This document shows positions 1-64,000 of a stretch of DNA of 64,000 bases, one piece after another. Each line of letters starts with the position of its first letter. Position 1 is the first letter of the stretch. The stretch covers positions 62,001 through 126,000 of the forward strand of contig JANQEN010000188.1 of assembly GCA_028278335.1 (NCBI GenBank), given 5' to 3'. The notes below the pieces were generated by a model, which was not told where the DNA came from, searched no databases, and was given only the letters and a program-made list of their open reading frames with translations. The position numbers and the translations under genes were made by a program. This stretch comes from Chitinivibrionales bacterium. Its GTDB lineage: Bacteria; Fibrobacterota; Chitinivibrionia; Chitinivibrionales; JANQEN01.

Positions 1-681
1 GATATTAGCTTGAGCTGTGAGCAGGGTGAATTTATCACGATTGTTGGATCTACTGGTTGTGGTAAAACAACTCTTCTTCGATTAATCGCCGGATTAGAGC
101 AACCCTCATCTGGTACCATCACTATTGGTGAAAATGCAGTTACTGGCATAAACGAAGAGGTTACTTTGGTTTTTCAACAGTACTCGCTCTTTCCCTGGTA
201 TAATGTGCTGGACAATATTGGCTTTAGCTTAGAGCTTAAAGGTGTTGATAAACATGAACGAATAGAACGTGTTCAAAAACTCATATCTCTGGTCGGACTT
301 ACAGGTTTTGAAAAGTCCTTCCCCTATGAGCTTTCAGGGGGTATGCAACAGCGTGCCGCCATTGCTCGAGCACTTGCCTATAATCCAAAGGTTCTCCTTT
401 TAGATGAACCCTTTGGTGCATTAGATGAGCGAACTCGTCACCGACTACAGGAAGAGTTTTTGGCAATTTGGGAACGAGAAAAAAAGACCATTATTTTAGT
501 AACTCACAATATCGATGAAGCGGTCTTCTTAGGTACCCGTATCTTCATTATGCGCGATCGACCGGGAAAGATTGAGGAGGAGGTCCTAATTCAGCTTGCC
601 CGTCCACGATCGAGGCAGTCAAAGGAGTTTACTGATCTCCATCTCCATGTGCGAGAAACCCTTGAGAATATATTAGAGTAG
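1..681 (+). CDS. ABC transporter ATPase, nitrate/sulfonate/taurine type (5' partial)
   Basis: ATP-hydrolysing subunit of an ABC importer of the SsuB/TauB/NrtD type, which energises uptake of small anions such as sulfonates or nitrate. The reading frame is open from base 1, so the true start lies outside the window; the internal TTG at base 10 is not the start. Visible motifs, in order: Walker A GSTGCGKTT, Q-loop FQQYS, signature LSGGMQQR, Walker B LLLDEPFGALDE and H-loop VTHN. All are intact, so the enzyme should be active. The permease and binding protein must lie upstream, outside the view. The substrate cannot be read from the ATPase alone. Confidence 0.9.
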   Translation, partial: DISLSCEQGEFITIVGSTGCGKTTLLRLIAGLEQPSSGTITIGENAVTGINEEVTLVFQQYSLFPWYNVLDNIGFSLELKGVDKHERIERVQKLISLVGLTGFEKSFPYELSGGMQQRAAIARALAYNPKVLLLDEPFGALDERTRHRLQEEFLAIWEREKKTIILVTHNIDEAVFLGTRIFIMRDRPGKIEEEVLIQLARPRSRQSKEFTDLHLHVRETLENILE

Positions 682-809
682 TCCATCTTCAGAACTGTCT
701 TCCCGTCAAGATACAAAAATTATTTTATTTGCTATAGACGTTTTAATATATATATTAATTAATCTACTAATAGGTTAGCAACAACTCTAAGAATATACAG
801 GATCAGATT

Positions 810-1025
810 ATGGGTTTTGTGGGTGGACAAGAACTAGTTATCATTCTAATCATTGTCATTCTCCTTTTTGGAGCAAAAAAGATTCCCGAACTTGCCAGTG
901 GCCTTGGGAAGGGTCTAAAGGAGTTTAAAAAGGCATCTTCCGAAGCAGAAAAGGAGATTGAAGATCTCTCAGGGAAAATATCGTCCGACCAAAAACAAAT
1001 TAAAGACGAAAAAGAGAGCAAATAG
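810..1025 (+). CDS. tatA: Twin-arginine translocase subunit TatA/E-like
   Basis: Small pore-forming component of the Tat system, which exports folded proteins across the inner membrane. The 71-residue product has the family layout: a short N-terminus, one membrane helix (about residues 6-22), the hinge [17 protein letters not shown], an amphipathic helix and a charged, lysine/glutamate-rich tail. The length is normal. An AGGATC ribosome-binding site precedes the ATG. It stands alone, 128 bp after the ABC ATPase gene and 161 bp before nqrA; no tatC is in the window. TatA and TatB cannot be separated with full certainty, but the short length favours TatA/E. Confidence 0.9.
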
Positions 1026-1101
1026 CCTTCATTTTTTCATTACATTTTAATATTTAGCATTAGTTATTTATAGTTTTTATCATTATTTCCGTTATTTCAA
1101 C

Positions 1102-1130
1102 TTGAACCACAACAGGGCTAAAACTATTTT
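1102..1130 (+). promoter_or_regulatory. Possible sigma70-type promoter of the nqr operon
   Basis: TTGAAC and TATTTT are separated by 17 bases, about 57 bases before the nqrA start. Each hexamer matches four of six consensus positions. It is the best candidate in the 161-bp gap, but is judged by eye only. Confidence 0.35.
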
Positions 1131-1186
1131 GTTACACCCAATTCGATCATCACACCACGCACCAACTAACAAAGGGGAAGCGGGAT

Positions 1187-2572
1187 ATGAAGTTTAAAGG
1201 TGGGTTCAATGTTCGACTAAGAGGCGAACCATCTCACTCTATAAAACCCCTCCCCCAATGTAACACCTTAGAGCTTCCACTAACTTCAACACGATTTAAT
1301 TTCTCTATAGTTTTAGTAAAACCAGGTGAATTAGTCTTTCCTGGTGATAGAATCGCAATAGATTCGGACAACTTTTCATTACCCCTCTTGGCTCCCTGCA
1401 AAGGAACAGTAAATCTTGATTTAAAAGGCAAAATTATTGCACTTGAGTCGATCCAACAAATGGATAGTACGGCCATTGATATAAAAAAAGATATGCCCGA
1501 GCGGTATCAATCACAGGGTGTATTTGGAGAGACACGATATACCCTTGTTCGACTTGGTGCATGGCAATTACTGTTTGACACAAAAAATGGATCTGTTCCG
1601 GATCCTCTGGATAAACCTCAAACAATCATAGTCTCTCTTTTGTCTTTGGAACCCTTTTCTTTACATCCTGATGTTCTTCTTAAAGAGCGTTTATCAGAGT
1701 TTATTCATGGGCTTAAATGCCTCTATTCATTAATTGGGGATAAAAAAATTTATTTAATCCTGCCAAATATAAAATCAAAAAGTATAGACCAATGCTACAA
1801 TGATTTATACCGTAATAATTTAATTAGGCTTGTGAAGGTCCCTGCAAAATATCCTTACTCTGAACCGGAGTATGTAGCACAAGCTCTTCCCGAATTTGAT
1901 AATAGCCCTGGATCTGCGCCAATCTGGGCAACCTCTGTGGAGGGTGTCCTTGCCATAGACCAGGCATTGACCATTTCCCACCCCTATCTGCATCGTCATA
2001 TAGCCTTAGGTGGACCGGCATGTAAAAGCTCTGGATATGTCACTGCGGTCTGCGGGTATCCCATAAAAAAAATAAAGGAGAATATAGGAATACAAGGCAA
2101 AGTCCGTGTTGTTCAAGATGGGATTCTTAGAGGCAAAAAGGTAGATGAAAATCAGGTTGGTTTGGACACAGAGTGTCAGAGTTTAACCTTTATCGAAGAA
2201 AAGAGCAATCGAGACTTCCTTGGTTTTGCGCGCTTGGGCTTTACAAAACAATCCTTTAGCAACTCTTTTTTAAGTAAAATTGTTCCAAATTTCAAGGAAA
2301 AAGCCACTACTGGATTACAGGGTGAACATCGCCCCTGTGTTACCTGTGGTTTTTGTGAATCTATATGTCCCGCTGCACTGCTGCCCCATTTGCTATACCG
2401 GTATATTCAAAAACAGAGAGCAGAGGAGGCACAGCAATTGGGACTCTTTAAATGTATATCCTGTGGATTATGCTCCTATGTATGCCCCTCCAAGCTCGAC
2501 CTCTTTAAAACGATTGACCAAACAAAAAAAGAGTTGTCGACTGTAAACAAAAAAGAGGAGGCGGGATCATGA
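1187..2572 (+). CDS. nqrA: Na+-translocating NADH:quinone reductase subunit A, iron-sulfur variant
   Basis: Peripheral subunit of the sodium-pumping NQR complex. The N-terminus (GGFNVRLRGEPSHSI), the stretch FLGFARLGFTKQSFSN and the LPHLLYRYI segment are NqrA-like. The following genes are plainly nqrB-E rather than rnf, so NqrA is preferred over RnfC. The C-terminus differs from textbook NqrA: residues about 388-440 hold two complete ferredoxin-type motifs, CVTCGFCESICP and CISCGLCSYVCP, enough for two [4Fe-4S] clusters. The well-studied Vibrio protein has lost these cysteines while the homologous RnfC keeps them. The product may therefore carry electrons as RnfC does. The ATG follows a GGGGAAGCGGG stretch. 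The gene overlaps nqrB by four bases, so translation is probably coupled. Confidence 0.85.
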   Translation: MKFKGGFNVRLRGEPSHSIKPLPQCNTLELPLTSTRFNFSIVLVKPGELVFPGDRIAIDSDNFSLPLLAPCKGTVNLDLKGKIIALESIQQMDSTAIDIKKDMPERYQSQGVFGETRYTLVRLGAWQLLFDTKNGSVPDPLDKPQTIIVSLLSLEPFSLHPDVLLKERLSEFIHGLKCLYSLIGDKKIYLILPNIKSKSIDQCYNDLYRNNLIRLVKVPAKYPYSEPEYVAQALPEFDNSPGSAPIWATSVEGVLAIDQALTISHPYLHRHIALGGPACKSSGYVTAVCGYPIKKIKENIGIQGKVRVVQDGILRGKKVDENQVGLDTECQSLTFIEEKSNRDFLGFARLGFTKQSFSNSFLSKIVPNFKEKATTGLQGEHRPCVTCGFCESICPAALLPHLLYRYIQKQRAEEAQQLGLFKCISCGLCSYVCPSKLDLFKTIDQTKKELSTVNKKEEAGS

Positions 2573-3609
2573 AACCGCTTCTCTCTCTACTGGAGGCAGC
2601 ACGTCCTCTCTTTGTAAAGAGAGGAAAATTACATTTTTTCAAACCAGCCTTTGATGCTGCTGAGTTTGCCCTTTTCTATCCATCATCTCGTACAGAGTAT
2701 GCACCCCATGTGCGTGATGCCTTGGATATAAAACGATTCATGGGAACTGTAATTTTGGCCATGCTCCCCTCACTTATTGCGGCTATCTACTTCTTTGGCC
2801 CCCGCACTTTGGCAATGATCCTTGTCTCCTATGTTGTAGGCGGAACAGTTGAGGTGCTCTTTGCAGCAATTCGCAAAAGCGAGATTCATGAAGGCTTTCT
2901 AGTTACCGGCTTAATTTTTCCTCTAACCCTTCCTCCAGGTACACCCCTGTGGATCGTTGGCGTGGGTATCTTCTTCGGCACCATGTTTGGCAAAGAGGTA
3001 TTTGGTGGCACTGGAAAAAACATTTTTAATCCAGCCTTAGTCGGACGGATGTTTATCACCATTGCCTTTCCCGCCCCCATGACAACCTTATGGAAAATGC
3101 CCTTCTCCGATGCCATTACATCGGCCACCCCTATGTCACTCTTTAAAACGCAACAGATTATTACTCCCTATGTAGATCTTTTGTGGGGAAACACTGCTGG
3201 CAGTATAGGTGAAACATTTCATATTGGTATAATCGCTGGTGGGCTATTTTTAATGATGACGAAAATCAGTAATTGGCGGATACCTCTTTCATATTTGGGG
3301 ACCGTATTTATTATCTCTTATGTTGGAAACATGGCATTACCTGATACATACGCACCGCCACTGTTTCAAATTCTTTCTGGCGGGCTACTCTTTGGCGCAA
3401 TGTTTATGGCAACAGATCCTGTTACAGCACCAATGACAAAAATTGGAAAATATCTCTTTGGGATTTTTTGCGGTTTCCTTACTGTACTAATCAGAGCACT
3501 CTCAGGATATGTTGAGGGTGTTATGTTTAGTATCGTGATTATGAATGCCTTTACACCACTCCTTGATCATATAGTGCTTTCTGTAAAATATAGGCAGGTC
3601 AAGGCATGA
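2569..3609 (+). CDS. nqrB: Na+-NQR subunit B (flavin-carrying membrane subunit)
   Basis: Integral membrane subunit that carries covalent FMN and riboflavin and forms much of the Na+ path and quinone site in NQR. The 346-residue protein has the NqrB-type soluble N-terminus (EAARPLFVKRGKLHFFKP) followed by HVRDALDIKRFM, then about ten hydrophobic segments. The conserved loop GTGKNIFNPALVGRMF is present. The flavinylated threonine is likely in the TSATPMS segment, which takes the place of the canonical SGAT. That small change still keeps S-A-T. It overlaps both neighbours by four bases. The N-terminal extension favours NqrB over RnfD, which lacks it. Confidence 0.9.
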   Translation: MKPLLSLLEAARPLFVKRGKLHFFKPAFDAAEFALFYPSSRTEYAPHVRDALDIKRFMGTVILAMLPSLIAAIYFFGPRTLAMILVSYVVGGTVEVLFAAIRKSEIHEGFLVTGLIFPLTLPPGTPLWIVGVGIFFGTMFGKEVFGGTGKNIFNPALVGRMFITIAFPAPMTTLWKMPFSDAITSATPMSLFKTQQIITPYVDLLWGNTAGSIGETFHIGIIAGGLFLMMTKISNWRIPLSYLGTVFIISYVGNMALPDTYAPPLFQILSGGLLFGAMFMATDPVTAPMTKIGKYLFGIFCGFLTVLIRALSGYVEGVMFSIVIMNAFTPLLDHIVLSVKYRQVKA

Positions 3610-4187
3610 TTGATCGCTTTAAAATGATCCTCTTTGTACTGGTCTTGGGTACGATACTAACAACGGCACTTGTTGCAGTCAATGATGCCACAGCGCCTCG
3701 CATCGCCTATAATGAACAAATGAAATTGCACAAAAACATCCTTGTAGCTTTTAACATACCCTTTAAGGAAGAGGCTGTTGAGTCAACCTTTAAGAGAAGG
3801 ATAAAAACTAAAAAGGTAAAAGAGACTACCCTCTATATTACAAACCAAGGAGACTGTGCCTTTACCATAAAGGGAAAAGGTGTCTGGGGACCAATCTCTG
3901 GCGTCCTTGCGCTTCAATCAGATTTAATCACCATAAAAGGATTAAGTGTTCTCCACCAGGAAGAGACTCCCGGCTTAGGTGATCGTGTATTTGAACAGGC
4001 AAAGCTTAAAGAGTATGAAGGGAAAAAGTTTTCTCCCAAGCTTATCGTAACCGCACCAGGGAAAGCTCAAAAACAGAATGAGATTGATGGGATCACCGGA
4101 GCAACCTTAAGTTGTGTGGCCTTTGGCAACATTTTAAATGATGAATATGCGCGACATAAGCGACTACTCAGCGGAGGCAATCAATGA
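3606..4187 (+). CDS. nqrC: Na+-NQR subunit C (covalent FMN protein)
   Basis: Membrane-anchored periplasmic subunit that holds a covalently bound FMN. There is one N-terminal membrane helix (about residues 7-25), then an FMN-binding domain with the signatures GKGVWGPISGVLAL, EETPGLGDRV and the flavinylation site DGITGATLS, whose second threonine should carry FMN. At 193 residues it is shorter than the roughly 255-residue Vibrio protein and close to RnfG in size, yet the GVWGPISG stretch resembles NqrC. Flavin attachment needs an ApbE-type transferase, which is not in this window. It overlaps nqrB and nqrD by four bases each. Confidence 0.88.
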   Translation: MIDRFKMILFVLVLGTILTTALVAVNDATAPRIAYNEQMKLHKNILVAFNIPFKEEAVESTFKRRIKTKKVKETTLYITNQGDCAFTIKGKGVWGPISGVLALQSDLITIKGLSVLHQEETPGLGDRVFEQAKLKEYEGKKFSPKLIVTAPGKAQKQNEIDGITGATLSCVAFGNILNDEYARHKRLLSGGNQ

Positions 4188-4813
4188 TTGCAAAGAAGTT
4201 GTTTGGCACCAAGGGATATAAGGTCATTCGTAATGGCTTATGGTCTGACCATCCTATCTGCTCTGCTACGCTGGGTATATGTTCTGCCTTAGCAATAACT
4301 AATAAGGTAGAAAACGCTTTAGCCATGAGCGCTGGTGTTATTTTTGTCCTTCTTATTACTGGCTTTCTCATCTCCCTTCTAAGATCACTCATTCCCTCAC
4401 GGGTGCGTATTATTACTTATATGATCACCATTTCATCCTGTGTGATAATTGTTGACAAAGTGCTGAAAGCCTATTTTCCTGCTATCAGTGAAGCTATGGG
4501 GCCCTATGTGGGGTTGATTATAACCAATTGTATTATCATGGGAAGGGCTGAGGCATTCTTTGTGCAAAACAATACCTATCACTCACTTTTAGATGCCCTC
4601 TCCAATGGTATTGCCTACTCGTACACCCTCATTACCATGGCAATCATTCGAGAAATTCTGGCCTTTGGTACACTCTTGGGCATCCAGGTCATGCCAGCTG
4701 GCTGGGAGAATTGGGTGGTCATGGCATTAGCACCAGGTGCATTCTTTATCCTTGGTGTCTTTCTCTGGATCCTGAGAACCCTGGCTGATATTGACCCACC
4801 GGGGAAAGGATAG
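4184..4813 (+). CDS. nqrD: Na+-NQR subunit D
   Basis: Six-helix membrane subunit that together with NqrE holds the intramembrane iron centre of NQR. The two half-motifs with the metal-binding cysteines are intact: LGICSALAIT near the N-terminus and LIITNCIIMGRAEAF in the middle. The length (209 residues) is typical. NqrD and RnfE are homologous; the assignment to NQR rests on the flanking nqrA, nqrB, nqrC and nqrE and on the overall match to NqrD. The start overlaps the nqrC stop by four bases. Confidence 0.92.
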   Translation: MIAKKLFGTKGYKVIRNGLWSDHPICSATLGICSALAITNKVENALAMSAGVIFVLLITGFLISLLRSLIPSRVRIITYMITISSCVIIVDKVLKAYFPAISEAMGPYVGLIITNCIIMGRAEAFFVQNNTYHSLLDALSNGIAYSYTLITMAIIREILAFGTLLGIQVMPAGWENWVVMALAPGAFFILGVFLWILRTLADIDPPGKG

Positions 4814-4818
4814 TTGCA

Positions 4819-5406
4819 ATGCTTCGACTTATTACTATCTTTATAGCAGCAATCTTTACCCACAATGTAGCATTGGCGTACCTATTGGGAATGTGTCCCT
4901 TTGTGTCTCTGGCACGCAATCTCAAGACTTCCTTTGGAATGGGCTTAGCAGTGGTCTTTGTGGTCACCTTGACTGCTGCAATTAACTGGCCAATTTATCA
5001 TCTGGTTCTTGTTCCTCACAACTGTGAATTTCTTTCATTTATAGTTTTTATAATCGTTATTGCTTCCTCAGTTCAACTGGTGGAAATGATCATGGAGCGC
5101 TTTTTTCCTGCTTTGCAGGCTTCCTTTGGGATTTTTCTACCCCTTATTACCGTAAACTGTACCGTACTTGCAATCTCTCTTTTTATGGTGCTGAGGGAAT
5201 ACACCTTTATAACCACTCTCTTTTTTGCCGTTGGTTCTGCTGTTGGATTCTGGTTGGCCATTGTCCTTGTAGCAGCTATATACGAAAAGTTGGAGCTTGT
5301 TGGTAATGTTCCCCGGGGATTAAAAGGTCCGGGAATTATCATGATTATTACTGGAATCATTGCACTTGCCTTTATGGGCTTTGGTGGCATGGTGTCAATT
5401 AATTGA
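4819..5406 (+). CDS. nqrE: Na+-NQR subunit E
   Basis: Partner of NqrD, with inverted topology. It has six membrane helices and two cysteine-bearing half-motifs, YLLGMCPFVSLARNLKTSFG and FLPLITVNCTVLAISLF, which should supply the other two ligands of the NqrD/E iron centre. The 195-residue length is typical. The ATG lies five bases after the nqrD stop, and the GGGGAAAGGA stretch at the end of nqrD acts as its ribosome-binding site. With NqrB and NqrD it completes the ion-pumping membrane part, so the pump itself looks functional. Confidence 0.92.
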   Translation: MLRLITIFIAAIFTHNVALAYLLGMCPFVSLARNLKTSFGMGLAVVFVVTLTAAINWPIYHLVLVPHNCEFLSFIVFIIVIASSVQLVEMIMERFFPALQASFGIFLPLITVNCTVLAISLFMVLREYTFITTLFFAVGSAVGFWLAIVLVAAIYEKLELVGNVPRGLKGPGIIMIITGIIALAFMGFGGMVSIN

Positions 5407-5425
5407 TCGGTTTGGAAATAGACTA

Positions 5426-6385
5426 ATGCCTCTTGCACCTATTATTATTATGAACGCGATACTTCTTGCAATTACCATTATATTGGCAATTGCAGATCGC
5501 TTTTTAGTCTCCTATGGCTCCTGTAAAGTAACCCTTAAAAAAGAGGATGAGGAAAAGAAATTCACCCTTAAAGGTGGTGGCACACTTCTTTCTGCATTGA
5601 TTGATAATGGCGAATCTATTGCAGCCTCCTGCGGAGGACGGGGCAGTTGTGGGTTTTGCAAAGTACAGGTGTCTAAAGGTGGAGGGCAGATACTTCCAAC
5701 CGAAGAGCTTTTCATCAGTAAAGAGGAGCAAATTTTCGGTACTCGGTTGGCCTGTCAGGTAAAAATCAAAGAGGATATTGATCTCTTCATCCCTGACCTC
5801 CTTACCTCAGTTAAAAGTCTTGTTAAAAATGGTACCTTCGACACTAAGCTAAAGTGGCACTTTCTTCGCACTGACAGGAAAGAACAGGCAACCTCACCAT
5901 TGGCTAAATTAAAGATTGACAAAAAAGATCGTCTCAACCTTGAAGGTATTATTGATGATCACCGAGCAATGGAAGGTGCTCTTATGCCGCTTCTTCATGC
6001 CATAAACGAGCGGTATAACTATTTACCCGAAGAGGCGCTCCGAATTGTTGCAAAAGAGCTCTCTATACCACTGAGTAAAATCCTTAGTATTGCCACCTTC
6101 TACAATGCCTTTAGCTTAGAACCACGCGGAAAAAACATCATCTCGGTCTGTTTAGGAACAGCCTGTCACGTCAAGGGTGCCCAGGATATCCTGGAAACCT
6201 TTGAAGAACGCCTTGATATCAAAACCGGTGACACAACCAAGGACATGCTTTTTACTCTGGAAGCAGTGCGCTGCATTGGCTGTTGCGGGTTGGCCCCGGT
6301 AATTACTATTAACGAAGAAGTGCATGGCCTTATGACCAAGAATAAGGCCTTGAAACTCATTGACACTTTCCAAGGGAAATCCTAA
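5426..6385 (+). CDS. NqrF N-terminal (membrane helix + [2Fe-2S]) fused to NuoE/HndA-like domain
   Basis: Chimeric redox subunit at the position where nqrF is expected. Residues 1-30 form an NqrF-type membrane anchor. Residues about 45-125 are an NqrF-type ferredoxin domain with SCGGRGSCGFCKV and a late RLACQV, the four usual cysteines. The FAD- and NADH-binding half of NqrF is missing. In its place, residues about 175-315 are a NuoE/HndA thioredoxin-like [2Fe-2S] domain with CLGTACHVKGA and AVRCIGCCGLAPV. Electrons could pass from a NuoF-like partner to this domain and on to the NqrF cluster. I chose the ATG at 5426 because an earlier in-frame ATG would run deep into nqrE and add no conserved residue. 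The stop overlaps the next start in TAATG. Confidence 0.9.
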   Translation: MPLAPIIIMNAILLAITIILAIADRFLVSYGSCKVTLKKEDEEKKFTLKGGGTLLSALIDNGESIAASCGGRGSCGFCKVQVSKGGGQILPTEELFISKEEQIFGTRLACQVKIKEDIDLFIPDLLTSVKSLVKNGTFDTKLKWHFLRTDRKEQATSPLAKLKIDKKDRLNLEGIIDDHRAMEGALMPLLHAINERYNYLPEEALRIVAKELSIPLSKILSIATFYNAFSLEPRGKNIISVCLGTACHVKGAQDILETFEERLDIKTGDTTKDMLFTLEAVRCIGCCGLAPVITINEEVHGLMTKNKALKLIDTFQGKS

Positions 6386-6768
6386 TGGCAGCTCTATCAA
6401 TAAAAGATCTTACTGCTATTGCCAAAAAGACAAAGGAGAGCATGCAAATCTCTGCACAGGGGCCCCATACGAAAATAACCGTGCATATGGGTACCTGTGG
6501 TATTGCTGCAGGAGCTCAAAAGGTAATGGATAGCTTTAAGGAAGTGTTAGAAATAGTTGACAAAAAGGATGTAATCCTTACCTATTCTGGCTGTGCAGGA
6601 CTTTGCAGCAACGAGCCAATGGTTACTATTGAGCGCTATGGAGAAAAACCGATAAAGTATATCAATATCACTCCTAAGATAGCTCGAGAAATAATGAAAC
6701 AGCATGTTCAAAAGGGAAATCCCTTAAAGGAATACATTATCGCTAAAGGCTATGAAAATATTGTCTGA
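6385..6768 (+). CDS. HndB-like [2Fe-2S] thioredoxin-fold protein
   Basis: Small iron-sulfur protein (127 residues) of the type found as HndB in NADP-reducing [FeFe]-hydrogenases, and as the N-terminal extension of many NuoF-like subunits. Two motifs are visible: MGTCGIAAGAQKV and YSGCAGLCSNEPMVTIE. Only three cysteines are obvious, as is usual for this subgroup. It lies between the NuoE-type fusion and the NuoF-type gene, the same order as hndA-hndB-hndC. Its likely role is an extra electron relay on the NAD(P)H module. The start overlaps the previous stop by one base. Confidence 0.85.
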   Translation: MAALSIKDLTAIAKKTKESMQISAQGPHTKITVHMGTCGIAAGAQKVMDSFKEVLEIVDKKDVILTYSGCAGLCSNEPMVTIERYGEKPIKYINITPKIAREIMKQHVQKGNPLKEYIIAKGYENIV

Positions 6769-6789
6769 TTATTAATGGGTGATTCTACT

Positions 6790-8316
6790 ATGAGTAAAGA
6801 GACAAAGAAAAAAGAAAAGACCCAAACTATTCCTGACTTAAATAGTGTTCCCTTTTTTGGGCGGCAAATCCTTATTGCCCTCCGTAACCGCGGTCGAATT
6901 AATCCTGAAAGTATTGACGAATACATTGCCCATGATGGCTACCAGGCATTGGCAAAGGGCCTCACAAAACTTAAGCCAACTGATATTGTTGAGCAGATAA
7001 AGCAATCCAGCCTTCGTGGCCGGGGTGGTGGTGGCTTTGACACTGGCAGGAAATGGGCCTCTGCTGCAAAGGCGACTGGTGAACCTAAGTATGTCATTTG
7101 CAATGCTGATGAAGGTGACCCTGGGGCCTACATGGATCGAAGCATAATCGAAGCGGACCCACACTCAGTCATAGAGGGGATGGCGCTCTGTGGCCGGGCA
7201 ATTGGTTCGACCGTCGGCTATGTTTATATTCGTGCAGAATACCCCTTAGCACGAAAGATATTAGGGCATGCTTTGGAACAGGCTCGGGCGTATGGCCTCT
7301 TGGGAGAAAACATCTTAGACTCTGATTTCTCCTTTGACATTTTCATTAAACAAGGTGCTGGAGCATTTGTCTGTGGCGAGTCCAGCGCCCTTCGCGCTTC
7401 TATTGAAGGCAATGTGGGTGAGCCTACCCCAAAATATGACCACGCCACAGAAAAGGGACTTTGGAAAAAACCAACGGTCCTTAACAATGTAGAGAGTTTT
7501 GCCAATGTGCCACCGATCATCCTCAAAGGAGCCCAGTGGTTTTCTGCTATGGGAACTGAACATAGTAAGGGAACCAAGGTATTCTCTCTGGTAGGCAAAA
7601 TTGTCAACACAGGACTCATTGAAGTGCTCATGGGAACGACCCTACGGGACATCATCTTTGAAATTGGTGGTGGTATTCCCGATGGTAAAGCCTTTAAAGC
7701 AGTACAGACCGGCGGACCCTCTGGCGGTTGTATCCCCGAATCGCTGTTAGATATGTCAGTTGACTTTGAGGAACTCTCTAAGGCCGGCTCTATGATGGGT
7801 TCAGGCGGTATGATTGTCATGGATGAAGACACCTGTATGGTTAATGTAGCCAAATACTTCATTGAATTTTGCAATAGTGAATCCTGCGGCAAATGTATCT
7901 CCTGCCGTGATGGCTCAGAGGCAATGTTAGAGATTCTAACGCGAATTTCCGAGGGTAAAGGCAAAGAGGAGGACATCACCTTACTCGAAGAGCTAAGCAA
8001 TGCTATAAAAGAGGCTTCTCTTTGTGGATTAGGCACCTCTCTTCCCAATCCAGTGCTTAGCACGCTTCGCTATTTTAAAGAGGAGTATCAAGAACATATC
8101 GTACACAAGCGGTGTCCGGCTGGGGTGTGTAAGGCGTTGATCACCTTCACTGTGCTTGAAAAAAACTGTACTAAATGCGGAGTCTGTTTTAAGAACTGTC
8201 CCTATGAAGCGATCACCTGGAAGAAAAAAGAGATTGCTGTTATAAATCAGAACCAGTGTAAAAAATGTGGTATCTGCTATGAGGTATGCAAATTCAAGGC
8301 GATTGAGAGAAAGTAA
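6790..8316 (+). CDS. NuoF/HndC-like flavin NAD(P)H-oxidising subunit with C-terminal ferredoxin domain
   Basis: Diaphorase subunit of the complex I/hydrogenase family. It takes electrons from NAD(P)H through FMN. Motifs, in order: FMN/NADH-binding RGRGGGGFDTGRKW, CNADEGDPGAYMDR and GAGAFVCGESSALRASIEG, then the N3-type cluster motif SESCGKCISCRDG. The last 60 residues form a two-[4Fe-4S] ferredoxin domain (CTKCGVCFKNCP and CKKCGICYEVC), typical of the HndC/HydB group rather than respiratory NuoF. I prefer the ATG at 6790, seven bases after GGGTGA; an in-frame ATG at 6775 would add five residues. HydB-type subunits are known from electron-bifurcating enzymes; whether this one bifurcates is inference. 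Confidence 0.9.
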   Translation: MSKETKKKEKTQTIPDLNSVPFFGRQILIALRNRGRINPESIDEYIAHDGYQALAKGLTKLKPTDIVEQIKQSSLRGRGGGGFDTGRKWASAAKATGEPKYVICNADEGDPGAYMDRSIIEADPHSVIEGMALCGRAIGSTVGYVYIRAEYPLARKILGHALEQARAYGLLGENILDSDFSFDIFIKQGAGAFVCGESSALRASIEGNVGEPTPKYDHATEKGLWKKPTVLNNVESFANVPPIILKGAQWFSAMGTEHSKGTKVFSLVGKIVNTGLIEVLMGTTLRDIIFEIGGGIPDGKAFKAVQTGGPSGGCIPESLLDMSVDFEELSKAGSMMGSGGMIVMDEDTCMVNVAKYFIEFCNSESCGKCISCRDGSEAMLEILTRISEGKGKEEDITLLEELSNAIKEASLCGLGTSLPNPVLSTLRYFKEEYQEHIVHKRCPAGVCKALITFTVLEKNCTKCGVCFKNCPYEAITWKKKEIAVINQNQCKKCGICYEVCKFKAIERK

Positions 8317-8325
8317 GGACCTATC

Positions 8326-8886
8326 GTGATTACTTTTACTATAAACGACAAAGAATTCACCGTAGATGAGGGCACCACTGTTTTAGAAGTGGCACAGGAT
8401 GCAAACATTCCTATTCCTACCCTTTGCTTTCACAAGGAGCTTTCACCCTATGGATCATGCAGACTCTGCCTGGTAGAGATCCATCGTCGTGGTCGTGTTG
8501 CCTTGGAGCCGGCCTGCCTCTATCGAGCAGAAGAGGGTATTGCAGTAAAAACCGACACAAAACGGGTACAGAAAACCAGAAAGGTTCTCTTTGAACTCTT
8601 TTTAGCACGCTGTAAAGATTCTGAAGCGCTAAATTCATTAGCAGCTGAATATGGTGTCACCAGCACTCGCTTTTCACTGAGTGAAAAGGATGAATGTATT
8701 CTCTGCGGACTCTGTGTCCGGGCTTGTGCAGAGATATCACAACGTCACGCTATCAATTTCTACTCCCGTGGCAGCAACCGCGAAATCAGAACTCCCTACA
8801 ACAAAATCTCTGAAACCTGCATTGGGTGTGGTGCCTGTGCCCACGTCTGTCCTATGAAGATTCTCAAGATAGAAGAAGCAGATTAG
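8326..8886 (+). CDS. NuoG/HndD N-terminal-like ferredoxin subunit without hydrogenase domain
   Basis: Soluble iron-sulfur protein of 186 residues. It matches only the electron-transfer head of HndD/HydA or NuoG. Residues 1-75 are a [2Fe-2S] ferredoxin domain (LCF, GSCRLCLVE, PAC). The His-Cys [4Fe-4S] site that usually follows is missing: only LARCKDSEAL remains. Residues about 125-180 hold two [4Fe-4S] motifs (CILCGLCVRACAE and CIGCGACAHVCP). The protein ends there, so it has no H-cluster or molybdopterin domain. It probably bridges the NuoF-like subunit and the NQR iron-sulfur sites, or docks free ferredoxin. The GTG start follows AAGGAC at good spacing, nine bases after the previous gene. 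It is the last gene of the operon. Confidence 0.85.
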   Translation: MITFTINDKEFTVDEGTTVLEVAQDANIPIPTLCFHKELSPYGSCRLCLVEIHRRGRVALEPACLYRAEEGIAVKTDTKRVQKTRKVLFELFLARCKDSEALNSLAAEYGVTSTRFSLSEKDECILCGLCVRACAEISQRHAINFYSRGSNREIRTPYNKISETCIGCGACAHVCPMKILKIEEAD

Positions 8887-8895
8887 AGGATTGTC

Positions 8896-9303
8896 CTAAG
8901 TCTTAATTGTCTCTGCAACAAACTCCTTAATGATATTGACAACTCTATCAATATTGTGAAGCACCTCATTATTTGTAAATCTCATTTCAGCTAATCCACG
9001 GAGCCTAAATACTTCTCGACGATAGAGGTCGAGCTTCTTTTGTTCTGCAGAATTATGAATTTCTCCATCAGTCTCAATCACCAGTTTTACCATGTGGCAG
9101 AAAAAATCTACAATGAAGCCCTCAATGATTTGTTGTCTTCGGAATTTAATTCCTAATACCTGTTTTCTCCTCAAACGCTCCCAAAGAATCTTTTCAGCAA
9201 CAGTCATATTTTTTCTTAATACTCGAGCTTGATTGAGTTTACTTTTTTGTACTCTTTGAAGATGAACAACACCACTAGTAAGTTTATGGTTCTCTTGTTT
9301 CAT
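8896..9303 (-). CDS. DUF559 (endonuclease-like) protein
   Basis: A 135-residue protein of the DUF559 family, related in fold to very-short-patch-repair-type endonucleases. The family hallmarks are present: LRKNMTVAEKILWERLR, GIKFRRQQIIEGFIVDFF and KLVIETDGEIHN, where the aspartate/glutamate residues of the nuclease-like core lie. Its function in cells is not established. It converges on the nqr/hnd operon with only nine bases between the two stops. Its ribosome-binding site (GAGAGG, eight bases before the ATG) lies inside a palindromic repeat described separately. Such genes often sit beside repeats of this kind and seem to move between genomes. Confidence 0.85.
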   Translation of the reverse strand: MKQENHKLTSGVVHLQRVQKSKLNQARVLRKNMTVAEKILWERLRRKQVLGIKFRRQQIIEGFIVDFFCHMVKLVIETDGEIHNSAEQKKLDLYRREVFRLRGLAEMRFTNNEVLHNIDRVVNIIKEFVAETIKT

Positions 9304-9309
9304 AATAAT

Positions 9310-9346
9310 GACCTCTCCCCTAGCCCCTCTCCTGCCAGAGAGGGGA
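9310..9346 (-). repeat. Palindromic repeat, copy 1 (DUF559-associated)
   Basis: About 37 bp containing a perfect 8-bp stem, CCCCTCTC (9324-9331) with GAGAGGGG (9338-9345), and a 6-base loop. An outer ACCTCTCCCCTA arm supplies the ribosome-binding site of the DUF559 gene. A second, closely similar copy lies in the opposite orientation at 9437-9474. Confidence 0.75.
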
Positions 9347-9436
9347 ATTAATACTTCAAATATACAATCTAAATCTAAATGAAGCAGTTTATCATTTTGA
9401 AAAATTAAAAATCAGTAAATTAGAAGGTTAAGTGAA

Positions 9437-9474
9437 GTCCCTCTCTGATAGGAGAGGGATTTAGGGAGAGGTTA
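9437..9474 (+). repeat. Palindromic repeat, copy 2 (inverted relative to copy 1)
   Basis: The stem TCCCTCTC (9438-9445) pairs with GAGAGGGA (9452-9459) across a 6-base loop, followed by TAGGGAGAGGTT. The reverse complement matches copy 1 over about 37 positions with a few changes. Together the copies enclose about 90 AT-rich bases without a gene. They look like a REP/MITE-like pair. Confidence 0.75.
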
Positions 9475-9971
9475 CAATACTCTTTTTCAATAAATAAATC
9501 AAAGCTTGCTAGGAGGGCAAGCCCATCCCCCCGAATTTTTATCTTTGTAAAATCTTTGTAAAATGAATTAAATTTATCAAAGTCCACTAAAACAATAAAC
9601 TTTATTGCTCCATTATACCGATTTTTGACTATATTATAGGAGACCGCAAAAGGATTTTAACCATATCGCCGTAGTATTTATAGTACTACAACAGTGCTCA
9701 TCCACCAATTATCCTGAAAATATCGACAAATTTTTGTTGTTCAGGACTAATATCAGATTTGTGCACATCCAACCTTGAAAAATTGGCAAGTCAAAAATGA
9801 TATTTATCATTCAGTTTTATAGAGGTAACACATATATACTTGGGAAGTTGAGAGAAATTCATATATAGATTTTACAGATCTGACTCTTGCTCCATACCCC
9901 GTAATTACGCTGAAAATAAATAAATAATTGCAATACATAACAGAACTATTAATTCAGAAAGGAAACCTCCT
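9475..9971. other. Non-coding stretch upstream of the IscU-like gene
   Basis: No gene of normal size is visible. There is a short inverted pair GCTTGC/GCAAGC near 9503-9521, and a short minus-strand frame at 9698-9790 that may be the tail of a decayed gene (listed separately). The last 15 bases carry the AAAGGA ribosome-binding site of the next gene. I could not pick a convincing promoter. Confidence 0.5.
9698..9790 (-). pseudogene. Possible decayed C-terminal coding remnant (transposase-like feel)
   Basis: On the minus strand a 30-codon frame, ending in LSPEQQKFVDIF-like coding text (DISPEQQKFVDIFRIIGG then stop), is preceded by an in-frame stop and has no start codon. Its composition looks protein-like and resembles tails of some IS4/IS1634-type transposases, but that resemblance is from memory and weak. 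Confidence 0.25.
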
Positions 9972-10664
9972 ATGAATTATTCTTCCGAAGTTGAAGAAAT
10001 GGTATGCGTGGCCAAAGGACCGAATAATGGTCCCTCACCCATCCCTGCCGAAGGCAAATGGGTCCAGGCAAAGGAAGTTAAGGACATCTCCGGGCTAACC
10101 CATGGTGTGGGTTGGTGCGCTCCACAGCAGGGTGCCTGCAAGTTAACTTTGAACATTAAAGACGGCATCATTGAGGAAGCCTTGGTAGAAACCGTTGGTT
10201 GTACTGGCATGACCCACTCTGCAGCAATGGCCTCTGAAATTCTTCCAGGCAAAACAATTCTCGAAGCGATGAATACCGACCTTGTATGCGATGCGATTAA
10301 TGTTGCCATGCGGGAACTCTTTTTGCAGATCGTCTATGGGCGTTCACAAACCGCCTTTTCCGAGGGTGGACTCCCCATTGGTGCTGGCTTAGAAGATCTT
10401 GGTAAGGGACTCATGAGTGTAACCGGAACTACCTATGGCACCAGTGCCAAAGGTCCTCGTTATTTAGAGGTTGCCGAGGGATATGTAAATGAGCTTGCCT
10501 TAGATGATAATGATGAGATCATTGGATACAAATTCGTTAAGCTTGGTGTGATGATGGAATTGATCAACAAGGGAACCGATGCAAATGAAGCATTGGAAAA
10601 AGCAACTGGAACCTATGGCCGTTTTGCCGATGCTGTTAAAACCATTAACCCCCGGCACGAATAA
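9972..10664 (+). CDS. IscU/NifU-like iron-sulfur scaffold-type protein, partner of GGGtGRT protein
   Basis: A 230-residue protein whose middle resembles the IscU/NifU scaffold fold: GWCAPQQGACKLTLNIKDG and ALVETVGCTGMTHSAAMASE, followed by GKTILEAMN. Two cysteines sit where scaffold ligands are expected, and the third canonical cysteine region is altered. The N-terminal 40 residues and the glycine-rich C-terminal half are not in classical IscU. Proteins of this kind are annotated as iron-sulfur cluster assembly scaffolds in many anaerobes and are regularly followed by a GGGtGRT gene, as here, 12 bases downstream. The biochemical role of the pair is not known to me. The ribosome-binding site is AAAGGA. 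Confidence 0.8.
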   Translation: MNYSSEVEEMVCVAKGPNNGPSPIPAEGKWVQAKEVKDISGLTHGVGWCAPQQGACKLTLNIKDGIIEEALVETVGCTGMTHSAAMASEILPGKTILEAMNTDLVCDAINVAMRELFLQIVYGRSQTAFSEGGLPIGAGLEDLGKGLMSVTGTTYGTSAKGPRYLEVAEGYVNELALDDNDEIIGYKFVKLGVMMELINKGTDANEALEKATGTYGRFADAVKTINPRHE

Positions 10665-10676
10665 GGAGGATTAATC

Positions 10677-11678
10677 ATGGCTCTTTTTGAAAGTTATGAA
10701 AGAAGAATAGATCAAATAAATGCCTTTCTTAAGGAAAATGGCATTGCCTCTATTGAGGAAGCTGAAGCTCTTTGTAAGGAAAAGGGATTGGATATTTACG
10801 AATTGGTAAAAGAGATTCAACCAATCTGTTTTGAGAATGCCTGCTGGTCCTATGTTGTTGGTGCTGCGGTTGCTATTAAGCGTGGACAAACGGTCGCCGC
10901 TGAAGTTGCGGTCACTCTGGGTGAAGGATTACAATCCTTCTGTATTCCTGGTTCAGTTGCAGACGATCGTAAAGTGGGTATTGGTCATGGAAACCTAGCC
11001 TCCATGCTTCTTAAAGAAGAAACCAAATGTTTTGCCTTTTTAGCTGGCCACGAATCTTTTGCTGCTGCAGAAGGGGCAATCGGTCTTGCTCGTTCTGCAA
11101 ACAAGGCACGTAAAGACCCTCTTAGAGTTATCTTAAATGGTCTTGGCAAAGATGCTGCTCAGATCATCTCTCGTATTAATGGGTTTACTCATGTACAAAC
11201 CAAGTTTGACTATGCAACTGGTGAGCTAACTGTTGTTAAAAAGACTCCCTATTCAAAGGGTGAGCGGGCAAAGGTAAATTGTTATGGTGCCGATGATGTT
11301 CGTGAAGGTGTTGCAATAAACCATCACGAAGGTGTGGATGTGTCGATTACTGGAAATTCTACCAACCCAACTCGCTTCCAGCACCCTGTGGCTGGTACCT
11401 ATAAAAAAGAGTGCCTCCTTCAGGGAAAGAACTACTTCTCTGTAGCATCCGGTGGTGGAACTGGCCGAACCTTGCATCCTGATAATATGGCTGCTGGCCC
11501 CGCGTCTTATGGCATGACCGACACATTGGGTCGCATGCACTCCGATGCTCAATTTGCAGGATCATCCTCAGTGCCTGCCCACGTTGAAATGATGGGTCTT
11601 ATTGGCATGGGCAATAACCCTATGGTTGGCGCCTCAGTAGCGGTTGCAGTTGCAGTTGAGCAGGCAATGGCTAAATAA
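10677..11678 (+). CDS. GGGtGRT family protein
   Basis: A 333-residue protein of the family named for its motif, present here as SGGGTGRTLHPDNMAAG at about residues 260-275. Other strongly conserved-looking stretches are GIGHGNLASML, FLAGHESFAAAEGAIGLA and GMGNNPMVGASVAVAVAVEQ. It has no signal peptide or membrane segment, so it is cytoplasmic. It is co-transcribed with the upstream scaffold-like gene (AAGGAGG ribosome-binding site) and is followed by a strong hairpin terminator. No enzymatic function is established; the pairing suggests a redox or metal-cofactor role. Confidence 0.88.
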   Translation: MALFESYERRIDQINAFLKENGIASIEEAEALCKEKGLDIYELVKEIQPICFENACWSYVVGAAVAIKRGQTVAAEVAVTLGEGLQSFCIPGSVADDRKVGIGHGNLASMLLKEETKCFAFLAGHESFAAAEGAIGLARSANKARKDPLRVILNGLGKDAAQIISRINGFTHVQTKFDYATGELTVVKKTPYSKGERAKVNCYGADDVREGVAINHHEGVDVSITGNSTNPTRFQHPVAGTYKKECLLQGKNYFSVASGGGTGRTLHPDNMAAGPASYGMTDTLGRMHSDAQFAGSSSVPAHVEMMGLIGMGNNPMVGASVAVAVAVEQAMAK

Positions 11679-11706
11679 CTAATTTATTTAATAAAAGTGT
11701 TAATTC

Positions 11707-11744
11707 AAATCCCCTGTTTAGAGCACATTCTAAACGGGGGATTT
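11707..11744. terminator. Hairpin terminator after the GGGtGRT gene
   Basis: A 16-bp stem (11707-11722 with 11729-11744, one T-G pair) around GCACAT. It contains CCCCTGTTTAGA/TCTAAACGGGG and is followed by a TTTT-containing stretch. It is placed 28 bases after the stop and could also end minus-strand transcription. Confidence 0.85.
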
Positions 11745-11748
11745 TGAT

Positions 11749-11952
11749 TTAAAACCTCAAAACAGTGGCAGTGATTATCCCAGCCTCTGCAGTAGGAGTC
11801 GATGAAGAAGCTCTAATGGGCATAGGATTACAGGTTACTTCCCAAACGTACATCCTGTCAAAGTCGTAGTGTGCTTCTACGATACTTCCTATTGGATAAT
11901 CTGGGTTAAAGGAATTCCTGATTTCTATCCTTAATATTAAATACTTGTACCG
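11749..11952 (-). pseudogene. Start-less gene fragment, 67 codons
   Basis: A minus-strand frame bounded by stop codons, with no ATG, GTG or TTG near its beginning, reads as convincing protein: it contains NPDYPIGSIVEAHYDFDR and MYVWEVTCNPMP, and ends ATVLRF. The alternating polar/hydrophobic pattern suggests a beta-rich extracellular or barrel domain. The upstream part of the gene is gone; the 63-bp tandem repeats begin 12 bases beyond the fragment. I do not recognise the family. Confidence 0.5.
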
Positions 11953-11963
11953 TTATAAAGGAA

Positions 11964-12167
11964 AGGTATTTATTTATTCTGTTTTGCTTTTAGTTAACAT
12001 TGTAAAGCTATTTATTAATTTTTAATAGGTACTTATTGATTTTGTTTTGCTTTTTATTAACTTTGTAAAGCTACTTATAAATTATTAATAGGTATTTATT
12101 GATTTTGTTTTGCTTTTTATTAACTTCGTAAAGCTATTTGTTAATTATATAAAGGTTTTTGTTGATA
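11964..12167. repeat. 63-bp tandem direct repeat, about 3.2 copies
   Basis: Copies start at 11964, 12027 and 12090, each beginning AGGTA and containing TTTTGCTTTT and GTAAAGCTA. A partial fourth starts at 12153. Copies 2 and 3 are nearly identical; copy 1 is more diverged. The unit is very AT-rich with stops in all frames, so it is not coding. It ends 120 bases before an outer-membrane protein gene. Confidence 0.85.
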
Positions 12168-12286
12168 TTGATATGAGATAAGAGCCCAGTGAAGCGATAT
12201 TAAGTGAGAGAAATAACCCAGATTCTGCACGCAATCGCTACAAAGTGATATATATTAATGCAAAGATATTCCTTTACTATACTTCT

Positions 12287-13711
12287 ATGAAAAAATTGCT
12301 CTTTGTAACATTATTAGTCCTTTCGAAATGTGCTTTCTCCTTTGAACAAGGAAGTATTAACGCCCGCATTGATGCTATGAGCGGCGTCTATGTATCAGAT
12401 GATGTAGGGTGGAGTATTATTGGACCATATAGAATTGCATTATTTCCTGATCAATTGCAATGTAATATGTATACATCACACATGATTAAATATGGTACAT
12501 ATTCATTAGATTTAATTGCAATCAAATCTTTAGGTGAGCGATTTCTCTTTGGCATTACCTTGGATTATCGCTCATTGATGCCGCGACACTTTTTCAACGT
12601 AGGATCAAACCTGTTGAGAATTACTTCAGATTCTGAAATAGGAAAGTTCAATTATATACCAAAATTTGCACTAGCCTTTGTATTAAATGAAAAGGTCATC
12701 TTAGGTGGTAGTGCTATCTTTGAACGAAGGACTAAGAATAAGAATACAAAAAAAACATTTCCCTACAATTCATCGACCAATGAGATTATAGAAGTAGAAC
12801 ACACTACAATTGAAAAGGAAAAGAAAGTAGGGTATACAGGATTTAACCTCGATGCACTTATCAAAGGGAGTAATTTTTTCTTTCAACCATCCCTCCATTA
12901 CATTATTCCCTATTTTGGAGGATCAGAAGAGGACAACCTGCTAAGCGCACTAGAGCAGAGATTACCCGTTGATAATGCAGCAGACACTATAAATGTTTCT
13001 AATTACTCAATTTTATGGGATATGAATAAAGGATGGAAATTTGGCGGGGCACTCTTATTTTCATTTTTTACAAATAGTATTGAATACAATATAGGTTTGT
13101 GGTATTCAAACACAGAATATCAGCTTACCAGTACCCAAAAAACCGTTAATGTTACTTTAGATGAAGAAGGCAAGCGCGTTCCTGGTTGGTATATTTCAAA
13201 TAGAAAAGGAATCAGCAACTACCAAAGTGCTGTTCTTTCTTTACATCTAGGTATAGTACCAAATATAAGAAAGCATTTTTCCCTCCCCATAAGTTATTAT
13301 GGCTCCCTTTCAAAAGTTCACACTGTCCATGCTTTTGCAATACACCATTCATCAATTGGCTCGTTATTACAATCTCTTCATATTGGCGCAGAATATACAA
13401 AGAATGATATTTGGATTTTTGATCAGCTATATGTTCGTTGTGGCATAGCTGGATATGTAAATAAAGAGTGGAGGGATGTTGAAAATGATCCAATGCCAAA
13501 TAAAACAGAGAACATTCCCTGGGCAGATTATTTCTGGGGCCCAGACTTTGGAAATAAAAAACTAAAAATATCCAGTGGACTTGGTTCTACGTTAAAAAGA
13601 GTAACTGTTGATTGCTCATTAGATCTATTTGAATGGAAGACTGGCTCTCAAATGCAAGAACACGCCTTCATTATATCTGTAACATATAATTTTGGTAAAA
13701 AAGTCAATTAA
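12287..13711 (+). CDS. Predicted outer-membrane beta-barrel protein
   Basis: A 474-residue protein with a signal peptide (MKKLLFVTLLVLSKCAFS, cleavage likely before FEQG) and many alternating amphipathic strands rich in tyrosine and phenylalanine. It ends ISVTYNFGKKVN, much like a barrel's last strand plus a short tail. It is most likely a transport-type or structural outer-membrane protein; the family is not recognised. I chose the ATG at 12287 because it starts the signal peptide directly. An upstream GTG at 12245 would add 14 residues that do not look like a signal sequence. No clear ribosome-binding site is seen for either. The preceding cysteine is not in a good lipobox. Confidence 0.65.
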   Translation: MKKLLFVTLLVLSKCAFSFEQGSINARIDAMSGVYVSDDVGWSIIGPYRIALFPDQLQCNMYTSHMIKYGTYSLDLIAIKSLGERFLFGITLDYRSLMPRHFFNVGSNLLRITSDSEIGKFNYIPKFALAFVLNEKVILGGSAIFERRTKNKNTKKTFPYNSSTNEIIEVEHTTIEKEKKVGYTGFNLDALIKGSNFFFQPSLHYIIPYFGGSEEDNLLSALEQRLPVDNAADTINVSNYSILWDMNKGWKFGGALLFSFFTNSIEYNIGLWYSNTEYQLTSTQKTVNVTLDEEGKRVPGWYISNRKGISNYQSAVLSLHLGIVPNIRKHFSLPISYYGSLSKVHTVHAFAIHHSSIGSLLQSLHIGAEYTKNDIWIFDQLYVRCGIAGYVNKEWRDVENDPMPNKTENIPWADYFWGPDFGNKKLKISSGLGSTLKRVTVDCSLDLFEWKTGSQMQEHAFIISVTYNFGKKVN

Positions 13712-13978
13712 TTCATTATCAATTGCTCAGGAAACGTCCATCATATCGGTGAAGTATAAAAGCTCTTACACACTACATCTATAATTTTACTAGTATTAAG
13801 AACAACAACAGGCATGACCCTACAAGCAAAGTTACATTGCACAAACACGCATCATTGTTTCAATTTATTCACGGCATGAATAATTTCAACACATTTTATT
13901 ATTTATTGAATTAGGGAAATATCTGGTAACATGGATGCTTGTGACCGTAAATAGTAATAATCTAACAGTATCAGTGGA

Positions 13979-15472
13979 CTATGCTGCCTTAGCAACAATT
14001 GTCCCCTCAGACTTAATCTTTCTTCTCACCCGTTGCGATAGAGAGTCAATGCCAATGTTGAGTAGCGCCATTACTGCAATTATTATTATTACTTTATCCA
14101 TCTTATCATCGCTAATAGCACTGTCAACATAAAACCCAAGGGTGTAAATACCAAGGATACCAAACAGGGCAGATTCTCGGACCATAACTTCCCATCGGTA
14201 AAAGAGATTGGCAAGAAATACTCCATAAATCCGAGGAATCACTTCATAAAAATAACAATTTATTATGCCCTTAGATCTATCCATAGGTAAAGGAATTTGA
14301 TCAATACTTTTTACTGTTAAAAAAGCTACAATAGCCCCATTATGAAGAGAAAGCGCTAAAATAGCAGGAATCATTGAGGGGCCAAAAATCTGGATGCAGA
14401 TATAAGCCAAAATGTACTCGGGGGTTGTGCGCAGGACGATTAACAGTAAGGTTCCAGGTTTTCCCTTAAGACCTGGTGCAAAGTGCTTTGTGACCGTTAC
14501 CATTAGAACCATAGTTGCCAACCCTGCAAGTACAAAGGAAATTTGCGTTAACACCATCGTATTGAAAATCCCTGGCATCGCTTCTAAAAAAAGAATGTCC
14601 TTTAACCATGCAATAGTGTTTCCAATCTCAAATGTCAATGAGTTTGTTCCATCGACAAAACCCTGTTTACGCATGGGCCAGGGAATTATCTCATAGGTAA
14701 AAAACCGGATAATATTTTCCATGGAAAAGGTAAATTTAGTGGAGACAATTCCCCAAGCGCAAACAAGATAGAGGGGAACCATTTTTTCACGTAACCAAAA
14801 TTTCAAACTGGCAATAAGAAGATAAAAGGCAATAAGTAACGCAGAAGCCTCTGTATACATTCCTTCACGAAAAAAGGTTTCTAAATGGAATCCAATAGTA
14901 GGGAGTCCGATGAAGCCAAGTACAGCAGAGGAACGCAGCGCACACTCAAACCGGTACCGAGTAAAGTGCTTAATTTCTGGATAGATCACCGGAATAATTG
15001 CATAAAAGAAAGCACTGGTCTTCCCTATTTTCTTTGGTAAAGCATCATAGGGTTTTCTATCAGCCTCTTGATAAATCTCTGCAAGACCTTTTGCAAAAAT
15101 CCCGGTATTATGTACCGCAATAGCAAGAATACCACAGGTTGGATTAAGCCCCACCAAAGGCAAAAAGAGAAAGGACCAAAAGATTTCGTGAATTGATCGA
15201 ACACTGGAGCACAGATATCTAACTATTGTTACCTTATAAAAAAAGGCCCCCACGATCCCCCCAATAAATGCAAGAGAGGAACCGCAAAAAGCAAAAATAA
15301 CTGTATTTACAAGCGATGTACGAAGTTCAAACAACACCTTAAAATCGGGCTTGAGGAATCCTTGGAATATTCGTCCAATCTCAAACCACGGATCTAAAGA
15401 AATCACCTCTAAATCAGCAAAAATAAGGCATAGACACGCTATACCTATAAAGAAAAGGGTTATCTGTTTCAT
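13979..15472 (-). CDS. PhnE-type ABC permease, two permease halves fused
   Basis: Inner-membrane permease of a phosphonate-type ABC importer. At 497 residues it is about twice a normal PhnE and holds two homologous binding-protein-dependent transport modules. Each has a cytoplasmic loop contacting the ATPase: about residues 185-215 (ALRSSAVLGFIGLPTIGFHL) and about 430-455 (VRESALFGILGIYTLGFYVD). One gene therefore makes the whole channel. The start overlaps the stop of the ATPase gene in ATGA, so translation is coupled. Together with the two upstream genes it forms a complete importer. No phosphonate-cleaving genes are nearby, so the real substrate is uncertain (phosphonate, phosphite or selenate-like oxyanion). 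Confidence 0.88.
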   Translation of the reverse strand: MKQITLFFIGIACLCLIFADLEVISLDPWFEIGRIFQGFLKPDFKVLFELRTSLVNTVIFAFCGSSLAFIGGIVGAFFYKVTIVRYLCSSVRSIHEIFWSFLFLPLVGLNPTCGILAIAVHNTGIFAKGLAEIYQEADRKPYDALPKKIGKTSAFFYAIIPVIYPEIKHFTRYRFECALRSSAVLGFIGLPTIGFHLETFFREGMYTEASALLIAFYLLIASLKFWLREKMVPLYLVCAWGIVSTKFTFSMENIIRFFTYEIIPWPMRKQGFVDGTNSLTFEIGNTIAWLKDILFLEAMPGIFNTMVLTQISFVLAGLATMVLMVTVTKHFAPGLKGKPGTLLLIVLRTTPEYILAYICIQIFGPSMIPAILALSLHNGAIVAFLTVKSIDQIPLPMDRSKGIINCYFYEVIPRIYGVFLANLFYRWEVMVRESALFGILGIYTLGFYVDSAISDDKMDKVIIIIAVMALLNIGIDSLSQRVRRKIKSEGTIVAKAA

Positions 15473-16155
15473 TGATTATAAAGCTTTTGTAATTGATCTG
15501 TGGTGATGTCCGATCGGGGAAGGTCAAAAAATATTCTTCCCTCTTTCAATCCGATAATCCGAGAAAAGTATTTCAAAGCAAAGGAAACATTATGCATTGA
15601 TGCAACCAATGTTAGTGATGAATCTGTCAAACGAGTAAGGATTTTTTCGGCATTTACCTGGTCAATTGAGGAGACCGGTTCATCAGCCAATATACAATCA
15701 CTCCCATTGAACAGTGCTCGGGCAATTGCAGTCCGTTGCTTCTGGCCTCCCGATACTTGATCAACCCGTTTAAAAAGAATCTCCGAAATTGCCAGTTGCT
15801 CAGTAATTTTTTTTACAGCGAAGATACTCATTTTAAAAGGGCGAAAAAGATTAAGTAGATTATGGAACGTAGAATAGTAATCAAGGCGTCCCATGTAAAT
15901 ATTGTGATACACAGAAAGTTGCTCAACCAAAGAAAAATCTTGATGCACAAAAGCTGCTTTATCAGAGATTTCTTTAAAGAGTCGTTTGAGCAATGTTGTT
16001 TTACCAACACCACTGGGACCGGCAATTGCCACATGTTCTCCCCTTTGTATAGAAAGAGATATGTCCTTTAGCACCGGCCCTCTGGTGTTGGCATAGGATA
16101 TTGTTTCATCAGTAAGAGTAACTACCGATTGTTTATCACTCATCAAAAATCCCAA
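15469..16155 (-). CDS. PhnC-type ABC transporter ATPase
   Basis: ATPase of the same importer, 228 residues. Motifs are intact: Walker A AGPSGVGKTTLLKR, signature VSGGQKQRTAIARAL, Walker B CILADEPVSSIDQ and switch histidine ASMHN. It is slightly shorter than usual PhnC. The ATG at 16155 overlaps the end of the binding-protein gene by 20 bases; an in-frame ATG at 16143 is also possible and would reduce the overlap. The gene order is binding protein - ATPase - permease, as in phnD/phnC/phnE-like clusters. Confidence 0.88.
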   Translation of the reverse strand: MGFLMSDKQSVVTLTDETISYANTRGPVLKDISLSIQRGEHVAIAGPSGVGKTTLLKRLFKEISDKAAFVHQDFSLVEQLSVYHNIYMGRLDYYSTFHNLLNLFRPFKMSIFAVKKITEQLAISEILFKRVDQVSGGQKQRTAIARALFNGSDCILADEPVSSIDQVNAEKILTRLTDSSLTLVASMHNVSFALKYFSRIIGLKEGRIFFDLPRSDITTDQLQKLYNQ

Positions 16156-17005
16156 TTGCAGTGCCTGTTTTTAAAATTGGCTCATACATAGAATTATCTG
16201 CTTTAATAAACCTTTTTCTGGGAAAAGATTCCAAAAGCTGCTTGTCATTCATCTCAAGTAAGGCCTGTTGAACTTTTTTCACAAAACCTTGCCCAAAGGT
16301 CTTTTCTGTGTCTCCCCGTATGGTCCAGTTGTAGTCAGGATAGGGTGGTGTTTTCCAAATTATTCGCACCTTATTAGTGTCAATAAGCCCCTGGGTGATC
16401 TCTTTTTCCCAGACTTTATAGTTTACAGCACCCACCTGATATCCTCCAGATTGTACCAAGGCAATTGTCTTGGAATGATCACCACTAAACCCAACCCGTT
16501 TAAAAATTTTTTGAGGTGCCTTTTTCATATGTTCCCGAATGTAAAACTCTGGCATGAGTCTGCCGGAAGTGGATCCCTTTGAACCAAAGGTGAAGGTTTT
16601 CTTTTCTATCTCCTTGGGAAATTCATCAGAATACTTAAGCTTTGTTTTAGTATTTGCAATAAAATAGGATACAAAAGTCATATCTTCCTCACCTTGGGCA
16701 ATTGCCACAGCTCCCTTTACTGCTCTTCGAGCCTTCACCCCTGATAGCCCGCCAAACCATGCTAATTGCACCTCCTTATTCTTAAAAGCTGCAACTGATG
16801 CTGCATAGGATTTTACAGGAATATATTTCACAGGAATTTGAAGCTTCTTGGAAAGATATACTGCAACCTTATCAAATCGTTCTTTCAAGCGAGCATCATT
16901 TTGATCTGGAATTGCAGTGAATGAAAAAACTGGCTCAGCAATATTTTGAGAAATGAAAAGAAAAAGCAACGCCAATAAAAAAAATTGAAGTTTGGAATGA
17001 TTCAT
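16136..17005 (-). CDS. PhnD-like periplasmic binding protein
   Basis: Substrate-binding protein of the importer, 289 residues, with an N-terminal signal peptide (MNHSKLQFFLLALLFLFISQ). The mature part starts with FSFTAIPDQNDARLKERFDK and contains VQLAWFGGLSGVKARRA, GSTSGRLMPEFYI and GGYQVGAVNYKVW, all typical of the phosphate/phosphite/phosphonate-binding family. The opening AIPDQ and the WFGGL stretch resemble the subgroup labelled putative selenate-binding, so oxyanion specificity is open. A strong AAGGAG ribosome-binding site precedes the ATG. It is the first gene of the three-gene operon. Confidence 0.88.
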   Translation of the reverse strand: MNHSKLQFFLLALLFLFISQNIAEPVFSFTAIPDQNDARLKERFDKVAVYLSKKLQIPVKYIPVKSYAASVAAFKNKEVQLAWFGGLSGVKARRAVKGAVAIAQGEEDMTFVSYFIANTKTKLKYSDEFPKEIEKKTFTFGSKGSTSGRLMPEFYIREHMKKAPQKIFKRVGFSGDHSKTIALVQSGGYQVGAVNYKVWEKEITQGLIDTNKVRIIWKTPPYPDYNWTIRGDTEKTFGQGFVKKVQQALLEMNDKQLLESFPRKRFIKADNSMYEPILKTGTAIGIFDE

Positions 17006-17422
17006 AGGTTCTCCTTATGTTAAAAGGTTAGTAAATGAAAGGTCTGGACAAAGAAATCTATGTAATAATCAAAAGGTGAATTAATAAAAACTGGAGTGGT
17101 GTTGATGGTGTTACCGACTAAGGGACAAGACCCAATGATAAAGAATAGTAAATACTGGCACTCATAATTATCTGCTATTTCTACGTCAGTATTATCAGAC
17201 CGATCCTACTTCAGTATTTTCTTTTTCAGGCTGTTCCTTTGAATAGGAATTATTGACTTTATTACTATAAATATAGTCAAAACACGATTAATATTCACTG
17301 TTTTTGTGAACTTTTTTTTATCCAACCAAAATTGCCCGGCGGGAGTAAACTCTTCAATACTCCATTATTAATTGGACTATAGGATCACTCTTTTTCAATA
17401 GTACTCTATAATCAACATGATT
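17006..17422. other. Intergenic stretch between two minus-strand operons
   Basis: 417 AT-rich bases, which should contain the promoter of the acyl-ligase operon's downstream region boundary and of the PhnD operon (at its high-coordinate neighbour side only the leader). I see no convincing gene, hairpin terminator or promoter. Confidence 0.4.
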
Positions 17423-18406
17423 CTACTTCTTAAACATCTCCCCTATCCGCTTAAAAAACGAATTCTTTTCGGGAGTGTCTTTTCCTGTCCCTTTAAACAC
17501 TAGGCTCCGCTGCTTTTGGTAACCAAATTTCTCTTCACGAGTCATAGCACCCTCTTCAAGGGTCACGGAGAATCGTTTTTGCAGACTTTGGACAACAGCG
17601 TTGCGCAGGGTCTCGTCAGAAAGTTTTTCCCCAAGCTCTTCCTCAATTGAAGTAAGCGGCTCCATGATCTTGTCCTTTACCTCTGGGGGAACCCAGAGTG
17701 CGGCAAAAAAATCGGTTGGGGTAAATTGACTGATAAAACAGATCATATTGATAACGTAAATATCCTCGGCTTCGGAAATAAGAAAACCGGCAACCTTTTT
17801 CCCACCAATACGCAGACTTCCTCGATGGCGGTACCATACCCCTTTTACCCCAGCAGATACCAGTGCCTCAGAGATTGTTTCGCCAATCGCATGGTAGGCA
17901 TCATCAAGGTCTATAAAAAGAGACTTTGATAACACGGCTTGAATAAAGAGGGTGCTTTCTGGATCAGCAAAGGTAAGGGTACGCTCACCAGTAGTAATAA
18001 TGTGTTGTAATTCTGGCAAGTCCGAACGAATCTCATTGATCAAGGAGACAAAATTGGTAAGACAGACAACTGCTTTGGCACCACAATCTTTAAGGATATG
18101 TGATATCTCCTTACCCTTATACATAGTATTAAAGGGTACAGCTATTGCCCCAAGTTTTTGACAGCCATAAAAGGAAAAGACAAATTCAGGAATGTTGGGA
18201 AGCATAATTGCTACCCGATCACCTTGAGTAATACCGAGCTTCTTTAGGCCATTGGCTACCCGATTAACCGATTTGTCAAGTTCGGAAAATGTCATACTTC
18301 GGTCTTCATGGATAAGTGCCGGCTCGGAACCTTTACAGGAAGCCCATTTTTCAATTAGTTTACCAAGGTCTTGTACTTCTGTTTTTTCTGTATATGCAAT
18401 ACTCAT
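17423..18406 (-). CDS. Chimera: N-terminal part of an acyl-AMP ligase + C-terminal part of a lipoate-ligase-like protein
   Basis: Residues 1 to about 140 match the first third of an AMP-forming acyl-CoA synthetase: MTFSELDKSVNRVANGL, GDRVAIMLPNIPEFVFS and GAIAVPFNTMYKGKEISHIL, up to LPELQHIITTGE. The catalytic P-loop, A5, A7 and A10 motifs never follow. From about residue 142 the protein reads like the second half of a lipoate-protein ligase: RTLTFADPES, AYHAIGETISEALVSAGVKG, then SLRIGGKKVAGFLI with the usual lysine, and an end like TREE. The missing ligase motifs lie in the gene immediately upstream, which in turn carries the lipoate-ligase N-terminus. The start overlaps that gene's stop by one base (TAATG), so the two chains are made together and may assemble. 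Confidence 0.75.
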   Translation of the reverse strand: MSIAYTEKTEVQDLGKLIEKWASCKGSEPALIHEDRSMTFSELDKSVNRVANGLKKLGITQGDRVAIMLPNIPEFVFSFYGCQKLGAIAVPFNTMYKGKEISHILKDCGAKAVVCLTNFVSLINEIRSDLPELQHIITTGERTLTFADPESTLFIQAVLSKSLFIDLDDAYHAIGETISEALVSAGVKGVWYRHRGSLRIGGKKVAGFLISEAEDIYVINMICFISQFTPTDFFAALWVPPEVKDKIMEPLTSIEEELGEKLSDETLRNAVVQSLQKRFSVTLEEGAMTREEKFGYQKQRSLVFKGTGKDTPEKNSFFKRIGEMFKK

Positions 18407-19812
18407 TAAGAATCATCCCGTTCAATAAGTCGTGGGTCTTTATAATCGTCGCGAAGCTCTTTTCGTAGAAGTTTTCCAGTGGCGCTTTTGGGAAGCACCT
18501 CTAAAAATTCAATTTCATCGGGTGTTTTGTAGGTTGCCAGAGCCTTTCGACAATACTCCAAGATTTCCTCTTTGCTTGTTGGTTCTCCCTCCAAGGGCAC
18601 ACAAAATGCCTTGATCGCCTCTTTTTTATCCTCCTCCTGCAACCCAACAACTGCTGCTTCCTTTACTTTAGGATGTTGGTTGAGAAGATCTTCGATCTCC
18701 TTTGGAGAAATATTATAACCACCTTTAATGATGATATCCTTTTTACGATCAGTGATGAAGAAATAGCCCTCTTCATCTTTATAGCCAATGTCACCAGAGC
18801 GAAGCCAACCATTTTTAAAGGTCTCCTTGGTTTCCTTGGGCAAATTATAGTAGCCTTGACTGACCACAGGCCCTTTAATCAATAACTCTCCTGCAATTCC
18901 TTGACCGACTTCTTTTCCCTGGTTGTCAACAATTTTTAGCTCGATTTGCGGACAGGGTAACCCAATGGATCCCTCTTTGATCTTTTCTGGTGGATTGACT
19001 GCAACTGCTGCGGTTGACTCGGTCATACCAAATCCTTCAACAATCATAGCACCAAAGATCTCCTTAAAGGCCTCAATAACCTTTATGGGCAATGGAGCTG
19101 CACCGGATATACAATACCTAAGATGAGGAATTTCTCCCGTCCTTCGACGTTTTGCAGCCATCATAAGGTGCAGATATTGGGTTGGAATAGCCAATACCAC
19201 AGAGACCTTTTTTTCTGCCAGCGTAGCAAGAAACTTTCGCGGATGATATTGTGGAATGAGTACTGAGGTGTTGCCTCGAAAAATGGGAAGGACGCAACCA
19301 TCGGCAAGACCAAATATGTGAAAAAAGGGAACCAAGCTGGCAAAGCAATCCTTTGGATCAGTCTGAATGGGCTCCTCGGTAATTGCACATTCGGAAATAA
19401 AATTCTTCTGTGATATCATTACACCCTTGGGCATACCTGTAGTTCCGGAGGTATAGATCAATGCAGCAAGGTCATCTTCATCGCGGTCTACCGACTCAAA
19501 CTGATCACTTGACTTTACCATCATCTCCTGGAAGGAGATTGTTTCTGCTGGTCTCGTTGAAGCACGTCCAGCTTTGGGCATTACTGCAATATCAATCTCT
19601 TTTTTTTCTGCCTCTTCTCGGTCAATAGATACCTCGGCGCCGGCAAGAATTCCCTTGCGTTTCATTCGCTGTATAATCACTGTTTCCGGTGTTGCCTTGG
19701 CTGCCATAATATACCGGCCTGCGATCTTTCCCTCTGCAACAGCCGAAGGCATGGCAAGAACGTCTGCCACATCACCCTCTGGATTATAAATAAGTCGCCA
19801 CTGTGCTGTCAT
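18406..19812 (-). CDS. Chimera: N-terminal part of a lipoate-ligase-like protein + catalytic part of an acyl-AMP ligase
   Basis: Residues 1-86 do not look like an acyl ligase. The opening AQWRLIYNPEG and the stretch IDREEAEKKEIDIAVMPK resemble the first part of lipoate ligases, with the usual RRxTGG signature degraded to VMPKAGR. From about residue 88 (ETISFQEMM) the rest is a full ANL catalytic core: P-loop IYTSGTTGMPKGVM, A5 EGFGMTEST, A7/A8 LRSGDIGYKDEEGYFFITDR and KDIIIKGGYNISPKEIE, and the C-terminal lysine motif PKSATGKLLRKEL. The N-terminal subdomain is encoded by the next gene. It should activate a carboxylate as acyl-AMP/acyl-CoA. GGAG lies eight bases before the ATG, four bases after the symporter stop. 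Confidence 0.8.
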   Translation of the reverse strand: MTAQWRLIYNPEGDVADVLAMPSAVAEGKIAGRYIMAAKATPETVIIQRMKRKGILAGAEVSIDREEAEKKEIDIAVMPKAGRASTRPAETISFQEMMVKSSDQFESVDRDEDDLAALIYTSGTTGMPKGVMISQKNFISECAITEEPIQTDPKDCFASLVPFFHIFGLADGCVLPIFRGNTSVLIPQYHPRKFLATLAEKKVSVVLAIPTQYLHLMMAAKRRRTGEIPHLRYCISGAAPLPIKVIEAFKEIFGAMIVEGFGMTESTAAVAVNPPEKIKEGSIGLPCPQIELKIVDNQGKEVGQGIAGELLIKGPVVSQGYYNLPKETKETFKNGWLRSGDIGYKDEEGYFFITDRKKDIIIKGGYNISPKEIEDLLNQHPKVKEAAVVGLQEEDKKEAIKAFCVPLEGEPTSKEEILEYCRKALATYKTPDEIEFLEVLPKSATGKLLRKELRDDYKDPRLIERDDS

Positions 19813-19816
19813 AACA

Positions 19817-21319
19817 TTACTCCGTAGATGCTAAAAAGTCATCAACCTCATCATAAAACTTGGCTTGAATCTCTTCTGTGGGTTTAGGGGTTAAATGGCT
19901 TACCACCACAAAAACTATGGCATTAAGAATTATTGACACGAGGATCATTTTGGTACCAACACCAACAATAAAACCAATGATTAAAAGAGAGGTCCCGGTG
20001 AGAACACCGGCAATTGCTCCCTGCTTGGTGGCTCTCTTCCAAAGTACGGCGCCAATAAGACAGGGCGCCCATTGAGCAAAGCCAGGAACTGCCACCAAGG
20101 TGAGGTATTGCGCCAGAGATATGGGATTCCAAAATGAGATAATTGCACTGAGGATGACAATGACAATCACCGAAAGTTTTGTCCACGTAATAAGCTGTTT
20201 GTCACTAGCTTCTGGGTTGATGAACCCATGGATAAGGTCCTTAGAGACAAATATAGCTGAGGTCATAAGCTGAACCGAGGCGGTTGAAACAGCTGCAGCA
20301 ATCACACCCATGAGCACAAACATGGCAAACCATTTGGGTAAATAGGTGGTAACAATGGTTTGGAGAACATAGTCAGCCTCCTTCCCCGTTACTGCCGGTA
20401 CTAAAGTACCAGGCATATGGCTAATCGCAGGAGCAACAATCGAACCCCAGAGAAAGGGTATGGTGTAGAAACAGATACCACCAGCAACAATAGCAAGCAG
20501 TGGAAACCATTTGAAGATGTGCTTTTCCCGAGCGGTCATGGTGCCAATCACCACATGGGGCCAGCTAAATACAAGCATACCCACAATAAATAGTCCCCCG
20601 ATGGTTACATGGTCGAAGTGACCATGGGGCCCTGGGGCGGTAAGAAGTGCATTGGCCTTTGCCGAAAGAATGGTTGTCGCCTCTGTCAATCCACCGGGAA
20701 AGAGCTTGTTGACAATCCAGATAAGGGAGATAAGAAATGCTAAGGTATCAACACCACCAAGAAGAACATTAACCCAGGCGGTCATGCGCATGCCACCTAA
20801 AAGAATGATAAAAATGAGCAGAATGCAGGTATAGACGATACCCACAGCAGGTGGTACATTGCAAAGCGCTTTAAAACCAAGGCCAACACCCAAGGGTTGG
20901 ATACAGATATAGGGTACGATAAATCCCAAAAGGAGAATAACCAAAATGAGCCGCAAAGCCTTTGACTGGTATCTTACTCCCATCATTTCCAAGGGAGAGA
21001 GGAATCGATTCAATCTGGCCACAGCCCAAATACGGGGGCCTAAAAACATATAGAGCGAGGCAAAGCCTGCCACACACCCCCACACAAAAAAGACATAACT
21101 TGGTCCATGCTGATAGAGAAAACCTGAATAGCCATAAAAGGTCCAGGCACTGGATATGGCAAAAAGCATAAAAAAGAACATGACCACAATACCAATACCT
21201 CTTCCAGCAAGCATGTAGTCTTCAGAAGTTTTAGCTGAAATCACATAGCCATAGACCGCCATGAGTAAAACGATAATCCCAAATACACCTAAAAACAGAT
21301 AAACTACTTCATTTCCCAT
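19817..21319 (-). CDS. Sodium/solute symporter (SSS family), carboxylate type likely
   Basis: A 500-residue inner-membrane transporter with about 13 hydrophobic helices. It is of the sodium:solute symporter family (PanF/ActP/proline-permease group). Visible family features are the early TSEDYMLAGRGIG loop, AISSAWTFYGYSGFLYQHGP and GVIAAAVSTASVQLMTSAIFVSKD, the conserved helix with small residues and serines near the Na+ site. It probably brings a monocarboxylate into the cell with Na+, and the ligase encoded just downstream would activate it. The ribosome-binding site is GGGGAG. It is preceded by a small two-helix protein, a common arrangement for this transporter family. Confidence 0.88.
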   Translation of the reverse strand: MGNEVVYLFLGVFGIIVLLMAVYGYVISAKTSEDYMLAGRGIGIVVMFFFMLFAISSAWTFYGYSGFLYQHGPSYVFFVWGCVAGFASLYMFLGPRIWAVARLNRFLSPLEMMGVRYQSKALRLILVILLLGFIVPYICIQPLGVGLGFKALCNVPPAVGIVYTCILLIFIILLGGMRMTAWVNVLLGGVDTLAFLISLIWIVNKLFPGGLTEATTILSAKANALLTAPGPHGHFDHVTIGGLFIVGMLVFSWPHVVIGTMTAREKHIFKWFPLLAIVAGGICFYTIPFLWGSIVAPAISHMPGTLVPAVTGKEADYVLQTIVTTYLPKWFAMFVLMGVIAAAVSTASVQLMTSAIFVSKDLIHGFINPEASDKQLITWTKLSVIVIVILSAIISFWNPISLAQYLTLVAVPGFAQWAPCLIGAVLWKRATKQGAIAGVLTGTSLLIIGFIVGVGTKMILVSIILNAIVFVVVSHLTPKPTEEIQAKFYDEVDDFLASTE

Positions 21320-21327
21320 ACACTCCC

Positions 21328-21543
21328 CTACTTTCTATATGGCCAAAAGAAAAAGAAATAGATCAGGTATGATACAAGCCAAATCATGAGAAATATCAAA
21401 CCCGACAGAAAGGGTAGCGAGATCCAACCGAAGAACGTATGCTCCTGGAAAAAGAATTTTGGTATGTAAAGCATGCCGATAATTGACAGAGCCAAAATAG
21501 AGAGAAAAACTCTCCCGGCAGTGTGTCTGCAAATTTCTCGCAT
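21328..21543 (-). CDS. Small two-helix membrane protein upstream of the SSS symporter
   Basis: A 71-residue protein with two hydrophobic segments (about residues 10-30 and 40-62) and a C-terminal WPYRK. Such small proteins (DUF485/DUF3311-like) often precede SSS-family symporters and may be accessory subunits. I chose the ATG at 21543, eight bases after AAGGA; a longer frame to 21681 adds 46 residues rich in odd codons with no conserved feature. The exact DUF is not certain. Confidence 0.65.
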   Translation of the reverse strand: MREICRHTAGRVFLSILALSIIGMLYIPKFFFQEHTFFGWISLPFLSGLIFLMIWLVSYLIYFFFFWPYRK

Positions 21544-21752
21544 TATGCCAATCCTTGATAAATGATATATGTATTGAGTACTAAAGACACACTTCTCTAA
21601 ACGAGCAGTTCTATTCCTTAGTATGATTTCAATTAAAGCATGATAAAAATAGTATTTGCATCCCCTCCATGCCGAGGACATGATTCAGGGAAATTGATGA
21701 TTTGATAAAATAGGTAAATGGAGCTGGTTTTAGGAGAGGTAAATTAGCAGAA

Positions 21753-21780
21753 GGGCGGGCCCAAAAAAGGGACACCGCCC
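21753..21780 (-). terminator. Possible terminator after the HExxH protease gene
   Basis: On the minus strand GGGCGG (21780-21775) can pair with CCGCCC (21758-21753) around a loop that itself contains CCC-TTTTTT-GGG. It lies 23 bases past the protease stop. The U-run after the stem is poor, so the call is weak. Confidence 0.35.
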
Positions 21781-21802
21781 CCCCGAAAACATATAACAGC
21801 CC

Positions 21803-23035
21803 TTACCGCAGAATTATTCTTCGAACCAGGTGGGAATTATCTCTCATTATATCACAGAAATAAACTCCCGGAGAATAGCTTTGGCGATTAATACGGACAA
21901 GACGCTCCCCTTTGTCTGTGTTGGAAACAGAAACTTTTTTAATTAATACACCCTTGCTGGAAAAAAGCGAGATATCAAGATTTCTCATGCCATCCAGATG
22001 GAGTAAAATCCTAATATAATCCTTGGTAGTTACAATGTGCTTGATACCTATTGACTGCTGTAACCCAAAGGCAATACTAGACGATTTTTCAATTTTTAGA
22101 GAGGATACATTATTATTAAGATTGTCATTAGCCAGATCATTATCATCGGTCGTAAAAGATTTAGAGGTACCGGCAAGGCTATCATTTTTATAGAGGGTGA
22201 CTTTGCAACCCTGAGCAACCTTGATTGAAGAGGCTTCATTATTTATCAATCCCCTATGCATCATATCCAAACAATGATATGTTCCCGGTACAAAGGCTGT
22301 TTTATACCCCTTCTGGTCCTTCTCTGTATAGATCCATACCACGGCATTTTCTGGTTCACCAAAGCCACAGGTGTCTGTAAAAAAGCCGCGATTTTTACTA
22401 TCCCTAAGCACATCATCCTTGCAAGCATTGCAAAATGTGCAATTGGGAAATCGATACATGGCAGCTGACATCAAACAACCAGAAACCGAATGATCGGGAC
22501 AGGTAAAACAGTGCCCCAACTCATGAGCAAATCCACCCCACCAGCGAGGAACAGGTTCATTTGTTTGCCCCAAAAGTCCCTCGATATCCTTGTCATCAAC
22601 AACAAAATAGCCATAGTTTGCAGCACCACTAGCTCCTTGTGGTTTTGCAACATGGGTATAGATGGGGATTCGGTAATTCATATCCCAATCCTGAGTACCT
22701 AATTTACTACGGACCTCTTTACGGGTGTTTGACCACCAATTCCAGATATATCCCCAAGGGTTTCCCGATGTATTGATGTACCACCGTTCATTTTGCTCAC
22801 CGGGAACCTGCTCAACAATGGGTGTATTGAGTCGAAATGTTTTGTTTCCCAGTTTTTCATAATACCAATAATGTACATGTAATGCGGCATTGGTGATCTC
22901 CTTGAGAGCTTGATAGTTATAGGATTTATCTGTGGGCTTAGTATATATTACTCTCACAGATTTATCTCTAACCGCTCCGACAACTCCATACGCAATAATC
23001 AAAAGACACACTACTGAATAGATGAGTTTATGCAT
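21803..23035 (-). CDS. Secreted HExxH metalloprotease with beta/gamma-crystallin-like domain and C-terminal sorting tail
   Basis: A 410-residue exported protein. The signal peptide is MHKLIYSVVCLLIIAYGVVG. A zinc-protease domain follows with GGFAHELGHCFTCPDH (about residues 175-190). HELGH plus the aspartate six residues on fit a metzincin-like triad, and GCLMSAAMYR may be the Met-turn. Residues about 235-325 look like a beta/gamma-crystallin fold (VWIYTEKDQKGYKTAFVPG, CKVTLYKNDSLAG). The last 75 residues (LDISLFSSKGVLIKKV to SPGVYFCDIM and RRIILR) are a Por/T9SS-type sorting domain, so the protein should reach the cell surface. I chose the ATG at 23035 over the GTG at 23080 because it starts the signal peptide. 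Clustered cysteines after the active site may form disulfides. Confidence 0.75.
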   Translation of the reverse strand: MHKLIYSVVCLLIIAYGVVGAVRDKSVRVIYTKPTDKSYNYQALKEITNAALHVHYWYYEKLGNKTFRLNTPIVEQVPGEQNERWYINTSGNPWGYIWNWWSNTRKEVRSKLGTQDWDMNYRIPIYTHVAKPQGASGAANYGYFVVDDKDIEGLLGQTNEPVPRWWGGFAHELGHCFTCPDHSVSGCLMSAAMYRFPNCTFCNACKDDVLRDSKNRGFFTDTCGFGEPENAVVWIYTEKDQKGYKTAFVPGTYHCLDMMHRGLINNEASSIKVAQGCKVTLYKNDSLAGTSKSFTTDDNDLANDNLNNNVSSLKIEKSSSIAFGLQQSIGIKHIVTTKDYIRILLHLDGMRNLDISLFSSKGVLIKKVSVSNTDKGERLVRINRQSYSPGVYFCDIMRDNSHLVRRIILR

Positions 23036-23176
23036 AAGATGTTTTCTACTATTTGTTTTTATAATGATTCTCACTACCACCCATTATATTTATAAAGCAA
23101 TGAAACGTTAACGCATTATTTAATATACACAATTGAATATACTAATCCTGAATTTTTTTTACAAAATAATACCATC

Positions 23177-24049
23177 CTATTTCGCATAAACAAAGGATAG
23201 ACGGATAGTTCTTCCCGCACCAATGTCTGAATAGGGAAACCGTATTTTTTCTGAATGTTCTTTTAAGAATTCATTTTTATACACTATCTCCTTATATCGA
23301 AGACGAATATAATAGTCCTTTACCAGCCAAATGTCCATGCCGCCACCAAGTCCAACCGTTTCCAGAGTGTAGGTCAGGTCTCGATTAAGCCGAAAAAAGC
23401 TGAGGTCGTAGCGAGTTTCAAATACCGCAGCAATGCGCTCTGTAAAAAACTGTTTGATCTCAAGGTTATCCCAAGCCACTTTCAATGTTGTTCGAGGTGT
23501 AATTTTCCAACGGATCGTTGGTAGAAGGTTGATAGGATTAGGATCCTTAAACTCCCCAAGATTATAGGAAAGCAAAATGCCAAAACCAAAGGAAAAGCTA
23601 TTAGATAGGATAAACCGGTGGTCATAGATAAAATGATAATAAAAGACATCTTTATTAAAAATGGAAAAGTTGGTTGCCACACCGGATCCTACCATAAATG
23701 ATCCCGAATGAGCTGGGCTATCAAATAAAGTTATTCCCATAAACAGTCCATATCGCTGTAGAACTCTGCTGGTTACTTTGGCATCATGGAGATACAGCTC
23801 TCCTTTGATACCATCAAATTCCAGAGCAGTAAAAACATTCTTGCCCGCAATGCTAAATCCTGGTAATCCCACATACATCCAGATATTTTGTAGAGAGTTG
23901 TCCCCCCTTGCATGGGATTGGTCATCACGTTTTATCAATAATTGCTCAAATTGAATAGTTGCATAGTCATCCACAGGTTCATGAGGGGTAAAGGCAAAGC
24001 AACTGATAATACACCAAAGTATACTAGTGATACCGATGGGCAATTTCAT
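23177..24049 (-). CDS. Predicted outer-membrane beta-barrel protein
   Basis: A 290-residue protein with a signal peptide (MKLPIGITSILWCIISCFAF) followed by repeated amphipathic strands such as FSFGFGILLSYNLGEF, VKDYYIRLRYKEIVY and the terminal TIRLSFVYAK. This pattern is typical of a small to medium outer-membrane barrel. No enzyme motif is seen and I do not recognise the family. It lies between the protease gene and a PLP-enzyme gene on the same strand, but with gaps above 70 bases on both sides, so it is probably its own unit. Confidence 0.6.
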   Translation of the reverse strand: MKLPIGITSILWCIISCFAFTPHEPVDDYATIQFEQLLIKRDDQSHARGDNSLQNIWMYVGLPGFSIAGKNVFTALEFDGIKGELYLHDAKVTSRVLQRYGLFMGITLFDSPAHSGSFMVGSGVATNFSIFNKDVFYYHFIYDHRFILSNSFSFGFGILLSYNLGEFKDPNPINLLPTIRWKITPRTTLKVAWDNLEIKQFFTERIAAVFETRYDLSFFRLNRDLTYTLETVGLGGGMDIWLVKDYYIRLRYKEIVYKNEFLKEHSEKIRFPYSDIGAGRTIRLSFVYAK

Positions 24050-24125
24050 GATTAATCTCTTTAAAAAGGCTTAAATATTGTGAAAATGATTAGCCTTAAA
24101 AATACGTCGTGTTTAATAACAAGGA

Positions 24126-25358
24126 TTAAAGATTTTTCATTAAGTCAAGAAAACGATCTATCTCTTGTTGGGTATTGTAACACCCAATACCAACCCGAAC
24201 AGCGCCACCGTGCTCTTCTAATCCTAAATACTCCATCAAGGCAAGAGCATAGTAGTTACCATCCCACACGTACACATCATGCTTACCTAAATAGGAAGCA
24301 ATCTCCTGAGGTGAGAATCTATCCATAGTAAAAGCTATTGTAGGTGTCCTTTTGGAAAAATGTTGCTGATCAGTGATACCATATATGGTTAACCCCTCTA
24401 TCTGCTTCAACCCATCGATCATATGTACAAAAAGCTCTTTCTCATACTGCTGAATTCCAGCCATTGCATTTTTTAATGCTCTTTTCCGACCAGTAACATT
24501 GGAATAGTTTCGCTCATCTTCTACTCCTAAGGCAGCTAAAAAATCGATTCCAGCTATAACTCCCGATAAAGCCTCAAAGCTTTGCGTACCCGTTTCAAAT
24601 CTATCAGGAGGATTATTGTCAGCAGGACGCACCTTGTAAGGCTCTAATGTTTCAAGATGTTTTTGCTTTCCATAGAGTACTCCCACATGGGGACCATAAA
24701 ATTTATAGGGTGAGCAGGCTAAAAAGTCACAGTCAATATCCTGTACGTCAAGGGGAACATGAGGGGCAGCATGGACCGCATCGACAAAAACTAAGGCTCC
24801 CTTAGCATGAGCTTTTTCGGTGATTAACTTCACCTCATTAATAGATCCCACAGCATTAGAAGCGTATCCCACAGCAATGAGCCGGGTTTTATCAGTCAAC
24901 TTGGATTCAAAGTCATTCAAGTCAAGTGTACAGTCAGTTGTATTGATCTTCACCCAAGTGACTTTTGCTCCCTGTTCCTGCAAAAAGAGCCAGGGTGCGA
25001 CATTTGCATCATGATCCAAATGGGTAACCATAATCTCATCGCTGGGTTGTATTAATTTGGCAATACTACGAGAAAGGTGAAAGGTAAGACTGGTCATATT
25101 TTGACCAAAGACTATTTCATTTGCTGTAGCAGCATTAATAAAATCAGCCATTGCCTGTCGTGCATTGTCAACAACAATGCCGGTTTTTCGTGAGGTTTCA
25201 TAGAGTCCGTGGTGATTAGCATTGGATGTCTTATAGTAGTCTACAACAGCATCTATAACGTGCTGGGGAACCTGTGTTCCGCCAGGATTATCCAAGAATA
25301 CCGCACCACTTTGCAAAGAGGGGAAAGAGGAGCGGATATTTTCTGCATGAAAGGTCAT
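24126..25358 (-). CDS. Cysteine desulfurase-like PLP-dependent aminotransferase class V protein
   Basis: A 410-residue cytoplasmic enzyme of the class V aminotransferase fold, closest to the cysteine desulfurase-like subgroup (TIGR01976 type). Visible features: FLDNPGGTQVPQHVIDAV at the start, NMTSLTFHLSRSI (cofactor phosphate cup), THLDHDANVAPW, VFVDAVHAAPHVPLD with the PLP-ring aspartate, and the PLP lysine in SPYKFYGPHVG. The region where true desulfurases carry the reactive cysteine reads VYVWDGNYYA, with no cysteine, so sulfur mobilisation is doubtful and a related lyase or transaminase reaction is possible. I chose the ATG at 25358 because AAGGAG lies seven bases upstream; the frame extends further but without conserved sequence. 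Confidence 0.85.
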   Translation of the reverse strand: MTFHAENIRSSFPSLQSGAVFLDNPGGTQVPQHVIDAVVDYYKTSNANHHGLYETSRKTGIVVDNARQAMADFINAATANEIVFGQNMTSLTFHLSRSIAKLIQPSDEIMVTHLDHDANVAPWLFLQEQGAKVTWVKINTTDCTLDLNDFESKLTDKTRLIAVGYASNAVGSINEVKLITEKAHAKGALVFVDAVHAAPHVPLDVQDIDCDFLACSPYKFYGPHVGVLYGKQKHLETLEPYKVRPADNNPPDRFETGTQSFEALSGVIAGIDFLAALGVEDERNYSNVTGRKRALKNAMAGIQQYEKELFVHMIDGLKQIEGLTIYGITDQQHFSKRTPTIAFTMDRFSPQEIASYLGKHDVYVWDGNYYALALMEYLGLEEHGGAVRVGIGCYNTQQEIDRFLDLMKNL

Positions 25359-25482
25359 TGATTTCTCCTTTGTTACTTTTTTTAGGCCCGGACCATAAAA
25401 ATATGTTTTCCATAGGATAAGTAGCATCGTATATTCAGGAAGCAATGTATTGCACATGGAGAATTAGCAAAGGAATCGGTGT

Positions 25483-26190
25483 ATGAATTTATCATTCGTT
25501 GTAGATATTGCTACTGTTGTTGGTGTCTGTGTTGGTTTGGTTACACTGATACTGGCAACCGTACGTTTCATCAAAGAGATGCAGCTCAGTCGCAAGGTCA
25601 ATCAGGGAAATTTTTGGCTTGAGCTGGAGCGTATGTTTTCCAAACATGATGAGGTTCATATGAACCTACGTCCTGGAGGTAAATGGAACTTTTATATCAA
25701 TTCAAGTTTTGAGGCAGATTTAAATCGGCGAGTAATTCCCAATGCACTGGTTGGGGAGTTTAAAAAGAACGGTCTTAACCTCTCGGACACAGCAGCAGTA
25801 TACCTTCAGAATGGCGATTGGCTCATTGACGACATAAAGAGTGGTAAACAATATTTCGTAACTATAAAAAATTCGGACACCCTGAATGTGTTGGCACACT
25901 CCTTTGCTGCTCGTCAATGGGCTGCTATCGAGGATTACATGGGCCTATTTGAACACTGTATGATTCTCTTGGACAAAAAGATGCTCGATTGGGACACCTT
26001 TATAAAAATATTTGCCTATCGTTGTACCAACATTATTCATAACCGACATATTGTCGAAGTAAAGCTCGTTGAAATGGCCCATGGCTGGACGGACTTCATT
26101 ACCCTTCTAAGAGAGCTTAATCAACGCTACCCGGAAAAATGGCGCAGTCGTTTAAAAGGAGTTAAGCAGATGGGTGTTCGACTTTCCTAA
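25483..26190 (+). CDS. Membrane-anchored protein of unknown function
   Basis: A 235-residue protein with one N-terminal membrane helix (about residues 8-28). A mostly helical cytoplasmic part follows, with a charged segment KEMQLSRKVNQGNFWLELE and a later WAAIEDYMGLFEHCMILLDKK. It resembles the general layout of DUF4760-type proteins (membrane helix plus helical domain), but residues about 60-130 look like an inserted beta-rich domain. It is divergent from the PLP-enzyme gene (124 bases apart) and ends in a strong terminator. AAGGA precedes the ATG. Function unknown. Confidence 0.7.
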   Translation: MNLSFVVDIATVVGVCVGLVTLILATVRFIKEMQLSRKVNQGNFWLELERMFSKHDEVHMNLRPGGKWNFYINSSFEADLNRRVIPNALVGEFKKNGLNLSDTAAVYLQNGDWLIDDIKSGKQYFVTIKNSDTLNVLAHSFAARQWAAIEDYMGLFEHCMILLDKKMLDWDTFIKIFAYRCTNIIHNRHIVEVKLVEMAHGWTDFITLLRELNQRYPEKWRSRLKGVKQMGVRLS

Positions 26191-26195
26191 AAATG

Positions 26196-26225
26196 AAGCC
26201 TCCACCCTTACTGCAGTGGAGGCTT
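26196..26225. terminator. Hairpin terminator, probably bidirectional
   Basis: The 10-bp stem AAGCCTCCAC (26196-26205) pairs with GTGGAGGCTT (26216-26225) around ten bases. It is five bases past the stop of the membrane-protein gene. On the minus strand the stem is followed by ATTTTTAGG, so it may serve transcripts from the polA side too. Confidence 0.85.
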
Positions 26226-26615
26226 TAGAGCAAAACAACGGTACAACTAATTAAAACTATATCACTCATTTACCAACCCGCTTAATCACAATTCCTCCTT
26301 TCGATATAAACGGGTACTGCTTTTTTCATCACCTGTGGAGTCTTGGTTTATAGTTATAGTTACATGTAAATCATATATCAGAATCGTTTCCTCCTTCCGA
26401 CTCCCATATCTCATAGTTTGGTAAATGGTTGGTAACTTCATACATCATTATTACGAGGTGATGGAGATCTTTATTGTAACTTTTTTTAATTTTTTCTATT
26501 TTTTTTATTGGCTAGGATAAGCTATTGAATTTTATAGCATACCCTATTCTCAATCAGCTCTTTTCTAATTAATGCTGGGAAATTTCTTAACAATTATTTC
26601 AATTATTAAGAAATA
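26226..26615. other. 390-bp stretch after polA with minus-strand mini-ORFs
   Basis: No ordinary gene. On the minus strand two strong Shine-Dalgarno-like sequences are visible (AAGGAGG near 26395 and 26297). Very short frames lie nearby: a 15-codon frame at 26282-26329 (MKKAVPVYIERRNCD) and a 7-codon frame at 26266-26289 starting with GTG. They may be chance or a leader-like small transcript. Confidence 0.35.
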
Positions 26616-29294
26616 TCAATGCGCCTCTTTCCAATTTTTTCCTGTTCCCACATCAACTTTTAAAGGCACCGAAAGCGTATAAGCGCTACTCATTTTCCCT
26701 TGAATCCAGGGGATAAATGATTCAGCTTTGTCTTGGGGTACCTCAAAAACCAGCTCATCATGAACTTGGAGTAACATATAACAATTCTCAAATGATTGGA
26801 GCTCCTTCTGAATTGAAACCATGGCAATCTTGATGATATCTGCTGCGGTGCCTTGAACGGGAGTATTGATCGCAACTCGCTCAGCAGCTTCTCTGGTGCG
26901 GCGATTATCAGCATTGATATCCGGTAAATACCGGCGGCGTCCTAAAAGGGTTTCGCTGTAGCCTGTATTTCGGGCTTTGGCAATGGAGTCTTCCATAAAT
27001 CGATGGATTGTTGGAAATTGTTCAAAGTAGGTATCAATAAAATCCTGGGCCTCTTTGAAGGAAATATTAAGCTGACGTGAAAGATTGATTGGTCCCATGC
27101 CATACATCAAGCCAAAATTAATGGTCTTCGCAGCACGGCGCATCTCATCGGTCACCATTTCTGGAAAAATACCATACATGGCTGAAGCTGTTTGGGTATG
27201 GATATCCTGATCATCTTTAAATGCTTGTATCAAGCGATCATCATTCGAGAGGTGAGCTAAAATGCGGAGCTCAATCTGCGAATAGTCAGCAGAGACCAAG
27301 AGGTTTCCTGGAGATGCGACAAAGGCTTCACGAATTCTTCGCCCATCCTCGGTACGGATAGGAATATTTTGCAAATTGGGATTAGTACTTGAAAGACGAC
27401 CGGTAGCTGCAATGGTTTGGTTAAAGGAGGTGTGGACCCGCTTATCATCCTCATTAACCTGTTGTGGAAGTGCATCAATATAGGTTGACAAAAGCTTCTG
27501 GACTTCTCTATGCTCTAACATTTTCTTGGCGATTGGATAATCAGGTGCTAATTTCTCCAACGCCCGAACATCCGTGGAGAGACCAGTCTTTGTCTTTTTT
27601 GTACGGGGCATATTTAGCTTTTCAAAAAAGATAGTACTCACCTGCTTGGGCGAATTTAGATTAAACTCCTCTCCAGCCATAGTATAAATCTCTTGAGTTA
27701 TTGATGCTAACTTAGTGGAGTATTCCTGGGAAAGCTTCTGTAAGAAAGTTGTATCAATGGTGATTCCCTGCCATTCACACTCAGCAAGAACCGTGAGCAG
27801 TGGCATTTCAACCTCTTCAAAAAGGGTGTATAACTCCTTTTCTTTTAACCGTGGTTGAAAAACAGTCATAAGCTTGAGGGGAATAACCGCATCTTCTCCT
27901 GCATATTCTGCAGCTGAATCAATAGGCACCTCAGCAAAGGATTTTTGGTTTTTACCTTTTTTTCCAATAAGCGATTCAATAGAGATGGTTTTAATATTGA
28001 GCCATTGGGCTGCTAAAGCATCCATACTATACTGCCGCTTGCCTGGGTCAAGGATATATGCGGCAAGCATGGTATCAAAAAAGATCCCCTCCAAAACAAT
28101 GTCATATTTCTTAAAAATCTGATAATCATACTTTAAATTTTGACCAATCTTTTTTATCTCTTTTGATTCTAAATAGGGTTTTATACAGGAGAGCACCTGA
28201 TCAAGAGGAAGATTCCCTTCACCTCTATGGCCTACAGGAACATACCAGGCTTCTGTTTCTTTTATAGCAAGGGAGATCCCAACAAGAGAGGCTAAAATTG
28301 GATCAACGCCAGTTGTCTCTGTGTCAATTGAAAGAGTGCCAGCCTCTTTTACTTCCTTTAGATATTCTTCTAACTCATCAATGCTTTTAGGTACGTGAAC
28401 AGAAAAACGGGTCTCTTCATGCATATCAAAAAGTGGATTGGCAAGCAGTGAATGAAACTCCATTTCTGTAAAGAGAGACACACATTTATCCTTATGGACC
28501 AATTTCCGCTTCAGGTCCTCCATAGGTATATCAAGGCCCACGTCCAAAGCAAGGGTTACTAACTTTTTACTTATTTCCAACGACTCTCTATTATCAATAA
28601 TTCTCTGACGTAGCTTTGGATTTTGAATACAGGAGGGATCTTGCAAAAGCTCATCCACCGAGCCAGCTTCCTCCAAAATCTTAAGTGCTGTTTTAGGGCC
28701 CACCTTGGGGATACCGGGAATATTATCAGCGCTGTCTCCGGAGAGAGCTAAAAGGTCGAGGATTTTCTCTGGTCCCACTCCCATTTTTTCCTTTACCTTT
28801 TCTGAATTATATATTGAAAAACTTCCACCTGTTTCCGGTGCAAGCATTCGTACATCCTTTGAAACAAGCTGCATGAGGTCCTTGTCTTTTGTCACTAAAG
28901 AGACTTTAAACCCTTCAGCTTCAGCTTTTTTAGTTAAATATGCGATAATATCGTCTGCTTCAATTTTATCTTTTAAATACCAGGGGATATTGAATGATTC
29001 CACCAAATCAAAAATCAGGGGTATTTGACTCTTCATATCATCGGGCATCTCTTTACGATTTGCTTTGTAAGGCTCATACATTTCTCGACGAAAGGTGGGG
29101 CCGGAACTGTCAAAAATCACGGTGATATAGGGACACTGAAAATCCTGTAGGATTCGAATAAGATAGGTCGCAAAACCATAGACCGCGCTGGTTGGCTGCC
29201 CCTTGGAATTTGTTAAGGGATTTCGAATCATGGCATAATATGCACGGTAAGCTAACGCATGGCCATCTAAAATATAAAGATGCTTCTCTGACAT
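26616..29294 (-). CDS. polA: DNA polymerase I
   Basis: Repair and Okazaki-fragment-processing polymerase, 892 residues, with all three domains. The 5' nuclease (about residues 1-290) has YILDGHALAYRAYYAM, KDKDLMQLV and LSGDSADNIPGIPKVGPKTA. The 3'-5' exonuclease (about 305-490) keeps the metal-binding D-x-E in LSIDTETTG, so proofreading is probably active. The family-A polymerase domain (about 515-892) shows motif A SADYSQIELRILAHLS, O-helix RRAAKTINFGLMYGM and motif C LLQVHDELVFEVP. The length is slightly below E. coli. An AAAGG ribosome-binding site precedes the ATG. It appears to be a single-gene unit. Confidence 0.97.
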   Translation of the reverse strand: MSEKHLYILDGHALAYRAYYAMIRNPLTNSKGQPTSAVYGFATYLIRILQDFQCPYITVIFDSSGPTFRREMYEPYKANRKEMPDDMKSQIPLIFDLVESFNIPWYLKDKIEADDIIAYLTKKAEAEGFKVSLVTKDKDLMQLVSKDVRMLAPETGGSFSIYNSEKVKEKMGVGPEKILDLLALSGDSADNIPGIPKVGPKTALKILEEAGSVDELLQDPSCIQNPKLRQRIIDNRESLEISKKLVTLALDVGLDIPMEDLKRKLVHKDKCVSLFTEMEFHSLLANPLFDMHEETRFSVHVPKSIDELEEYLKEVKEAGTLSIDTETTGVDPILASLVGISLAIKETEAWYVPVGHRGEGNLPLDQVLSCIKPYLESKEIKKIGQNLKYDYQIFKKYDIVLEGIFFDTMLAAYILDPGKRQYSMDALAAQWLNIKTISIESLIGKKGKNQKSFAEVPIDSAAEYAGEDAVIPLKLMTVFQPRLKEKELYTLFEEVEMPLLTVLAECEWQGITIDTTFLQKLSQEYSTKLASITQEIYTMAGEEFNLNSPKQVSTIFFEKLNMPRTKKTKTGLSTDVRALEKLAPDYPIAKKMLEHREVQKLLSTYIDALPQQVNEDDKRVHTSFNQTIAATGRLSSTNPNLQNIPIRTEDGRRIREAFVASPGNLLVSADYSQIELRILAHLSNDDRLIQAFKDDQDIHTQTASAMYGIFPEMVTDEMRRAAKTINFGLMYGMGPINLSRQLNISFKEAQDFIDTYFEQFPTIHRFMEDSIAKARNTGYSETLLGRRRYLPDINADNRRTREAAERVAINTPVQGTAADIIKIAMVSIQKELQSFENCYMLLQVHDELVFEVPQDKAESFIPWIQGKMSSAYTLSVPLKVDVGTGKNWKEAH

Positions 29295-29413
29295 TTCTTG
29301 GCAACCTTTCTTTATAGCAATTGATCAATGCCGGTAATAATAAACCCTGGCTTTGCCTTTGAAATATACCTATGTATCATGACAATAGGTAACGTTTCAG
29401 AGAGATAAACAAA

Positions 29414-29438
29414 AAAAGCACTCCTAAAGAGTGCTTTT
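29414..29438 (-). terminator. Hairpin terminator of the decayed secreted-protein gene
   Basis: The stem AAAAGCACTC (29414-29423) pairs with GAGTGCTTTT (29429-29438) around CTAAA, followed on the minus strand by a run of Ts. It lies 20 bases after the stop of the minus-strand remnant at 29458, as expected for that gene's own terminator. Confidence 0.8.
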
Positions 29439-29457
29439 ATAATAGAAAAGGGTGATC

Positions 29458-29532
29458 CTATTTCTTTATGATTTTAATCGCTCTAGTATGATGTGGTGTC
29501 ACTAATTTACAGAGATACATACCCTCTAAACT
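29458..29532 (-). pseudogene. Remnant tail of a secreted protein (Por/T9SS-type sorting end)
   Basis: A minus-strand frame reads SLEGMYLCKLVTPHH and ends RAIKIIKK then stop. This is the usual ending of C-terminal sorting domains, like GVYFCDIM...RRIILR and GIYYVRAA...KIMVTK of other genes in this window. An in-frame TAA sits immediately before it and no longer frame leads in, so only the tail of a lost gene is left. Confidence 0.6.
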
Positions 29533-29766
29533 TTATTCTGGGGACAATGTGTGTATTTTAGTGTTTTATGATCAATCACAATAAAAAATCATATATTAAT
29601 TTTCTTTATATATATCTAATACTCTTTCTTCTCTGGATTTACTATTACCTAATTGGAGTACGCCATTCTATAATTAAAATTGATAAGGAAACACATTTTT
29701 CTCACTCAACTATGGTAAAAATCCGATAAGTATAATATTGACATAACCTAATTACTTTGGAATATC

Positions 29767-32700
29767 ATGATCCCAAATAATCTCCCCATAATTGCTCAAC
29801 TTATAAATACAAAGGAGGTAGGAAAACTTCGTACTAAGGGTACTGTGGAAAAAAAGATCGATAGAAATACCTATGTTATTCGATTTTCCAAAGGATCAAT
29901 CACCGTAAAAACTGAAACTTCTCCTCTCCGTTTGGGAGCAGAGGTACTGGTCAAAGGAGACGGCCATACAGTTACGCTCCAACCAATAGAGCGAGAACCA
30001 CATCTAACTGATTCTCTGCAACTTTCTCCAGGTAAATCAGAGACAACTCCACCTAAATCAACACAGGACCTTATATCCGCGCTCATCCAACTTAAAGAGA
30101 GCGTCTCTCGTCCTAGTAATACATCAAACTTGATTGAAAACTTACATCATCTCAAATCAGCTATAGCACAATCAGAGATCTCAAAAGGCCAATCTTCTAA
30201 GCTTGTGGAACAAGTTCAAAAGGTACTCAATGAGCTTACTCAAAATAGCCACCGTTCAATGGCGAAGTTGCCAGATCACTTTGATGCTAAAGTAACACAG
30301 ATTATTCAGCAAATATTGCACTCCTTAAACAAAAGCGAACTGGGAGTCACCTTATCAAAAAAAGTTACAGAAGGGATCTATGCATTTAAATCCGAGCAAG
30401 CTGCAAGACAATGGATGCAGTCACCAACTCAAATGACAAATCACGCCTCACCGCAACCCACAATAGAGAGCACAACAACCTATGTTCCTGTAATTTCTGA
30501 TGGTAAGGAAAACCTTGTTGGCACAATCTTGACTAAGGACCATGCCACACTTCTTTTAAATTCAATGATTCATTCTGGCAATAAAAGTCCTCTTTGGAAT
30601 GTAATTTCTGCTGAGGAACTCCTTCACTTGGTATCTCAAAAGGGTGATATTTCCTTTGAGACTATTAATTCTATTGATAAAATTTTAAATCTCTATACAT
30701 CGAACACACCACAGCAACCGGCGAGTACCGTTAATCAAAAAGAGCTCACTCATCAATTGATTAATATCTTGCTTAATCATGAGAACCTTATCGACTCAGT
30801 CAAATCCATATTACCAACTGATCCAGCTCACTCGATCCCTGAGACTTTAGAACAAACCCAATTCCAGCATATTCTGCAGGAGATAGGAATTTCAACTTCA
30901 TCCCAAGAGCTATTGGCTCAATCAGTTATTGATAAACCCAAGGCTGATGCACTAGCTCAAATATTTAAAATCATGGGATACAATTTGGAACACGAATTAA
31001 CCCACAGTAGTGATAAAGTACCATTTGCCAAGACCATACAAGAGCCTCACGACTCAACAAAAGCGCTTTTATTGGCTCTCTTTTCATTGACACAAGAATC
31101 GTCACATCCACAATCCATAAAAAAATCAATTGATGAGCTAGTTGCTCTTCTATATAAAAACATTGAGATAGCTCGATTATTGATCAATGGACAAGCAATT
31201 TCCCAAGAGTCAACCAATGTCAAAGATCTGATTAGCAAATTAATCGGTAACCTTGACACATTGCATATTCAATTGAAGGGAATATCTACTATTCTTTCTG
31301 ATGCATCAGCACATACCTCCCCATCAAATGCTATATCAAAGGATCTACAATTCAATTTCAGTTCAATCCAATCATTGGTAGATGATCTCTCCACCTCGGC
31401 AACAAAAAACCAACACTCTTTATCTTTGGTATCAAACCTCTACAATGATATTAAAAATGACGTTCTACAAAGCACCATCCAATCTCTTATTAGTACCACC
31501 GAGCCTATCCTGACAAAATCACAGGGAATTGTCAATGAATTATCTCTTTTAGCTCTTCAATCCAAACCAAATATATTTACTGGAATAGGTGAACAGACTA
31601 TCACTGCCATAAAAGAGATGCTTAAGCCACACATTGCATCTATTTCACAATCACTCTCTTCTGTTAACGAAGCGCTCATCAACAATTTTCCAAAAACCAT
31701 TGGAACGACTCTCACACAATATAGTGATACGATCTATACCTCACTGGTAAACCTACGTGAAGCTCTAACCGAAAGTATCAATTCAATTGACACCACCTCT
31801 TTACCTTCACAAACCAGCACACTACTCTCAAAGCTTTTTCAAGATGTTTCCCAAGTACTTGCTCAACAAGAAATGACACTGAGCAAGGACATGCAGAGTC
31901 TTCCTAACGCTCTTCAAGCTTCGCAACTAGTATCCCACAATAGAGAGTTACCTTCACAAATGTCAAAAATATCACAAACCGTATTACAGCAACTGGATAC
32001 GCTTCTTAACCAATCACCGATTAGCAATTCTGTTTCACTACAGCAAACTCATAAAGACGAAGCTAAATCATTCATTCAAAATATTTTAAACACACTTTCG
32101 CAATCAATCAAGTCTTCATCCTCTTTAATCTTTACATTATTGGAATCATCACAAGAGACTATTTCGCAAAAGTTTTCTCAAAACTTAACAGAAATTTCAC
32201 ATTTCACTAGCGCAGTCATTAAAAATTTAGAGTCAGACTGTCAACGCGTATTGCAGGATTTGATGCAAAAGGTTTCACAGGTTCAAAGCAACACACAGGA
32301 GACATCATCAAAGGAGACACTCGCCACACTTGTTCGTACCATAAGCAATGAATGCTCCAACGCAATTAATAGATTATTTGACCATGCAATAAAAGAGATA
32401 CTTGCATCACTTGACAAACACACTCATGAAGCTACTCTTACCATTGAACAGCTACGCGAACGTATCGATCACATATTGGGTAATCTCAAAAGGGATACTG
32501 ACCAAACCTTTCGTGCACTTTTTCGACAATTGGATCCATCACAATACCGACTTGAAAAAAGCTCAATGCTTTCTCTTCCACAAAACATGCAAGAGCAGAT
32601 CGAAGCGACACTCAACCGTTTTGAATCACTGCAACTCCTTGCAAAACCAACGCAAACAGCAGAGGGTCAGCAACAACTCCTTTCACTCCCCATGAAATTT

Positions 32701-33066
32701 GGTGACACCTGGGCTACAGTGAATCTTACCTTTTTAAAAAAGCGGAGTAAGAACAAAAAGGAGGGGAAGGCCAAAGAGTTTAATGTACGCATGCACGTAG
32801 CACCATCTCAATGTGGTCCTATACATGTACATATGCACTACCATAAAAAACATAAGCTTTCGATTCAATTGGCCTGCGATAATGATGTAACAATAGGATG
32901 GTTTACAAAAAATCTGGCCGCAATAAAAAACACTTTACAAGAAAAGGGAATCCCCTTTGTTGAGCTTGCAATAAATAAATCTCAGGACAACCACGACACT
33001 CATAACATTATGCAATCAGTGAGACATAAAGGGAGTAGTCAATCGAATATTGATCTTAGTGGATAG
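29767..33066 (+). CDS. Very long helical protein with FliK-like C-terminal domain
   Basis: A 1,099-residue protein without signal peptide or membrane helix. Residues 1-80 form a small beta-rich domain (VGKLRTKGTVEKK, RLGAEVLVKGDGHTVTLQ). Residues about 90-960 are rich in Ser, Gln, Leu, Ile and Thr and almost entirely helical in character, with many IxxxL-type repeats. Residues about 965-1075 (LLSLPMKFGDTWATVNLTFL, then HVAPSQCGPIHVHMHYH and GWFTKNLAAIKNTLQEKGIP) resemble the C-terminal domain of flagellar hook-length control protein FliK. FliK acts as a molecular ruler and substrate-specificity switch. No other flagellar gene is in the window, so the link is inference from the fold alone. The protein is far longer than most FliK proteins. 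Confidence 0.6.
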   Translation: MIPNNLPIIAQLINTKEVGKLRTKGTVEKKIDRNTYVIRFSKGSITVKTETSPLRLGAEVLVKGDGHTVTLQPIEREPHLTDSLQLSPGKSETTPPKSTQDLISALIQLKESVSRPSNTSNLIENLHHLKSAIAQSEISKGQSSKLVEQVQKVLNELTQNSHRSMAKLPDHFDAKVTQIIQQILHSLNKSELGVTLSKKVTEGIYAFKSEQAARQWMQSPTQMTNHASPQPTIESTTTYVPVISDGKENLVGTILTKDHATLLLNSMIHSGNKSPLWNVISAEELLHLVSQKGDISFETINSIDKILNLYTSNTPQQPASTVNQKELTHQLINILLNHENLIDSVKSILPTDPAHSIPETLEQTQFQHILQEIGISTSSQELLAQSVIDKPKADALAQIFKIMGYNLEHELTHSSDKVPFAKTIQEPHDSTKALLLALFSLTQESSHPQSIKKSIDELVALLYKNIEIARLLINGQAISQESTNVKDLISKLIGNLDTLHIQLKGISTILSDASAHTSPSNAISKDLQFNFSSIQSLVDDLSTSATKNQHSLSLVSNLYNDIKNDVLQSTIQSLISTTEPILTKSQGIVNELSLLALQSKPNIFTGIGEQTITAIKEMLKPHIASISQSLSSVNEALINNFPKTIGTTLTQYSDTIYTSLVNLREALTESINSIDTTSLPSQTSTLLSKLFQDVSQVLAQQEMTLSKDMQSLPNALQASQLVSHNRELPSQMSKISQTVLQQLDTLLNQSPISNSVSLQQTHKDEAKSFIQNILNTLSQSIKSSSSLIFTLLESSQETISQKFSQNLTEISHFTSAVIKNLESDCQRVLQDLMQKVSQVQSNTQETSSKETLATLVRTISNECSNAINRLFDHAIKEILASLDKHTHEATLTIEQLRERIDHILGNLKRDTDQTFRALFRQLDPSQYRLEKSSMLSLPQNMQEQIEATLNRFESLQLLAKPTQTAEGQQQLLSLPMKFGDTWATVNLTFLKKRSKNKKEGKAKEFNVRMHVAPSQCGPIHVHMHYHKKHKLSIQLACDNDVTIGWFTKNLAAIKNTLQEKGIPFVELAINKSQDNHDTHNIMQSVRHKGSSQSNIDLSG

Positions 33067-33090
33067 CAGTTTTAATAGTTCATTAAAAAA

Positions 33091-33113
33091 GGGTATGCAA
33101 AGAATGCATACCC
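33091..33113. terminator. Hairpin terminator between convergent genes
   Basis: The 9-bp stem GGGTATGCA/TGCATACCC has a five-base loop. It is preceded by AAAAAA and followed by ATTTATA. It sits between the converging FliK-like and ggt genes and can serve both. Confidence 0.8.
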
Positions 33114-33141
33114 ATTTATATAACTACAATTGAAATCAATC

Positions 33142-35094
33142 TTATTGTATCAACAGCGTCTTTGTAGTCGTTGAATTAGGTTGTTTGAGCTTTAGAATAT
33201 AGCACCCCGCAGCAGCCAAATTGGCATTCCAAACAGCTTTATGATGCCCAGTCTGCTCTTCCGTTGTCAACTTTTCAACAAGTTTTCCCGTTACGGAATA
33301 AATTGACAAGTCTAAATCTTCACCCTGTTCAACCCAATAGTCTATTTCAACTATCTTAGAATTGGCATGAACCATCACACGCTGCAAGGGGTTCAAATAC
33401 TGTGGTTTCTCAATACCCACCGGTTTATCATAGGCCTTTACATTTCTGTTGGATGCATTTGGATCACCAGCAGCATAAAACTTCATTTTATCCTGATCAA
33501 TGTAAATCATTACCGGGTTTCCTATGGCACCACCGGTTGACCGTATATCATGTCCTCGCCGTGAAAGGGCATTCCGTACTGATGACGAAACAGAACTATT
33601 GATATACAAACTGGCCAATTGTGGTCGTGGCTGATGAAAAAATCCCGTTAAATGTTTTGTGTGGAATCGTGGTTTTCTTACAGCAGTTCTTGGCATCATG
33701 TCGAATTCAGCAAAGTCCAAAAAGAGGTTAAGAGCAGTTTGATCCTGCATATCACCACCGGCAACACTGATGGCTAATATTGGTTTACCATCCTTTAGAA
33801 CTAAGGTTGGTGTGAGGGTAATACAGGGACGCATACCCGGTTGAATCCGGTTTGGATGATTATCCCAAGTAAGATGACTAATTAGTCTAGTTCCATGAGT
33901 GATCCCTGTAGATCCACCAGCACCAGCACGACTTCCCCATCCACTAGGCGTGCAGGAAACAACATTACCAAATTGATCAGCCACACAAAGGGTTGTTGTT
34001 CCTCTGGGCCACTTTAAGTTGGGGTGGGGATTGGGATTGCGCGCTTTCATATTCCAGGGATCTCCTGAAATAATAGTATCGGAGGCACGGTTCATTTTGA
34101 TCAACTCACGACGTAAATCAGCATATTGATCGGATAGAAGATTTTTTAAAGGGACCTTAGAGAATTGCGGGTCTGCATAAAATTCATCACGATCTGCAAA
34201 GGAGAGCTTCATTGCCTCGGCAATTACGTGCACATAGTCAGTTGAAAGATGTCCCATGCCTTTTAGATCGTATTCCTTAAGTAACTGCAGCGTTTGAAGT
34301 AGTACTGCACCCTGAGTCCAGGTACTGCATTTACACACAGTGTATCCCTTATAGTCAATCGTTATGGGATCCTCTAAATTAGTGACATGTTCAGCTAAAT
34401 CGCGTTTACGAAGCAGTCCACCATTATTTTTGTACCAACTATCTAAGGCATCGGCAATATCCCCGCGATAAAATCGATCAGAGACGGCCTGCAATTTTTC
34501 TTCCCGGGTTCCAGTGGCGTTCCGTTCTGCATCCCTTCCTTTGCGCAAGGTGCGCGCCAGTTCATCATACCAGGAAGTGTTTCCGTTGTCAAGTATTTCC
34601 AAGGCTGGTTTGATTACATCGGCGAAGGTAAGCTTTCCCCATAGCTTCATAGCTTGAATGCAAAGATCAAGCACCGCAGGAACCGCCGCTGATTTGATAT
34701 TGCCATTTGAATACTGCTCTGGAATGCCATTTCGAAGAAGCCAATCAATTGAACTTTGAGCTAAGGGAGCTCGTCCTTGACCGGAAAGCACCTTCACTTT
34801 ACCCGTTTTTGCTTCATAGTGAATATAGGGTACTTCACCACCAATACAAAACATACCATAATCGTCGATTGCAAGGACAATCAATGATGCAGCAGAAGCA
34901 TCAGCAGCTGCTCCACCCTGTTTGAGCATCCGCAAACCAGCATCGGCAGTTCGCGCTGTTTTACCAGCAGCAACTGCTCCACCCGTACCTTCTGCATACC
35001 AAGACGCTGCATGGATCGGTGACGTTGAAAAGAGAATCAATACTAAAAAAAATAGAGAACACAGAGTTTTGCTCTGCAAACTTTGAAGGAACAT
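33142..35094 (-). CDS. ggt: Secreted gamma-glutamyltransferase with C-terminal sorting domain
   Basis: Ntn-hydrolase that cleaves and transfers gamma-glutamyl groups, for example from glutathione. The 650-residue precursor has a signal peptide ending SPIHAASW. The large-subunit region contains GGAVAAGKTARTADAG and GGAAADASAASLIVLA. The autoprocessing site is RGTTTLCVAD, whose first or second threonine should become the nucleophile. The later PLSSM-like motif, which contacts substrate in classical enzymes, reads RPCITLTPTLV, so substrate use may differ. About 90 extra residues at the end (LDLSIYSVTGKLVEKLT, AAGCYILKLKQ, KTLLIQ) form a Por/T9SS-type sorting tail, implying surface display. It is an isolated gene. 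Confidence 0.88.
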   Translation of the reverse strand: MFLQSLQSKTLCSLFFLVLILFSTSPIHAASWYAEGTGGAVAAGKTARTADAGLRMLKQGGAAADASAASLIVLAIDDYGMFCIGGEVPYIHYEAKTGKVKVLSGQGRAPLAQSSIDWLLRNGIPEQYSNGNIKSAAVPAVLDLCIQAMKLWGKLTFADVIKPALEILDNGNTSWYDELARTLRKGRDAERNATGTREEKLQAVSDRFYRGDIADALDSWYKNNGGLLRKRDLAEHVTNLEDPITIDYKGYTVCKCSTWTQGAVLLQTLQLLKEYDLKGMGHLSTDYVHVIAEAMKLSFADRDEFYADPQFSKVPLKNLLSDQYADLRRELIKMNRASDTIISGDPWNMKARNPNPHPNLKWPRGTTTLCVADQFGNVVSCTPSGWGSRAGAGGSTGITHGTRLISHLTWDNHPNRIQPGMRPCITLTPTLVLKDGKPILAISVAGGDMQDQTALNLFLDFAEFDMMPRTAVRKPRFHTKHLTGFFHQPRPQLASLYINSSVSSSVRNALSRRGHDIRSTGGAIGNPVMIYIDQDKMKFYAAGDPNASNRNVKAYDKPVGIEKPQYLNPLQRVMVHANSKIVEIDYWVEQGEDLDLSIYSVTGKLVEKLTTEEQTGHHKAVWNANLAAAGCYILKLKQPNSTTTKTLLIQ

Positions 35095-35436
35095 AGCACC
35101 CCCCAGGATGTTATAAAAAATAAATGTATAATAATTTACGTAAAATCTAAACTTTCTTAGTTAATTTGATTTTTTACTACCTACTTATTCATTAATATAA
35201 TAATAAAAACAATCCTTTGTCCGATTCTTCTTATTAAAACGCTAAAATTTACAATATAGCTATTTTAAAAAAGCACCTATATTATTAGAATTATTACAGT
35301 TACAAAGATTTTAATAGCAATAAACTCACTAGGTACGTTATCTAAACCGAGAGAAATCGAATAATAAACTTTAAATTAATATAAATGACTGAGGACAATC
35401 TACTATTTATGATGAACAACAAAATATCTCATGGAA
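35095..35436. other. AT-rich gap between ggt and pilP
   Basis: 342 very AT-rich bases between the ggt start and the pilP stop, both on the minus strand. It must hold the ggt promoter and the end of the pilus operon. I see no gene and no clear terminator hairpin. Confidence 0.45.
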
Positions 35437-35922
35437 TTACTCTTTAACTTCCAAAACTGTGGTTCCCTTGGCATCCTTTAAGGTGACCCTATCTTCACTT
35501 ACCTTTACTACCAATCTATTATGAACTCGATCACCCTCTTTGCATATGTACGTTTTTCCCTCATCATCCTCTAAAATCGCAAGAGCATTGACTTTGTTGA
35601 GCGTTCCCTTTAAAAACAGTTGCTTCACAATCGGCTCAGTAGCACGACCAACACTTCTTCTTGCTATCCCTTTTGCGGAGAGTGCCTTAAAAGGTGGTTT
35701 AAAGGAGCCATCAAAACTAAAAGTGTCAACAACACGTGTAGCCACCAGAGCCTTATTAACCTTTTCAAAGGCCTTAAGCTTGATATCCTTATCCCTCTTT
35801 TTTAACTCTAAGGGTGGATTGGTAATAACAGTTACTGTGTTAACCCCGTTTATTATGGTAACGATTAAGCAGCAGACTGTTAAAAGACTCAGTAAAAGGG
35901 TTACCTGTTCTTTTTGTATCAT
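35437..35922 (-). CDS. pilP: PilP-like pilus assembly protein
   Basis: Last gene of the type IV pilus operon, 161 residues. It has an N-terminal membrane segment (about residues 7-26) and a periplasmic part ending in a small beta domain (LFLKGTLNKVNALAILEDD, GDRVHNRLVVKVSEDRVTLKD). This resembles the PilP/GspC homology region that docks on the secretin N0 domain. Classical PilP is a lipoprotein; this one has no lipobox and is anchored by a helix, more like GspC. The start overlaps the pilO stop in ATGA. The assignment rests on context plus the C-terminal domain. Confidence 0.7.
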   Translation of the reverse strand: MIQKEQVTLLLSLLTVCCLIVTIINGVNTVTVITNPPLELKKRDKDIKLKAFEKVNKALVATRVVDTFSFDGSFKPPFKALSAKGIARRSVGRATEPIVKQLFLKGTLNKVNALAILEDDEGKTYICKEGDRVHNRLVVKVSEDRVTLKDAKGTTVLEVKE

Positions 35923-36482
35923 AGTTGTTCTTTCCCGTCCAATCGAAGAAAGCAGGTAAGAAGTACCCGTGCATGGATCTTTTGGTTTTCCGTAGCAACG
36001 ACACCTGTTCTGTCAACTCGAACTATCTGAGGAATCTGCTCTAAAGAGGCTATAAATTTCCCAAAAGCAGCATAATTTGTTGTCATTTCCAACTGTACAG
36101 GATGTTGGATGTAATCAGTTCCTTGGACCTCTTGCTGGGGGACTGTTTTATCCAATCGAATATCGAATTCCCAAGCCTTATCAAATATCATTTGCAAAAG
36201 CCCTGCAAGGTTATGAGGATCAGCCAGTCCTTGGGTCAGTTCAGTATGCTTTTGCTCAAGCTGTGTCTGCTTTTCTTTTATCTCCTCTTTAAACTCATTG
36301 TATTCTGAGCTACCATCAATGAGCGTCTCATATATCTTCACCTCTTCTCTGAGATCATTACTGCTATGCCAAAATAGCTCAATCCCGACTCGACAAAGAA
36401 TAGAGCACATAAGGGCTGATACAGCTATGGCAAAGAGTACAACGCTCTCTTTTTTTATTATCCGTTTAATAGAAGTGTACAT
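35919..36482 (-). CDS. pilO: PilO-like pilus assembly protein
   Basis: A 187-residue inner-membrane protein. It has a short cytoplasmic start, one membrane helix (about residues 14-32), a coiled coil (about 45-80, EYNEFKEEIKEKQTQLEQK) and a ferredoxin-like periplasmic domain (LEMTTNYAAFGKFIASLEQI, VRVDRTGVV). That is the PilO layout. With PilN it forms the periplasmic platform linking the motor to the secretin. The start lies 25 bases inside the end of the upstream pilMN gene, indicating coupled translation. Confidence 0.82.
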   Translation of the reverse strand: MYTSIKRIIKKESVVLFAIAVSALMCSILCRVGIELFWHSSNDLREEVKIYETLIDGSSEYNEFKEEIKEKQTQLEQKHTELTQGLADPHNLAGLLQMIFDKAWEFDIRLDKTVPQQEVQGTDYIQHPVQLEMTTNYAAFGKFIASLEQIPQIVRVDRTGVVATENQKIHARVLLTCFLRLDGKEQL

Positions 36483-37714
36483 AAAATTTTGTATCCGAAA
36501 ACTGTTCGTTTTTTCTTGTTACGCTCTAAAGATGAGAGTGTTATCTCGGTCACATAGGACATTTCCTGCAATTTCCCAATGAATTTAGTAACACTACTCT
36601 CCTGTGAGGTCCAACCGGTTATCGCCACACGGACAGCCATATCCTTGCCGGCAATAGGTTCCGTACCAATTCTCTCGAAGTAAAGGTTTTCTGGGCGTTC
36701 ATTGGCCACCGCTAAAAAGAACTTTCCCCAGAGTGTCTGTCGGGAAAAGGTTTCTTCTAAACGCATGATTGTTTCGGCAAGATTGTCAGTTCGCTTTAGT
36801 AACTTATTAATCTCCTTATTATTGGCAATCACCTTTTGATATTCTGCTTCATAGGCATTTTTTTTATGAGAATACCAAAAATTTATTCCTCCTAATCCGA
36901 GGATTGATAGAACTCCAAGCAAAATGAGTCCAAGAGAAACACCATATAACCAGGTGCGAATCGTTCTAAATTGAGCGGAATCTGTTTCCTTGACAAATGA
37001 TGGAAGCTCCGCCCCTTCTTGGGCAAGTGCACTGCCAATTGCAATAAGGTTCTTTTTTGCATGAGGAATTGTATCAATATATACCACAGACTGGCCCACA
37101 AGGGAATCTGAAATCTGCTGTGGATCACCTAAGACACACATCTTATCAGGAAAGGAAACATCTGGACATTTCAACTCCCACGTTCGTTTGATTCGTCCTA
37201 AAAACCCAGTGAGAGATACTCCCTCTTTTCGGGCAAGGGAATAGGTTACAAGAAGTTTACGCTTGCGTGTAATTCCAATCAAGAAATGACTTTGATCACC
37301 AAATATGGTGACAAAGGTGTCTCCCACTGAACTCATGGCTAAAGGGATTGTCGTTAAAAAACAATCCTGTGGTACAATCGAAAGAAGATTGTGTTCAAAG
37401 GTTTGGGTTTGAATATTCAAATCACTGGTAAGTGCAATAGCCTGTGGGTTTACTTGATCATCATCATCGTTTTCGCTCACATCATTGAGTGCAACAGTAA
37501 ACTGCTCCATTCCAGCCGTCGCTTTTATGGGTCGCCACCATGATTGAATGCCGACATGTACTCCTCTATGAAACAGAAGGGTTGTTTTTAACTTTTTATC
37601 ACTATCCCATTCTTTACAAGAAGAGACAGTCCACAGCCCCGTTTCATCTTTCTTGAGGGTGGCCATGACTGTTTTACCGAGCTCTGCGGTTGATATTCCA
37701 AAGCAGGTCTTCAT
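36458..37714 (-). CDS. PilM-PilN fusion (GspL-like) pilus assembly protein
   Basis: A 418-residue protein that seems to combine two subunits usually made separately. Residues 1 to about 245 resemble a degenerate PilM, an actin-like cytoplasmic protein, with VTIFGDQSHFLIGITRKRKL-type strands but no clear ATP-binding signature. A membrane helix follows (about 262-285, YGVSLGLILLGVLSILGLGG), then a coiled coil (about 292-330) and a PilN-like periplasmic domain ending VTEITLSSLERNKKKR. This is the architecture of GspL in type II secretion. It lies nine bases after pilQ and overlaps pilO. The degeneracy of the actin-like part suggests it is structural rather than an ATPase. Confidence 0.75.
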   Translation of the reverse strand: MKTCFGISTAELGKTVMATLKKDETGLWTVSSCKEWDSDKKLKTTLLFHRGVHVGIQSWWRPIKATAGMEQFTVALNDVSENDDDDQVNPQAIALTSDLNIQTQTFEHNLLSIVPQDCFLTTIPLAMSSVGDTFVTIFGDQSHFLIGITRKRKLLVTYSLARKEGVSLTGFLGRIKRTWELKCPDVSFPDKMCVLGDPQQISDSLVGQSVVYIDTIPHAKKNLIAIGSALAQEGAELPSFVKETDSAQFRTIRTWLYGVSLGLILLGVLSILGLGGINFWYSHKKNAYEAEYQKVIANNKEINKLLKRTDNLAETIMRLEETFSRQTLWGKFFLAVANERPENLYFERIGTEPIAGKDMAVRVAITGWTSQESSVTKFIGKLQEMSYVTEITLSSLERNKKKRTVFGYKILCTLLLNG

Positions 37715-37723
37715 AACAGTGCC

Positions 37724-39952
37724 CTATTCAGTCTCTTCCTCATTATTAGGCTTAGCTTCCTTTTTAGGTTTTACCTGTTGGGGTGTCCGATTAATTGTAC
37801 TGTTCCCCTTTTTTATCGTATTAGTCTTTTTTGAATTTTCTGAAGGGTGCTTTCTAAGAGAAGAGGATTTTTTCTTCATTGATGAATTTGGATTCTGTCT
37901 CTTTTTCTTCTCTTTTTGTTTAGATACACCTTCTCTTTTTTTAGTTGAGGTTTTCTTATACCCCTTACTCTTTTTATTGGATCTCTTTTTGTCAATTGCT
38001 TTAATCTTTGAGTCAGGTGCACTTTTATGAACTTCATCATAATTTCTTCTTTGAAAAATGCCCTTTCGCTCATTAGCATTAAATTGATCCAGCTCTTTTT
38101 CTATATCAACATAGCTATCAACATCAATTATTCGCGGGGTAATATAGATGACTAAATTGGTCTGAATACGAACCTTCTTGGTCGTTTTAAAGAGATAGCC
38201 CAGAATTGGGATATCACCGAGTATTGGCACTTTTCGATGAGCAAGCTGCTCCTCTGAACGCAAGAGGCCCCCTAAAATAAGCGTTTTTCCATCGTCAATT
38301 CGCACGGTGGTTGTTGCAGAGCGGCGAAATAGATTGGGATATCCCTCAGTGGAATTCTCATTAATACCCATGGAGTTAGAAATCTCGGGACTAATTTCGG
38401 CAGTGATTTGGCCGCTCCGTGAAATCCAAGGGGTTATGTTTAAAGAGATACCAAACTTAATGGGTCTAAAGTTGTGAGTCGGGTTCTCCGGAGTCCCACC
38501 AACAACCTTGAAGTATTGAGTTTGCCCTACGTCAATGGTTGCTTTATTTCCATTTAACACAGTTATCGAAGGTTGGGCAAGAACTTTGGCTTTTTTCTGC
38601 TCCTCCAATAACCGTAAAACAAGGTGAAATGATTCTGGTAGATTCGCAATAAAGGGGGCATTACCAAAGATCGTGCTCAAGGCATCCTTTGCTTTTGAGC
38701 CACTTCGATTAATTTGAATCTCAGGGAACGACCACATATTACTTCCCACATCCATTCCACCACCGTCGGCATGTTTATTTGCGGCAAATTCAAGTCCAAA
38801 GTCTTTGTTACCATCACGGGTATACTCAACAACAATCACATCAATGACAACCTGGGGTGTGGGGATATCAATGGTCGTCAGAAATTCTCTTGTTTTGACA
38901 ATGTCCTCAGAGGTGCCAGAGACCAGAAGTGCATTTTGTTCCTTGATCACCTTGACATTTTGCGCAGGAATATTTTTGGGTAAAATCTTTGGTACCTCAT
39001 CTGCCTTAATATGATTAAGGTGGACCAATTCAGATTTGGAAAGAGTTTTTCCAGAGGGTGTAGCTGTGTTCCTATCGCCAATGAGAATGACATTATCCTT
39101 TTGAACAAAGGTAAACTTCGTACCCCCTAACAGTAAGGCAAGACCTTGGGTCAAGGGCACATTATTCAGCTTTGCATTGACCGTTCCTGAAAGCTTACCA
39201 TAAATTATAATCTCAATATCTGACTGTTCTGCTATGGCATTGATAATATCCGAGAGATCACTATTCTTAACATCAATATTGAGAAATTCATCCTCACACT
39301 CTACATAAAACTCCTTTGATCGACCTTTTGAGGAACGACGGCTTCTTCTGCTTGAAGTACCATCTGTACCAGAAACACCATCCTGAGTCACTCGATAAAT
39401 ATTCTTTCGCTTTGCGACTTTGTAGCCATTGCCCTCTAAAATGGCTTTAAGGCCGTCCTCTAAAGGGACCTGATAGAGTTTTCCTGAAACACGACCACTA
39501 ATTTTGCTATCCGGCACAATACTGGCTGCGGTTTTTGAGCTTAACTCCTTAATAAAATCGACCACATTCATATTTTGAATATCAACAGTCAACTTTCCTC
39601 TGCTAAATCGGATCGAACTTTTTGTTTTAGCCACCGGTTTACGAATACGATAGACACTCCCCTCTTTGATAAGCTCCCAACCATTTGACTCAGCAAGGGT
39701 TGTTAACCCCTCAATTATTGGCGCGTCGGTAAGGTGGAGCGTCACTTTTCCACTAACATCACGGTCTAAAATAATGTTGAGTCCATATCCCTTGGAGATC
39801 ATACGGATTACATCTCGAATGTCCGTATCTTTTACATCTAAGGACATTGTTTCTTCGACCGTTGACGAGTCACTGGTCTGTCCATAGGAAGGATAAATCA
39901 CTCCTAATGTCAACACAGCAAGCAACATATATAGCACACTCTTCCGAATCAT
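37724..39952 (-). CDS. pilQ: Type IV pilus secretin
   Basis: Outer-membrane channel for the pilus, 742 residues with signal peptide (MIRKSVLYMLLAVLTLGVIY). Three or four repeated small N-domains (starts near LDVKDTDIRDVIRMISKGYG, NMNVVDFIKELSSKT and NIDVKNSDLSDIINAIAEQS) precede the secretin N1-type domain LNHIKADEVPKIL. The pore domain has VIDVIVVEY, AQPSITVLNGNKATIDVGQ and GGLLRSEEQLAHRKVPILGD. After the pore comes an unusual tail of about 110 residues, very rich in Lys, Ser and Asn, absent from ordinary PilQ. I chose the ATG at 39952, eight bases after AAGGGAG; the upstream frame would precede the signal peptide. Confidence 0.92.
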   Translation of the reverse strand: MIRKSVLYMLLAVLTLGVIYPSYGQTSDSSTVEETMSLDVKDTDIRDVIRMISKGYGLNIILDRDVSGKVTLHLTDAPIIEGLTTLAESNGWELIKEGSVYRIRKPVAKTKSSIRFSRGKLTVDIQNMNVVDFIKELSSKTAASIVPDSKISGRVSGKLYQVPLEDGLKAILEGNGYKVAKRKNIYRVTQDGVSGTDGTSSRRSRRSSKGRSKEFYVECEDEFLNIDVKNSDLSDIINAIAEQSDIEIIIYGKLSGTVNAKLNNVPLTQGLALLLGGTKFTFVQKDNVILIGDRNTATPSGKTLSKSELVHLNHIKADEVPKILPKNIPAQNVKVIKEQNALLVSGTSEDIVKTREFLTTIDIPTPQVVIDVIVVEYTRDGNKDFGLEFAANKHADGGGMDVGSNMWSFPEIQINRSGSKAKDALSTIFGNAPFIANLPESFHLVLRLLEEQKKAKVLAQPSITVLNGNKATIDVGQTQYFKVVGGTPENPTHNFRPIKFGISLNITPWISRSGQITAEISPEISNSMGINENSTEGYPNLFRRSATTTVRIDDGKTLILGGLLRSEEQLAHRKVPILGDIPILGYLFKTTKKVRIQTNLVIYITPRIIDVDSYVDIEKELDQFNANERKGIFQRRNYDEVHKSAPDSKIKAIDKKRSNKKSKGYKKTSTKKREGVSKQKEKKKRQNPNSSMKKKSSSLRKHPSENSKKTNTIKKGNSTINRTPQQVKPKKEAKPNNEEETE

Positions 39953-39989
39953 TAATCTATCTCCCTTTGGTATCTTCATTTCCTTCTTA

Positions 39990-41693
39990 TTAAACTTTTT
40001 CATCCACAAGGACCACCCGTAAGATCTCTTCTGGAGTGGTAACGCCCTGTTTTATCTTCTCTATGCCACTTTGAGTCATTAATCGCATGCCCTGACTCTT
40101 TAAGTGATTCTTCAGTTGGGTTTCGGATATATTATCGGTAATCATGGAGCGAATACCATCGTTTACTTGAATTATTTCAAAAATACCCTTTCTGCCCAAA
40201 AAGCCACTGTTACCGCATTTGTCACAGCCGATTGGCACATAGGCTTCGGAAAAAGGCATGTCACCGATTGTTTTGTTCCATCTAAGCTTTAGTTCCTCAG
40301 AGACCGGCGACAAAGCGCGACAATCAGGGCACAATACTCGCACCAGACGTTGGGCAATAATCATGAGCAGAGAAGAGGATATTAAAAAACCGGGGATCCC
40401 AAGATCCTTTAGTCGAGTAATCGCCGAAATTGAATCGTTTGTATGCAAAGTGGATAACACTAAATGACCTGTCTGGGAAGCTTGGATAGCAATCTCTGCG
40501 GTTTCACGATCTCGAATTTCTCCAACCAGAATAACATCAGGATCCTGTCTGAGGATTGATCGCAGAGTTGTGGCAAAGGTAACCCCAGCCTTTTCATTTA
40601 TCTGTACCTGGTTAACTCCATCAAGTTTATATTCAATTGGATTTTCTATAGTGGTAATATTGATCTCTTTTTTCTTGATCTTATTCAAACAAGCAAAAAG
40701 AGTTGATGACTTTCCACTTCCTGTTGGTCCTGTAACAAATATCATTCCCTGAGGTTTTTCAATCACCTCTAAAATATTCGAAAGTTCCCGCGGCTCAACA
40801 CCAAGATTTTCAAGCTCTAAGAGAGAGAGATCATGCTTTAATACACGAATCACGGTCTTTTCACCATGATGGGTTGGCAATGTTGACACACGAAAATCAT
40901 AGAGTTGGTTATTGAAGGAGTATCGAATTCGACCGTCCTGGGGCACTCTTTTTTCGGCTATATCCAGCTCAGCAAGAATTTTTATTCGAGAGGTAAGAGG
41001 GCTGTACATCCACTTTGTCAATTCCATGTAATGCCGAAGCATGCCATCAATACGAAAACGAATCACTGCATTGTCTTCCGATGGCTCAATATGAATATCC
41101 GATGCTCGCTGACTAATAGCCTCTTCAAAAATAAGAGTCACCATTTTTACAACCGGTTCTGACTCGACATTTTTTCGAATTTCCTCTAAGGATAGCTGTG
41201 AGTCATCATGACGAAGCTGGCTTTCATATTCCTTGGATATTTTTCCAGCATACTCTTTTAAAAAAGTATCATCCTTAAAAATATCCGAGCATATCTGCTT
41301 CATTTCGGAGGGCAGTGCAAGTGAAGACTCAACAAAGCATCCAGAGGTATATTCAAGCTCCAAAAGTATATCCAAGTCCAGGGGATCACCAACGGCAACA
41401 CCGATGCAGTTCTGCTCTTTTTTCAGAGGAAGACAGCGCCCACTTTTAAATAGCTCGACCGGTAGGTCACGCAATAATTCTCTCTCAAGTGAATCTTTAA
41501 ACCCTTTTATAAAGGGCATAGCATTCTGCCTAGCCAATATATTGAATAACGTTTCCTCATCGACACAGTTTTCCTTTTGTAAACATTCACCCAATCGAAG
41601 ATTCTGCTCTTTGCTTTTTACTAAGGCATTTTCAAGAGCTTCCTCAGATATGAGTTGTTCCTGTATCAATAATTGTCCCAATTTTTTAGCCAT
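39990..41693 (-). CDS. pilB: Type IV pilus extension ATPase (PilB/GspE family)
   Basis: Hexameric motor that drives pilin polymerisation, 567 residues. It has the N-terminal MshEN-type domain (KKLGQLLIQEQLISEEAL), the arginine-finger region ASDIHIEP and RFRIDG, Walker A GPTGSGKSSTLFA, the Asp box ITTIENPIEY, Walker B DVILVGEIRDRETAE and the His box TGHLVLSTLHTND. The zinc-binding CPDC and CDKCG pairs typical of PilB/GspE are present. It is first in the operon pilB-pilQ-pilMN-pilO-pilP; pilC and pilins are not in the window. GspE cannot be fully excluded, but no other gsp gene is near. Confidence 0.92.
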   Translation of the reverse strand: MAKKLGQLLIQEQLISEEALENALVKSKEQNLRLGECLQKENCVDEETLFNILARQNAMPFIKGFKDSLERELLRDLPVELFKSGRCLPLKKEQNCIGVAVGDPLDLDILLELEYTSGCFVESSLALPSEMKQICSDIFKDDTFLKEYAGKISKEYESQLRHDDSQLSLEEIRKNVESEPVVKMVTLIFEEAISQRASDIHIEPSEDNAVIRFRIDGMLRHYMELTKWMYSPLTSRIKILAELDIAEKRVPQDGRIRYSFNNQLYDFRVSTLPTHHGEKTVIRVLKHDLSLLELENLGVEPRELSNILEVIEKPQGMIFVTGPTGSGKSSTLFACLNKIKKKEINITTIENPIEYKLDGVNQVQINEKAGVTFATTLRSILRQDPDVILVGEIRDRETAEIAIQASQTGHLVLSTLHTNDSISAITRLKDLGIPGFLISSSLLMIIAQRLVRVLCPDCRALSPVSEELKLRWNKTIGDMPFSEAYVPIGCDKCGNSGFLGRKGIFEIIQVNDGIRSMITDNISETQLKNHLKSQGMRLMTQSGIEKIKQGVTTPEEILRVVLVDEKV

Positions 41694-41953
41694 ATAAACG
41701 AAGTATACCTAATCTTCCTTTCAAAGTAATAGCAGAATACGGACGTATGGTTATCTTATTGTCACTATCTTTAAAATATACAATGTTTCATCGTAATTTC
41801 GTAGATAAATGCGATTTCAAAACAAACTTGATCCAAAATAACATAAACAATTGTTGAAAAAATAGTACCCCATTTGATTAATGTTAGAAATAGCTGCTTT
41901 TAAAGTTTTCTGCTAGTCAAGACACCTTCAATCAATAAAAATATAATCTCACC

Positions 41954-41982
41954 TTGAAATGTTTTTTCCTGACTAATATAAT
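41954..41982 (+). promoter_or_regulatory. Sigma70-type promoter of the FecR-domain gene
   Basis: TTGAAA (41954-41959) and a perfect TATAAT (41977-41982) are 17 bases apart, placing transcription start near 41989, about 30 bases before the ATG. The rest of the 325-bp gap (41694-42018), divergent to the pilus operon, is AT-rich and must also hold the pilB promoter. Confidence 0.75.
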
Positions 41983-42018
41983 TAGATTGACATTTTTCTT
42001 TAAAAGGGAGTAAAGACC

Positions 42019-43248
42019 ATGTCACATCGCACAAGCATTCAGGTACTATTTTTTCTACTGTTTCTTTTCTTAATAGCACCAGCCAAAGATCTTTTTGTTG
42101 TCATTGATTCATTGAGTGGAAAAGCAGAGGTACAACGGGCAGGTCAACACAAATGGCAAATAATCAAACGGGGTACGAGGCTGCATAATAACGACATATT
42201 GCGGGTTCTTGACAAATCGTTGGCGTGCATAAAGTGGCAAAATGGCAATACGCTCTATGTTAATTCTAAATCGCAAATACTTATTAATCTTCACCAGGAT
42301 ACCAGTCACAATAAGTTTTCCAATTATGCAACGGTCTTTTTTGGTGCGATTTACTTTATTATCAAGAAATCTCTTCCCAAGGCACTCACCGCCAGTTATG
42401 ACACAAAGGTCTATACACCAACAGCAGTCATTGCCATTCGAGGAACCTCTTTTTCTGTAAAAGTTAAAAAGGAGAATGGTGACACCCGTGTGGGGGTAAT
42501 CAATGGTACAGTTTTGGTTAAAAATATTCTTAAGAGCCAATCCATGTTTCTCTCTTCAGCTTTTCAGACTGATGTCACTCTAAACACAGACCCTATTATT
42601 CCAATCCCCTTACTTAAAGCGGATATTGATGAACTTAAAACTTGGGTACCTGCTCATGTTATTGCAGCGGAGATGAAAAAGCAGATCGATCAAGCCAAAC
42701 GCGATTATCTTACTATCACTGGAAAGTTGGAAAACAAGATCGTTGTTGTTCCCTTTAAAAACAAATCAGGTTATAAGGGATCCTGGAAAATCAGTGACAA
42801 TATCGCCACTGCTTTGGCACAACACATTTCCATTGCTAATCGCATGCCCTGCTCACCAGCACCAGAGTCGGACAAAAAGCTTGAGCCCATTGCCGTGGGT
42901 GTAAAAAACAAGGCACGACTAGTCATTGCTGGGGAGATCAAAAAATTCGATATCATTAAAAGAGCAGAGATCACCGCTTCTGCTGACAAATATCGAGAGC
43001 TTTCGATTGCCAATGTCTGTATCGAGTTTCAGCTAATCGATGCAGAAAACAAGATGTTACTCTATAAGAATGAAGTCTGTGGAGAGGTCTCTGGTAAAAA
43101 TAACAAAGATAATAGCTGGCAACATATCAGCACGTTGACCTTTAATTTAAAGGATCCGGCCTTTTCTTCAAGTATCATGGGAAAGGCTGTTACCCAGATG
43201 TTGGACCAGTCATCCGGGCATCTTGCGCGATACTTCGGAACAGAGTAA
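42019..43248 (+). CDS. Exported FecR-domain protein with CsgG/TolB-like C-terminal region
   Basis: A 409-residue exported protein. The signal peptide is within the first 22 residues (VLFFLLFLFLIAPAK). A FecR-like beta domain spans about residues 28-165, with the family-typical YTPTAVIAIRGTSFSVKV. Residues about 230-400 (IVVVPFKNKSGYKGSWKISD, ARLVIAGEIKKFDI, IEFQLIDAENKMLLYKNEVC) resemble the CsgG/TolB-N-type domain found in periplasmic or outer-membrane-linked proteins. Here FecR is not a sigma-factor regulator but a surface or periplasmic binding module. It has a strong promoter and an AAGGGAG ribosome-binding site. It converges on efp with two bases between the stops. Confidence 0.75.
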   Translation: MSHRTSIQVLFFLLFLFLIAPAKDLFVVIDSLSGKAEVQRAGQHKWQIIKRGTRLHNNDILRVLDKSLACIKWQNGNTLYVNSKSQILINLHQDTSHNKFSNYATVFFGAIYFIIKKSLPKALTASYDTKVYTPTAVIAIRGTSFSVKVKKENGDTRVGVINGTVLVKNILKSQSMFLSSAFQTDVTLNTDPIIPIPLLKADIDELKTWVPAHVIAAEMKKQIDQAKRDYLTITGKLENKIVVVPFKNKSGYKGSWKISDNIATALAQHISIANRMPCSPAPESDKKLEPIAVGVKNKARLVIAGEIKKFDIIKRAEITASADKYRELSIANVCIEFQLIDAENKMLLYKNEVCGEVSGKNNKDNSWQHISTLTFNLKDPAFSSSIMGKAVTQMLDQSSGHLARYFGTE

Positions 43249-43250
43249 AG

Positions 43251-43820
43251 TTACTGTTTACCCGGGCGTCCTTGATACTCACCAGTCTGAGTATTTATAA
43301 TCAAGGTGTCATCCTGTTGAACAAACATCGGGACCTGTACTGTTATTCCGGTTTCCAGTTTTGCTGGCTTTGTAACATTACCCGATGCAGTTGCCCCCTT
43401 AATTGATGGTTCCGTTTCAACAACTTTCAACTTAACGGTGTTGGCCACACTCACACCAATGGGTTTGTCATCATAGGTTTGCACTTTGCATGGTGTGTTA
43501 GGAAGCAGATAGCCAATTACATCCTCAATCTCTTCCTGTTTCATAGATATCTGTTCATAGGTTTCTTGGTTCATGAACCAGAATTCTTCACCATCCTGAT
43601 ATAAAAATTCATAATCATCCTCACCAATAAAGGCTTTTTCCACCTTATCATCGGAACGAAAACGAACTTCAGCCTGTTGACCGGTTATAATATTCCGTAG
43701 TTTGGCCGGTATTGAATTGGATCCCCTCCCTGACATGGTGAATCGAAAATCGACAACCTTGAAGGGCTCCTTATTATGAATAATTACCATACCTTTGCGT
43801 ATTTGTGTTGCTGATAACAT
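43251..43820 (-). CDS. efp: Translation elongation factor P
   Basis: Relieves ribosome stalling at polyproline. The 189 residues comprise the KOW-like N-terminal domain (SATQIRKGMVIIHNKEPFKV) and two OB domains, ending VPMFVQQDDTLIINTQTGEY. The tip of the first domain, which reaches the peptidyl-transferase centre and is normally PGKG with a modified lysine, reads SGRGSNS here, with arginine at the tip. Arginine-type EF-Ps are known to be rhamnosylated by EarP in some bacteria; no earP is in the window. I chose the ATG at 43820 because GAGAGG lies seven bases upstream, whereas the ATG at 43826 would touch it. Confidence 0.93.
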   Translation of the reverse strand: MLSATQIRKGMVIIHNKEPFKVVDFRFTMSGRGSNSIPAKLRNIITGQQAEVRFRSDDKVEKAFIGEDDYEFLYQDGEEFWFMNQETYEQISMKQEEIEDVIGYLLPNTPCKVQTYDDKPIGVSVANTVKLKVVETEPSIKGATASGNVTKPAKLETGITVQVPMFVQQDDTLIINTQTGEYQGRPGKQ

Positions 43821-43983
43821 GTACATACCTCTCTTAGAAATGAAAGTACTAATAAGGTATAAAATAAATTGGTGCGTCCAAAAAAAGCAGCTGTGAATTC
43901 CACTTGAACACTGACCATAATCATACTATAATCAAATACATAAAAATTAAACTCTCTTTATCTACTTCAAACAAGGACCTATT

Positions 43984-44202
43984 ATGAATCAGGACCTTCT
44001 TATTACCTATCTAATTAATTTCATGTACACGCTATTACGAGCTCTGACCTATGCTGTTGGTTGCTTTCTTGCCTGGCGTGCCTTTGATATTTTGGATAAG
44101 GTTGACATTCGCAAAGAGATCACCGACAACAAAAATATTGGCTGGGCTATTATGATAGCCGCGATTTTTGGTGGCTTAGCCTATGTAATTGGTCAAATGT
44201 AA
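43984..44202 (+). CDS. Small DUF350-like membrane protein
   Basis: A 72-residue protein with two membrane helices (about residues 8-30 and 52-71). Between them is a short charged loop, FDILDKVDIRKEITDNKN. This resembles one half of the DUF350 family (KxIxxxNxA-type loop). It is probably an inner-membrane protein of unknown role. AAGGA lies seven bases before the ATG. It precedes the transglycosylase gene by 50 bases and may share its transcript. Confidence 0.65.
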   Translation: MNQDLLITYLINFMYTLLRALTYAVGCFLAWRAFDILDKVDIRKEITDNKNIGWAIMIAAIFGGLAYVIGQM

Positions 44203-44252
44203 TTTAATTTCTCTTCAATTTTTTAATGATGAATTGCCAAGGTATCTCTTCT

Positions 44253-44999
44253 ATGCGTTACAGAGCCCCAATAGTATTGTCCATGGTAATAATTGCTATA
44301 ATGATTTTAACAGGTTGTAGTTCAAATCAGTCAGATAAGAGCACAACAAGGGCTTCAGAAACCTTAACAGATACTACCAGTAAAGACAGTGTGGTACAAA
44401 AAGACTCGCGGGACAGCTCGAAAAAATTAAAAAAGAGAAAAGCTCAAATATTAGAAAGTGCCCGACAAAATCGATTGTTCAATGCCGAAAAGTGGCTTAA
44501 AAGTGATTACGCTTTTTTTAAACGTCCCAAACCGGGACGCATTTCAGAGTACGACCATATTATTAAAAAGATGGCTCGACGTTATGGTTTTGATTGGCGC
44601 TTAATAGCTGCGCAAATATATACGGAAAGCAATTTTCGAAATGCAGCTAAAAGCCATGTTGGCGCCACTGGACTCATGCAAATCATGCCAGGAACAGCCA
44701 AATTTATGGGATATGATCCAAAGTTAATGATCAAGCCCGAAGTTAACATTGCGGTTGGCTGTCTCTATGATCAGAGGATGTACAGCCTTTGGAAAAGGCA
44801 AACCACCGACTACAACCGGTTAGCCTTTGCCTTGGCCAGTTATAATGCTGGCCGTGGCCGTGTTCTTCGCTCTTATAGCACCAAAGACTCTATAACAACT
44901 TGGGAAAAGGTACACCCAAACTTGCCTGAAGAGACTCAATCCTATGTCCATAAAATTTATTTAAAGCACGAATTCTATTCGAAATATCTATTGCCATAA
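44253..44999 (+). CDS. Lytic transglycosylase lipoprotein (SLT/MltC-like)
   Basis: Cleaves peptidoglycan glycan strands. The 248-residue product has a lipoprotein signal with lipobox ILTGC near residue 27. A Ser/Thr/Lys-rich linker follows, then an SLT domain (about residues 105-245): catalytic glutamate in AAQIYTESNFRN, then GATGLMQIMPGTAKFMGYD, NIAVGCLYDQ and ALASYNAGRGRV. All family motifs are intact. I chose the ATG at 44253, preceded by AAGGT; upstream ATGs at 44226 and 44229 would add nine residues before the signal peptide. It ends in a strong terminator. Confidence 0.92.
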   Translation: MRYRAPIVLSMVIIAIMILTGCSSNQSDKSTTRASETLTDTTSKDSVVQKDSRDSSKKLKKRKAQILESARQNRLFNAEKWLKSDYAFFKRPKPGRISEYDHIIKKMARRYGFDWRLIAAQIYTESNFRNAAKSHVGATGLMQIMPGTAKFMGYDPKLMIKPEVNIAVGCLYDQRMYSLWKRQTTDYNRLAFALASYNAGRGRVLRSYSTKDSITTWEKVHPNLPEETQSYVHKIYLKHEFYSKYLLP

Positions 45000-45001
45000 A
45001 A

Positions 45002-45029
45002 AAATCCGAAGCATTGCTGCTTCGGATTT
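45002..45029. terminator. Hairpin terminator between convergent genes
   Basis: A 12-bp perfect stem, AAATCCGAAGCA/TGCTTCGGATTT, around TTGC. It lies three bases past the transglycosylase stop and 30 bases past the porin-like gene's stop on the other strand, so it is likely bidirectional. Confidence 0.9.
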
Positions 45030-45059
45030 ATCCTCATATCTTAGGTAGCTTTAACGCTA

Positions 45060-46355
45060 CTAAAACTCAAAATTGGCACCAAGACCTAAATAACGGAATC
45101 GTCCACCTTTTCTGTACTCATCACCCCAACGGAAGAATCCAATCTCAGGAGTGAGATTGAATGTTTCAAAAAGAGTAACTGTAGCTTGAAAATATCCGGC
45201 ATCCCTATCACTCCACAAATTTTGAAATTCATTATAAGTATGCGTCACAGTTTGAAAGCCATAACCAGCTTCAAAATAGAGGAAATCTGTAGGCTTCACT
45301 TTAATAACACCAGCATATTGTACCATTGTTGCATTTCTTAATTCATATCCTATAACTTCACCTGTTTGATCATCCAAAATCACCTGATAATAGGGAAGAT
45401 ATATATCTCGAGTTTTTGGATCGGTTCCACTACCTCGCCACTCCCAACGGTTTCCAACTGCAATACTATAAGCTCCAGGATTTTGAGATAGTGAGAATGT
45501 CCCATCAAGATATACAGGACCTATTTTAAAACCGGCGTCACCAGAAAGTACAAAACAATTAATTGGTACTCTGATTGAATCTTTGGGTATTGAAGGATCT
45601 GTTCTTAGTAAGGAATAGAAACGTTGAAAACCACAAGCACCTTTTGCTCTAAGACCAAAAATACCAGACTCAAGATTGAATTCAGCTCCGGCTTCAACCT
45701 TTGGAGCCTTTGTTTCAACTTCAGATTCAAGTTCATTACCTCTAAACCCAATAATAACGGTATCTGGTTTAATAATAGCTAGTTGTCCCTTCAAATTGAC
45801 ACTGGTAGAAAGCTCGCCTCCCAAATCAGCTCGAATCATAGGACTTCTACCTGTATAAGTACAACCCAAATTGGTCAGAGAATTCTTATCATAAAATGCT
45901 TGCTCACTGATTAAATGGTTGACAACCGCATAATCCTGACCAAGAAGTAGTGAAAACATATCTGAAAATTGAATCTGTCCAAACCACTTCCTCATATAGA
46001 AAAATATGGCTTCTCTCTTGAGGTATTTCATCCCTGTTGCACCAGAAAGAGTTGCATCATAAACATTCTTTTTTAACCCCATTTCAACGCAACCAGTAAT
46101 CCTATCACCTTTAATCTTAAATCCAAATTTACCATGTGGTACCCAGGAATTTTGATATACCGGCAATGAATCAGCACCCAAAACAACAGAAGTATCATTA
46201 CCATTAATATTTATTTCAACAGTATCTTCATACCATCGCTCACGTTGGTCCCACCACATCCCTAAATGGATATCGCCATAGAGATCAAAATCAACAACCG
46301 CCATAGTCGGGGTTGCACAAAGTAAAGCTAACAATACAAGAACAAGCTTCTTCAT
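45060..46355 (-). CDS. Predicted outer-membrane porin-like barrel
   Basis: A 431-residue protein with a clear signal peptide (MKKLVLVLLALLCATPTMA). The mature part starts DFDLYGDIHLGMWWDQRER, which is very like porins, and ends in a phenylalanine-terminated strand (RYLGLGANFEF), the usual signal for outer-membrane assembly. The interior alternates strands and short charged loops, as in FQATVTLFETFNLTPEIGFF. It is likely a general or substrate-specific channel. AAGGAGG precedes the ATG by ten bases. It appears to be a single-gene unit. Confidence 0.75.
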   Translation of the reverse strand: MKKLVLVLLALLCATPTMAVVDFDLYGDIHLGMWWDQRERWYEDTVEININGNDTSVVLGADSLPVYQNSWVPHGKFGFKIKGDRITGCVEMGLKKNVYDATLSGATGMKYLKREAIFFYMRKWFGQIQFSDMFSLLLGQDYAVVNHLISEQAFYDKNSLTNLGCTYTGRSPMIRADLGGELSTSVNLKGQLAIIKPDTVIIGFRGNELESEVETKAPKVEAGAEFNLESGIFGLRAKGACGFQRFYSLLRTDPSIPKDSIRVPINCFVLSGDAGFKIGPVYLDGTFSLSQNPGAYSIAVGNRWEWRGSGTDPKTRDIYLPYYQVILDDQTGEVIGYELRNATMVQYAGVIKVKPTDFLYFEAGYGFQTVTHTYNEFQNLWSDRDAGYFQATVTLFETFNLTPEIGFFRWGDEYRKGGRFRYLGLGANFEF

Positions 46356-46881
46356 AGGTTAACATCCTCCTTTTACATATGCAAAAATTGAATTATTTTT
46401 CTAGATTTTAAGATTGATGAAACAGTAGAACACCTAAAAACTTTCACATAAAACCTCCCCTCAAGCTTAGGCATACTGATCTACTACCCCCTTGGCACCT
46501 GCATAATCGCCATATCACTGTTTTGCAAAATATATTGAGAGCAAAACCACCCGTTATTGCTTCTTTGCAAAGCTGCTTTTGTGTTTTTTCTTATATATAA
46601 ATAGCTTATTTTTTGAAAAAATAAAGCTTTGCCAGGTTCAAAATATGTATAGCAAAGATTCAGTGTCAATGAATATTTTCTGATTCTTTTGCGCTATTTG
46701 TTAATTATTTAGCAGTATAATTGGCTATTTCATATTTTTTATACATAATTTGTATAAAAAAGATAAATTTTTACTATATTATACTACTAGAAGGGAAGAA
46801 TTCCTGTTTAGGGGGCGGCTGCATAAAAAAGTTGCTAATACAAATTTTCAATAACAATACTCTATAAAGCTGGGAGGCCTT
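46356..46881. other. 526-bp divergent intergenic region
   Basis: Separates the porin-like gene (minus) from the first C25 peptidase gene (plus) and must contain both promoters. A TTGTAT (46750) and TATATT (46775) pair with 19-base spacing is a weak candidate for the peptidase. Short frames here lack ribosome-binding sites and protein-like composition. Confidence 0.45.
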
Positions 46882-49254
46882 ATGGTTAAGAAATGTTTAG
46901 TCCTACTCATCATTCCTGTATTGCTTTTTGCAACGGAATTGACACAAACCTATACCTTTACACAACCGAAAATTGATGGTGATCAGCTGACCATGGAAGG
47001 GTGTCAACCTTCCTACGATGCCTTTGCACCTCGTTTGGCTATTAAACCGGTGAGCCTTTTGCTCCCAGCCGGTCAAGTGGCAGTCTCCTTTGATGTTGCC
47101 TATGGTGAACCGGTAAAACTTAAAAACTCACAATACATTGCACCATTCTTGCCCGGTGGTATTATCAGCAAGCCACCACCAGCAGACTATTACACAAAGA
47201 CAGCTGGCGTTTACAGTGTTGACGCATTTTTGCCTGCAGAGATAAAATCACCGAAGTTTTTCACCCAATATCGCTATGGCCACTCAATATTTTCAGCGAA
47301 TCTTCGTCCTGTTCAATACAATGCTGTTACTGGCGAAGTTCAATTTTACCAAAGTATTACTGTAAAAGTAACCACGGCAAAAGCAAAAAATAGCCAGATG
47401 CCTTTTAGATTCTCACCATTTATTAAAAGCCAATTGGCATTAGAGGTTGATAACCCTGAAGCATTAGAGGGTATTCCTTACACTATCAGAGATGCAGATG
47501 ACTATGATTATGCGATTATCACAACCAATGCGCTGAAAAATTCCTGGGATTCCTTTGTTGCCTTCAATAAAAGAAGAGGATTAAAATCTAAAATACATGC
47601 AATTGAAGAAATTAATAGCTCAAGCTCTGGATCTAAACCAGAGGACAAGCTTAAAAATTTTCTTATTAAACAATACAAAGATCACAAAATTACTTATGTA
47701 ATGCTTGGTGGTGATGACAATTTTGGCACCAACAGAAAACCCTTATCAACAGCTATCACTCATAAAGGCTATTCTGCTGCATTTAAGGATTATGGAACCG
47801 ATCCCATATCTGATAAAGATATTGCCGCAGACATGTTTTATGAAACATTGGATGGTCAGGAGCTTAAGGACCTTGAATGGGAACTCTATGCAGCGCGTTT
47901 TCCCGCAGATAATGCAACTGAGCTTAAACGGATGATCGACAAAACCATAGCCTACTCAGAAAAGCCTGTTAATTCAGCCCTTAAGAAATCGGTTCTTGCC
48001 GGTGAAAAATTATGGGCCAATATCCATGGTGGTACCTGCTATGGTATTGATTGTATGAAACTCCTTAAGGGAAAAAGTACAAAGTATTACGAAACAAACT
48101 GTTTTGACAATAGCTGGTCTCACACAGAACTTAAAGAACGCAGCTCCAGTTGGACAAAAAATAGACTTATTGGCCTCATGAATGACGGAATCCATATTGT
48201 AAACCATCTGGGACACTCCAATAATTTTATGATCATGAAAATGTACAAGCAGTACAATGATGTGCAAAAGCTCACCAATACTGCCTATTGGATCGGTTTT
48301 ACAGAAGGATGCTATTGTGGTTGTTGGGATAATAGAAAAATCTCCTTTAATGCAAGTATAAATACTGGCCATTACAATCATTCCTCACAAGATTGTATTG
48401 CCGAAGAATTTACTGTAGGAACAAGTAAAGGTGCGGTGGCCTTTGTAAGTAACACCCGTTTTGGCCTTGGCGACAATGGAAGAGCAAGTCGTGAGGGTAC
48501 TGATGGATCAAGTATTCGCATTCAGCGCTTCTTTTGGGATGGTCTTTTTGACAAAAAAATGCATCACATTGCTGTAATGCTGGCTTACTCAAAGTGGATC
48601 AACAAAACACCAATTCTTAATACCAATGTTAATGCTGAGCCCTACTTTGGTCAGCTAACTTACTGCGCTTATCAAGTAAACTGTCTTGGTGATCCAGCGC
48701 TCTCTGTTTGGACCTCGACTCCAAAGACCTTTACTGAGCTGCCTGCTTATTCTATAAAGAATAAGGTTTTTGAGATGGACACCAAAAATCCTTACACTTG
48801 GGTCGCTCTTCTTGATAAGGACGATAAAATTATCGCATCACAGCAGAGTGGCACTGATGGTAAAATTAAAATTGAAGATTTACCACTAGTTGATTATCTC
48901 ACCAAAAACCCACGGGCTGACCTAAAAGTTAATATTAAAGCACATAACTACAAGCCTTTTAGTGGTGATGTCACTGCAATTGCCCTTAACAGGATAAGTG
49001 CTTTGCAAAACCTTTCAGTTGTTTCAGCTCACAACAAGGTTAAAATCAATTATAGTATTCCTCAAGCCTCACGAGTATCAATTTCCCTCTTCAATGCTAA
49101 GGGAAGTGAGCTTAAATCAGTGGTTAAGGGATTACAGAGTGGTGGGACCTATTCATTACAGGTTAAAACTGATGATCTCAGTAGCGGAATCTATTATGTA
49201 CGTGCTGCTATAAATAATGCACAGGTCACTGAAAAAATTATGGTTACTAAATAG
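46882..49254 (+). CDS. Gingipain-like C25 cysteine peptidase, paralogue 1
   Basis: Secreted cysteine peptidase of family C25, 790 residues. Layout: signal peptide (MVKKCLVLLIIPVLLFA), a propeptide-like region (about 20-200) ending SPFIKSQLALEVDNPEAL, and the catalytic domain (about 205-620). The catalytic histidine is likely in VNHLGHSNNFMIMK and the cysteine in GFTEGCYCGCWDN. Further conserved text is VMLGGDDNFG and AFVSNTRFGLGDNGRAS. The last 80 residues form a Por/T9SS-type sorting domain (ISLFNAKGSELKSVV, GIYYVRAAI, KIMVTK), so it should be exported to the surface. GGGAGG precedes the ATG. It is the first of three tandem copies; true gingipains cleave after Arg or Lys, but specificity here is unknown. 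Confidence 0.85.
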   Translation: MVKKCLVLLIIPVLLFATELTQTYTFTQPKIDGDQLTMEGCQPSYDAFAPRLAIKPVSLLLPAGQVAVSFDVAYGEPVKLKNSQYIAPFLPGGIISKPPPADYYTKTAGVYSVDAFLPAEIKSPKFFTQYRYGHSIFSANLRPVQYNAVTGEVQFYQSITVKVTTAKAKNSQMPFRFSPFIKSQLALEVDNPEALEGIPYTIRDADDYDYAIITTNALKNSWDSFVAFNKRRGLKSKIHAIEEINSSSSGSKPEDKLKNFLIKQYKDHKITYVMLGGDDNFGTNRKPLSTAITHKGYSAAFKDYGTDPISDKDIAADMFYETLDGQELKDLEWELYAARFPADNATELKRMIDKTIAYSEKPVNSALKKSVLAGEKLWANIHGGTCYGIDCMKLLKGKSTKYYETNCFDNSWSHTELKERSSSWTKNRLIGLMNDGIHIVNHLGHSNNFMIMKMYKQYNDVQKLTNTAYWIGFTEGCYCGCWDNRKISFNASINTGHYNHSSQDCIAEEFTVGTSKGAVAFVSNTRFGLGDNGRASREGTDGSSIRIQRFFWDGLFDKKMHHIAVMLAYSKWINKTPILNTNVNAEPYFGQLTYCAYQVNCLGDPALSVWTSTPKTFTELPAYSIKNKVFEMDTKNPYTWVALLDKDDKIIASQQSGTDGKIKIEDLPLVDYLTKNPRADLKVNIKAHNYKPFSGDVTAIALNRISALQNLSVVSAHNKVKINYSIPQASRVSISLFNAKGSELKSVVKGLQSGGTYSLQVKTDDLSSGIYYVRAAINNAQVTEKIMVTK

Positions 49255-49298
49255 GTTTAGAATAACCTATTTTACATAATATAGGACGGAAGTCTGGG

Positions 49299-49325
49299 GG
49301 GCAAAGTAAATTCCTTACTTTGCCC
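49299..49325 (+). terminator. Terminator after C25 peptidase 1
   Basis: An 11-bp stem GGGCAAAGTAA/TTACTTTGCCC with a five-base loop, followed by TTTATTTTTTTT. Textbook Rho-independent form, 44 bases after the stop. Confidence 0.92.
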
Positions 49326-49445
49326 TTTATTTTTTTTAACACTTTTTTATGCAATGGTATACATTATACATGCACTTATAATGCGCTGAAAAATCCAGGG
49401 TAGGAAAGACGATTTAAACTAAATTCATTACAAGTAGGAGGCTTT

Positions 49446-51818
49446 ATGTTAAAAAAAGCACTTGTGTTGCTCATCATCCCAACACTTTTATTTGCTGCAA
49501 AAATTTCACAAACCTATAATCTTCCCTTGCCGGAAGTGAGAAATCAAGCGATCTATTTAGAGGGCTGCCAAACTGCGGTTGTTCCCTTTGCTCCCAAAAT
49601 TCCCTCGAAGAGTGTTTCCCTAAAACTTCCCTATGGTGAAGTGGCAGTCTCCTATGATGTTATTTGTGAGGAACCGGTGGAGTTTAAGAACGCCGGGTAT
49701 ATCGCACCCTTTCGTCCTGGAGGAAGAAGATCTGCACAACCACCAAAGAATTATTACACTCGTACCTCATCTATTTATAGCGAAAATGCGTTTTACCCAG
49801 CAGAGGTAAAATCACCTAAATACGTAACTCAATATAGGTATGGGCACTCAATTTTAACAGCCAGTTTTCGTCCGGTTCAGTACAACCCGGTTACGGGCCA
49901 GATGAGAAGTTATCGTAAAGTAACAGTTGTTGTTGAGACCGAGAAAATGAAGGAAGAAAAGCCGGTTTTAAAATTTTCTCCTTTCATTAAAAGTCAGTTA
50001 GCATTAGAAATTGACAATCCCGAATCTTTAGAGGGTATTGCCTATACCCCTATAGACAAGGATGACTATGATTATGCTCTGATTACAACCAACAAGCTTA
50101 AAAATGCCTGGAATGATTTTATTGCCTTTAATAAACGTCGTGGCCTAAAAACAAAGCTCAAGACTGTTGAAGACATCAATGCCTCTATTTCCAGTGGCAG
50201 TCAAGCTGAAAAACTTAAAAAGTATTTAAAAGATGAATACGAAAAGAATAATATCACCTTTGTCATGCTCGGTGGTGACGATAACTTTGGCCCAGACAGA
50301 AAACCGCTCGCCGATGCTGTAACTCATAAAAGTTACTCTGCAGCCTTCAAAGATTATGGGACAGACCCTATCTCCGACAAAGATGTTGCCGCTGATATGT
50401 ACTACGAAACATTGGATGGGGATGAATTGGATGATTTGGAATGGGAAATCTACGCTGCCCGTTTTCCTGCTGATAATACAACCGAGCTTAATCGCATGAT
50501 TAATAAAACGATCAAATACTCGGAGCAACCAGTAACCAGTGCCATTAAAAAGGTCATTTTAGCCGGTGAAAAGGCTTGGCCCAATATCAATGGTGGCACC
50601 TGTTGGGGTAAGGACGAAATGCTTTTGCTAAAAGGAACCTGCACTCGCTGGTATACCACCAAAGGATTTGATAATTCTTTTAGCTTTACTGAACTTTATG
50701 AAGTAGACCAGAACTGGTCAAAAAATCAGTTAATTAGCGCCATAAACAGTGGAGTAAACTTTCTTAATCATGTTGGCCATTCCAACAATTTCATGATCAT
50801 GAAGTTATATAAACAATATAATGACCCACAAAAGTTAAACAATAACGCCTTTTATATTGGGTATACAACTGGCTGTTATTGTGGATGTTGGGATAATAGA
50901 AAGATCGCTTATAATGCCAGTATTAATACTGGTCACTACAATCATAGCACACAGGATTGTATTGCAGAAGAGTTTACCGTCGGTATTGACAAGGGTGCGG
51001 TTGCCTTTATCAGCAATACCCGTTTCGGCCTTGGTGATAACGGTCGGGCAAGTCAGGATGGAACAGATGGATCAAGTATCCGTTGCGAGCGCTATCTCTA
51101 TGATGGCTTCTTTAATAAGAAGATGCACCATCTTGCTGTGGCACAAGCTTATTCGAAATGGATAAATAAAACTGCCATTCTCAACACCGATGTGAATGCA
51201 AAACCCTATTATGGCCAGATGGAGTATGTCGCCTATCAAATTAATGTTCTTGGTGATCCGGCACTTTCGGTTTGGACAGAAACACCAAAGACCTTGAGTG
51301 GTGATCATCCAAAAACCATTGATGCTAATGCAACCAAATTTTCTTGGGACACTAAAAATCCTTATACAGCTGTTGCGCTTCTTGATAAGGATGATAATGT
51401 TGTTTGCTCCCAGATCACCGGTGAGGATGGAAAATTAGAGATGAGCGGTCCCGCTTTAACTGAATATCTTCCTTCTCATGCTGGAGAGAAGTTGAAGATC
51501 AATGTTAAAGCATGGAATCATAAACCCTATCAGGGTGAAGTTGCAATATCTGCTACAAACATTGTTAATGCCAATACTCATAGTTTTAATAACCTTGTGA
51601 CTATCAATGGTATTACAAAGATGGTGCAGATATCTCTTCCCACAAAGGATCAGGCTACCCTATCACTGTACAATTCAAAGGGTATCCTTATTCAATCCCA
51701 GAAGATTACTTCCCAAAAGACTCAAGTATCACTCCAAGCGATAAGTAATGGAGTATACTATCTAAGATTGCAATCTAAACATTTCCAGGTTGGTGAAAAG
51801 CTGGTTCTTTCACGGTAA
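49446..51818 (+). CDS. Gingipain-like C25 cysteine peptidase, paralogue 2
   Basis: Second copy, also 790 residues and readily alignable with the first over its whole length. It has a signal peptide (MLKKALVLLIIPTLLFAA), the propeptide with RFS-to-KFSPFIKSQLALEIDNPE, the catalytic histidine in LNHVGHSNNFMIMK and the cysteine in GYTTGCYCGCWDN. The substrate-pocket region between about residues 390 and 440 (GGTCWGKDEMLLLKG onward) differs clearly from copy 1, which suggests divergent substrate choice. The C-terminal sorting domain ends VYYLRLQ...KLVLSR. AGGAGG precedes the ATG. It has its own terminator and is separated from copy 1 by a terminator, so it is transcribed independently. Confidence 0.85.
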   Translation: MLKKALVLLIIPTLLFAAKISQTYNLPLPEVRNQAIYLEGCQTAVVPFAPKIPSKSVSLKLPYGEVAVSYDVICEEPVEFKNAGYIAPFRPGGRRSAQPPKNYYTRTSSIYSENAFYPAEVKSPKYVTQYRYGHSILTASFRPVQYNPVTGQMRSYRKVTVVVETEKMKEEKPVLKFSPFIKSQLALEIDNPESLEGIAYTPIDKDDYDYALITTNKLKNAWNDFIAFNKRRGLKTKLKTVEDINASISSGSQAEKLKKYLKDEYEKNNITFVMLGGDDNFGPDRKPLADAVTHKSYSAAFKDYGTDPISDKDVAADMYYETLDGDELDDLEWEIYAARFPADNTTELNRMINKTIKYSEQPVTSAIKKVILAGEKAWPNINGGTCWGKDEMLLLKGTCTRWYTTKGFDNSFSFTELYEVDQNWSKNQLISAINSGVNFLNHVGHSNNFMIMKLYKQYNDPQKLNNNAFYIGYTTGCYCGCWDNRKIAYNASINTGHYNHSTQDCIAEEFTVGIDKGAVAFISNTRFGLGDNGRASQDGTDGSSIRCERYLYDGFFNKKMHHLAVAQAYSKWINKTAILNTDVNAKPYYGQMEYVAYQINVLGDPALSVWTETPKTLSGDHPKTIDANATKFSWDTKNPYTAVALLDKDDNVVCSQITGEDGKLEMSGPALTEYLPSHAGEKLKINVKAWNHKPYQGEVAISATNIVNANTHSFNNLVTINGITKMVQISLPTKDQATLSLYNSKGILIQSQKITSQKTQVSLQAISNGVYYLRLQSKHFQVGEKLVLSR

Positions 51819-51843
51819 CAACCTATTCGATAAGTATTTAAAT

Positions 51844-51870
51844 GGCAAAGAGATAAATGATCTCTTTGCC
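51844..51870 (+). terminator. Terminator after C25 peptidase 2
   Basis: An 11-bp stem GGCAAAGAGAT/ATCTCTTTGCC with a five-base loop, then TTTTTTTA. It lies 25 bases after the stop. Confidence 0.92.
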
Positions 51871-52083
51871 TTTTTTTATGTTTTTTACGAAAAGTAGCAA
51901 TATATAAGTATTATTTATACTATATATAAATTATTATTGAATTATTGAACCACTATTCCTACTTTTTTGTATATTTATAAATAGTGGTATCTATTACAAT
52001 TCATGAAGCTTATTGTGCTTCAAACAACAATGGTAATAACTATAAGACTCTTTTTCACCATCTTTAATCAATTGGGGGGAATC

Positions 52084-54444
52084 ATGTTTACGAAACTCAT
52101 ACCCATATTACTCTTACCTGCTCTCATTTTTTCCGCTTCGACAGTGACAACAGAAATCACCTTTGCAAAACCGGTTGTAACTAACAATATGGTGTACGTA
52201 CAGGGATGCAAAACAATGGTCATGCCCTTTGCACCAAGTATCCCCACAAAGACTGTCTCGCTGAAGCTTCCCATTGGTGAGGTAGCAGAATCCTTTGACG
52301 TTGAATATGGTGAGCCTATTGCTATAGAGGGTACCCATTATATCAACGCCTTTCTCCCCGGTGGTCGTGTACATGTGGCACCGAAAGCAGAATACTATAC
52401 ACGAAAATCAAGTGTCTACAGTACTGACGCACTCTTTCCTGCAGAAATAAAATCTCCCCGTTTCTTTACTCAGCATCGCTATGGCCACCCAATTTTTACT
52501 GCGACCATTCGTCCAGTGCAGTACAATCCCGTTACCGGAAAGCTTCAATATGTGAAAAGCGTTACCGTAAAGGTAAAGACAAAACAACAGACCAAAGAAC
52601 TCCCGGTTGTTAAATTCTCTCCATTTATCAAAAGTCAATTAGCGTTGGAGATTGACAATCCAGAGTCACTTCAGGGTATCCCCTATACCAAAGCTGGACC
52701 AAATGATTATGAATATGCAATCATTACAACCGAAGCTCTAAAAAATTCCTGGGGTGATTTTGTTGAATTCAATAAACGGAGAGGGCTCCGCTCAAAAATT
52801 GAGACAATTCAAAACATTAATTCAAATTTTCCCGGCCAAGGTGCAGAAAAGCTTAAAGCGTACCTCAAACAGGAGTACAAAGACAATAACATTACCTATG
52901 TCATGCTTGGTGGTGATGATAAGATAACCACTAACAATCAGGTCCTATCAGATGCTATTCCCCACAAGGGATATTCTGCAGCTTTTAAAGATTATGGTAC
53001 CGACCCAATCTCTGATAGAGATATTGCAGCGGACATGTTTTATGAAACGTTAGATGGCGAAGAGTTAAAAGACCTAGAATGGGAGCTCTATGCTGCTCGG
53101 TTCCCAGCTGACAACAACACCGAGCTACAAAGGATGATTAGTAAAACCATCAGTTACTCTGAAAAGCCTGTTAACAGCAGCATAAAAAAATGCATCATTT
53201 CTGGCGAGTATAAGTGGAAAAACATCAATGGTGGCTCCTGCTATGGTAAAGATCAAATGGTATATCTTTACGGTAAAACAAGTAAAAATGGCTATACAAC
53301 TACTGGCTTTCCCAGTTCCTGGACAAAAAAATTGCTCTACGAAAAGGATAGAAACTGGTCAAAAGCCGATATGATAAACGCCATTAACAGTGGTCAGAAC
53401 ATAGTATTTCACACTGGCCACTCAAATAATTTTATGATTATGAAGCTATCGATGAGCCAAAATGATGTGGCTCGTTTGAACAATACCTCCTACTATATTG
53501 GATATACAACTGGTTGTTACCCTGGTTCATGGGACAACAGAAAGATCTCCTTTAATGCAAGCTTTACAACCGGACACTATGCCGATGACTGTATCAATGA
53601 AGAGTTTATGTGTGGTACCAGCAAGGGAAGCGTGGCCTTTGTCAGCAACACCCGTTTCGGATTGGGTGACAATGGTAGGGCAAGTCACGATGGAACTGAT
53701 GGATCAACTATTCGCTTCATGCGCTACTTCCTTAATGCCATTTTTGATGAAAAAATGCATCATATTGCGGTCATGCACGCCTACTCAAAGTGGATCAATA
53801 AAGAGGCAATTCTCGTTACTGACGTAAACAAAGAACCCTACTTTGGACAAATGGCATACTGTGCCTATGAACTGAATGTTCTTGGTGATCCTGCTCTTTC
53901 TATTTGGACTGAGACTCCTCAAACATTGACCCCAGACCATCCAACCTCAATTGCAGATGGTAATTTTTCTTGGGACTCAAAAAAGCCCTACTGTTGGGTT
54001 GCCCTGTTAGATAAGGATGGAAAAGATATTGTCTGCGCGCAACAGTCTGGAAAAGATGGTAAGATCACTATTTCTAATGATGCACAATTAGCCGCATATG
54101 TCACTGCTAATCCAACAGGTAAAATGAAGATAAATGTGAAGGCACATAACTTCCTACCCTATCAAGGTGAAGTGAAGATTGATGCCAGTGCAATTACCAA
54201 CAAAAAAATTGCAGAGTTGAAAAGCAGTATTGCTCTCTCAAAAACCAGAATTAGCTTCAAGCTCCCCGGCGATGAGCACGCCCAAGTATCACTCTACAAT
54301 GCAAAAGGTGTACAGGTATTGACAAAGGCATTTCAGGGTCAAGCTGGTATGGTATCATTATCCGGACTGAGCAACGGAATTTATCATCTGCATATTGAAT
54401 CAAAGAGTGTGCAATTTACTGATAAATTTGTTTTAGCGAATTAA
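52084..54444 (+). CDS. Gingipain-like C25 cysteine peptidase, paralogue 3
   Basis: Third copy, 786 residues. I chose the ATG at 52084, directly after a GGGGGGAA ribosome-binding site and starting the signal peptide MFTKLIPILLLPALIFSAS; the upstream frame would add 27 unrelated residues. The propeptide region ends SPFIKSQLALEIDNPESL. The catalytic histidine is in VFHTGHSNNFMIMK and the cysteine in GYTTGCYPGSWDN, where the extra cysteines of copies 1 and 2 (CYCGC) are replaced by CYPGS. A short gap (GHYADDCINEEF against GHYNHSSQDC) also marks this copy. The C-terminal sorting domain ends GIYHLHIESKS...KFVLAN. Followed by its own terminator. Confidence 0.85.
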   Translation: MFTKLIPILLLPALIFSASTVTTEITFAKPVVTNNMVYVQGCKTMVMPFAPSIPTKTVSLKLPIGEVAESFDVEYGEPIAIEGTHYINAFLPGGRVHVAPKAEYYTRKSSVYSTDALFPAEIKSPRFFTQHRYGHPIFTATIRPVQYNPVTGKLQYVKSVTVKVKTKQQTKELPVVKFSPFIKSQLALEIDNPESLQGIPYTKAGPNDYEYAIITTEALKNSWGDFVEFNKRRGLRSKIETIQNINSNFPGQGAEKLKAYLKQEYKDNNITYVMLGGDDKITTNNQVLSDAIPHKGYSAAFKDYGTDPISDRDIAADMFYETLDGEELKDLEWELYAARFPADNNTELQRMISKTISYSEKPVNSSIKKCIISGEYKWKNINGGSCYGKDQMVYLYGKTSKNGYTTTGFPSSWTKKLLYEKDRNWSKADMINAINSGQNIVFHTGHSNNFMIMKLSMSQNDVARLNNTSYYIGYTTGCYPGSWDNRKISFNASFTTGHYADDCINEEFMCGTSKGSVAFVSNTRFGLGDNGRASHDGTDGSTIRFMRYFLNAIFDEKMHHIAVMHAYSKWINKEAILVTDVNKEPYFGQMAYCAYELNVLGDPALSIWTETPQTLTPDHPTSIADGNFSWDSKKPYCWVALLDKDGKDIVCAQQSGKDGKITISNDAQLAAYVTANPTGKMKINVKAHNFLPYQGEVKIDASAITNKKIAELKSSIALSKTRISFKLPGDEHAQVSLYNAKGVQVLTKAFQGQAGMVSLSGLSNGIYHLHIESKSVQFTDKFVLAN

Positions 54445-54475
54445 CAGACCAGTAAAAACATATCATTCGGTGCTT

Positions 54476-54500
54476 GGGGTGAGAGTAATTCTCTCACCCC
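54476..54500 (+). terminator. Terminator after C25 peptidase 3
   Basis: A 10-bp stem GGGGTGAGAG/CTCTCACCCC with loop TAATT, followed by TTTTATTTC. It lies 32 bases after the stop. Confidence 0.92.
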
Positions 54501-54560
54501 TTTTATTTCATCGATTATTTTAAAATTTATACAAACTCAAAAACCATTACAGCAGAGAAA

Positions 54561-55610
54561 ATGTCTATGAAAGCAGCTCTTTTTGAATCATTTGGCTCCC
54601 CCCTATCTATTCAACAGGTACCTGATCCAAAAATTGACAAAGATTCAGTAATCTTAGAAGTTAAAGCAACAGGAATCTGTCGCAGCGATTGGCATGGGTG
54701 GATGGGTCATGATCCTGACATCACCCTTCCCCATGTTCCAGGCCACGAACTCTCTGGCATTGTGGTCGAAGTTGGTAAAAACATTTCTCGTTGGAAGCTG
54801 GGAGATCGTGTTACCCTCCCCTTTGTTTGTGGTTGTGGCTTCTGTATGCAATGCCTCAGTGGCAATCATCAAATATGCGATCATCAGTTTCAACCTGGAT
54901 TCACTCACTGGGGATCCTTTGCTTCCCATGTGACAATCCACTATGCTGATACCAATCTCGTTCTACTACCCGAAGAAATCGACTTTGTTACAGCAGCAAG
55001 CCTAGGATGTCGATTTGTCACAGCTTTTCGTGGTGTTGCAGCACAAGCACGCACCGCTGTAGGAGATTGGGTTGCGGTCCATGGCTGTGGTGGAGTTGGA
55101 CTTTCGGCAATAATGATCGCTAAAGCTTTAGGTGCTCAGGTAATTGCGATTGATATAGATGATACTATTCTATCCTTTGCAAAAAACACCATCGGCGCAA
55201 CGCATACAATAAATGCAAAAACAACCTATTCAGTAGTTGAAGATATTCGAGACATAACCGGTGGTGGTGCTCATGTCTCCTTAGATGCATTGGGCAATCG
55301 CGTGACCTGCTACAATTCGATAAATTGCCTTCGCAAACGGGGCAGACATGTCCAAATCGGCTTGATGGTCGCAGAGGATGCTGACCCTCCAATTCCTATG
55401 GGAAAAGTCATTGCTGATGAATTAGAAATTTATGGAAGCCATGGCATGCAGGCTTACAAGTACCCAACACTCTTAGAGATGATCGTATCGGGAAGTATAC
55501 AACCAGAACTCCTTATTGGTAAAACAGTAACCTTGGAAGAATCTCTTAAGGAGTTAGAAGACATGAATAACTTTGGTAATGTCGGAATTACGGTCATTAA
55601 CACCTTTTAG
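54561..55610 (+). CDS. Zinc-dependent alcohol dehydrogenase (MDR family)
   Basis: NAD(P)-linked medium-chain dehydrogenase, 349 residues. Catalytic zinc ligands are visible in GICRSDWHGW (Cys) and PHVPGHELSG (His-Glu). The structural zinc site is CGCGFCMQCLSGNHQIC. The nucleotide-binding Rossmann motif is HGCGGVGLSAIMIAKALG. It probably reduces aldehydes or oxidises alcohols in the cytoplasm; the substrate is not predictable. Two close in-frame ATGs (54561 and 54567) are possible, as the family usually begins MKA, which favours 54567. It lies downstream of a terminator and so has its own promoter. Confidence 0.9.
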   Translation: MSMKAALFESFGSPLSIQQVPDPKIDKDSVILEVKATGICRSDWHGWMGHDPDITLPHVPGHELSGIVVEVGKNISRWKLGDRVTLPFVCGCGFCMQCLSGNHQICDHQFQPGFTHWGSFASHVTIHYADTNLVLLPEEIDFVTAASLGCRFVTAFRGVAAQARTAVGDWVAVHGCGGVGLSAIMIAKALGAQVIAIDIDDTILSFAKNTIGATHTINAKTTYSVVEDIRDITGGGAHVSLDALGNRVTCYNSINCLRKRGRHVQIGLMVAEDADPPIPMGKVIADELEIYGSHGMQAYKYPTLLEMIVSGSIQPELLIGKTVTLEESLKELEDMNNFGNVGITVINTF

Positions 55611-55689
55611 CTCTTTAACAAAACATAATCAGAGTGTATTTTTATGTATTGATAGCTAGGAAATATAAACAATAGTCAGGAGCTTGTTA

Positions 55690-55917
55690 ATGCCGATCTA
55701 TGAATATACCTGCAAAGAGTGTAATACGCTCTTTGAGGAGTTGTTACAGAAAACCCCAGAAAAGTCACCAGCCTGTCCCCAATGCTCATCAGGGAACACA
55801 GAAAAAAAGATGTCTGCTGGAAGTATCAGCATGGGATCCAAATCTGCTCCAGCCTGCGCCTCTACCTGTGCTGGTCCAGAAACATGCTGTAGTGGTGGTT
55901 CCTGTCCGATGCATTAG
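55690..55917 (+). CDS. FmdB-like zinc ribbon protein
   Basis: A 75-residue protein that starts with the family signature MPIYEYTCKECNTLFEELL, with a zinc-binding CKEC/CPQC pair in the first 40 residues. A low-complexity tail of Ser, Ala, Gly and many cysteines follows (CASTCAGPETCCSGGSCP). These proteins are often called regulatory FmdB family, but their function is unproven. I chose the ATG at 55690, seven bases after AGGAG. The cysteine-rich tail could bind additional metal. Confidence 0.88.
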   Translation: MPIYEYTCKECNTLFEELLQKTPEKSPACPQCSSGNTEKKMSAGSISMGSKSAPACASTCAGPETCCSGGSCPMH

Positions 55918-55946
55918 TAGTTCATTGGCATAATTGTTCTCTATTT

Positions 55947-57827
55947 ATGGTTGATTTCCCCTCAATTGACACAACATTTCTTCAAGAGCTTGATCAATTT
56001 TCTGATTTTGATTTTCAATTTGCCACCTTTATATGTAAGCTAGCAAAGCGTCCTTCCCTTGAACTGTACATCTCTGCACTTCTGAGTGCTCAAACATCTT
56101 TACAGGGAAACATTTGCTTTACCCTTTCAGAAAATCACAATACCATTCTTAGTTCTATACTTATGCACTATTCTCAAACGTGTGCACCTTTAGAACAATG
56201 GCCACAGTTACTTTACGAAAGTGAGGTTGTTGGAAAACCGCAGGACTTTCGGCCCTTAATATTAAAACAAAGTCGACTCTATCTTCACAAATATTGGCTG
56301 TATGAGTGGCAGATCGCAAAGAAAATTAATCAGCTATCTCTTTCACCTTCATCAAGAATTCCAAATGATTATCTGGGAAAGAAAATAAATTCTCTATTTC
56401 CATCGCCCCAACAAGACCAACTACGAATGGCCGCTTACATTGCAGCAACAAAAAAGCTCTGCATTATTACAGGGGGACCTGGCACTGGAAAAACAACAAC
56501 CCTAGCAAAAATTATTGCTTTACTCTCATTATTACATACTGATTCGCTTTTCAAGATTGCCTTAGCTGCACCAACAGGAAAAGCCGCAAAGCGTATTGAC
56601 GAAACCATTTCGCAATCACTCGACCAAGGATTACCAGGCCAAACAATAAAAAAAGAATCTATAGATTCAGCAACGACAATCCATCGATTGCTTGGTGCCA
56701 CAGCTGTTAAAAGCCAATTCACCTTCAATGAATCTCAACCTTTGCCCTATGATTGTATTGTTGTTGATGAAGCCTCTATGATTGATTTGACTCTAATGCG
56801 TAACCTTTTGGTGACACTTGACAAAAAGACGACACTCATCCTCCTGGGAGACAAAGATCAATTGGCTTCTGTGCACGCTGGTTCACTGTTTGGTGATTTG
56901 TGTAATCCAACTGTTGTTGATCACTTTTCAGAACCACTTTTAGCCAGTATCAACAAAGCTGATATCAAAATGAACACACAATCATGGAAAACACCAAAGG
57001 AAACGCTACTCCCATTGGCTGATTGTATTGTTGAGCTGAAGCACTCCTACCGATTCACAGGGATCCTTAAGCCGCTAATCCACGCGGTAAAAAAGGGGGA
57101 GCAAAAGGCTCTGCATGATCTTCTTGAAAAAAGTGGAGATAGGAAGAGCTGTTTTTCAATTATCTCGAAACCTTCACAATTAGAAGACACTCTTTCCGAG
57201 GGCATACTTAAATACTTTGCTCCCTATCTTACAGCACAATCTATCGATGAGATGTTTCAGGCTCTTTCACAATTTCGTATTCTGTGCGCTCTCAGAAAAG
57301 GACCATTTGGGGTGATTGCTATAAATAGATTGGTAGAATCCATTTTAGCTAAAAATGGATTACTTTCAATTGACTCTGATTGGTATTCAAAAAGACCAAT
57401 AATAATAACAAATAATAGTTATTCCTTAAAATTATACAATGGTGATATTGGCATTATCGCACCTGACCCAGCTGCCAAGGGAGCCCTAAGAGCCTGGTTT
57501 CCCACCGATGCTTCGGATTCCAAAACCCTCTATCGCTGTTTTACCCCCTCAAGACTCCCTCACCATGAAACAGCCTTTGCCTTAACAGTGCACAAGTGCC
57601 AAGGCACAGAATACAATTTCGTACATGTGCTTTTACCAGACAGTGATGCTCCGATTTTAACAAGAGAGCTACTCTACACGGCAATTACTCGCGCTCGTAA
57701 AGGTATCCACCTCTATGGCACACCAACGATTCTCAATGCTTGCCTTAAACGAACAATCGATCGGACCTCTGGTTTGTTTGATACTTTAAAAGATTTTACC
57801 GTCTCTCCAGTTGATCCCAATCTTTAA
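55947..57827 (+). CDS. recD: Exodeoxyribonuclease V alpha subunit-like helicase
   Basis: Superfamily 1B 5'-3' DNA helicase, 626 residues, of the RecD type. An N-terminal helical domain (about residues 1-155) carries family-type text such as QSRLYLHKYWLYEW, as in RecD proteins that work within RecBCD. Motifs, in order: Walker A TGGPGTGKTTTLAK, Walker B VVDEASMIDLTLM, motif III LLGDKDQLASV, motif V TVHKCQGTEYNFV and motif VI RELLYTAITRARKGI. recB and recC are not in the window, so the partner genes must be elsewhere. The 3' end overlaps the convergent cyclase gene by 32 bases. Confidence 0.9.
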   Translation: MVDFPSIDTTFLQELDQFSDFDFQFATFICKLAKRPSLELYISALLSAQTSLQGNICFTLSENHNTILSSILMHYSQTCAPLEQWPQLLYESEVVGKPQDFRPLILKQSRLYLHKYWLYEWQIAKKINQLSLSPSSRIPNDYLGKKINSLFPSPQQDQLRMAAYIAATKKLCIITGGPGTGKTTTLAKIIALLSLLHTDSLFKIALAAPTGKAAKRIDETISQSLDQGLPGQTIKKESIDSATTIHRLLGATAVKSQFTFNESQPLPYDCIVVDEASMIDLTLMRNLLVTLDKKTTLILLGDKDQLASVHAGSLFGDLCNPTVVDHFSEPLLASINKADIKMNTQSWKTPKETLLPLADCIVELKHSYRFTGILKPLIHAVKKGEQKALHDLLEKSGDRKSCFSIISKPSQLEDTLSEGILKYFAPYLTAQSIDEMFQALSQFRILCALRKGPFGVIAINRLVESILAKNGLLSIDSDWYSKRPIIITNNSYSLKLYNGDIGIIAPDPAAKGALRAWFPTDASDSKTLYRCFTPSRLPHHETAFALTVHKCQGTEYNFVHVLLPDSDAPILTRELLYTAITRARKGIHLYGTPTILNACLKRTIDRTSGLFDTLKDFTVSPVDPNL

Positions 57828-59823
57828 GAGACTCTTCAATATATCCAGGTTTAAAAAAGGCGAGGATTTCTGGAGGTGCTTTAATATCTTCTAACTCAAC
57901 CCGGGTATAAAGCTGCTTATCATTTGCCTCAATGGTCTCTGAAGTAAAGACCAGTCCTTTTACCACCCCTTTAGAGTTACCCTCTGGAAGATCTAATTCA
58001 AATTGCAGTATCTCTTCATCACACACTTTTTCCGTAGTGTAGAGGACAACTTTTTTAATACCTTTATCATAGTGGCAGGCAGTGATCAACCCTTTCCCTT
58101 CTGTTTGGGGTGTATCTTTACAAAAAATAATTGGCGCACAGAACAGGCATTCCTCTTCTGAAACCTTCAGACCACGGACAGAGTAGATTTTCACTGGCTG
58201 ACTCTTTCCTTTTACAACCCGATCGGGCAAACCAATAACGATTGCATCATCCTTAATTGAATCATAGGTACTTTTAGCAATGAACACCTGCCAGCGCCCA
58301 GCCAGGGATTCGATCCGCTTGGCAATATTAATGTTATCGCCAATTACGGTATATTCCATTTTATCATCACCACCGACATTACCGCCAGCAAAGGCTCCGG
58401 TGTTGCATCCAACACCAAGATAGATTGGTTTGTGACCTTGAGCTACTACTTCCTGCCCAAAAAGCCACACTGCATTCTGCATCTCCAAACCGGTCTTTAC
58501 CGCGTTGATGTCAGCGTTATCATCGGCAACCATGACATTCCAGAAGGCCATAACCATGTCGCCTTCAAACTTATGCAAGGTGCCCTTATTGTTTGTAACT
58601 ACTTTGGTTACTAAGAGAAAATATTGATTGAGTCGTTCAATTACCTCGACCGCAGTAAGCTCCTCGGACATTGAGGTGAATCCAACAATATCACAGAAAA
58701 GGACCGTGCCAAACTTATCTTCACCACCAAGCATAAATGGTATTGATCCGTCAAGAACACCCTCCACAATATCCGGCGACAGATACCGTGAAAGTTGGGT
58801 TCGGGATTGTGTCTCCTCTTCAACCTGTTTATAGAGCAGCACATTTTTTAGTGCCACCGCAGCTTGGGCTGCGATCCCCGTAAGCATAGCAAGGTCATTT
58901 TTATTGAAGGTGTCCTTTATCGAGGTAGTATCAACACTAATCATGCCTAATATTTCGTCTTTGTAAATGAAGGGTACGTACATAAAAGATCGAATAGAAA
59001 AATCAGCTATCGAATGAACCCCCTTGAATCTGGCGTCCTGCATGGCGTTTGATGATAAAACAGATTGCCGCTTTTCAATCACCGCAGTAATAATCGTCTG
59101 ACTCAGCTCGACCTGTTCATCCTTTCGGTCAAGTCCTTCACGCCTTCGCCCCGCAACTGGTTCCATCTCTTGAGTGTCACTGTTATAGCGCATAATAAAA
59201 GAGCGTTCTGCATTGGGAAAAATATCAAAAATGTTATCCATGATTTTCTCAAGGAGTAACTCTGATTTGGTGACCGTTCCCAATTCCGAGGAGATCTTAA
59301 CCATAGCTTGGAATCTCTTTACAGCCTCCTTAAGACCTTCCACACTCTCCTCTTTGCTTATTTCTAAAACATTAGCTCCCTGAATCGTGGCATTGTCTGC
59401 TAAAGATTCTGGATCATCCAATTTCATCACTACTGAAAGCCCTCCCATTAAATGGGAAAAGGGTCGATCCCCATCACTGGCCATCTCCTGGGTTGATGAA
59501 AAGCTTTTACTATCCTTCTCAACTACTTCTCCAGTCGCATGGTATATTATCTCAGCGGTTGAGATTTGAATCATATCATTATCATACAGAGGTTGAGGAC
59601 GATAACTCTCAATAGGCTTATTGTTCACCAAAACACCATTTTTTGAACCCAAATCTTCGATAACAAAATTCCTACCCAGCTGTTTTATTATCGCATGTTT
59701 TCTACTGACTCTACTCTCATTGATACAGATAATATTATCAGGAGTTCTGCCAATAGAACATTCATTGGGAATGTCAAAGTACTTCTTTGATTCTGAACCG
59801 CGTATTACCTCTAAATAGGCCAT
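57796..59823 (-). CDS. FHA-GAF-adenylate/guanylate cyclase signalling protein
   Basis: A 675-residue soluble signalling protein. Residues 1-95 are an FHA phosphopeptide-binding domain (CSIGRTPDN, ESRVSRKHAII, DLGSKNGVLVNN). Residues about 170-335 are a GAF sensor domain (ELGTVTKSELLLEKIMDNI, SVDTTSIKDTFNKNDLAML). Residues about 365-555 are a class III cyclase domain with metal-binding aspartates in LFCDIVGFTSMSEE and KFEGDMVMAFWN. The KMEYTVIGDNINIAKRIE segment carries the substrate- and transition-state-type residues. The final 110 residues form a beta-rich domain with a PilZ-like feel. It should make cAMP or cGMP in response to phosphorylation and a small ligand. A hairpin fills the space between its ribosome-binding site and start. 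Confidence 0.85.
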   Translation of the reverse strand: MAYLEVIRGSESKKYFDIPNECSIGRTPDNIICINESRVSRKHAIIKQLGRNFVIEDLGSKNGVLVNNKPIESYRPQPLYDNDMIQISTAEIIYHATGEVVEKDSKSFSSTQEMASDGDRPFSHLMGGLSVVMKLDDPESLADNATIQGANVLEISKEESVEGLKEAVKRFQAMVKISSELGTVTKSELLLEKIMDNIFDIFPNAERSFIMRYNSDTQEMEPVAGRRREGLDRKDEQVELSQTIITAVIEKRQSVLSSNAMQDARFKGVHSIADFSIRSFMYVPFIYKDEILGMISVDTTSIKDTFNKNDLAMLTGIAAQAAVALKNVLLYKQVEEETQSRTQLSRYLSPDIVEGVLDGSIPFMLGGEDKFGTVLFCDIVGFTSMSEELTAVEVIERLNQYFLLVTKVVTNNKGTLHKFEGDMVMAFWNVMVADDNADINAVKTGLEMQNAVWLFGQEVVAQGHKPIYLGVGCNTGAFAGGNVGGDDKMEYTVIGDNINIAKRIESLAGRWQVFIAKSTYDSIKDDAIVIGLPDRVVKGKSQPVKIYSVRGLKVSEEECLFCAPIIFCKDTPQTEGKGLITACHYDKGIKKVVLYTTEKVCDEEILQFELDLPEGNSKGVVKGLVFTSETIEANDKQLYTRVELEDIKAPPEILAFFKPGYIEESLKDWDQLERR

Positions 59824-59840
59824 AGTTTAATTATTAAACT
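59824..59840 (-). promoter_or_regulatory. Inverted repeat between ribosome-binding site and start of the cyclase gene
   Basis: AGTTTAA (59824-59830) and TTAAACT (59834-59840) form a perfect 7-bp inverted repeat around three bases. On the minus strand AAAGGGAG ends on its first two bases and the ATG begins just past its end. It could be an RNA hairpin or protein site controlling translation. Confidence 0.45.
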
Positions 59841-59875
59841 CCCTTTGAGTGATAGTATGATAATGATAGATTTTG

Positions 59876-62440
59876 CTACACTTGCGAAAAGGTACCCCCG
59901 CTATTTTGTAAACAGGCTGTGCGCGTTACTAAAAATCCTGTCGGAACTATTTCGGGAAAAAGGTAGGCAAGGAGCTCAGCAGGGCGGCAGGTTTTTCCCG
60001 GAATCATAGATAATACTCCATTAATATATATGGTACCATCCAATTCTTCTATGGTCAAATTGTAAACAGTGGATCTAAGATCAACTACCTGTGTTTTACC
60101 TTTACGCTCCCGTTGAATCATAATCGAATTGGTAGACAAAAAGGTTTTTATCGCTAAGGATAATGCTTCCTCTTTTACGGGCTCCAATGACTTAAAACAA
60201 TAGGTTGCTGCTAGGATGGCAGCATTGAGTGACTCGGGTTTTCCCGGAAGTAAACGACACTTTTTTATGGTTATTCCATTGGGCAAAAAAGAAGATAGGA
60301 AGTCCCTATCTATGGTAACCTGTTCACTGCACATAATATCAAATAGTTCATTATCACCACAGGTCCCCATTGGAAGAGGTGGCCCAAAGGAGATCCGAGG
60401 ATGGGGGTGAAATCCTTGAGAATAAACAACCGGTATATGGGCACCCTTGATTGCTCTGTGAAAGAGAGTGATCATATCACGATGGGAGATAAAACGTATG
60501 GATGCATCCTTCGCATAGGTCAATCGATAATAAAATGGCTTTTCCACAGGAGTTACCGGAGTTGGTTTTCGACGTTGAAAGGGAGTTGTGATTGACGATG
60601 GTTCCAATTTTTTCCGTTGTACTCCATGAAGGCCGCAGACACCGCACTGTGAACAGGGTCCACTCCGACAATCAGCAGTGATTGTTCCTACTTGTGCCTT
60701 TTCCCATTCAGAACGTAAAAAGGATTGAGATATTCCCAATGATACCGATGACCAGGGAAGAGTCTGCTTTTCAGGAATGGTATTGGTATACACTGCAAAA
60801 TCAATCCCCAAATTCGCTGCTGCTTGCTGCCATCGAGCAAGGTTAAACAACTCATCCCATCCGTCAAACCGGGCTCCCAAGCGCCACGCCTCCTGAATCA
60901 CCGCTGACATGGCACGATCTCCTCTGGCGAGGATGGTTTCTAAAACAGTCAAATCTGCATTTCTGTAAGAGACACGCACGTTTTTTCGCTTTTTTAAAGC
61001 CTGTTTGACAGTATGCCCCTTTTGGTTTAATTGGGCAGAGGGTTCTAAAGCCTCCCATTGAAAAGGTGTATGTGGCTTTGGTGAAAAGGGTGAAAGAGAG
61101 ACATTAATCATAGTTCGACGAGAAATAGAGCGAACTAATTCTGCTATGGTATCAACCAAAGTAATAATTGCCTCAATATCCTCCTGCAGCTCGGTTGGTA
61201 AGCCAATCATGAAATAAAGCTTGATGGTTTGAATATTGTTTCTACAAAGAGTTTCAACCATCTCAAGAATGATTTCTTCGGTAAAGTCCTTATTTATGAC
61301 ATTCCGCAACCGTTGACTCCCTGCCTCTGGCGCTATAGTAAATGAAGTTGCCAAACAGATCTCATTGAGTTCCTTAAACTGGTCTGGGGAAAGAGCATCA
61401 ATTCTTGTTGAGGGAATGGAAAGAGAAAGGTGGCATGAATCTTTCAATGCCCGAACACCCTGTAACAGTGGCTCTAAATGCGAATAGTCTGCTGTTGACA
61501 ATGAGAGAAGCCCCACCTTTTCCCACCCTGTTGCATCACACCCAGAGCTAATTTCTTGAACAATTGTCTCCGCACTCCGCTCTCGGACTGGACGGTAGTA
61601 ACTGCCGGCCGAACAAAAGCGACATCCCCGGGTACAGCCACGCATAACTTCCACAGCAAGTCGATGGTGTACCACCTCCATAAGTGGTACCAGTGGCTTT
61701 TCTGGATAGTTAGTGTTTGCAAGGTGTTTCTCTTTGGCTGCTCGAACTGGTGCAGTATTTGACAAAGAGGAAGGAACAAAAAAGGGCCCCTCTTTTTTTG
61801 TTTTAACCAGCTTTGGCACATACACACCATCGATGTTTGCAAAAGATACAAGGACCTCCTCTTTTGAGGCTCCATCTTTTTTTCCATCTGCCATGATCCT
61901 ACAAAGTTCAGGAAGGGTCGATTCTCCATCACCTATCACAAGGGCATCTAAAAAATCTGCCAATGGTTCAGGATTGATCATACAGGGGCCACCGGCAATA
62001 ATCAAAGGATGGCTACTTTCCCGTTCTGTTTGTAGCTGTGGTATATTAGCTAGATCAAGCATATTGATCAAGTTGGTGTATTGGAGTTCATATTGAACCG
62101 TAAAACCTAACCAATCAGCCTCTATCAAAGGTTGATAGTATTCCAAATCAAAAAGAGAAATATTCTTTTCTCGCAAGATTTTTTCTGCATCAATCCATGG
62201 ATGATAACAGCGGGAGAGAGCCCAAGTCTCCTCTTTATTCACTACATGGTACAATAATTGAGACCCAAAATGGGACATACCAATATCATAAATTTCAGGA
62301 AAACAAAGCACACCATAGAGGTCACGTGAGTCAAGATCTTTACGAATAATATGTAACTCATTACCGATATACCGTATCGGTTTTTCAACAAAGGGAAAAA
62401 AATCGCACTCAAGGGTATGAAATAAGGAGGCCATCAACAC
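59876..62440 (-). CDS. B12-binding-type radical SAM protein fused to DUF2344 domain (TIGR03960-TIGR03936)
   Basis: An 854-residue iron-sulfur protein. Residues about 1-230 correspond to the cobalamin-binding-like N-terminal domain (FPEIYDIGMSHFGSQLLYH, LIIAGGPCMINPEPLADF). Residues about 255-480 are the radical SAM core with the cluster motif MRGCTRGCRFCSAGSYYRP. A cysteine-rich link CSQCGVCGLHG follows. Residues about 645-854 are the DUF2344 domain (LTYAKDASIRFISHRDM, YSQGFHPHPRISFGPPLPMG), often a separate gene. The substrate is not established; the DUF2344 partner often occurs near ribosomal or RNA-processing genes. The GTG at 62440 overlaps the previous stop (TAGTG); an ATG at 62434 is equally plausible. 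Confidence 0.88.
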   Translation of the reverse strand: MLMASLFHTLECDFFPFVEKPIRYIGNELHIIRKDLDSRDLYGVLCFPEIYDIGMSHFGSQLLYHVVNKEETWALSRCYHPWIDAEKILREKNISLFDLEYYQPLIEADWLGFTVQYELQYTNLINMLDLANIPQLQTERESSHPLIIAGGPCMINPEPLADFLDALVIGDGESTLPELCRIMADGKKDGASKEEVLVSFANIDGVYVPKLVKTKKEGPFFVPSSLSNTAPVRAAKEKHLANTNYPEKPLVPLMEVVHHRLAVEVMRGCTRGCRFCSAGSYYRPVRERSAETIVQEISSGCDATGWEKVGLLSLSTADYSHLEPLLQGVRALKDSCHLSLSIPSTRIDALSPDQFKELNEICLATSFTIAPEAGSQRLRNVINKDFTEEIILEMVETLCRNNIQTIKLYFMIGLPTELQEDIEAIITLVDTIAELVRSISRRTMINVSLSPFSPKPHTPFQWEALEPSAQLNQKGHTVKQALKKRKNVRVSYRNADLTVLETILARGDRAMSAVIQEAWRLGARFDGWDELFNLARWQQAAANLGIDFAVYTNTIPEKQTLPWSSVSLGISQSFLRSEWEKAQVGTITADCRSGPCSQCGVCGLHGVQRKKLEPSSITTPFQRRKPTPVTPVEKPFYYRLTYAKDASIRFISHRDMITLFHRAIKGAHIPVVYSQGFHPHPRISFGPPLPMGTCGDNELFDIMCSEQVTIDRDFLSSFLPNGITIKKCRLLPGKPESLNAAILAATYCFKSLEPVKEEALSLAIKTFLSTNSIMIQRERKGKTQVVDLRSTVYNLTIEELDGTIYINGVLSMIPGKTCRPAELLAYLFPEIVPTGFLVTRTACLQNSGGTFSQV

Positions 62441-63171
62441 TATCTGCCGGTTTGTAAACGATCGGCTAAAAATTCCGGTAGATTACTATTTTTTACTTTT
62501 TTCTGAGTTTTACGGTAATCATAGGCAACAAAATTGAGAGAAACAAGCTCCTGATCAGTGTCATAAATAGTATAACAAGATCGAGGATCATAATTTCTCG
62601 GCTGTCCAACACTACCGACATTTACCAAATAATAGTAATCCCTATTGATGGTAATGGAGTTATCTCTATGAAGATTGATTTTATTTTCATCCTGAAAAAC
62701 AAAAAAGGGACAATGAGAATGACCAATGAAGTTGAGTCGATACACCATCGACCCAAAGGCATCTTGAATAGCAATGTCACTGTTAGGGAATATATAGATA
62801 AAATTCTTCGGTTTCACAGGAGAGGAATGGGTAAAAAGCATTTTATCCATCTGCACAGAAAGGGGTAAAGAACCAAGATACTCCTTTGAAGATTCGGAGA
62901 GCTGTTTTTTTGTCCACTCCATTGCTTCATAGGCAAAGTAGGTAAAATTTTTTGTGTCAATTAGACCGATTGCTGCATAGTCGTGATTGCCAGCAACAGA
63001 ATAGACAATATGCTCCTTAACAAGCTTGATACATGACTCAGGATCAGGATAATAACCAACAATATCACCGAGGCAGATGGTCACATCAATTTGCTGATGC
63101 GCAATATCCTCCAATACAGCCTCCAGGGCCTCAAGGTTTCCATGGATATCTGATAGTATGGCATATCGCAT
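62440..63171 (-). CDS. Calcineurin-like metallophosphoesterase
   Basis: A 243-residue phosphoesterase with the five metal-binding motifs of the family: LSDIHGN near the start, CLGDIVGYYPDP, AGNHDYA, LFTHSSP and FIGHSHCPF. The compact form and the GYYPDP stretch match the YfcE/MJ0936-like group, with diesterase activity on small phosphates or nucleic acid ends likely. It is translationally joined to the radical SAM gene downstream. No membrane or export signal, so cytoplasmic. Confidence 0.88.
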   Translation of the reverse strand: MRYAILSDIHGNLEALEAVLEDIAHQQIDVTICLGDIVGYYPDPESCIKLVKEHIVYSVAGNHDYAAIGLIDTKNFTYFAYEAMEWTKKQLSESSKEYLGSLPLSVQMDKMLFTHSSPVKPKNFIYIFPNSDIAIQDAFGSMVYRLNFIGHSHCPFFVFQDENKINLHRDNSITINRDYYYLVNVGSVGQPRNYDPRSCYTIYDTDQELVSLNFVAYDYRKTQKKVKNSNLPEFLADRLQTGR

Positions 63172-63339
63172 AGATATTTATCGCGCTTTCTTATGTATCA
63201 AAGAGCATAAAGTCGCTCTCATAAATTATATTTGTAAAATTAATTAGCTAAAATAATTTGTGCGGCAGTTTTACTGCATGGCGAAATAGAACTGGATAGG
63301 TTCTATTCTCTTACAATACCATAAGATAACAGCGTTATA

Positions 63340-64000
63340 ATGTCAACGACTATGCCACCAAGTGACTCAAAAAACAACGTCGAGGCTTTTAAGCAATCTA
63401 TTCTCCCCGCTAAATCGGTTCTCATTGTTACCCACGACTACCCCGATCCAGATTGCATCGCCTCATCCTTTGGTATTCAGGAGTTACTCAAACTTTGGGG
63501 TGTTGAGACAATTCAAATAGCCTTTGGTGGATTTGTTGGAAGAGCCGAAAATAGGGCAATGATTCGCTTTGCCAATGTCCAAACACTACCACTAATGCTT
63601 ATTGAGTTTGAAGATTATGACCGGATCATTTTAGTCGACTCCTATCCTGGTGATGGTAATGTTTCATTGGCACCAGAAATTACTATAGATGCTGTCATTG
63701 ATCATCATCCCCATAAACCTCCTGATTCCGTACCCTATTTCTTTGATATTAGAGATGATGTTGGTGCGACCTCCACAATTATTACAGAATATCTTGTGTC
63801 TGAAAATTGTCCCATTTCTAAAAACTTGGCCACCACACTCTTTTATGGTATTAAAACAGACACCCATCATCTCTCTCGCAAAGTATCTCCTGATGATGTA
63901 CACTATTATAAATTCCTCTTTGATCTGGTTGATCATGAGGCACTATCAAAAATTGAGCTTCCAGATCGTGATGCCGAGTATTTCAACATTTTGCATCGCA
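63340..64000 (+). CDS. DHH-family phosphoesterase, nanoRNase/pAp-phosphatase-like (3' partial)
   Basis: Start of a DHH-type phosphoesterase. The first 220 codons are open to the window edge. Motifs: VLIVTHDYPDPDCIASSFG (metal-binding Asp-x-Asp), ILVDSYPG and the signature AVIDHHPHKP, then GATSTIITEYL and YGIKTDTHHLSR. These match NrnA/Orn-like enzymes that degrade nanoRNA or 3'-phosphoadenosine-5'-phosphate. The ATG at 63340 begins a short polar leader before the domain; no strong ribosome-binding site is seen. It is divergent from the metallophosphoesterase gene, with 168 bases between them that should hold both promoters. Confidence 0.85.
   Translation, partial: MSTTMPPSDSKNNVEAFKQSILPAKSVLIVTHDYPDPDCIASSFGIQELLKLWGVETIQIAFGGFVGRAENRAMIRFANVQTLPLMLIEFEDYDRIILVDSYPGDGNVSLAPEITIDAVIDHHPHKPPDSVPYFFDIRDDVGATSTIITEYLVSENCPISKNLATTLFYGIKTDTHHLSRKVSPDDVHYYKFLFDLVDHEALSKIELPDRDAEYFNILHR

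Follow-up and report, generated by a model that had tools for sequence, protein, structure and literature searches.

A single open frame at positions 5426-6385 of the window (the whole 64,000-nucleotide stretch of Chitinivibrionales DNA analysed here) joins part of the Na+-NQR subunit NqrF to a domain of the NuoE type. This raises the question of whether the two halves of the surrounding operon encode one machine, and which machine that would be. The frame belongs to a run of nine same-strand (+) genes at 1187-8886, which overlap or lie at most 20 bp apart. Their order is A, B, C, D, E (RNF/NQR type), the fusion, an HndB-like [2Fe-2S] protein, BfuB and BfuA; promoter and terminator scans returned no more sites than chance. 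The features are as follows.

1187-2572, + strand: A-subunit, NqrA/RnfC-like (NqrA NF003761, 197 bits, the best NCBIfam match; rnfC, 132 bits; Pfam NQRA_2nd and Fer4)
2569-3609, + strand: B-subunit, NqrB/RnfD-like, with a Gly-Gly quinone-site motif at residues 91-92 (PF03116, 352 bits)
3606-4187, + strand: C-subunit, NqrC/RnfG-like, FMN-binding (PF04205, 59.8 bits; flavinylation motif DGITGATLS)
4184-4813, + strand: D-subunit, NqrD/RnfE-like (PF02508, 179 bits)
4819-5406, + strand: E-subunit, NqrE/RnfA-like (PF02508, 172 bits; C26 and C114; NqrE tree)
5426-5840, + strand: NqrF membrane helix and [2Fe-2S] ferredoxin domain, FAD/NADH domain absent (TIGR01941, PF00111, AlphaFold2 model)
5837-5902, + strand: predicted disordered linker, residues 138-159 (pLDDT below 50)
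5921-6385, + strand: BfuC (NuoE/HydC/HndA-like) [2Fe-2S] domain (PF01257, solved-chain and fold matches)
6385-6768, + strand: HndB-like thioredoxin-fold [2Fe-2S] protein, counterpart of the BfuB N-terminal domain (matches the N-termini of the bifurcating BfuB-type chains 8oh5_B, 9n5u_B and 9bov_B)
6775-8316, + strand: BfuB (HydB/HndC/NuoF-like) FMN/NADH subunit with ligands for clusters B1, B2-type, B3 and B4 (PF01512, PF10589, Fer4 pair)
8326-8886, + strand: BfuA (HoxU/HydA N-terminus-like), with one [2Fe-2S] and two [4Fe-4S] motifs and without an H-cluster or His-ligated cluster region

The fusion gene has 319 codons (319 aa), and a frame of this length has a chance of about 1e-9 at the GC content of the window. 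In the Pfam search, residues 40-115 matched Fer2 (PF00111, 42 bits) and residues 173-315 matched 2Fe-2S_thioredx (PF01257, 165 bits) over nearly the whole length of the model. The NCBIfam nqrF model TIGR01941 matched residues 6-131 (104 bits), only over model positions 5-129 of 405, and the fusion therefore lacks the FAD/NADH part of NqrF. Both cysteine sets are complete, namely C69-x5-C75-x2-C78...C110 for the NqrF cluster and C242-x4-C247...C283-x3-C287 for the NuoE cluster. In the AlphaFold2 model (mean pLDDT 83.9), a helix at residues 4-27 and two folded domains are predicted together with one disordered stretch, the linker at residues 138-159. The original prediction that one frame holds an NqrF helix, its four-cysteine [2Fe-2S] motif and the four cysteines of a NuoE/HndA domain is thus confirmed, and the profiles for the NqrF N-terminus and the 24-kDa/NuoE subunit both match, as had been expected.

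The same fusion, which the original prediction proposed to look for in related genomes, is present in another genus of the same family (genome G001), with 64% identity over residues 1-318 and no stop. Across the junction (residues 125-175, 49 codons), the window and G001 differ at 15, 8 and 29 first, second and third codon positions, respectively, with 18 synonymous codon changes, and this substitution pattern is that of a translated sequence. Since the fusion recurs in G001 and the junction differences fall mostly at third codon positions, a sequencing error at 5800-5960 is excluded; although the source is a draft genome of 301 contigs, a frameshift or misassembly that joined two unrelated genes, which would have refuted the prediction, is ruled out on the same grounds.

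The original description of the second domain as NuoE-like is correct for the fold, but a complex I partner does not stand, because the best relatives are bifurcating Bfu enzymes. By sequence comparison, the closest solved chains of the BfuC domain are HydC, NiFe-HydC and NfnC, and Foldseek matched the second domain to the BfuC-type chain 9mqx_C (tungsten aldehyde oxidoreductase), 7p5h_C, HydC of Thermotoga, NfnC and StnA. BfuB aligns at 680 bits with A. woodii HydB and at 665 bits with A. mobile NiFe-HydB; solved bifurcating HydB-type chains span 572-680 bits, whereas complex I chains reach at most 363. BfuA finds its best solved match in 9mqx_A, a subunit of the bifurcating tungsten aldehyde oxidoreductase, for which (PDB 9MQX) no paper was found in the open-access literature. 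The NuoF-like subunit has ligands for an extra [4Fe-4S] cluster and for a pentacoordinate cluster, which are absent from complex I; this assigns the second half of the operon to the electron-bifurcating Bfu (HydABC) family, of which it encodes the core, without a hydrogenase domain. Identity with complex I NuoE is ruled out by the much closer match of BfuB and BfuA to bifurcating enzymes than to complex I. In addition, neither a NuoG C-terminal part nor membrane Nuo subunits were found in the operon: BfuA (186 aa) ends after its ferredoxin part, and the membrane genes are of the Nqr/Rnf type.

According to the part of Schut et al. (PMC9304861) that was available, the Bfu core is defined by clusters B1-B5 and C1. 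Residues C354, H441, C447 and C452 of the window BfuB correspond to the B2 ligand positions C438, H525, C531 and C536 (A. mobile numbering), and Ala and Met are kept at A202 and M204 in the same numbering. Four of the five B2 ligands (Cys, Cys/Thr, His, Cys, Cys) are thus met, and at the fifth, position 476, the window has Ser where G168, G223 and G237 have Thr; the accessible portion of the same source gives Thr at this position in about two thirds of the Bfu family. The B3/B4 motifs are present in the window BfuB, and B3/B4 with the His ligand are kept in four members. As a separate observation, the window BfuB (6775-6860) begins without the N-terminal thioredoxin-like domain that is kept in G001, G168, G223 and G237, all of which also have a separate HndB-like gene.

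In the pump half, the A-subunit carries two C-terminal [4Fe-4S] motifs (C384-C394 and C423-C433), and the eight cysteines are kept in all five members that have an A-subunit gene. Among 58 NqrA-like proteins scanned, only two contain both motifs, one from a member of the present group (hereafter Nqr-Bfu) and one from L005. The latter is a Spirochaetales NQR locus (2946-8394) with a full-length NqrF and yet an A-subunit with two [4Fe-4S] motifs, another mixture of RNF and NQR. The RnfC FMN/NAD region is unrecognisable in the A-subunits of the window, G001 and G168, and weak in those of G169 and G237, where Complex1_51K is above cut-off. No rnfB was found in the operon, and the RnfB of the same genome sits elsewhere (contig C148). 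The Gly-Gly motif of the B-subunit aligns with G140/G141 of Vibrio cholerae NqrB and is kept in five of five members. The RNF of the same genome has CV at these positions, and other NQR loci have GG in 14 cases, GA or GL in 46 and something else in three. In the consulted part of Reyes-Prieto et al. (PMC4014512), glycines 140/141 form the NqrB quinone site and RnfD is without them. Residues C26 and C116 of the D-subunit lie near the ligand positions of the membrane [2Fe-2S] cluster, an inferred assignment.

The two modules occur together in six genomes from two phyla, namely the window genome (G000), G001, G168, G169, G223 and G237. In the phylum of the window, the operon was found in two of 168 genomes, both of one family and both with the fusion. 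That this phylum is Fibrobacterota is a probable inference from the Fibro_Slime family, which was present in each of six genomes tested for it and in none of 14 controls; the assembly gave no 16S rRNA match. A truncated-NqrF profile, on which these proteins score 228-280 bits versus at most 133 for ordinary NqrF, picked out three genomes (G168, G223 and G237) among 393 of the phylum of G168, and G169 was reached separately; the wider scan was pattern-based and not exhaustive. In these four Spirochaetota-type genomes, the truncated NqrF is a free gene (149-152 aa), which shares an operon with Bfu genes in G168, G223 and G237; in G169 it neighbours a BfuC gene. BfuC is a separate gene directly after truncated NqrF in G169, G223 and G237, while the operon of G168 has HndB, BfuB and BfuA with no BfuC gene adjoining. 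The contig of G001 breaks off within BfuB and that of G223 within BfuA, and that of G169 stops after BfuC and accessory genes without reaching a BfuB. None of the six members retains the FAD/NADH domain of NqrF. Therefore, the claim that the two operon halves make one machine, for which the fusion had been offered as the best evidence, is supported beyond the fusion by co-location in six genomes, by adjacent split genes in three and by loss of the NqrF NADH domain throughout.

Some accessory genes accompany the split operons. DRTGG and CBS genes follow BfuC in G169 and G237, with ATPase-type genes also in G237, where the interval between BfuC and HndB (L178, 9705-12493) holds DRTGG, CBS-ATPase, DRTGG, PHP-like and ATPase genes. 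We take these genes of the G237 operon to be of the regulatory kind seen in hydrogenase operons.

In an NqrE tree of 50 rows, RNF (7 rows, support 100/98), Nqr-Bfu (6 rows, 100/99) and NQR (37 rows, 98/85) formed three separate clades. Nqr-Bfu and NQR stand together against RNF, with Nqr-Bfu as sister to the sampled NQRs and not inside their clade, which makes the pump half, on this tree, a third lineage within the RNF/NQR superfamily. The NqrF-domain tree also recovered one Nqr-Bfu clade (99). Both are short single-gene trees, and the rooting relies on RNF as outgroup. Meanwhile, the two fused domains pair in the BfuC tree (98/99), and in the BfuB tree the window falls near, not inside, the clade of G168, G223 and G237. 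The tie between the fused domains and the split BfuC genes is unresolved, and common inheritance of the two forms could not be proved. Besides this operon, the host genome encodes a true RNF and an ordinary NqrBCDEF cluster, which fall in other clades. This second NQR-type cluster (L134, contig C139, 2347-6392, minus strand) has no adjoining nqrA, and its NqrB has AF in place of Gly-Gly; two clostridial loci (L004 and L006) look like it.

The entry point of NADH in NQR is the FAD of NqrF, and a mobile [2Fe-2S] domain passes electrons to the NqrD/E membrane cluster (PMC12174285). Since NqrF is truncated in every member, the Nqr-Bfu pump has no NADH site unless a neighbouring dehydrogenase supplies one. 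The Bfu core as a new input is the simplest reading, given that all six members are without the NADH domain and that the ferredoxin domain is joined to BfuC or, in three genomes, lies beside it as a separate gene. Because Bfu cores use both NAD(H) and ferredoxin, such a complex would draw on both and reduce quinone. We propose, with a probability of about 0.58 and in the absence of protein data, that the operon at 1187-8886 encodes one membrane complex, Nqr-Bfu, in which electrons from NADH and reduced ferredoxin would reach a quinone-reducing NQR-type ion pump via a tethered [2Fe-2S] domain. The architecture is well supported, whereas the reaction, its direction, the electron route and the ion, like assembly into one complex and electron bifurcation itself, are inferred.

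In the proposed complex, the Bfu core (BfuB with the HndB-like protein, the BfuC domain and BfuA) would bind NAD(H) and ferredoxin and stand in for the FAD/NADH domain of NqrF, with BfuC held covalently, as the fused gene predicts, to the NqrF membrane anchor and [2Fe-2S] domain. The flexibly linked [2Fe-2S] domain may then carry electrons from the Bfu core to the membrane [2Fe-2S] cluster of NqrD/E, from which they would pass through the NqrC and NqrB flavins to quinone, with outward pumping of an ion that is most likely Na+. The net direction would most likely be confurcation, in which NADH and reduced ferredoxin together reduce quinone, and this would yield more energy per electron pair than NADH alone. 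Against the model count the Ser at one B2 position in the window, the lack of a BfuC gene adjoining the G168 operon, the unresolved tie of the fused to the split BfuC in the BfuC tree and the failure to find a de novo menaquinone route.

Quinone use by Nqr-Bfu is likely but has not been shown. In G168 and G237 the operon is followed by a gene for a polyprenyl-diphosphate synthase, MenA-like prenyltransferases occur in five of the six genomes (three over cut-off), and an SdhCDAB-like operon of the host, which was identified by reading and not by family search, includes two small membrane subunits. As to the de novo menaquinone route, MqnA was absent from the six genomes and MenD was seen only below cut-off; hence uptake of quinone or a different biosynthetic route would be required. 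The presence of MenA-like genes without MqnA or an over-cut-off MenD gives the impression that a naphthoate precursor is taken up or comes from an unknown pathway.

The main fact that the quinone-reducing model leaves unexplained is the presence of the A-subunit [4Fe-4S] clusters, which a plain quinone-reducing NQR does not need. They favour a closed, RNF-like circuit with the Bfu core at both ends of the pump, in which electrons would run from reduced ferredoxin through BfuC-NqrF and the pump to the A-subunit clusters and return by BfuA to NAD+ at the BfuB FMN, without quinone. Both cluster sites are kept in each of the five A-subunits found, with only one non-member among the scanned NqrA-like proteins sharing them. 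The RnfC FMN/NAD motif is absent from the window and only weak in G169 and G237, so that the clusters must have a different partner. BfuA belongs to Type 2, in which electrons arrive from additional subunits, and the failure to find de novo quinone genes points the same way. However, the B-subunit has the quinone Gly-Gly that RnfD lacks, prenyl-chain and MenA-like genes lie near the operon in relatives, and the host already owns a genuine RNF. We consider this circuit unlikely, though it remains a live alternative.

Also improbable, in our view, is a plain NADH:quinone ion pump, that is, an NQR with a swapped input domain in which the Bfu core would serve only as an NADH dehydrogenase without using ferredoxin. 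NqrF is normally fed by NADH alone, the window BfuB carries Ser at a B2 position otherwise occupied by Cys or Thr, and the HndB-like domain forms a protein of its own. However, the ferredoxin-side clusters B3/B4 and the His ligand retained in the four members are missing from non-bifurcating homologues, as stated in the sections of PMC9304861 that could be consulted.

It is quite improbable that the operon encodes two neighbouring enzymes, with the fusion merely anchoring a soluble Bfu oxidoreductase at the membrane and the pump driven otherwise. Other Bfu enzymes do work as separate soluble complexes, and four of the six genomes carry [FeFe]-hydrogenases able to use a Bfu core. However, the pump would be left without an NADH or ferredoxin site of its own, with NqrF cut short in all members and RnfB absent from the operon, and the split genomes still keep NqrF beside BfuC or in the same operon. 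Moreover, no [FeFe]-hydrogenase over cut-off was found in G223 or G237, and the Bfu core is therefore not simply waiting for a hydrogenase; a role as diaphorase for a HydA encoded elsewhere is disfavoured for the same reason.

Nqr-Bfu was not classed as NQR or RNF because the defining features of both were tested and not met. Like Na+-NQR (NqrA-F, Vibrio type), it has homologues of NqrB, C, D and E, the NqrF-type helix and [2Fe-2S] domain and the B-subunit Gly-Gly. In contrast to Na+-NQR, its NqrF has a Bfu core in place of the FAD/NADH domain, its A-subunit keeps two [4Fe-4S] sites whereas NqrA has no redox cofactors, and it forms a separate clade in the NqrE tree. With RNF (RnfABCDGE) it shares a homologous membrane core and a [4Fe-4S]-bearing C/A subunit, but it lacks RnfB, its RnfC FMN/NAD motif is lost or weak, its Gly-Gly is absent from RnfD, and the RNF of the same genome falls in another clade. 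Bfu Type 2 enzymes, such as the tungsten aldehyde oxidoreductase 9MQX, are similar in the BfuB ligands for B1, B3, B4 and, but for the Ser in the window, B2, in BfuC, in a separate or N-terminal [2Fe-2S] B5 domain and in a BfuA without a His cluster or catalytic domain; unlike them, Nqr-Bfu has an RNF/NQR ion pump as extra subunits and a BfuC fused to a membrane ferredoxin domain. The nearest proposal is Nuo-Bfu (complex I-like, predicted in Geobacter and others), in which a Bfu core would likewise feed a quinone-reducing ion pump by the same confurcation logic. Its pump is, however, of the proton-pumping complex I type and not of the NQR/RNF type, and the part of the literature seen reports no fusion of BfuC to a pump subunit for it.

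As far as PMC9304861 was available, it lists Mbh-Bfu and Nuo-Bfu as membrane types, does not mention Nqr, and has Rnf in one reference title only. No description of an Nqr-Bfu hybrid was found in the open-access literature, and the words 'fusion' and 'hybrid' are absent from a 2025 review of RNF and NQR (PMC12174285). Nqr-Bfu joins two known families and looks like an undescribed kind of respiratory complex. If the proposal is true, NADH and ferredoxin would together drive a respiratory ion pump by way of a bifurcating core, and two energy-conserving inventions, so far studied separately, would be connected in it. The fusion and its split relatives offer a defined target for purification and cryo-EM.

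The lineage also bears on the origin of NQR from RNF. In the published scheme, as far as the accessible text of PMC4014512 goes, RnfB was lost, RnfC decayed into NqrA and an NADH module was recruited in separate steps, and the feature combination of the Nqr-Bfu clade is not described there. It is possible, and we suggest it only tentatively, that Nqr-Bfu is a third, early RNF/NQR branch that preserves an intermediate of this transition, in which RnfB would have been replaced by the NqrF-type anchor and ferredoxin domain, the Gly-Gly and the RnfC clusters would both be present, and the NADH site would come from a bifurcating core rather than from an FNR domain.

Other genes near the operon and in the rest of the window may be recorded here. 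A taurine/nitrate-type ABC transporter ATPase is encoded just upstream of the operon (10-681), and in G168 a similar transporter set adjoins a MenA-like gene (L207, 4526-7238). Directly downstream of the operon, at 9972-11678, are two adjacent conserved-looking ORFs (230 and 333 aa) without an NCBIfam match. Further along, at 46882-54444, three consecutive ORFs of 790-813 aa have similar starts and appear to form a tandem family.

Follow-up and report, generated by a model that had tools for sequence, protein, structure and literature searches.

The question raised by this locus is why each of two neighboring genes should begin as one enzyme and end as another, and whether such an exchange can yield functional proteins. 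In the window, which is the whole 64,000-nucleotide stretch of DNA analyzed here, gene 1 joins the start of a lipoate-protein-ligase-like (LplA-like) domain (segment A1) to the body of an AMP-forming acyl ligase (segment B2), and gene 2 joins the start of that ligase (segment B1) to the remainder of the LplA-like domain (segment A2; Table 1). We confirmed that the observation of two adjacent chimeras with swapped halves is real. As the same swap, cut identically, is retained in 24 genomes from three phyla, the pair very probably assembles as a functional complex of two enzymes and is not a sequencing error or debris.

Table 1. Coordinates of the exchanged gene pair, its segments, and the genes upstream of it in the window.
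Feature	Positions	Strand	Length or residues	Description
Small ORF (MREICRHTAG...)	21328-21543	-	71 aa	Membrane-protein-like; upstream of symporter; conserved, 7 loci
SSF sodium:solute symporter	19817-21319	-		PF00474, E 1.9e-23; first large gene of conserved operon
Gene 1	18406-19812	-	468 aa	Intact ORF
A1	19555-19812	-	Gene 1 residues 1-86	N-terminal third of LplA-like (lipoate-protein-ligase fold) domain
B2	18406-19554	-	Gene 1 residues 87-468	AMP-forming acyl ligase, catalytic part
TAATG	18404-18408	-		Gene 1 stop and gene 2 start, 1-base overlap
Gene 2	17423-18406	-	327 aa	Intact ORF
B1	17984-18406	-	Gene 2 residues 1-141	Acyl ligase N-terminus absent from gene 1
A2	17423-17983	-	Gene 2, RTLTFADPES to C-terminus	Rest of LplA-like domain, with GGKKVAG

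As the first-pass annotation had reported, both reading frames are intact and share a TAATG, located at 18406, through which translation of the two genes is probably coupled; in most relatives, the genes overlap by 4–35 bases. That annotation had also read gene 1 from residue 87 as the catalytic part of an AMP-forming ligase and gene 2 as the ligase N-terminus followed by a lipoate-ligase half, and Pfam bore out both assignments. B2 matched PF00501 at positions 120–384 (205.3 bits) as well as AMP-binding_C (71 bits), and B1, which ends at HIITTGE, matched PF00501 at positions 2–122 (114 bits). The PF00501 scores of the separate B1 and B2 each exceeded the curated cut-off, and A2 matched LplA-B_cat (PF21948) at positions 75–199 with an E value of 1.6e-5, just below the cut-off. 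The split-profile search proposed for the two proteins returned PF00501 ranges complementary almost to the residue and, as described below, LplA-like similarity in both A1 and A2.

When rejoined, B1+B2 gave a single unbroken PF00501 match (positions 2–384 of 384; 326.2 bits; E 3e-97), of which positions 1–122 of the profile come from gene 2, the ligase domain being split over two polypeptides. In alignments to solved acyl-CoA ligases, of which anthranilate-CoA ligase 4wv3 was the nearest, the sole gap was one residue, just past the joint, and the cut falls directly after the strand ending in HIITTGE. Among 11 aligned members, the P-loop (Y)TSGTTGxPKG, the (Y/F)G(M/L)TE motif, and the C-terminal PKSATGK lysine were invariant or nearly so. 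Given that the nucleotide-binding loop and the C-terminal lysine are kept, the reconstituted ligase domain is predicted, with good confidence, to be catalytically active.

Pfam returned no match for A1. Nevertheless, an A1 alignment built from ten relatives and compared by hhalign against 20 intact LplA-family proteins gave a probability of 83.9 and an E value of 7.7e-6, the alignment covering 79 of 85 residues and ending in the Gly-rich loop. Controls consisted of 30 column shuffles, a reversed profile, and a ligase profile. The shuffles reached at best a probability of 1.0 and an E value of 0.056, ruling out chance likeness of A1 to LplA, and the reversed and ligase profiles yielded probabilities of 0.5 and 0.4, respectively. 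The proposed lipoate-ligase-like start of gene 1 was thereby upheld. A2 alone aligned to intact LplA with a probability of 98.6 (E 8.3e-16) and A1+A2 with 99.3 (E 2e-20), the latter colinear through the junction. The A1+A2 profile also matched the lipoate-protein ligase 6jom in the PDB (E 0.0028), again colinear over the junction. Relative to the PF21948 cut-off of 27 bits, gene 2 alone scored 25.4, A1+A2 scored 27.1, and several relatives scored 28–37. Since neither half-domain makes up a whole fold within its own chain, it is highly likely that the AMP-forming ligase of gene 1 is completed by B1, and the LplA-like domain of gene 2 by A1.

The cut in the LplA-like domain, where A1 and A2 meet, lies in the loop corresponding to RRxxGGGA of LplA. 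A1 ends here in an eroded Gly-rich loop, VMPKAGRAST, and the exchanged members carry a VAVxPRxGRxG-type sequence instead of RRxxGGG. The LplA-like half has lost the RR of this motif as well as the NDL Asp and the HGT His, and exchanged members had neither a Lip_prot_lig_C match nor extra residues that would represent the accessory LplB domain. The nearest intact relatives of A have an LplB-like tail with weak Lip_prot_lig_C matches (E 0.018 and 0.047, below cut-off). Given the eroded RRxxGGGA and the lost Asp and His, the LplA-like half may be inactive. However, the catalytic lysine of the G(K/R)K(V/I)SG motif (GGKKVAG here) was invariant in 23 of 23 members amid variable surroundings. The expectation that rejoining would restore two natural proteins thus held for the fold, but with an eroded RRxxGGGA motif, the restored LplA-like product would not be a typical lipoate ligase.

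A search for the pair in relatives recovered the two chimeras, cut at identical points, from 24 genomes belonging to Fibrobacterota, Desulfobacterota, and Spirochaetota, a count that includes one genome (G028) with gene 1 only, where the contig ends. Full-length chimeras shared 60–76% identity with those of other Fibrobacterota and 44–70% with those of Desulfobacterota and Spirochaetota. The junctions were at the same place in every member covering them, and where both genes were on one contig, they were always adjacent and in the same order. All close A2 relatives (23 of 23) had B1 in front, with no unexchanged version among them; the next matches were intact and far more distant LplA proteins. 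Likewise, no natural single-chain fusion of both genes was seen among the relatives' loci. In pairs with unsaturated dS, dN/dS was 0.03–0.33 for B1, B2, and A2 and 0.14–0.52 for A1, with one A1 pair at 0.52; in most pairs, the constraint on A2 was roughly that on the ligase part. Purifying selection acts on all four segments. Of the two outcomes that the first-pass annotation had considered, these identical junctions across three phyla and the selection on all segments support the interlocked pair and rule out the recent recombination product.

The exchanged members formed a monophyletic group in the A tree (support 0.93), with intact LplA proteins adjoining TRAP transporters as its sister group, and also in the B tree, there with weak support (0.61). 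Both trees contained the same main groups, indicating that gene 1 and gene 2 have traveled together, and the swapped arrangement looks to be of single origin. We propose a single ancient event. Judged from the order A1-B2, B1-A2 alone, its simplest form would be a circle that carried the ligase gene and integrated into an LplA-like gene through a single crossover, which would leave exactly this order; sequences around the joints are too diverged to show the event.

We also encountered other LplA-like proteins in Desulfobacterota. Three intact proteins (L118–L120; context L155–L157), ~370 aa long and with a tail weakly resembling LplB, are encoded directly next to the TRAP transporter genes DctP and DctM, without a ligase, which suggests another transporter-linked lipoate-ligase-like system. 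A further set of 520–540 aa proteins (L121–L138, e.g., L122, L123, L129, L134) combines an LplA-like catalytic domain and an LplB-like part with a C-terminal cysteine-rich region that appeared DUF116-like by eye.

In most relatives' loci, the SSF symporter is directly upstream of the pair. The 71-aa ORF preceding it, also present in most of these loci, had no Pfam match. Two Desulfobacterota loci have instead a different SSF with a DUF485 partner, of the acetate-permease type, a replacement seen in L166, while L167 ends too early to show it. In one genome (G240; L076 for the pair), the pair and the symporter are ~730 kb apart, unlike elsewhere, and gene 1 is partly masked. In another (G420; L165 on contig C47), a 41% identical symporter adjoins an intact AMP-forming ligase, with thiolase-, enoyl-CoA hydratase-, and ETF-like genes, named by eye, as neighbors. 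This arrangement is possibly a picture of the ancestral uptake-and-activation operon, and the position of the symporter homologue among beta-oxidation-type genes suggests ordinary acyl-CoA formation. The common theme of these contexts is carboxylic acid uptake and activation. In humans, biotin, pantothenate, and lipoate are transported by an SSF protein, SLC5A6. No lipoyl acceptor protein gene was conserved beside the pair across loci. Given that most host genomes encode another, canonical LplA-family protein as well as GcvH, the pair is not simply a housekeeping lipoyl ligase, and a role as the host's sole lipoyl ligase is not general; no canonical family member was found in G150, G152, G299, and G240, which are possibly incomplete genomes. 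Elsewhere in the window, three tandem, similar-looking secreted ORFs of 790–813 aa are located at 46882–54444 on the + strand.

Given that neither chain holds a complete domain, we infer that the chains must pair, which would produce two whole domains tied by two covalent crossings. It is reasonably likely that the gene products are the two chains of an obligate heterodimer with both ligase and half-ligase roles. The ligase domain would adenylate a carboxylic acid, probably imported by the neighboring symporter. The LplA-like half would receive the acyl-adenylate from the adjoining ligase domain and transfer its acyl moiety, such as that of lipoate, octanoate, or a related acid, onto a target-protein lysine, with the interlocking keeping both active sites together. 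A half-ligase role for the LplA-like domain is a tentative assignment, proposed from the loss of RR and LplB, the retention of the catalytic lysine, and the existence of known LplA-type half-ligases, such as LIPT1, a protein unable to activate lipoate that nonetheless transfers from lipoyl-AMP (PMC7253636). Our preferred reading of these motif patterns, though held at less than an even chance, is a division of labor in which B adenylates and A transfers. The full proposal, that two unrelated enzymes with permanently swapped halves occur only as an interlocked heterodimer whose ligase feeds its adenylate directly to the transferase, we place a little below an even chance.

The main competing explanation is that the locus serves ordinary carboxylate uptake with an acyl-CoA synthetase, in which the LplA-like domain is a pseudo-enzyme acting as a clamp or ligand sensor. 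Taken for itself, we regard this as possible but rather doubtful; an acyl-CoA synthetase whose LplA-like half is a dead clamp ranks only slightly behind division of labor. It would account for a ligase that is closest to acyl-CoA ligases and keeps their motifs, for the eroded nucleotide-binding motif of the LplA-like domain, for the carboxylate-type transporters beside the pair, one of them with DUF485, and for the G420 symporter homologue beside an intact ligase and thiolase- and enoyl-CoA hydratase-like genes. A pure clamp, however, would not need the LplA catalytic lysine that is invariant in all 23 members. The similar constraint on A2 and the ligase part in most pairs also speaks against this explanation.

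Two further explanations fare much worse. That the chimeras work independently as two new enzymes of novel two-part folds, neither completing the other, agrees with the intactness and stability of each frame, but the domains in each chain are incomplete and cut inside conserved families, the two genes invariably sit side by side in one order when they share a contig, and the A and B trees share their main groups; we consider it very improbable. The probability of an assembly chimera or a functionless product of recent recombination is close to nil. Although draft or metagenome assemblies are the source of the named members, the same junctions recur across three phyla in assemblies that were deposited separately, and the segments are under purifying selection, which excludes misassembly as well as a recent or decaying recombination product.

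Gene fusions and splits are common. To our knowledge, a conserved reciprocal half-exchange between non-homologous enzymes has no described precedent. Our literature search, mostly of freely accessible papers, found neither a description of this pair nor a natural case in which two enzymes have exchanged halves and conserved the exchange. A stable reciprocal half-swap of unrelated enzymes across three phyla would represent a different route to an obligate complex. The pair would be a natural test case for the tolerance of domains to two-chain assembly, and for adenylate channeling from an acyl ligase to a transferase of the lipoate-ligase fold. Given that automatic annotation may call each gene a fragment or a misassembly, such pairs may go unnoticed elsewhere.

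Among known systems, the AMP-forming acyl-CoA ligases (PF00501 and PF13193) are those to which B1+B2 belongs as a full-length member, except that it is here made of two chains, with the first ~140 residues supplied by the downstream gene and fused to another domain. Similarly, A1+A2 is colinear with LplA and the LplA-B catalytic domain family (PF21948) and keeps the catalytic lysine, but the Gly-rich loop is split, RRxxGGGA is eroded, LplB is absent, and the domain is joined across two chains to a ligase. The half-ligase LIPT1 is likewise an LplA-like protein that can transfer from an adenylate without making it (PMC7253636), a property that is proposed for the pair; LIPT1, whose real role is amidotransfer, lacks a dedicated interlocked activating enzyme. 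The archaeal bipartite LplA-LplB resembles the pair in being an enzyme of the lipoate-ligase fold made from two encoded chains (PMC10332631). In that system, whole domains are separated, whereas here each of the two domains is itself cut, and the second partner is not LplB but an AMP-forming ligase of unrelated kind.
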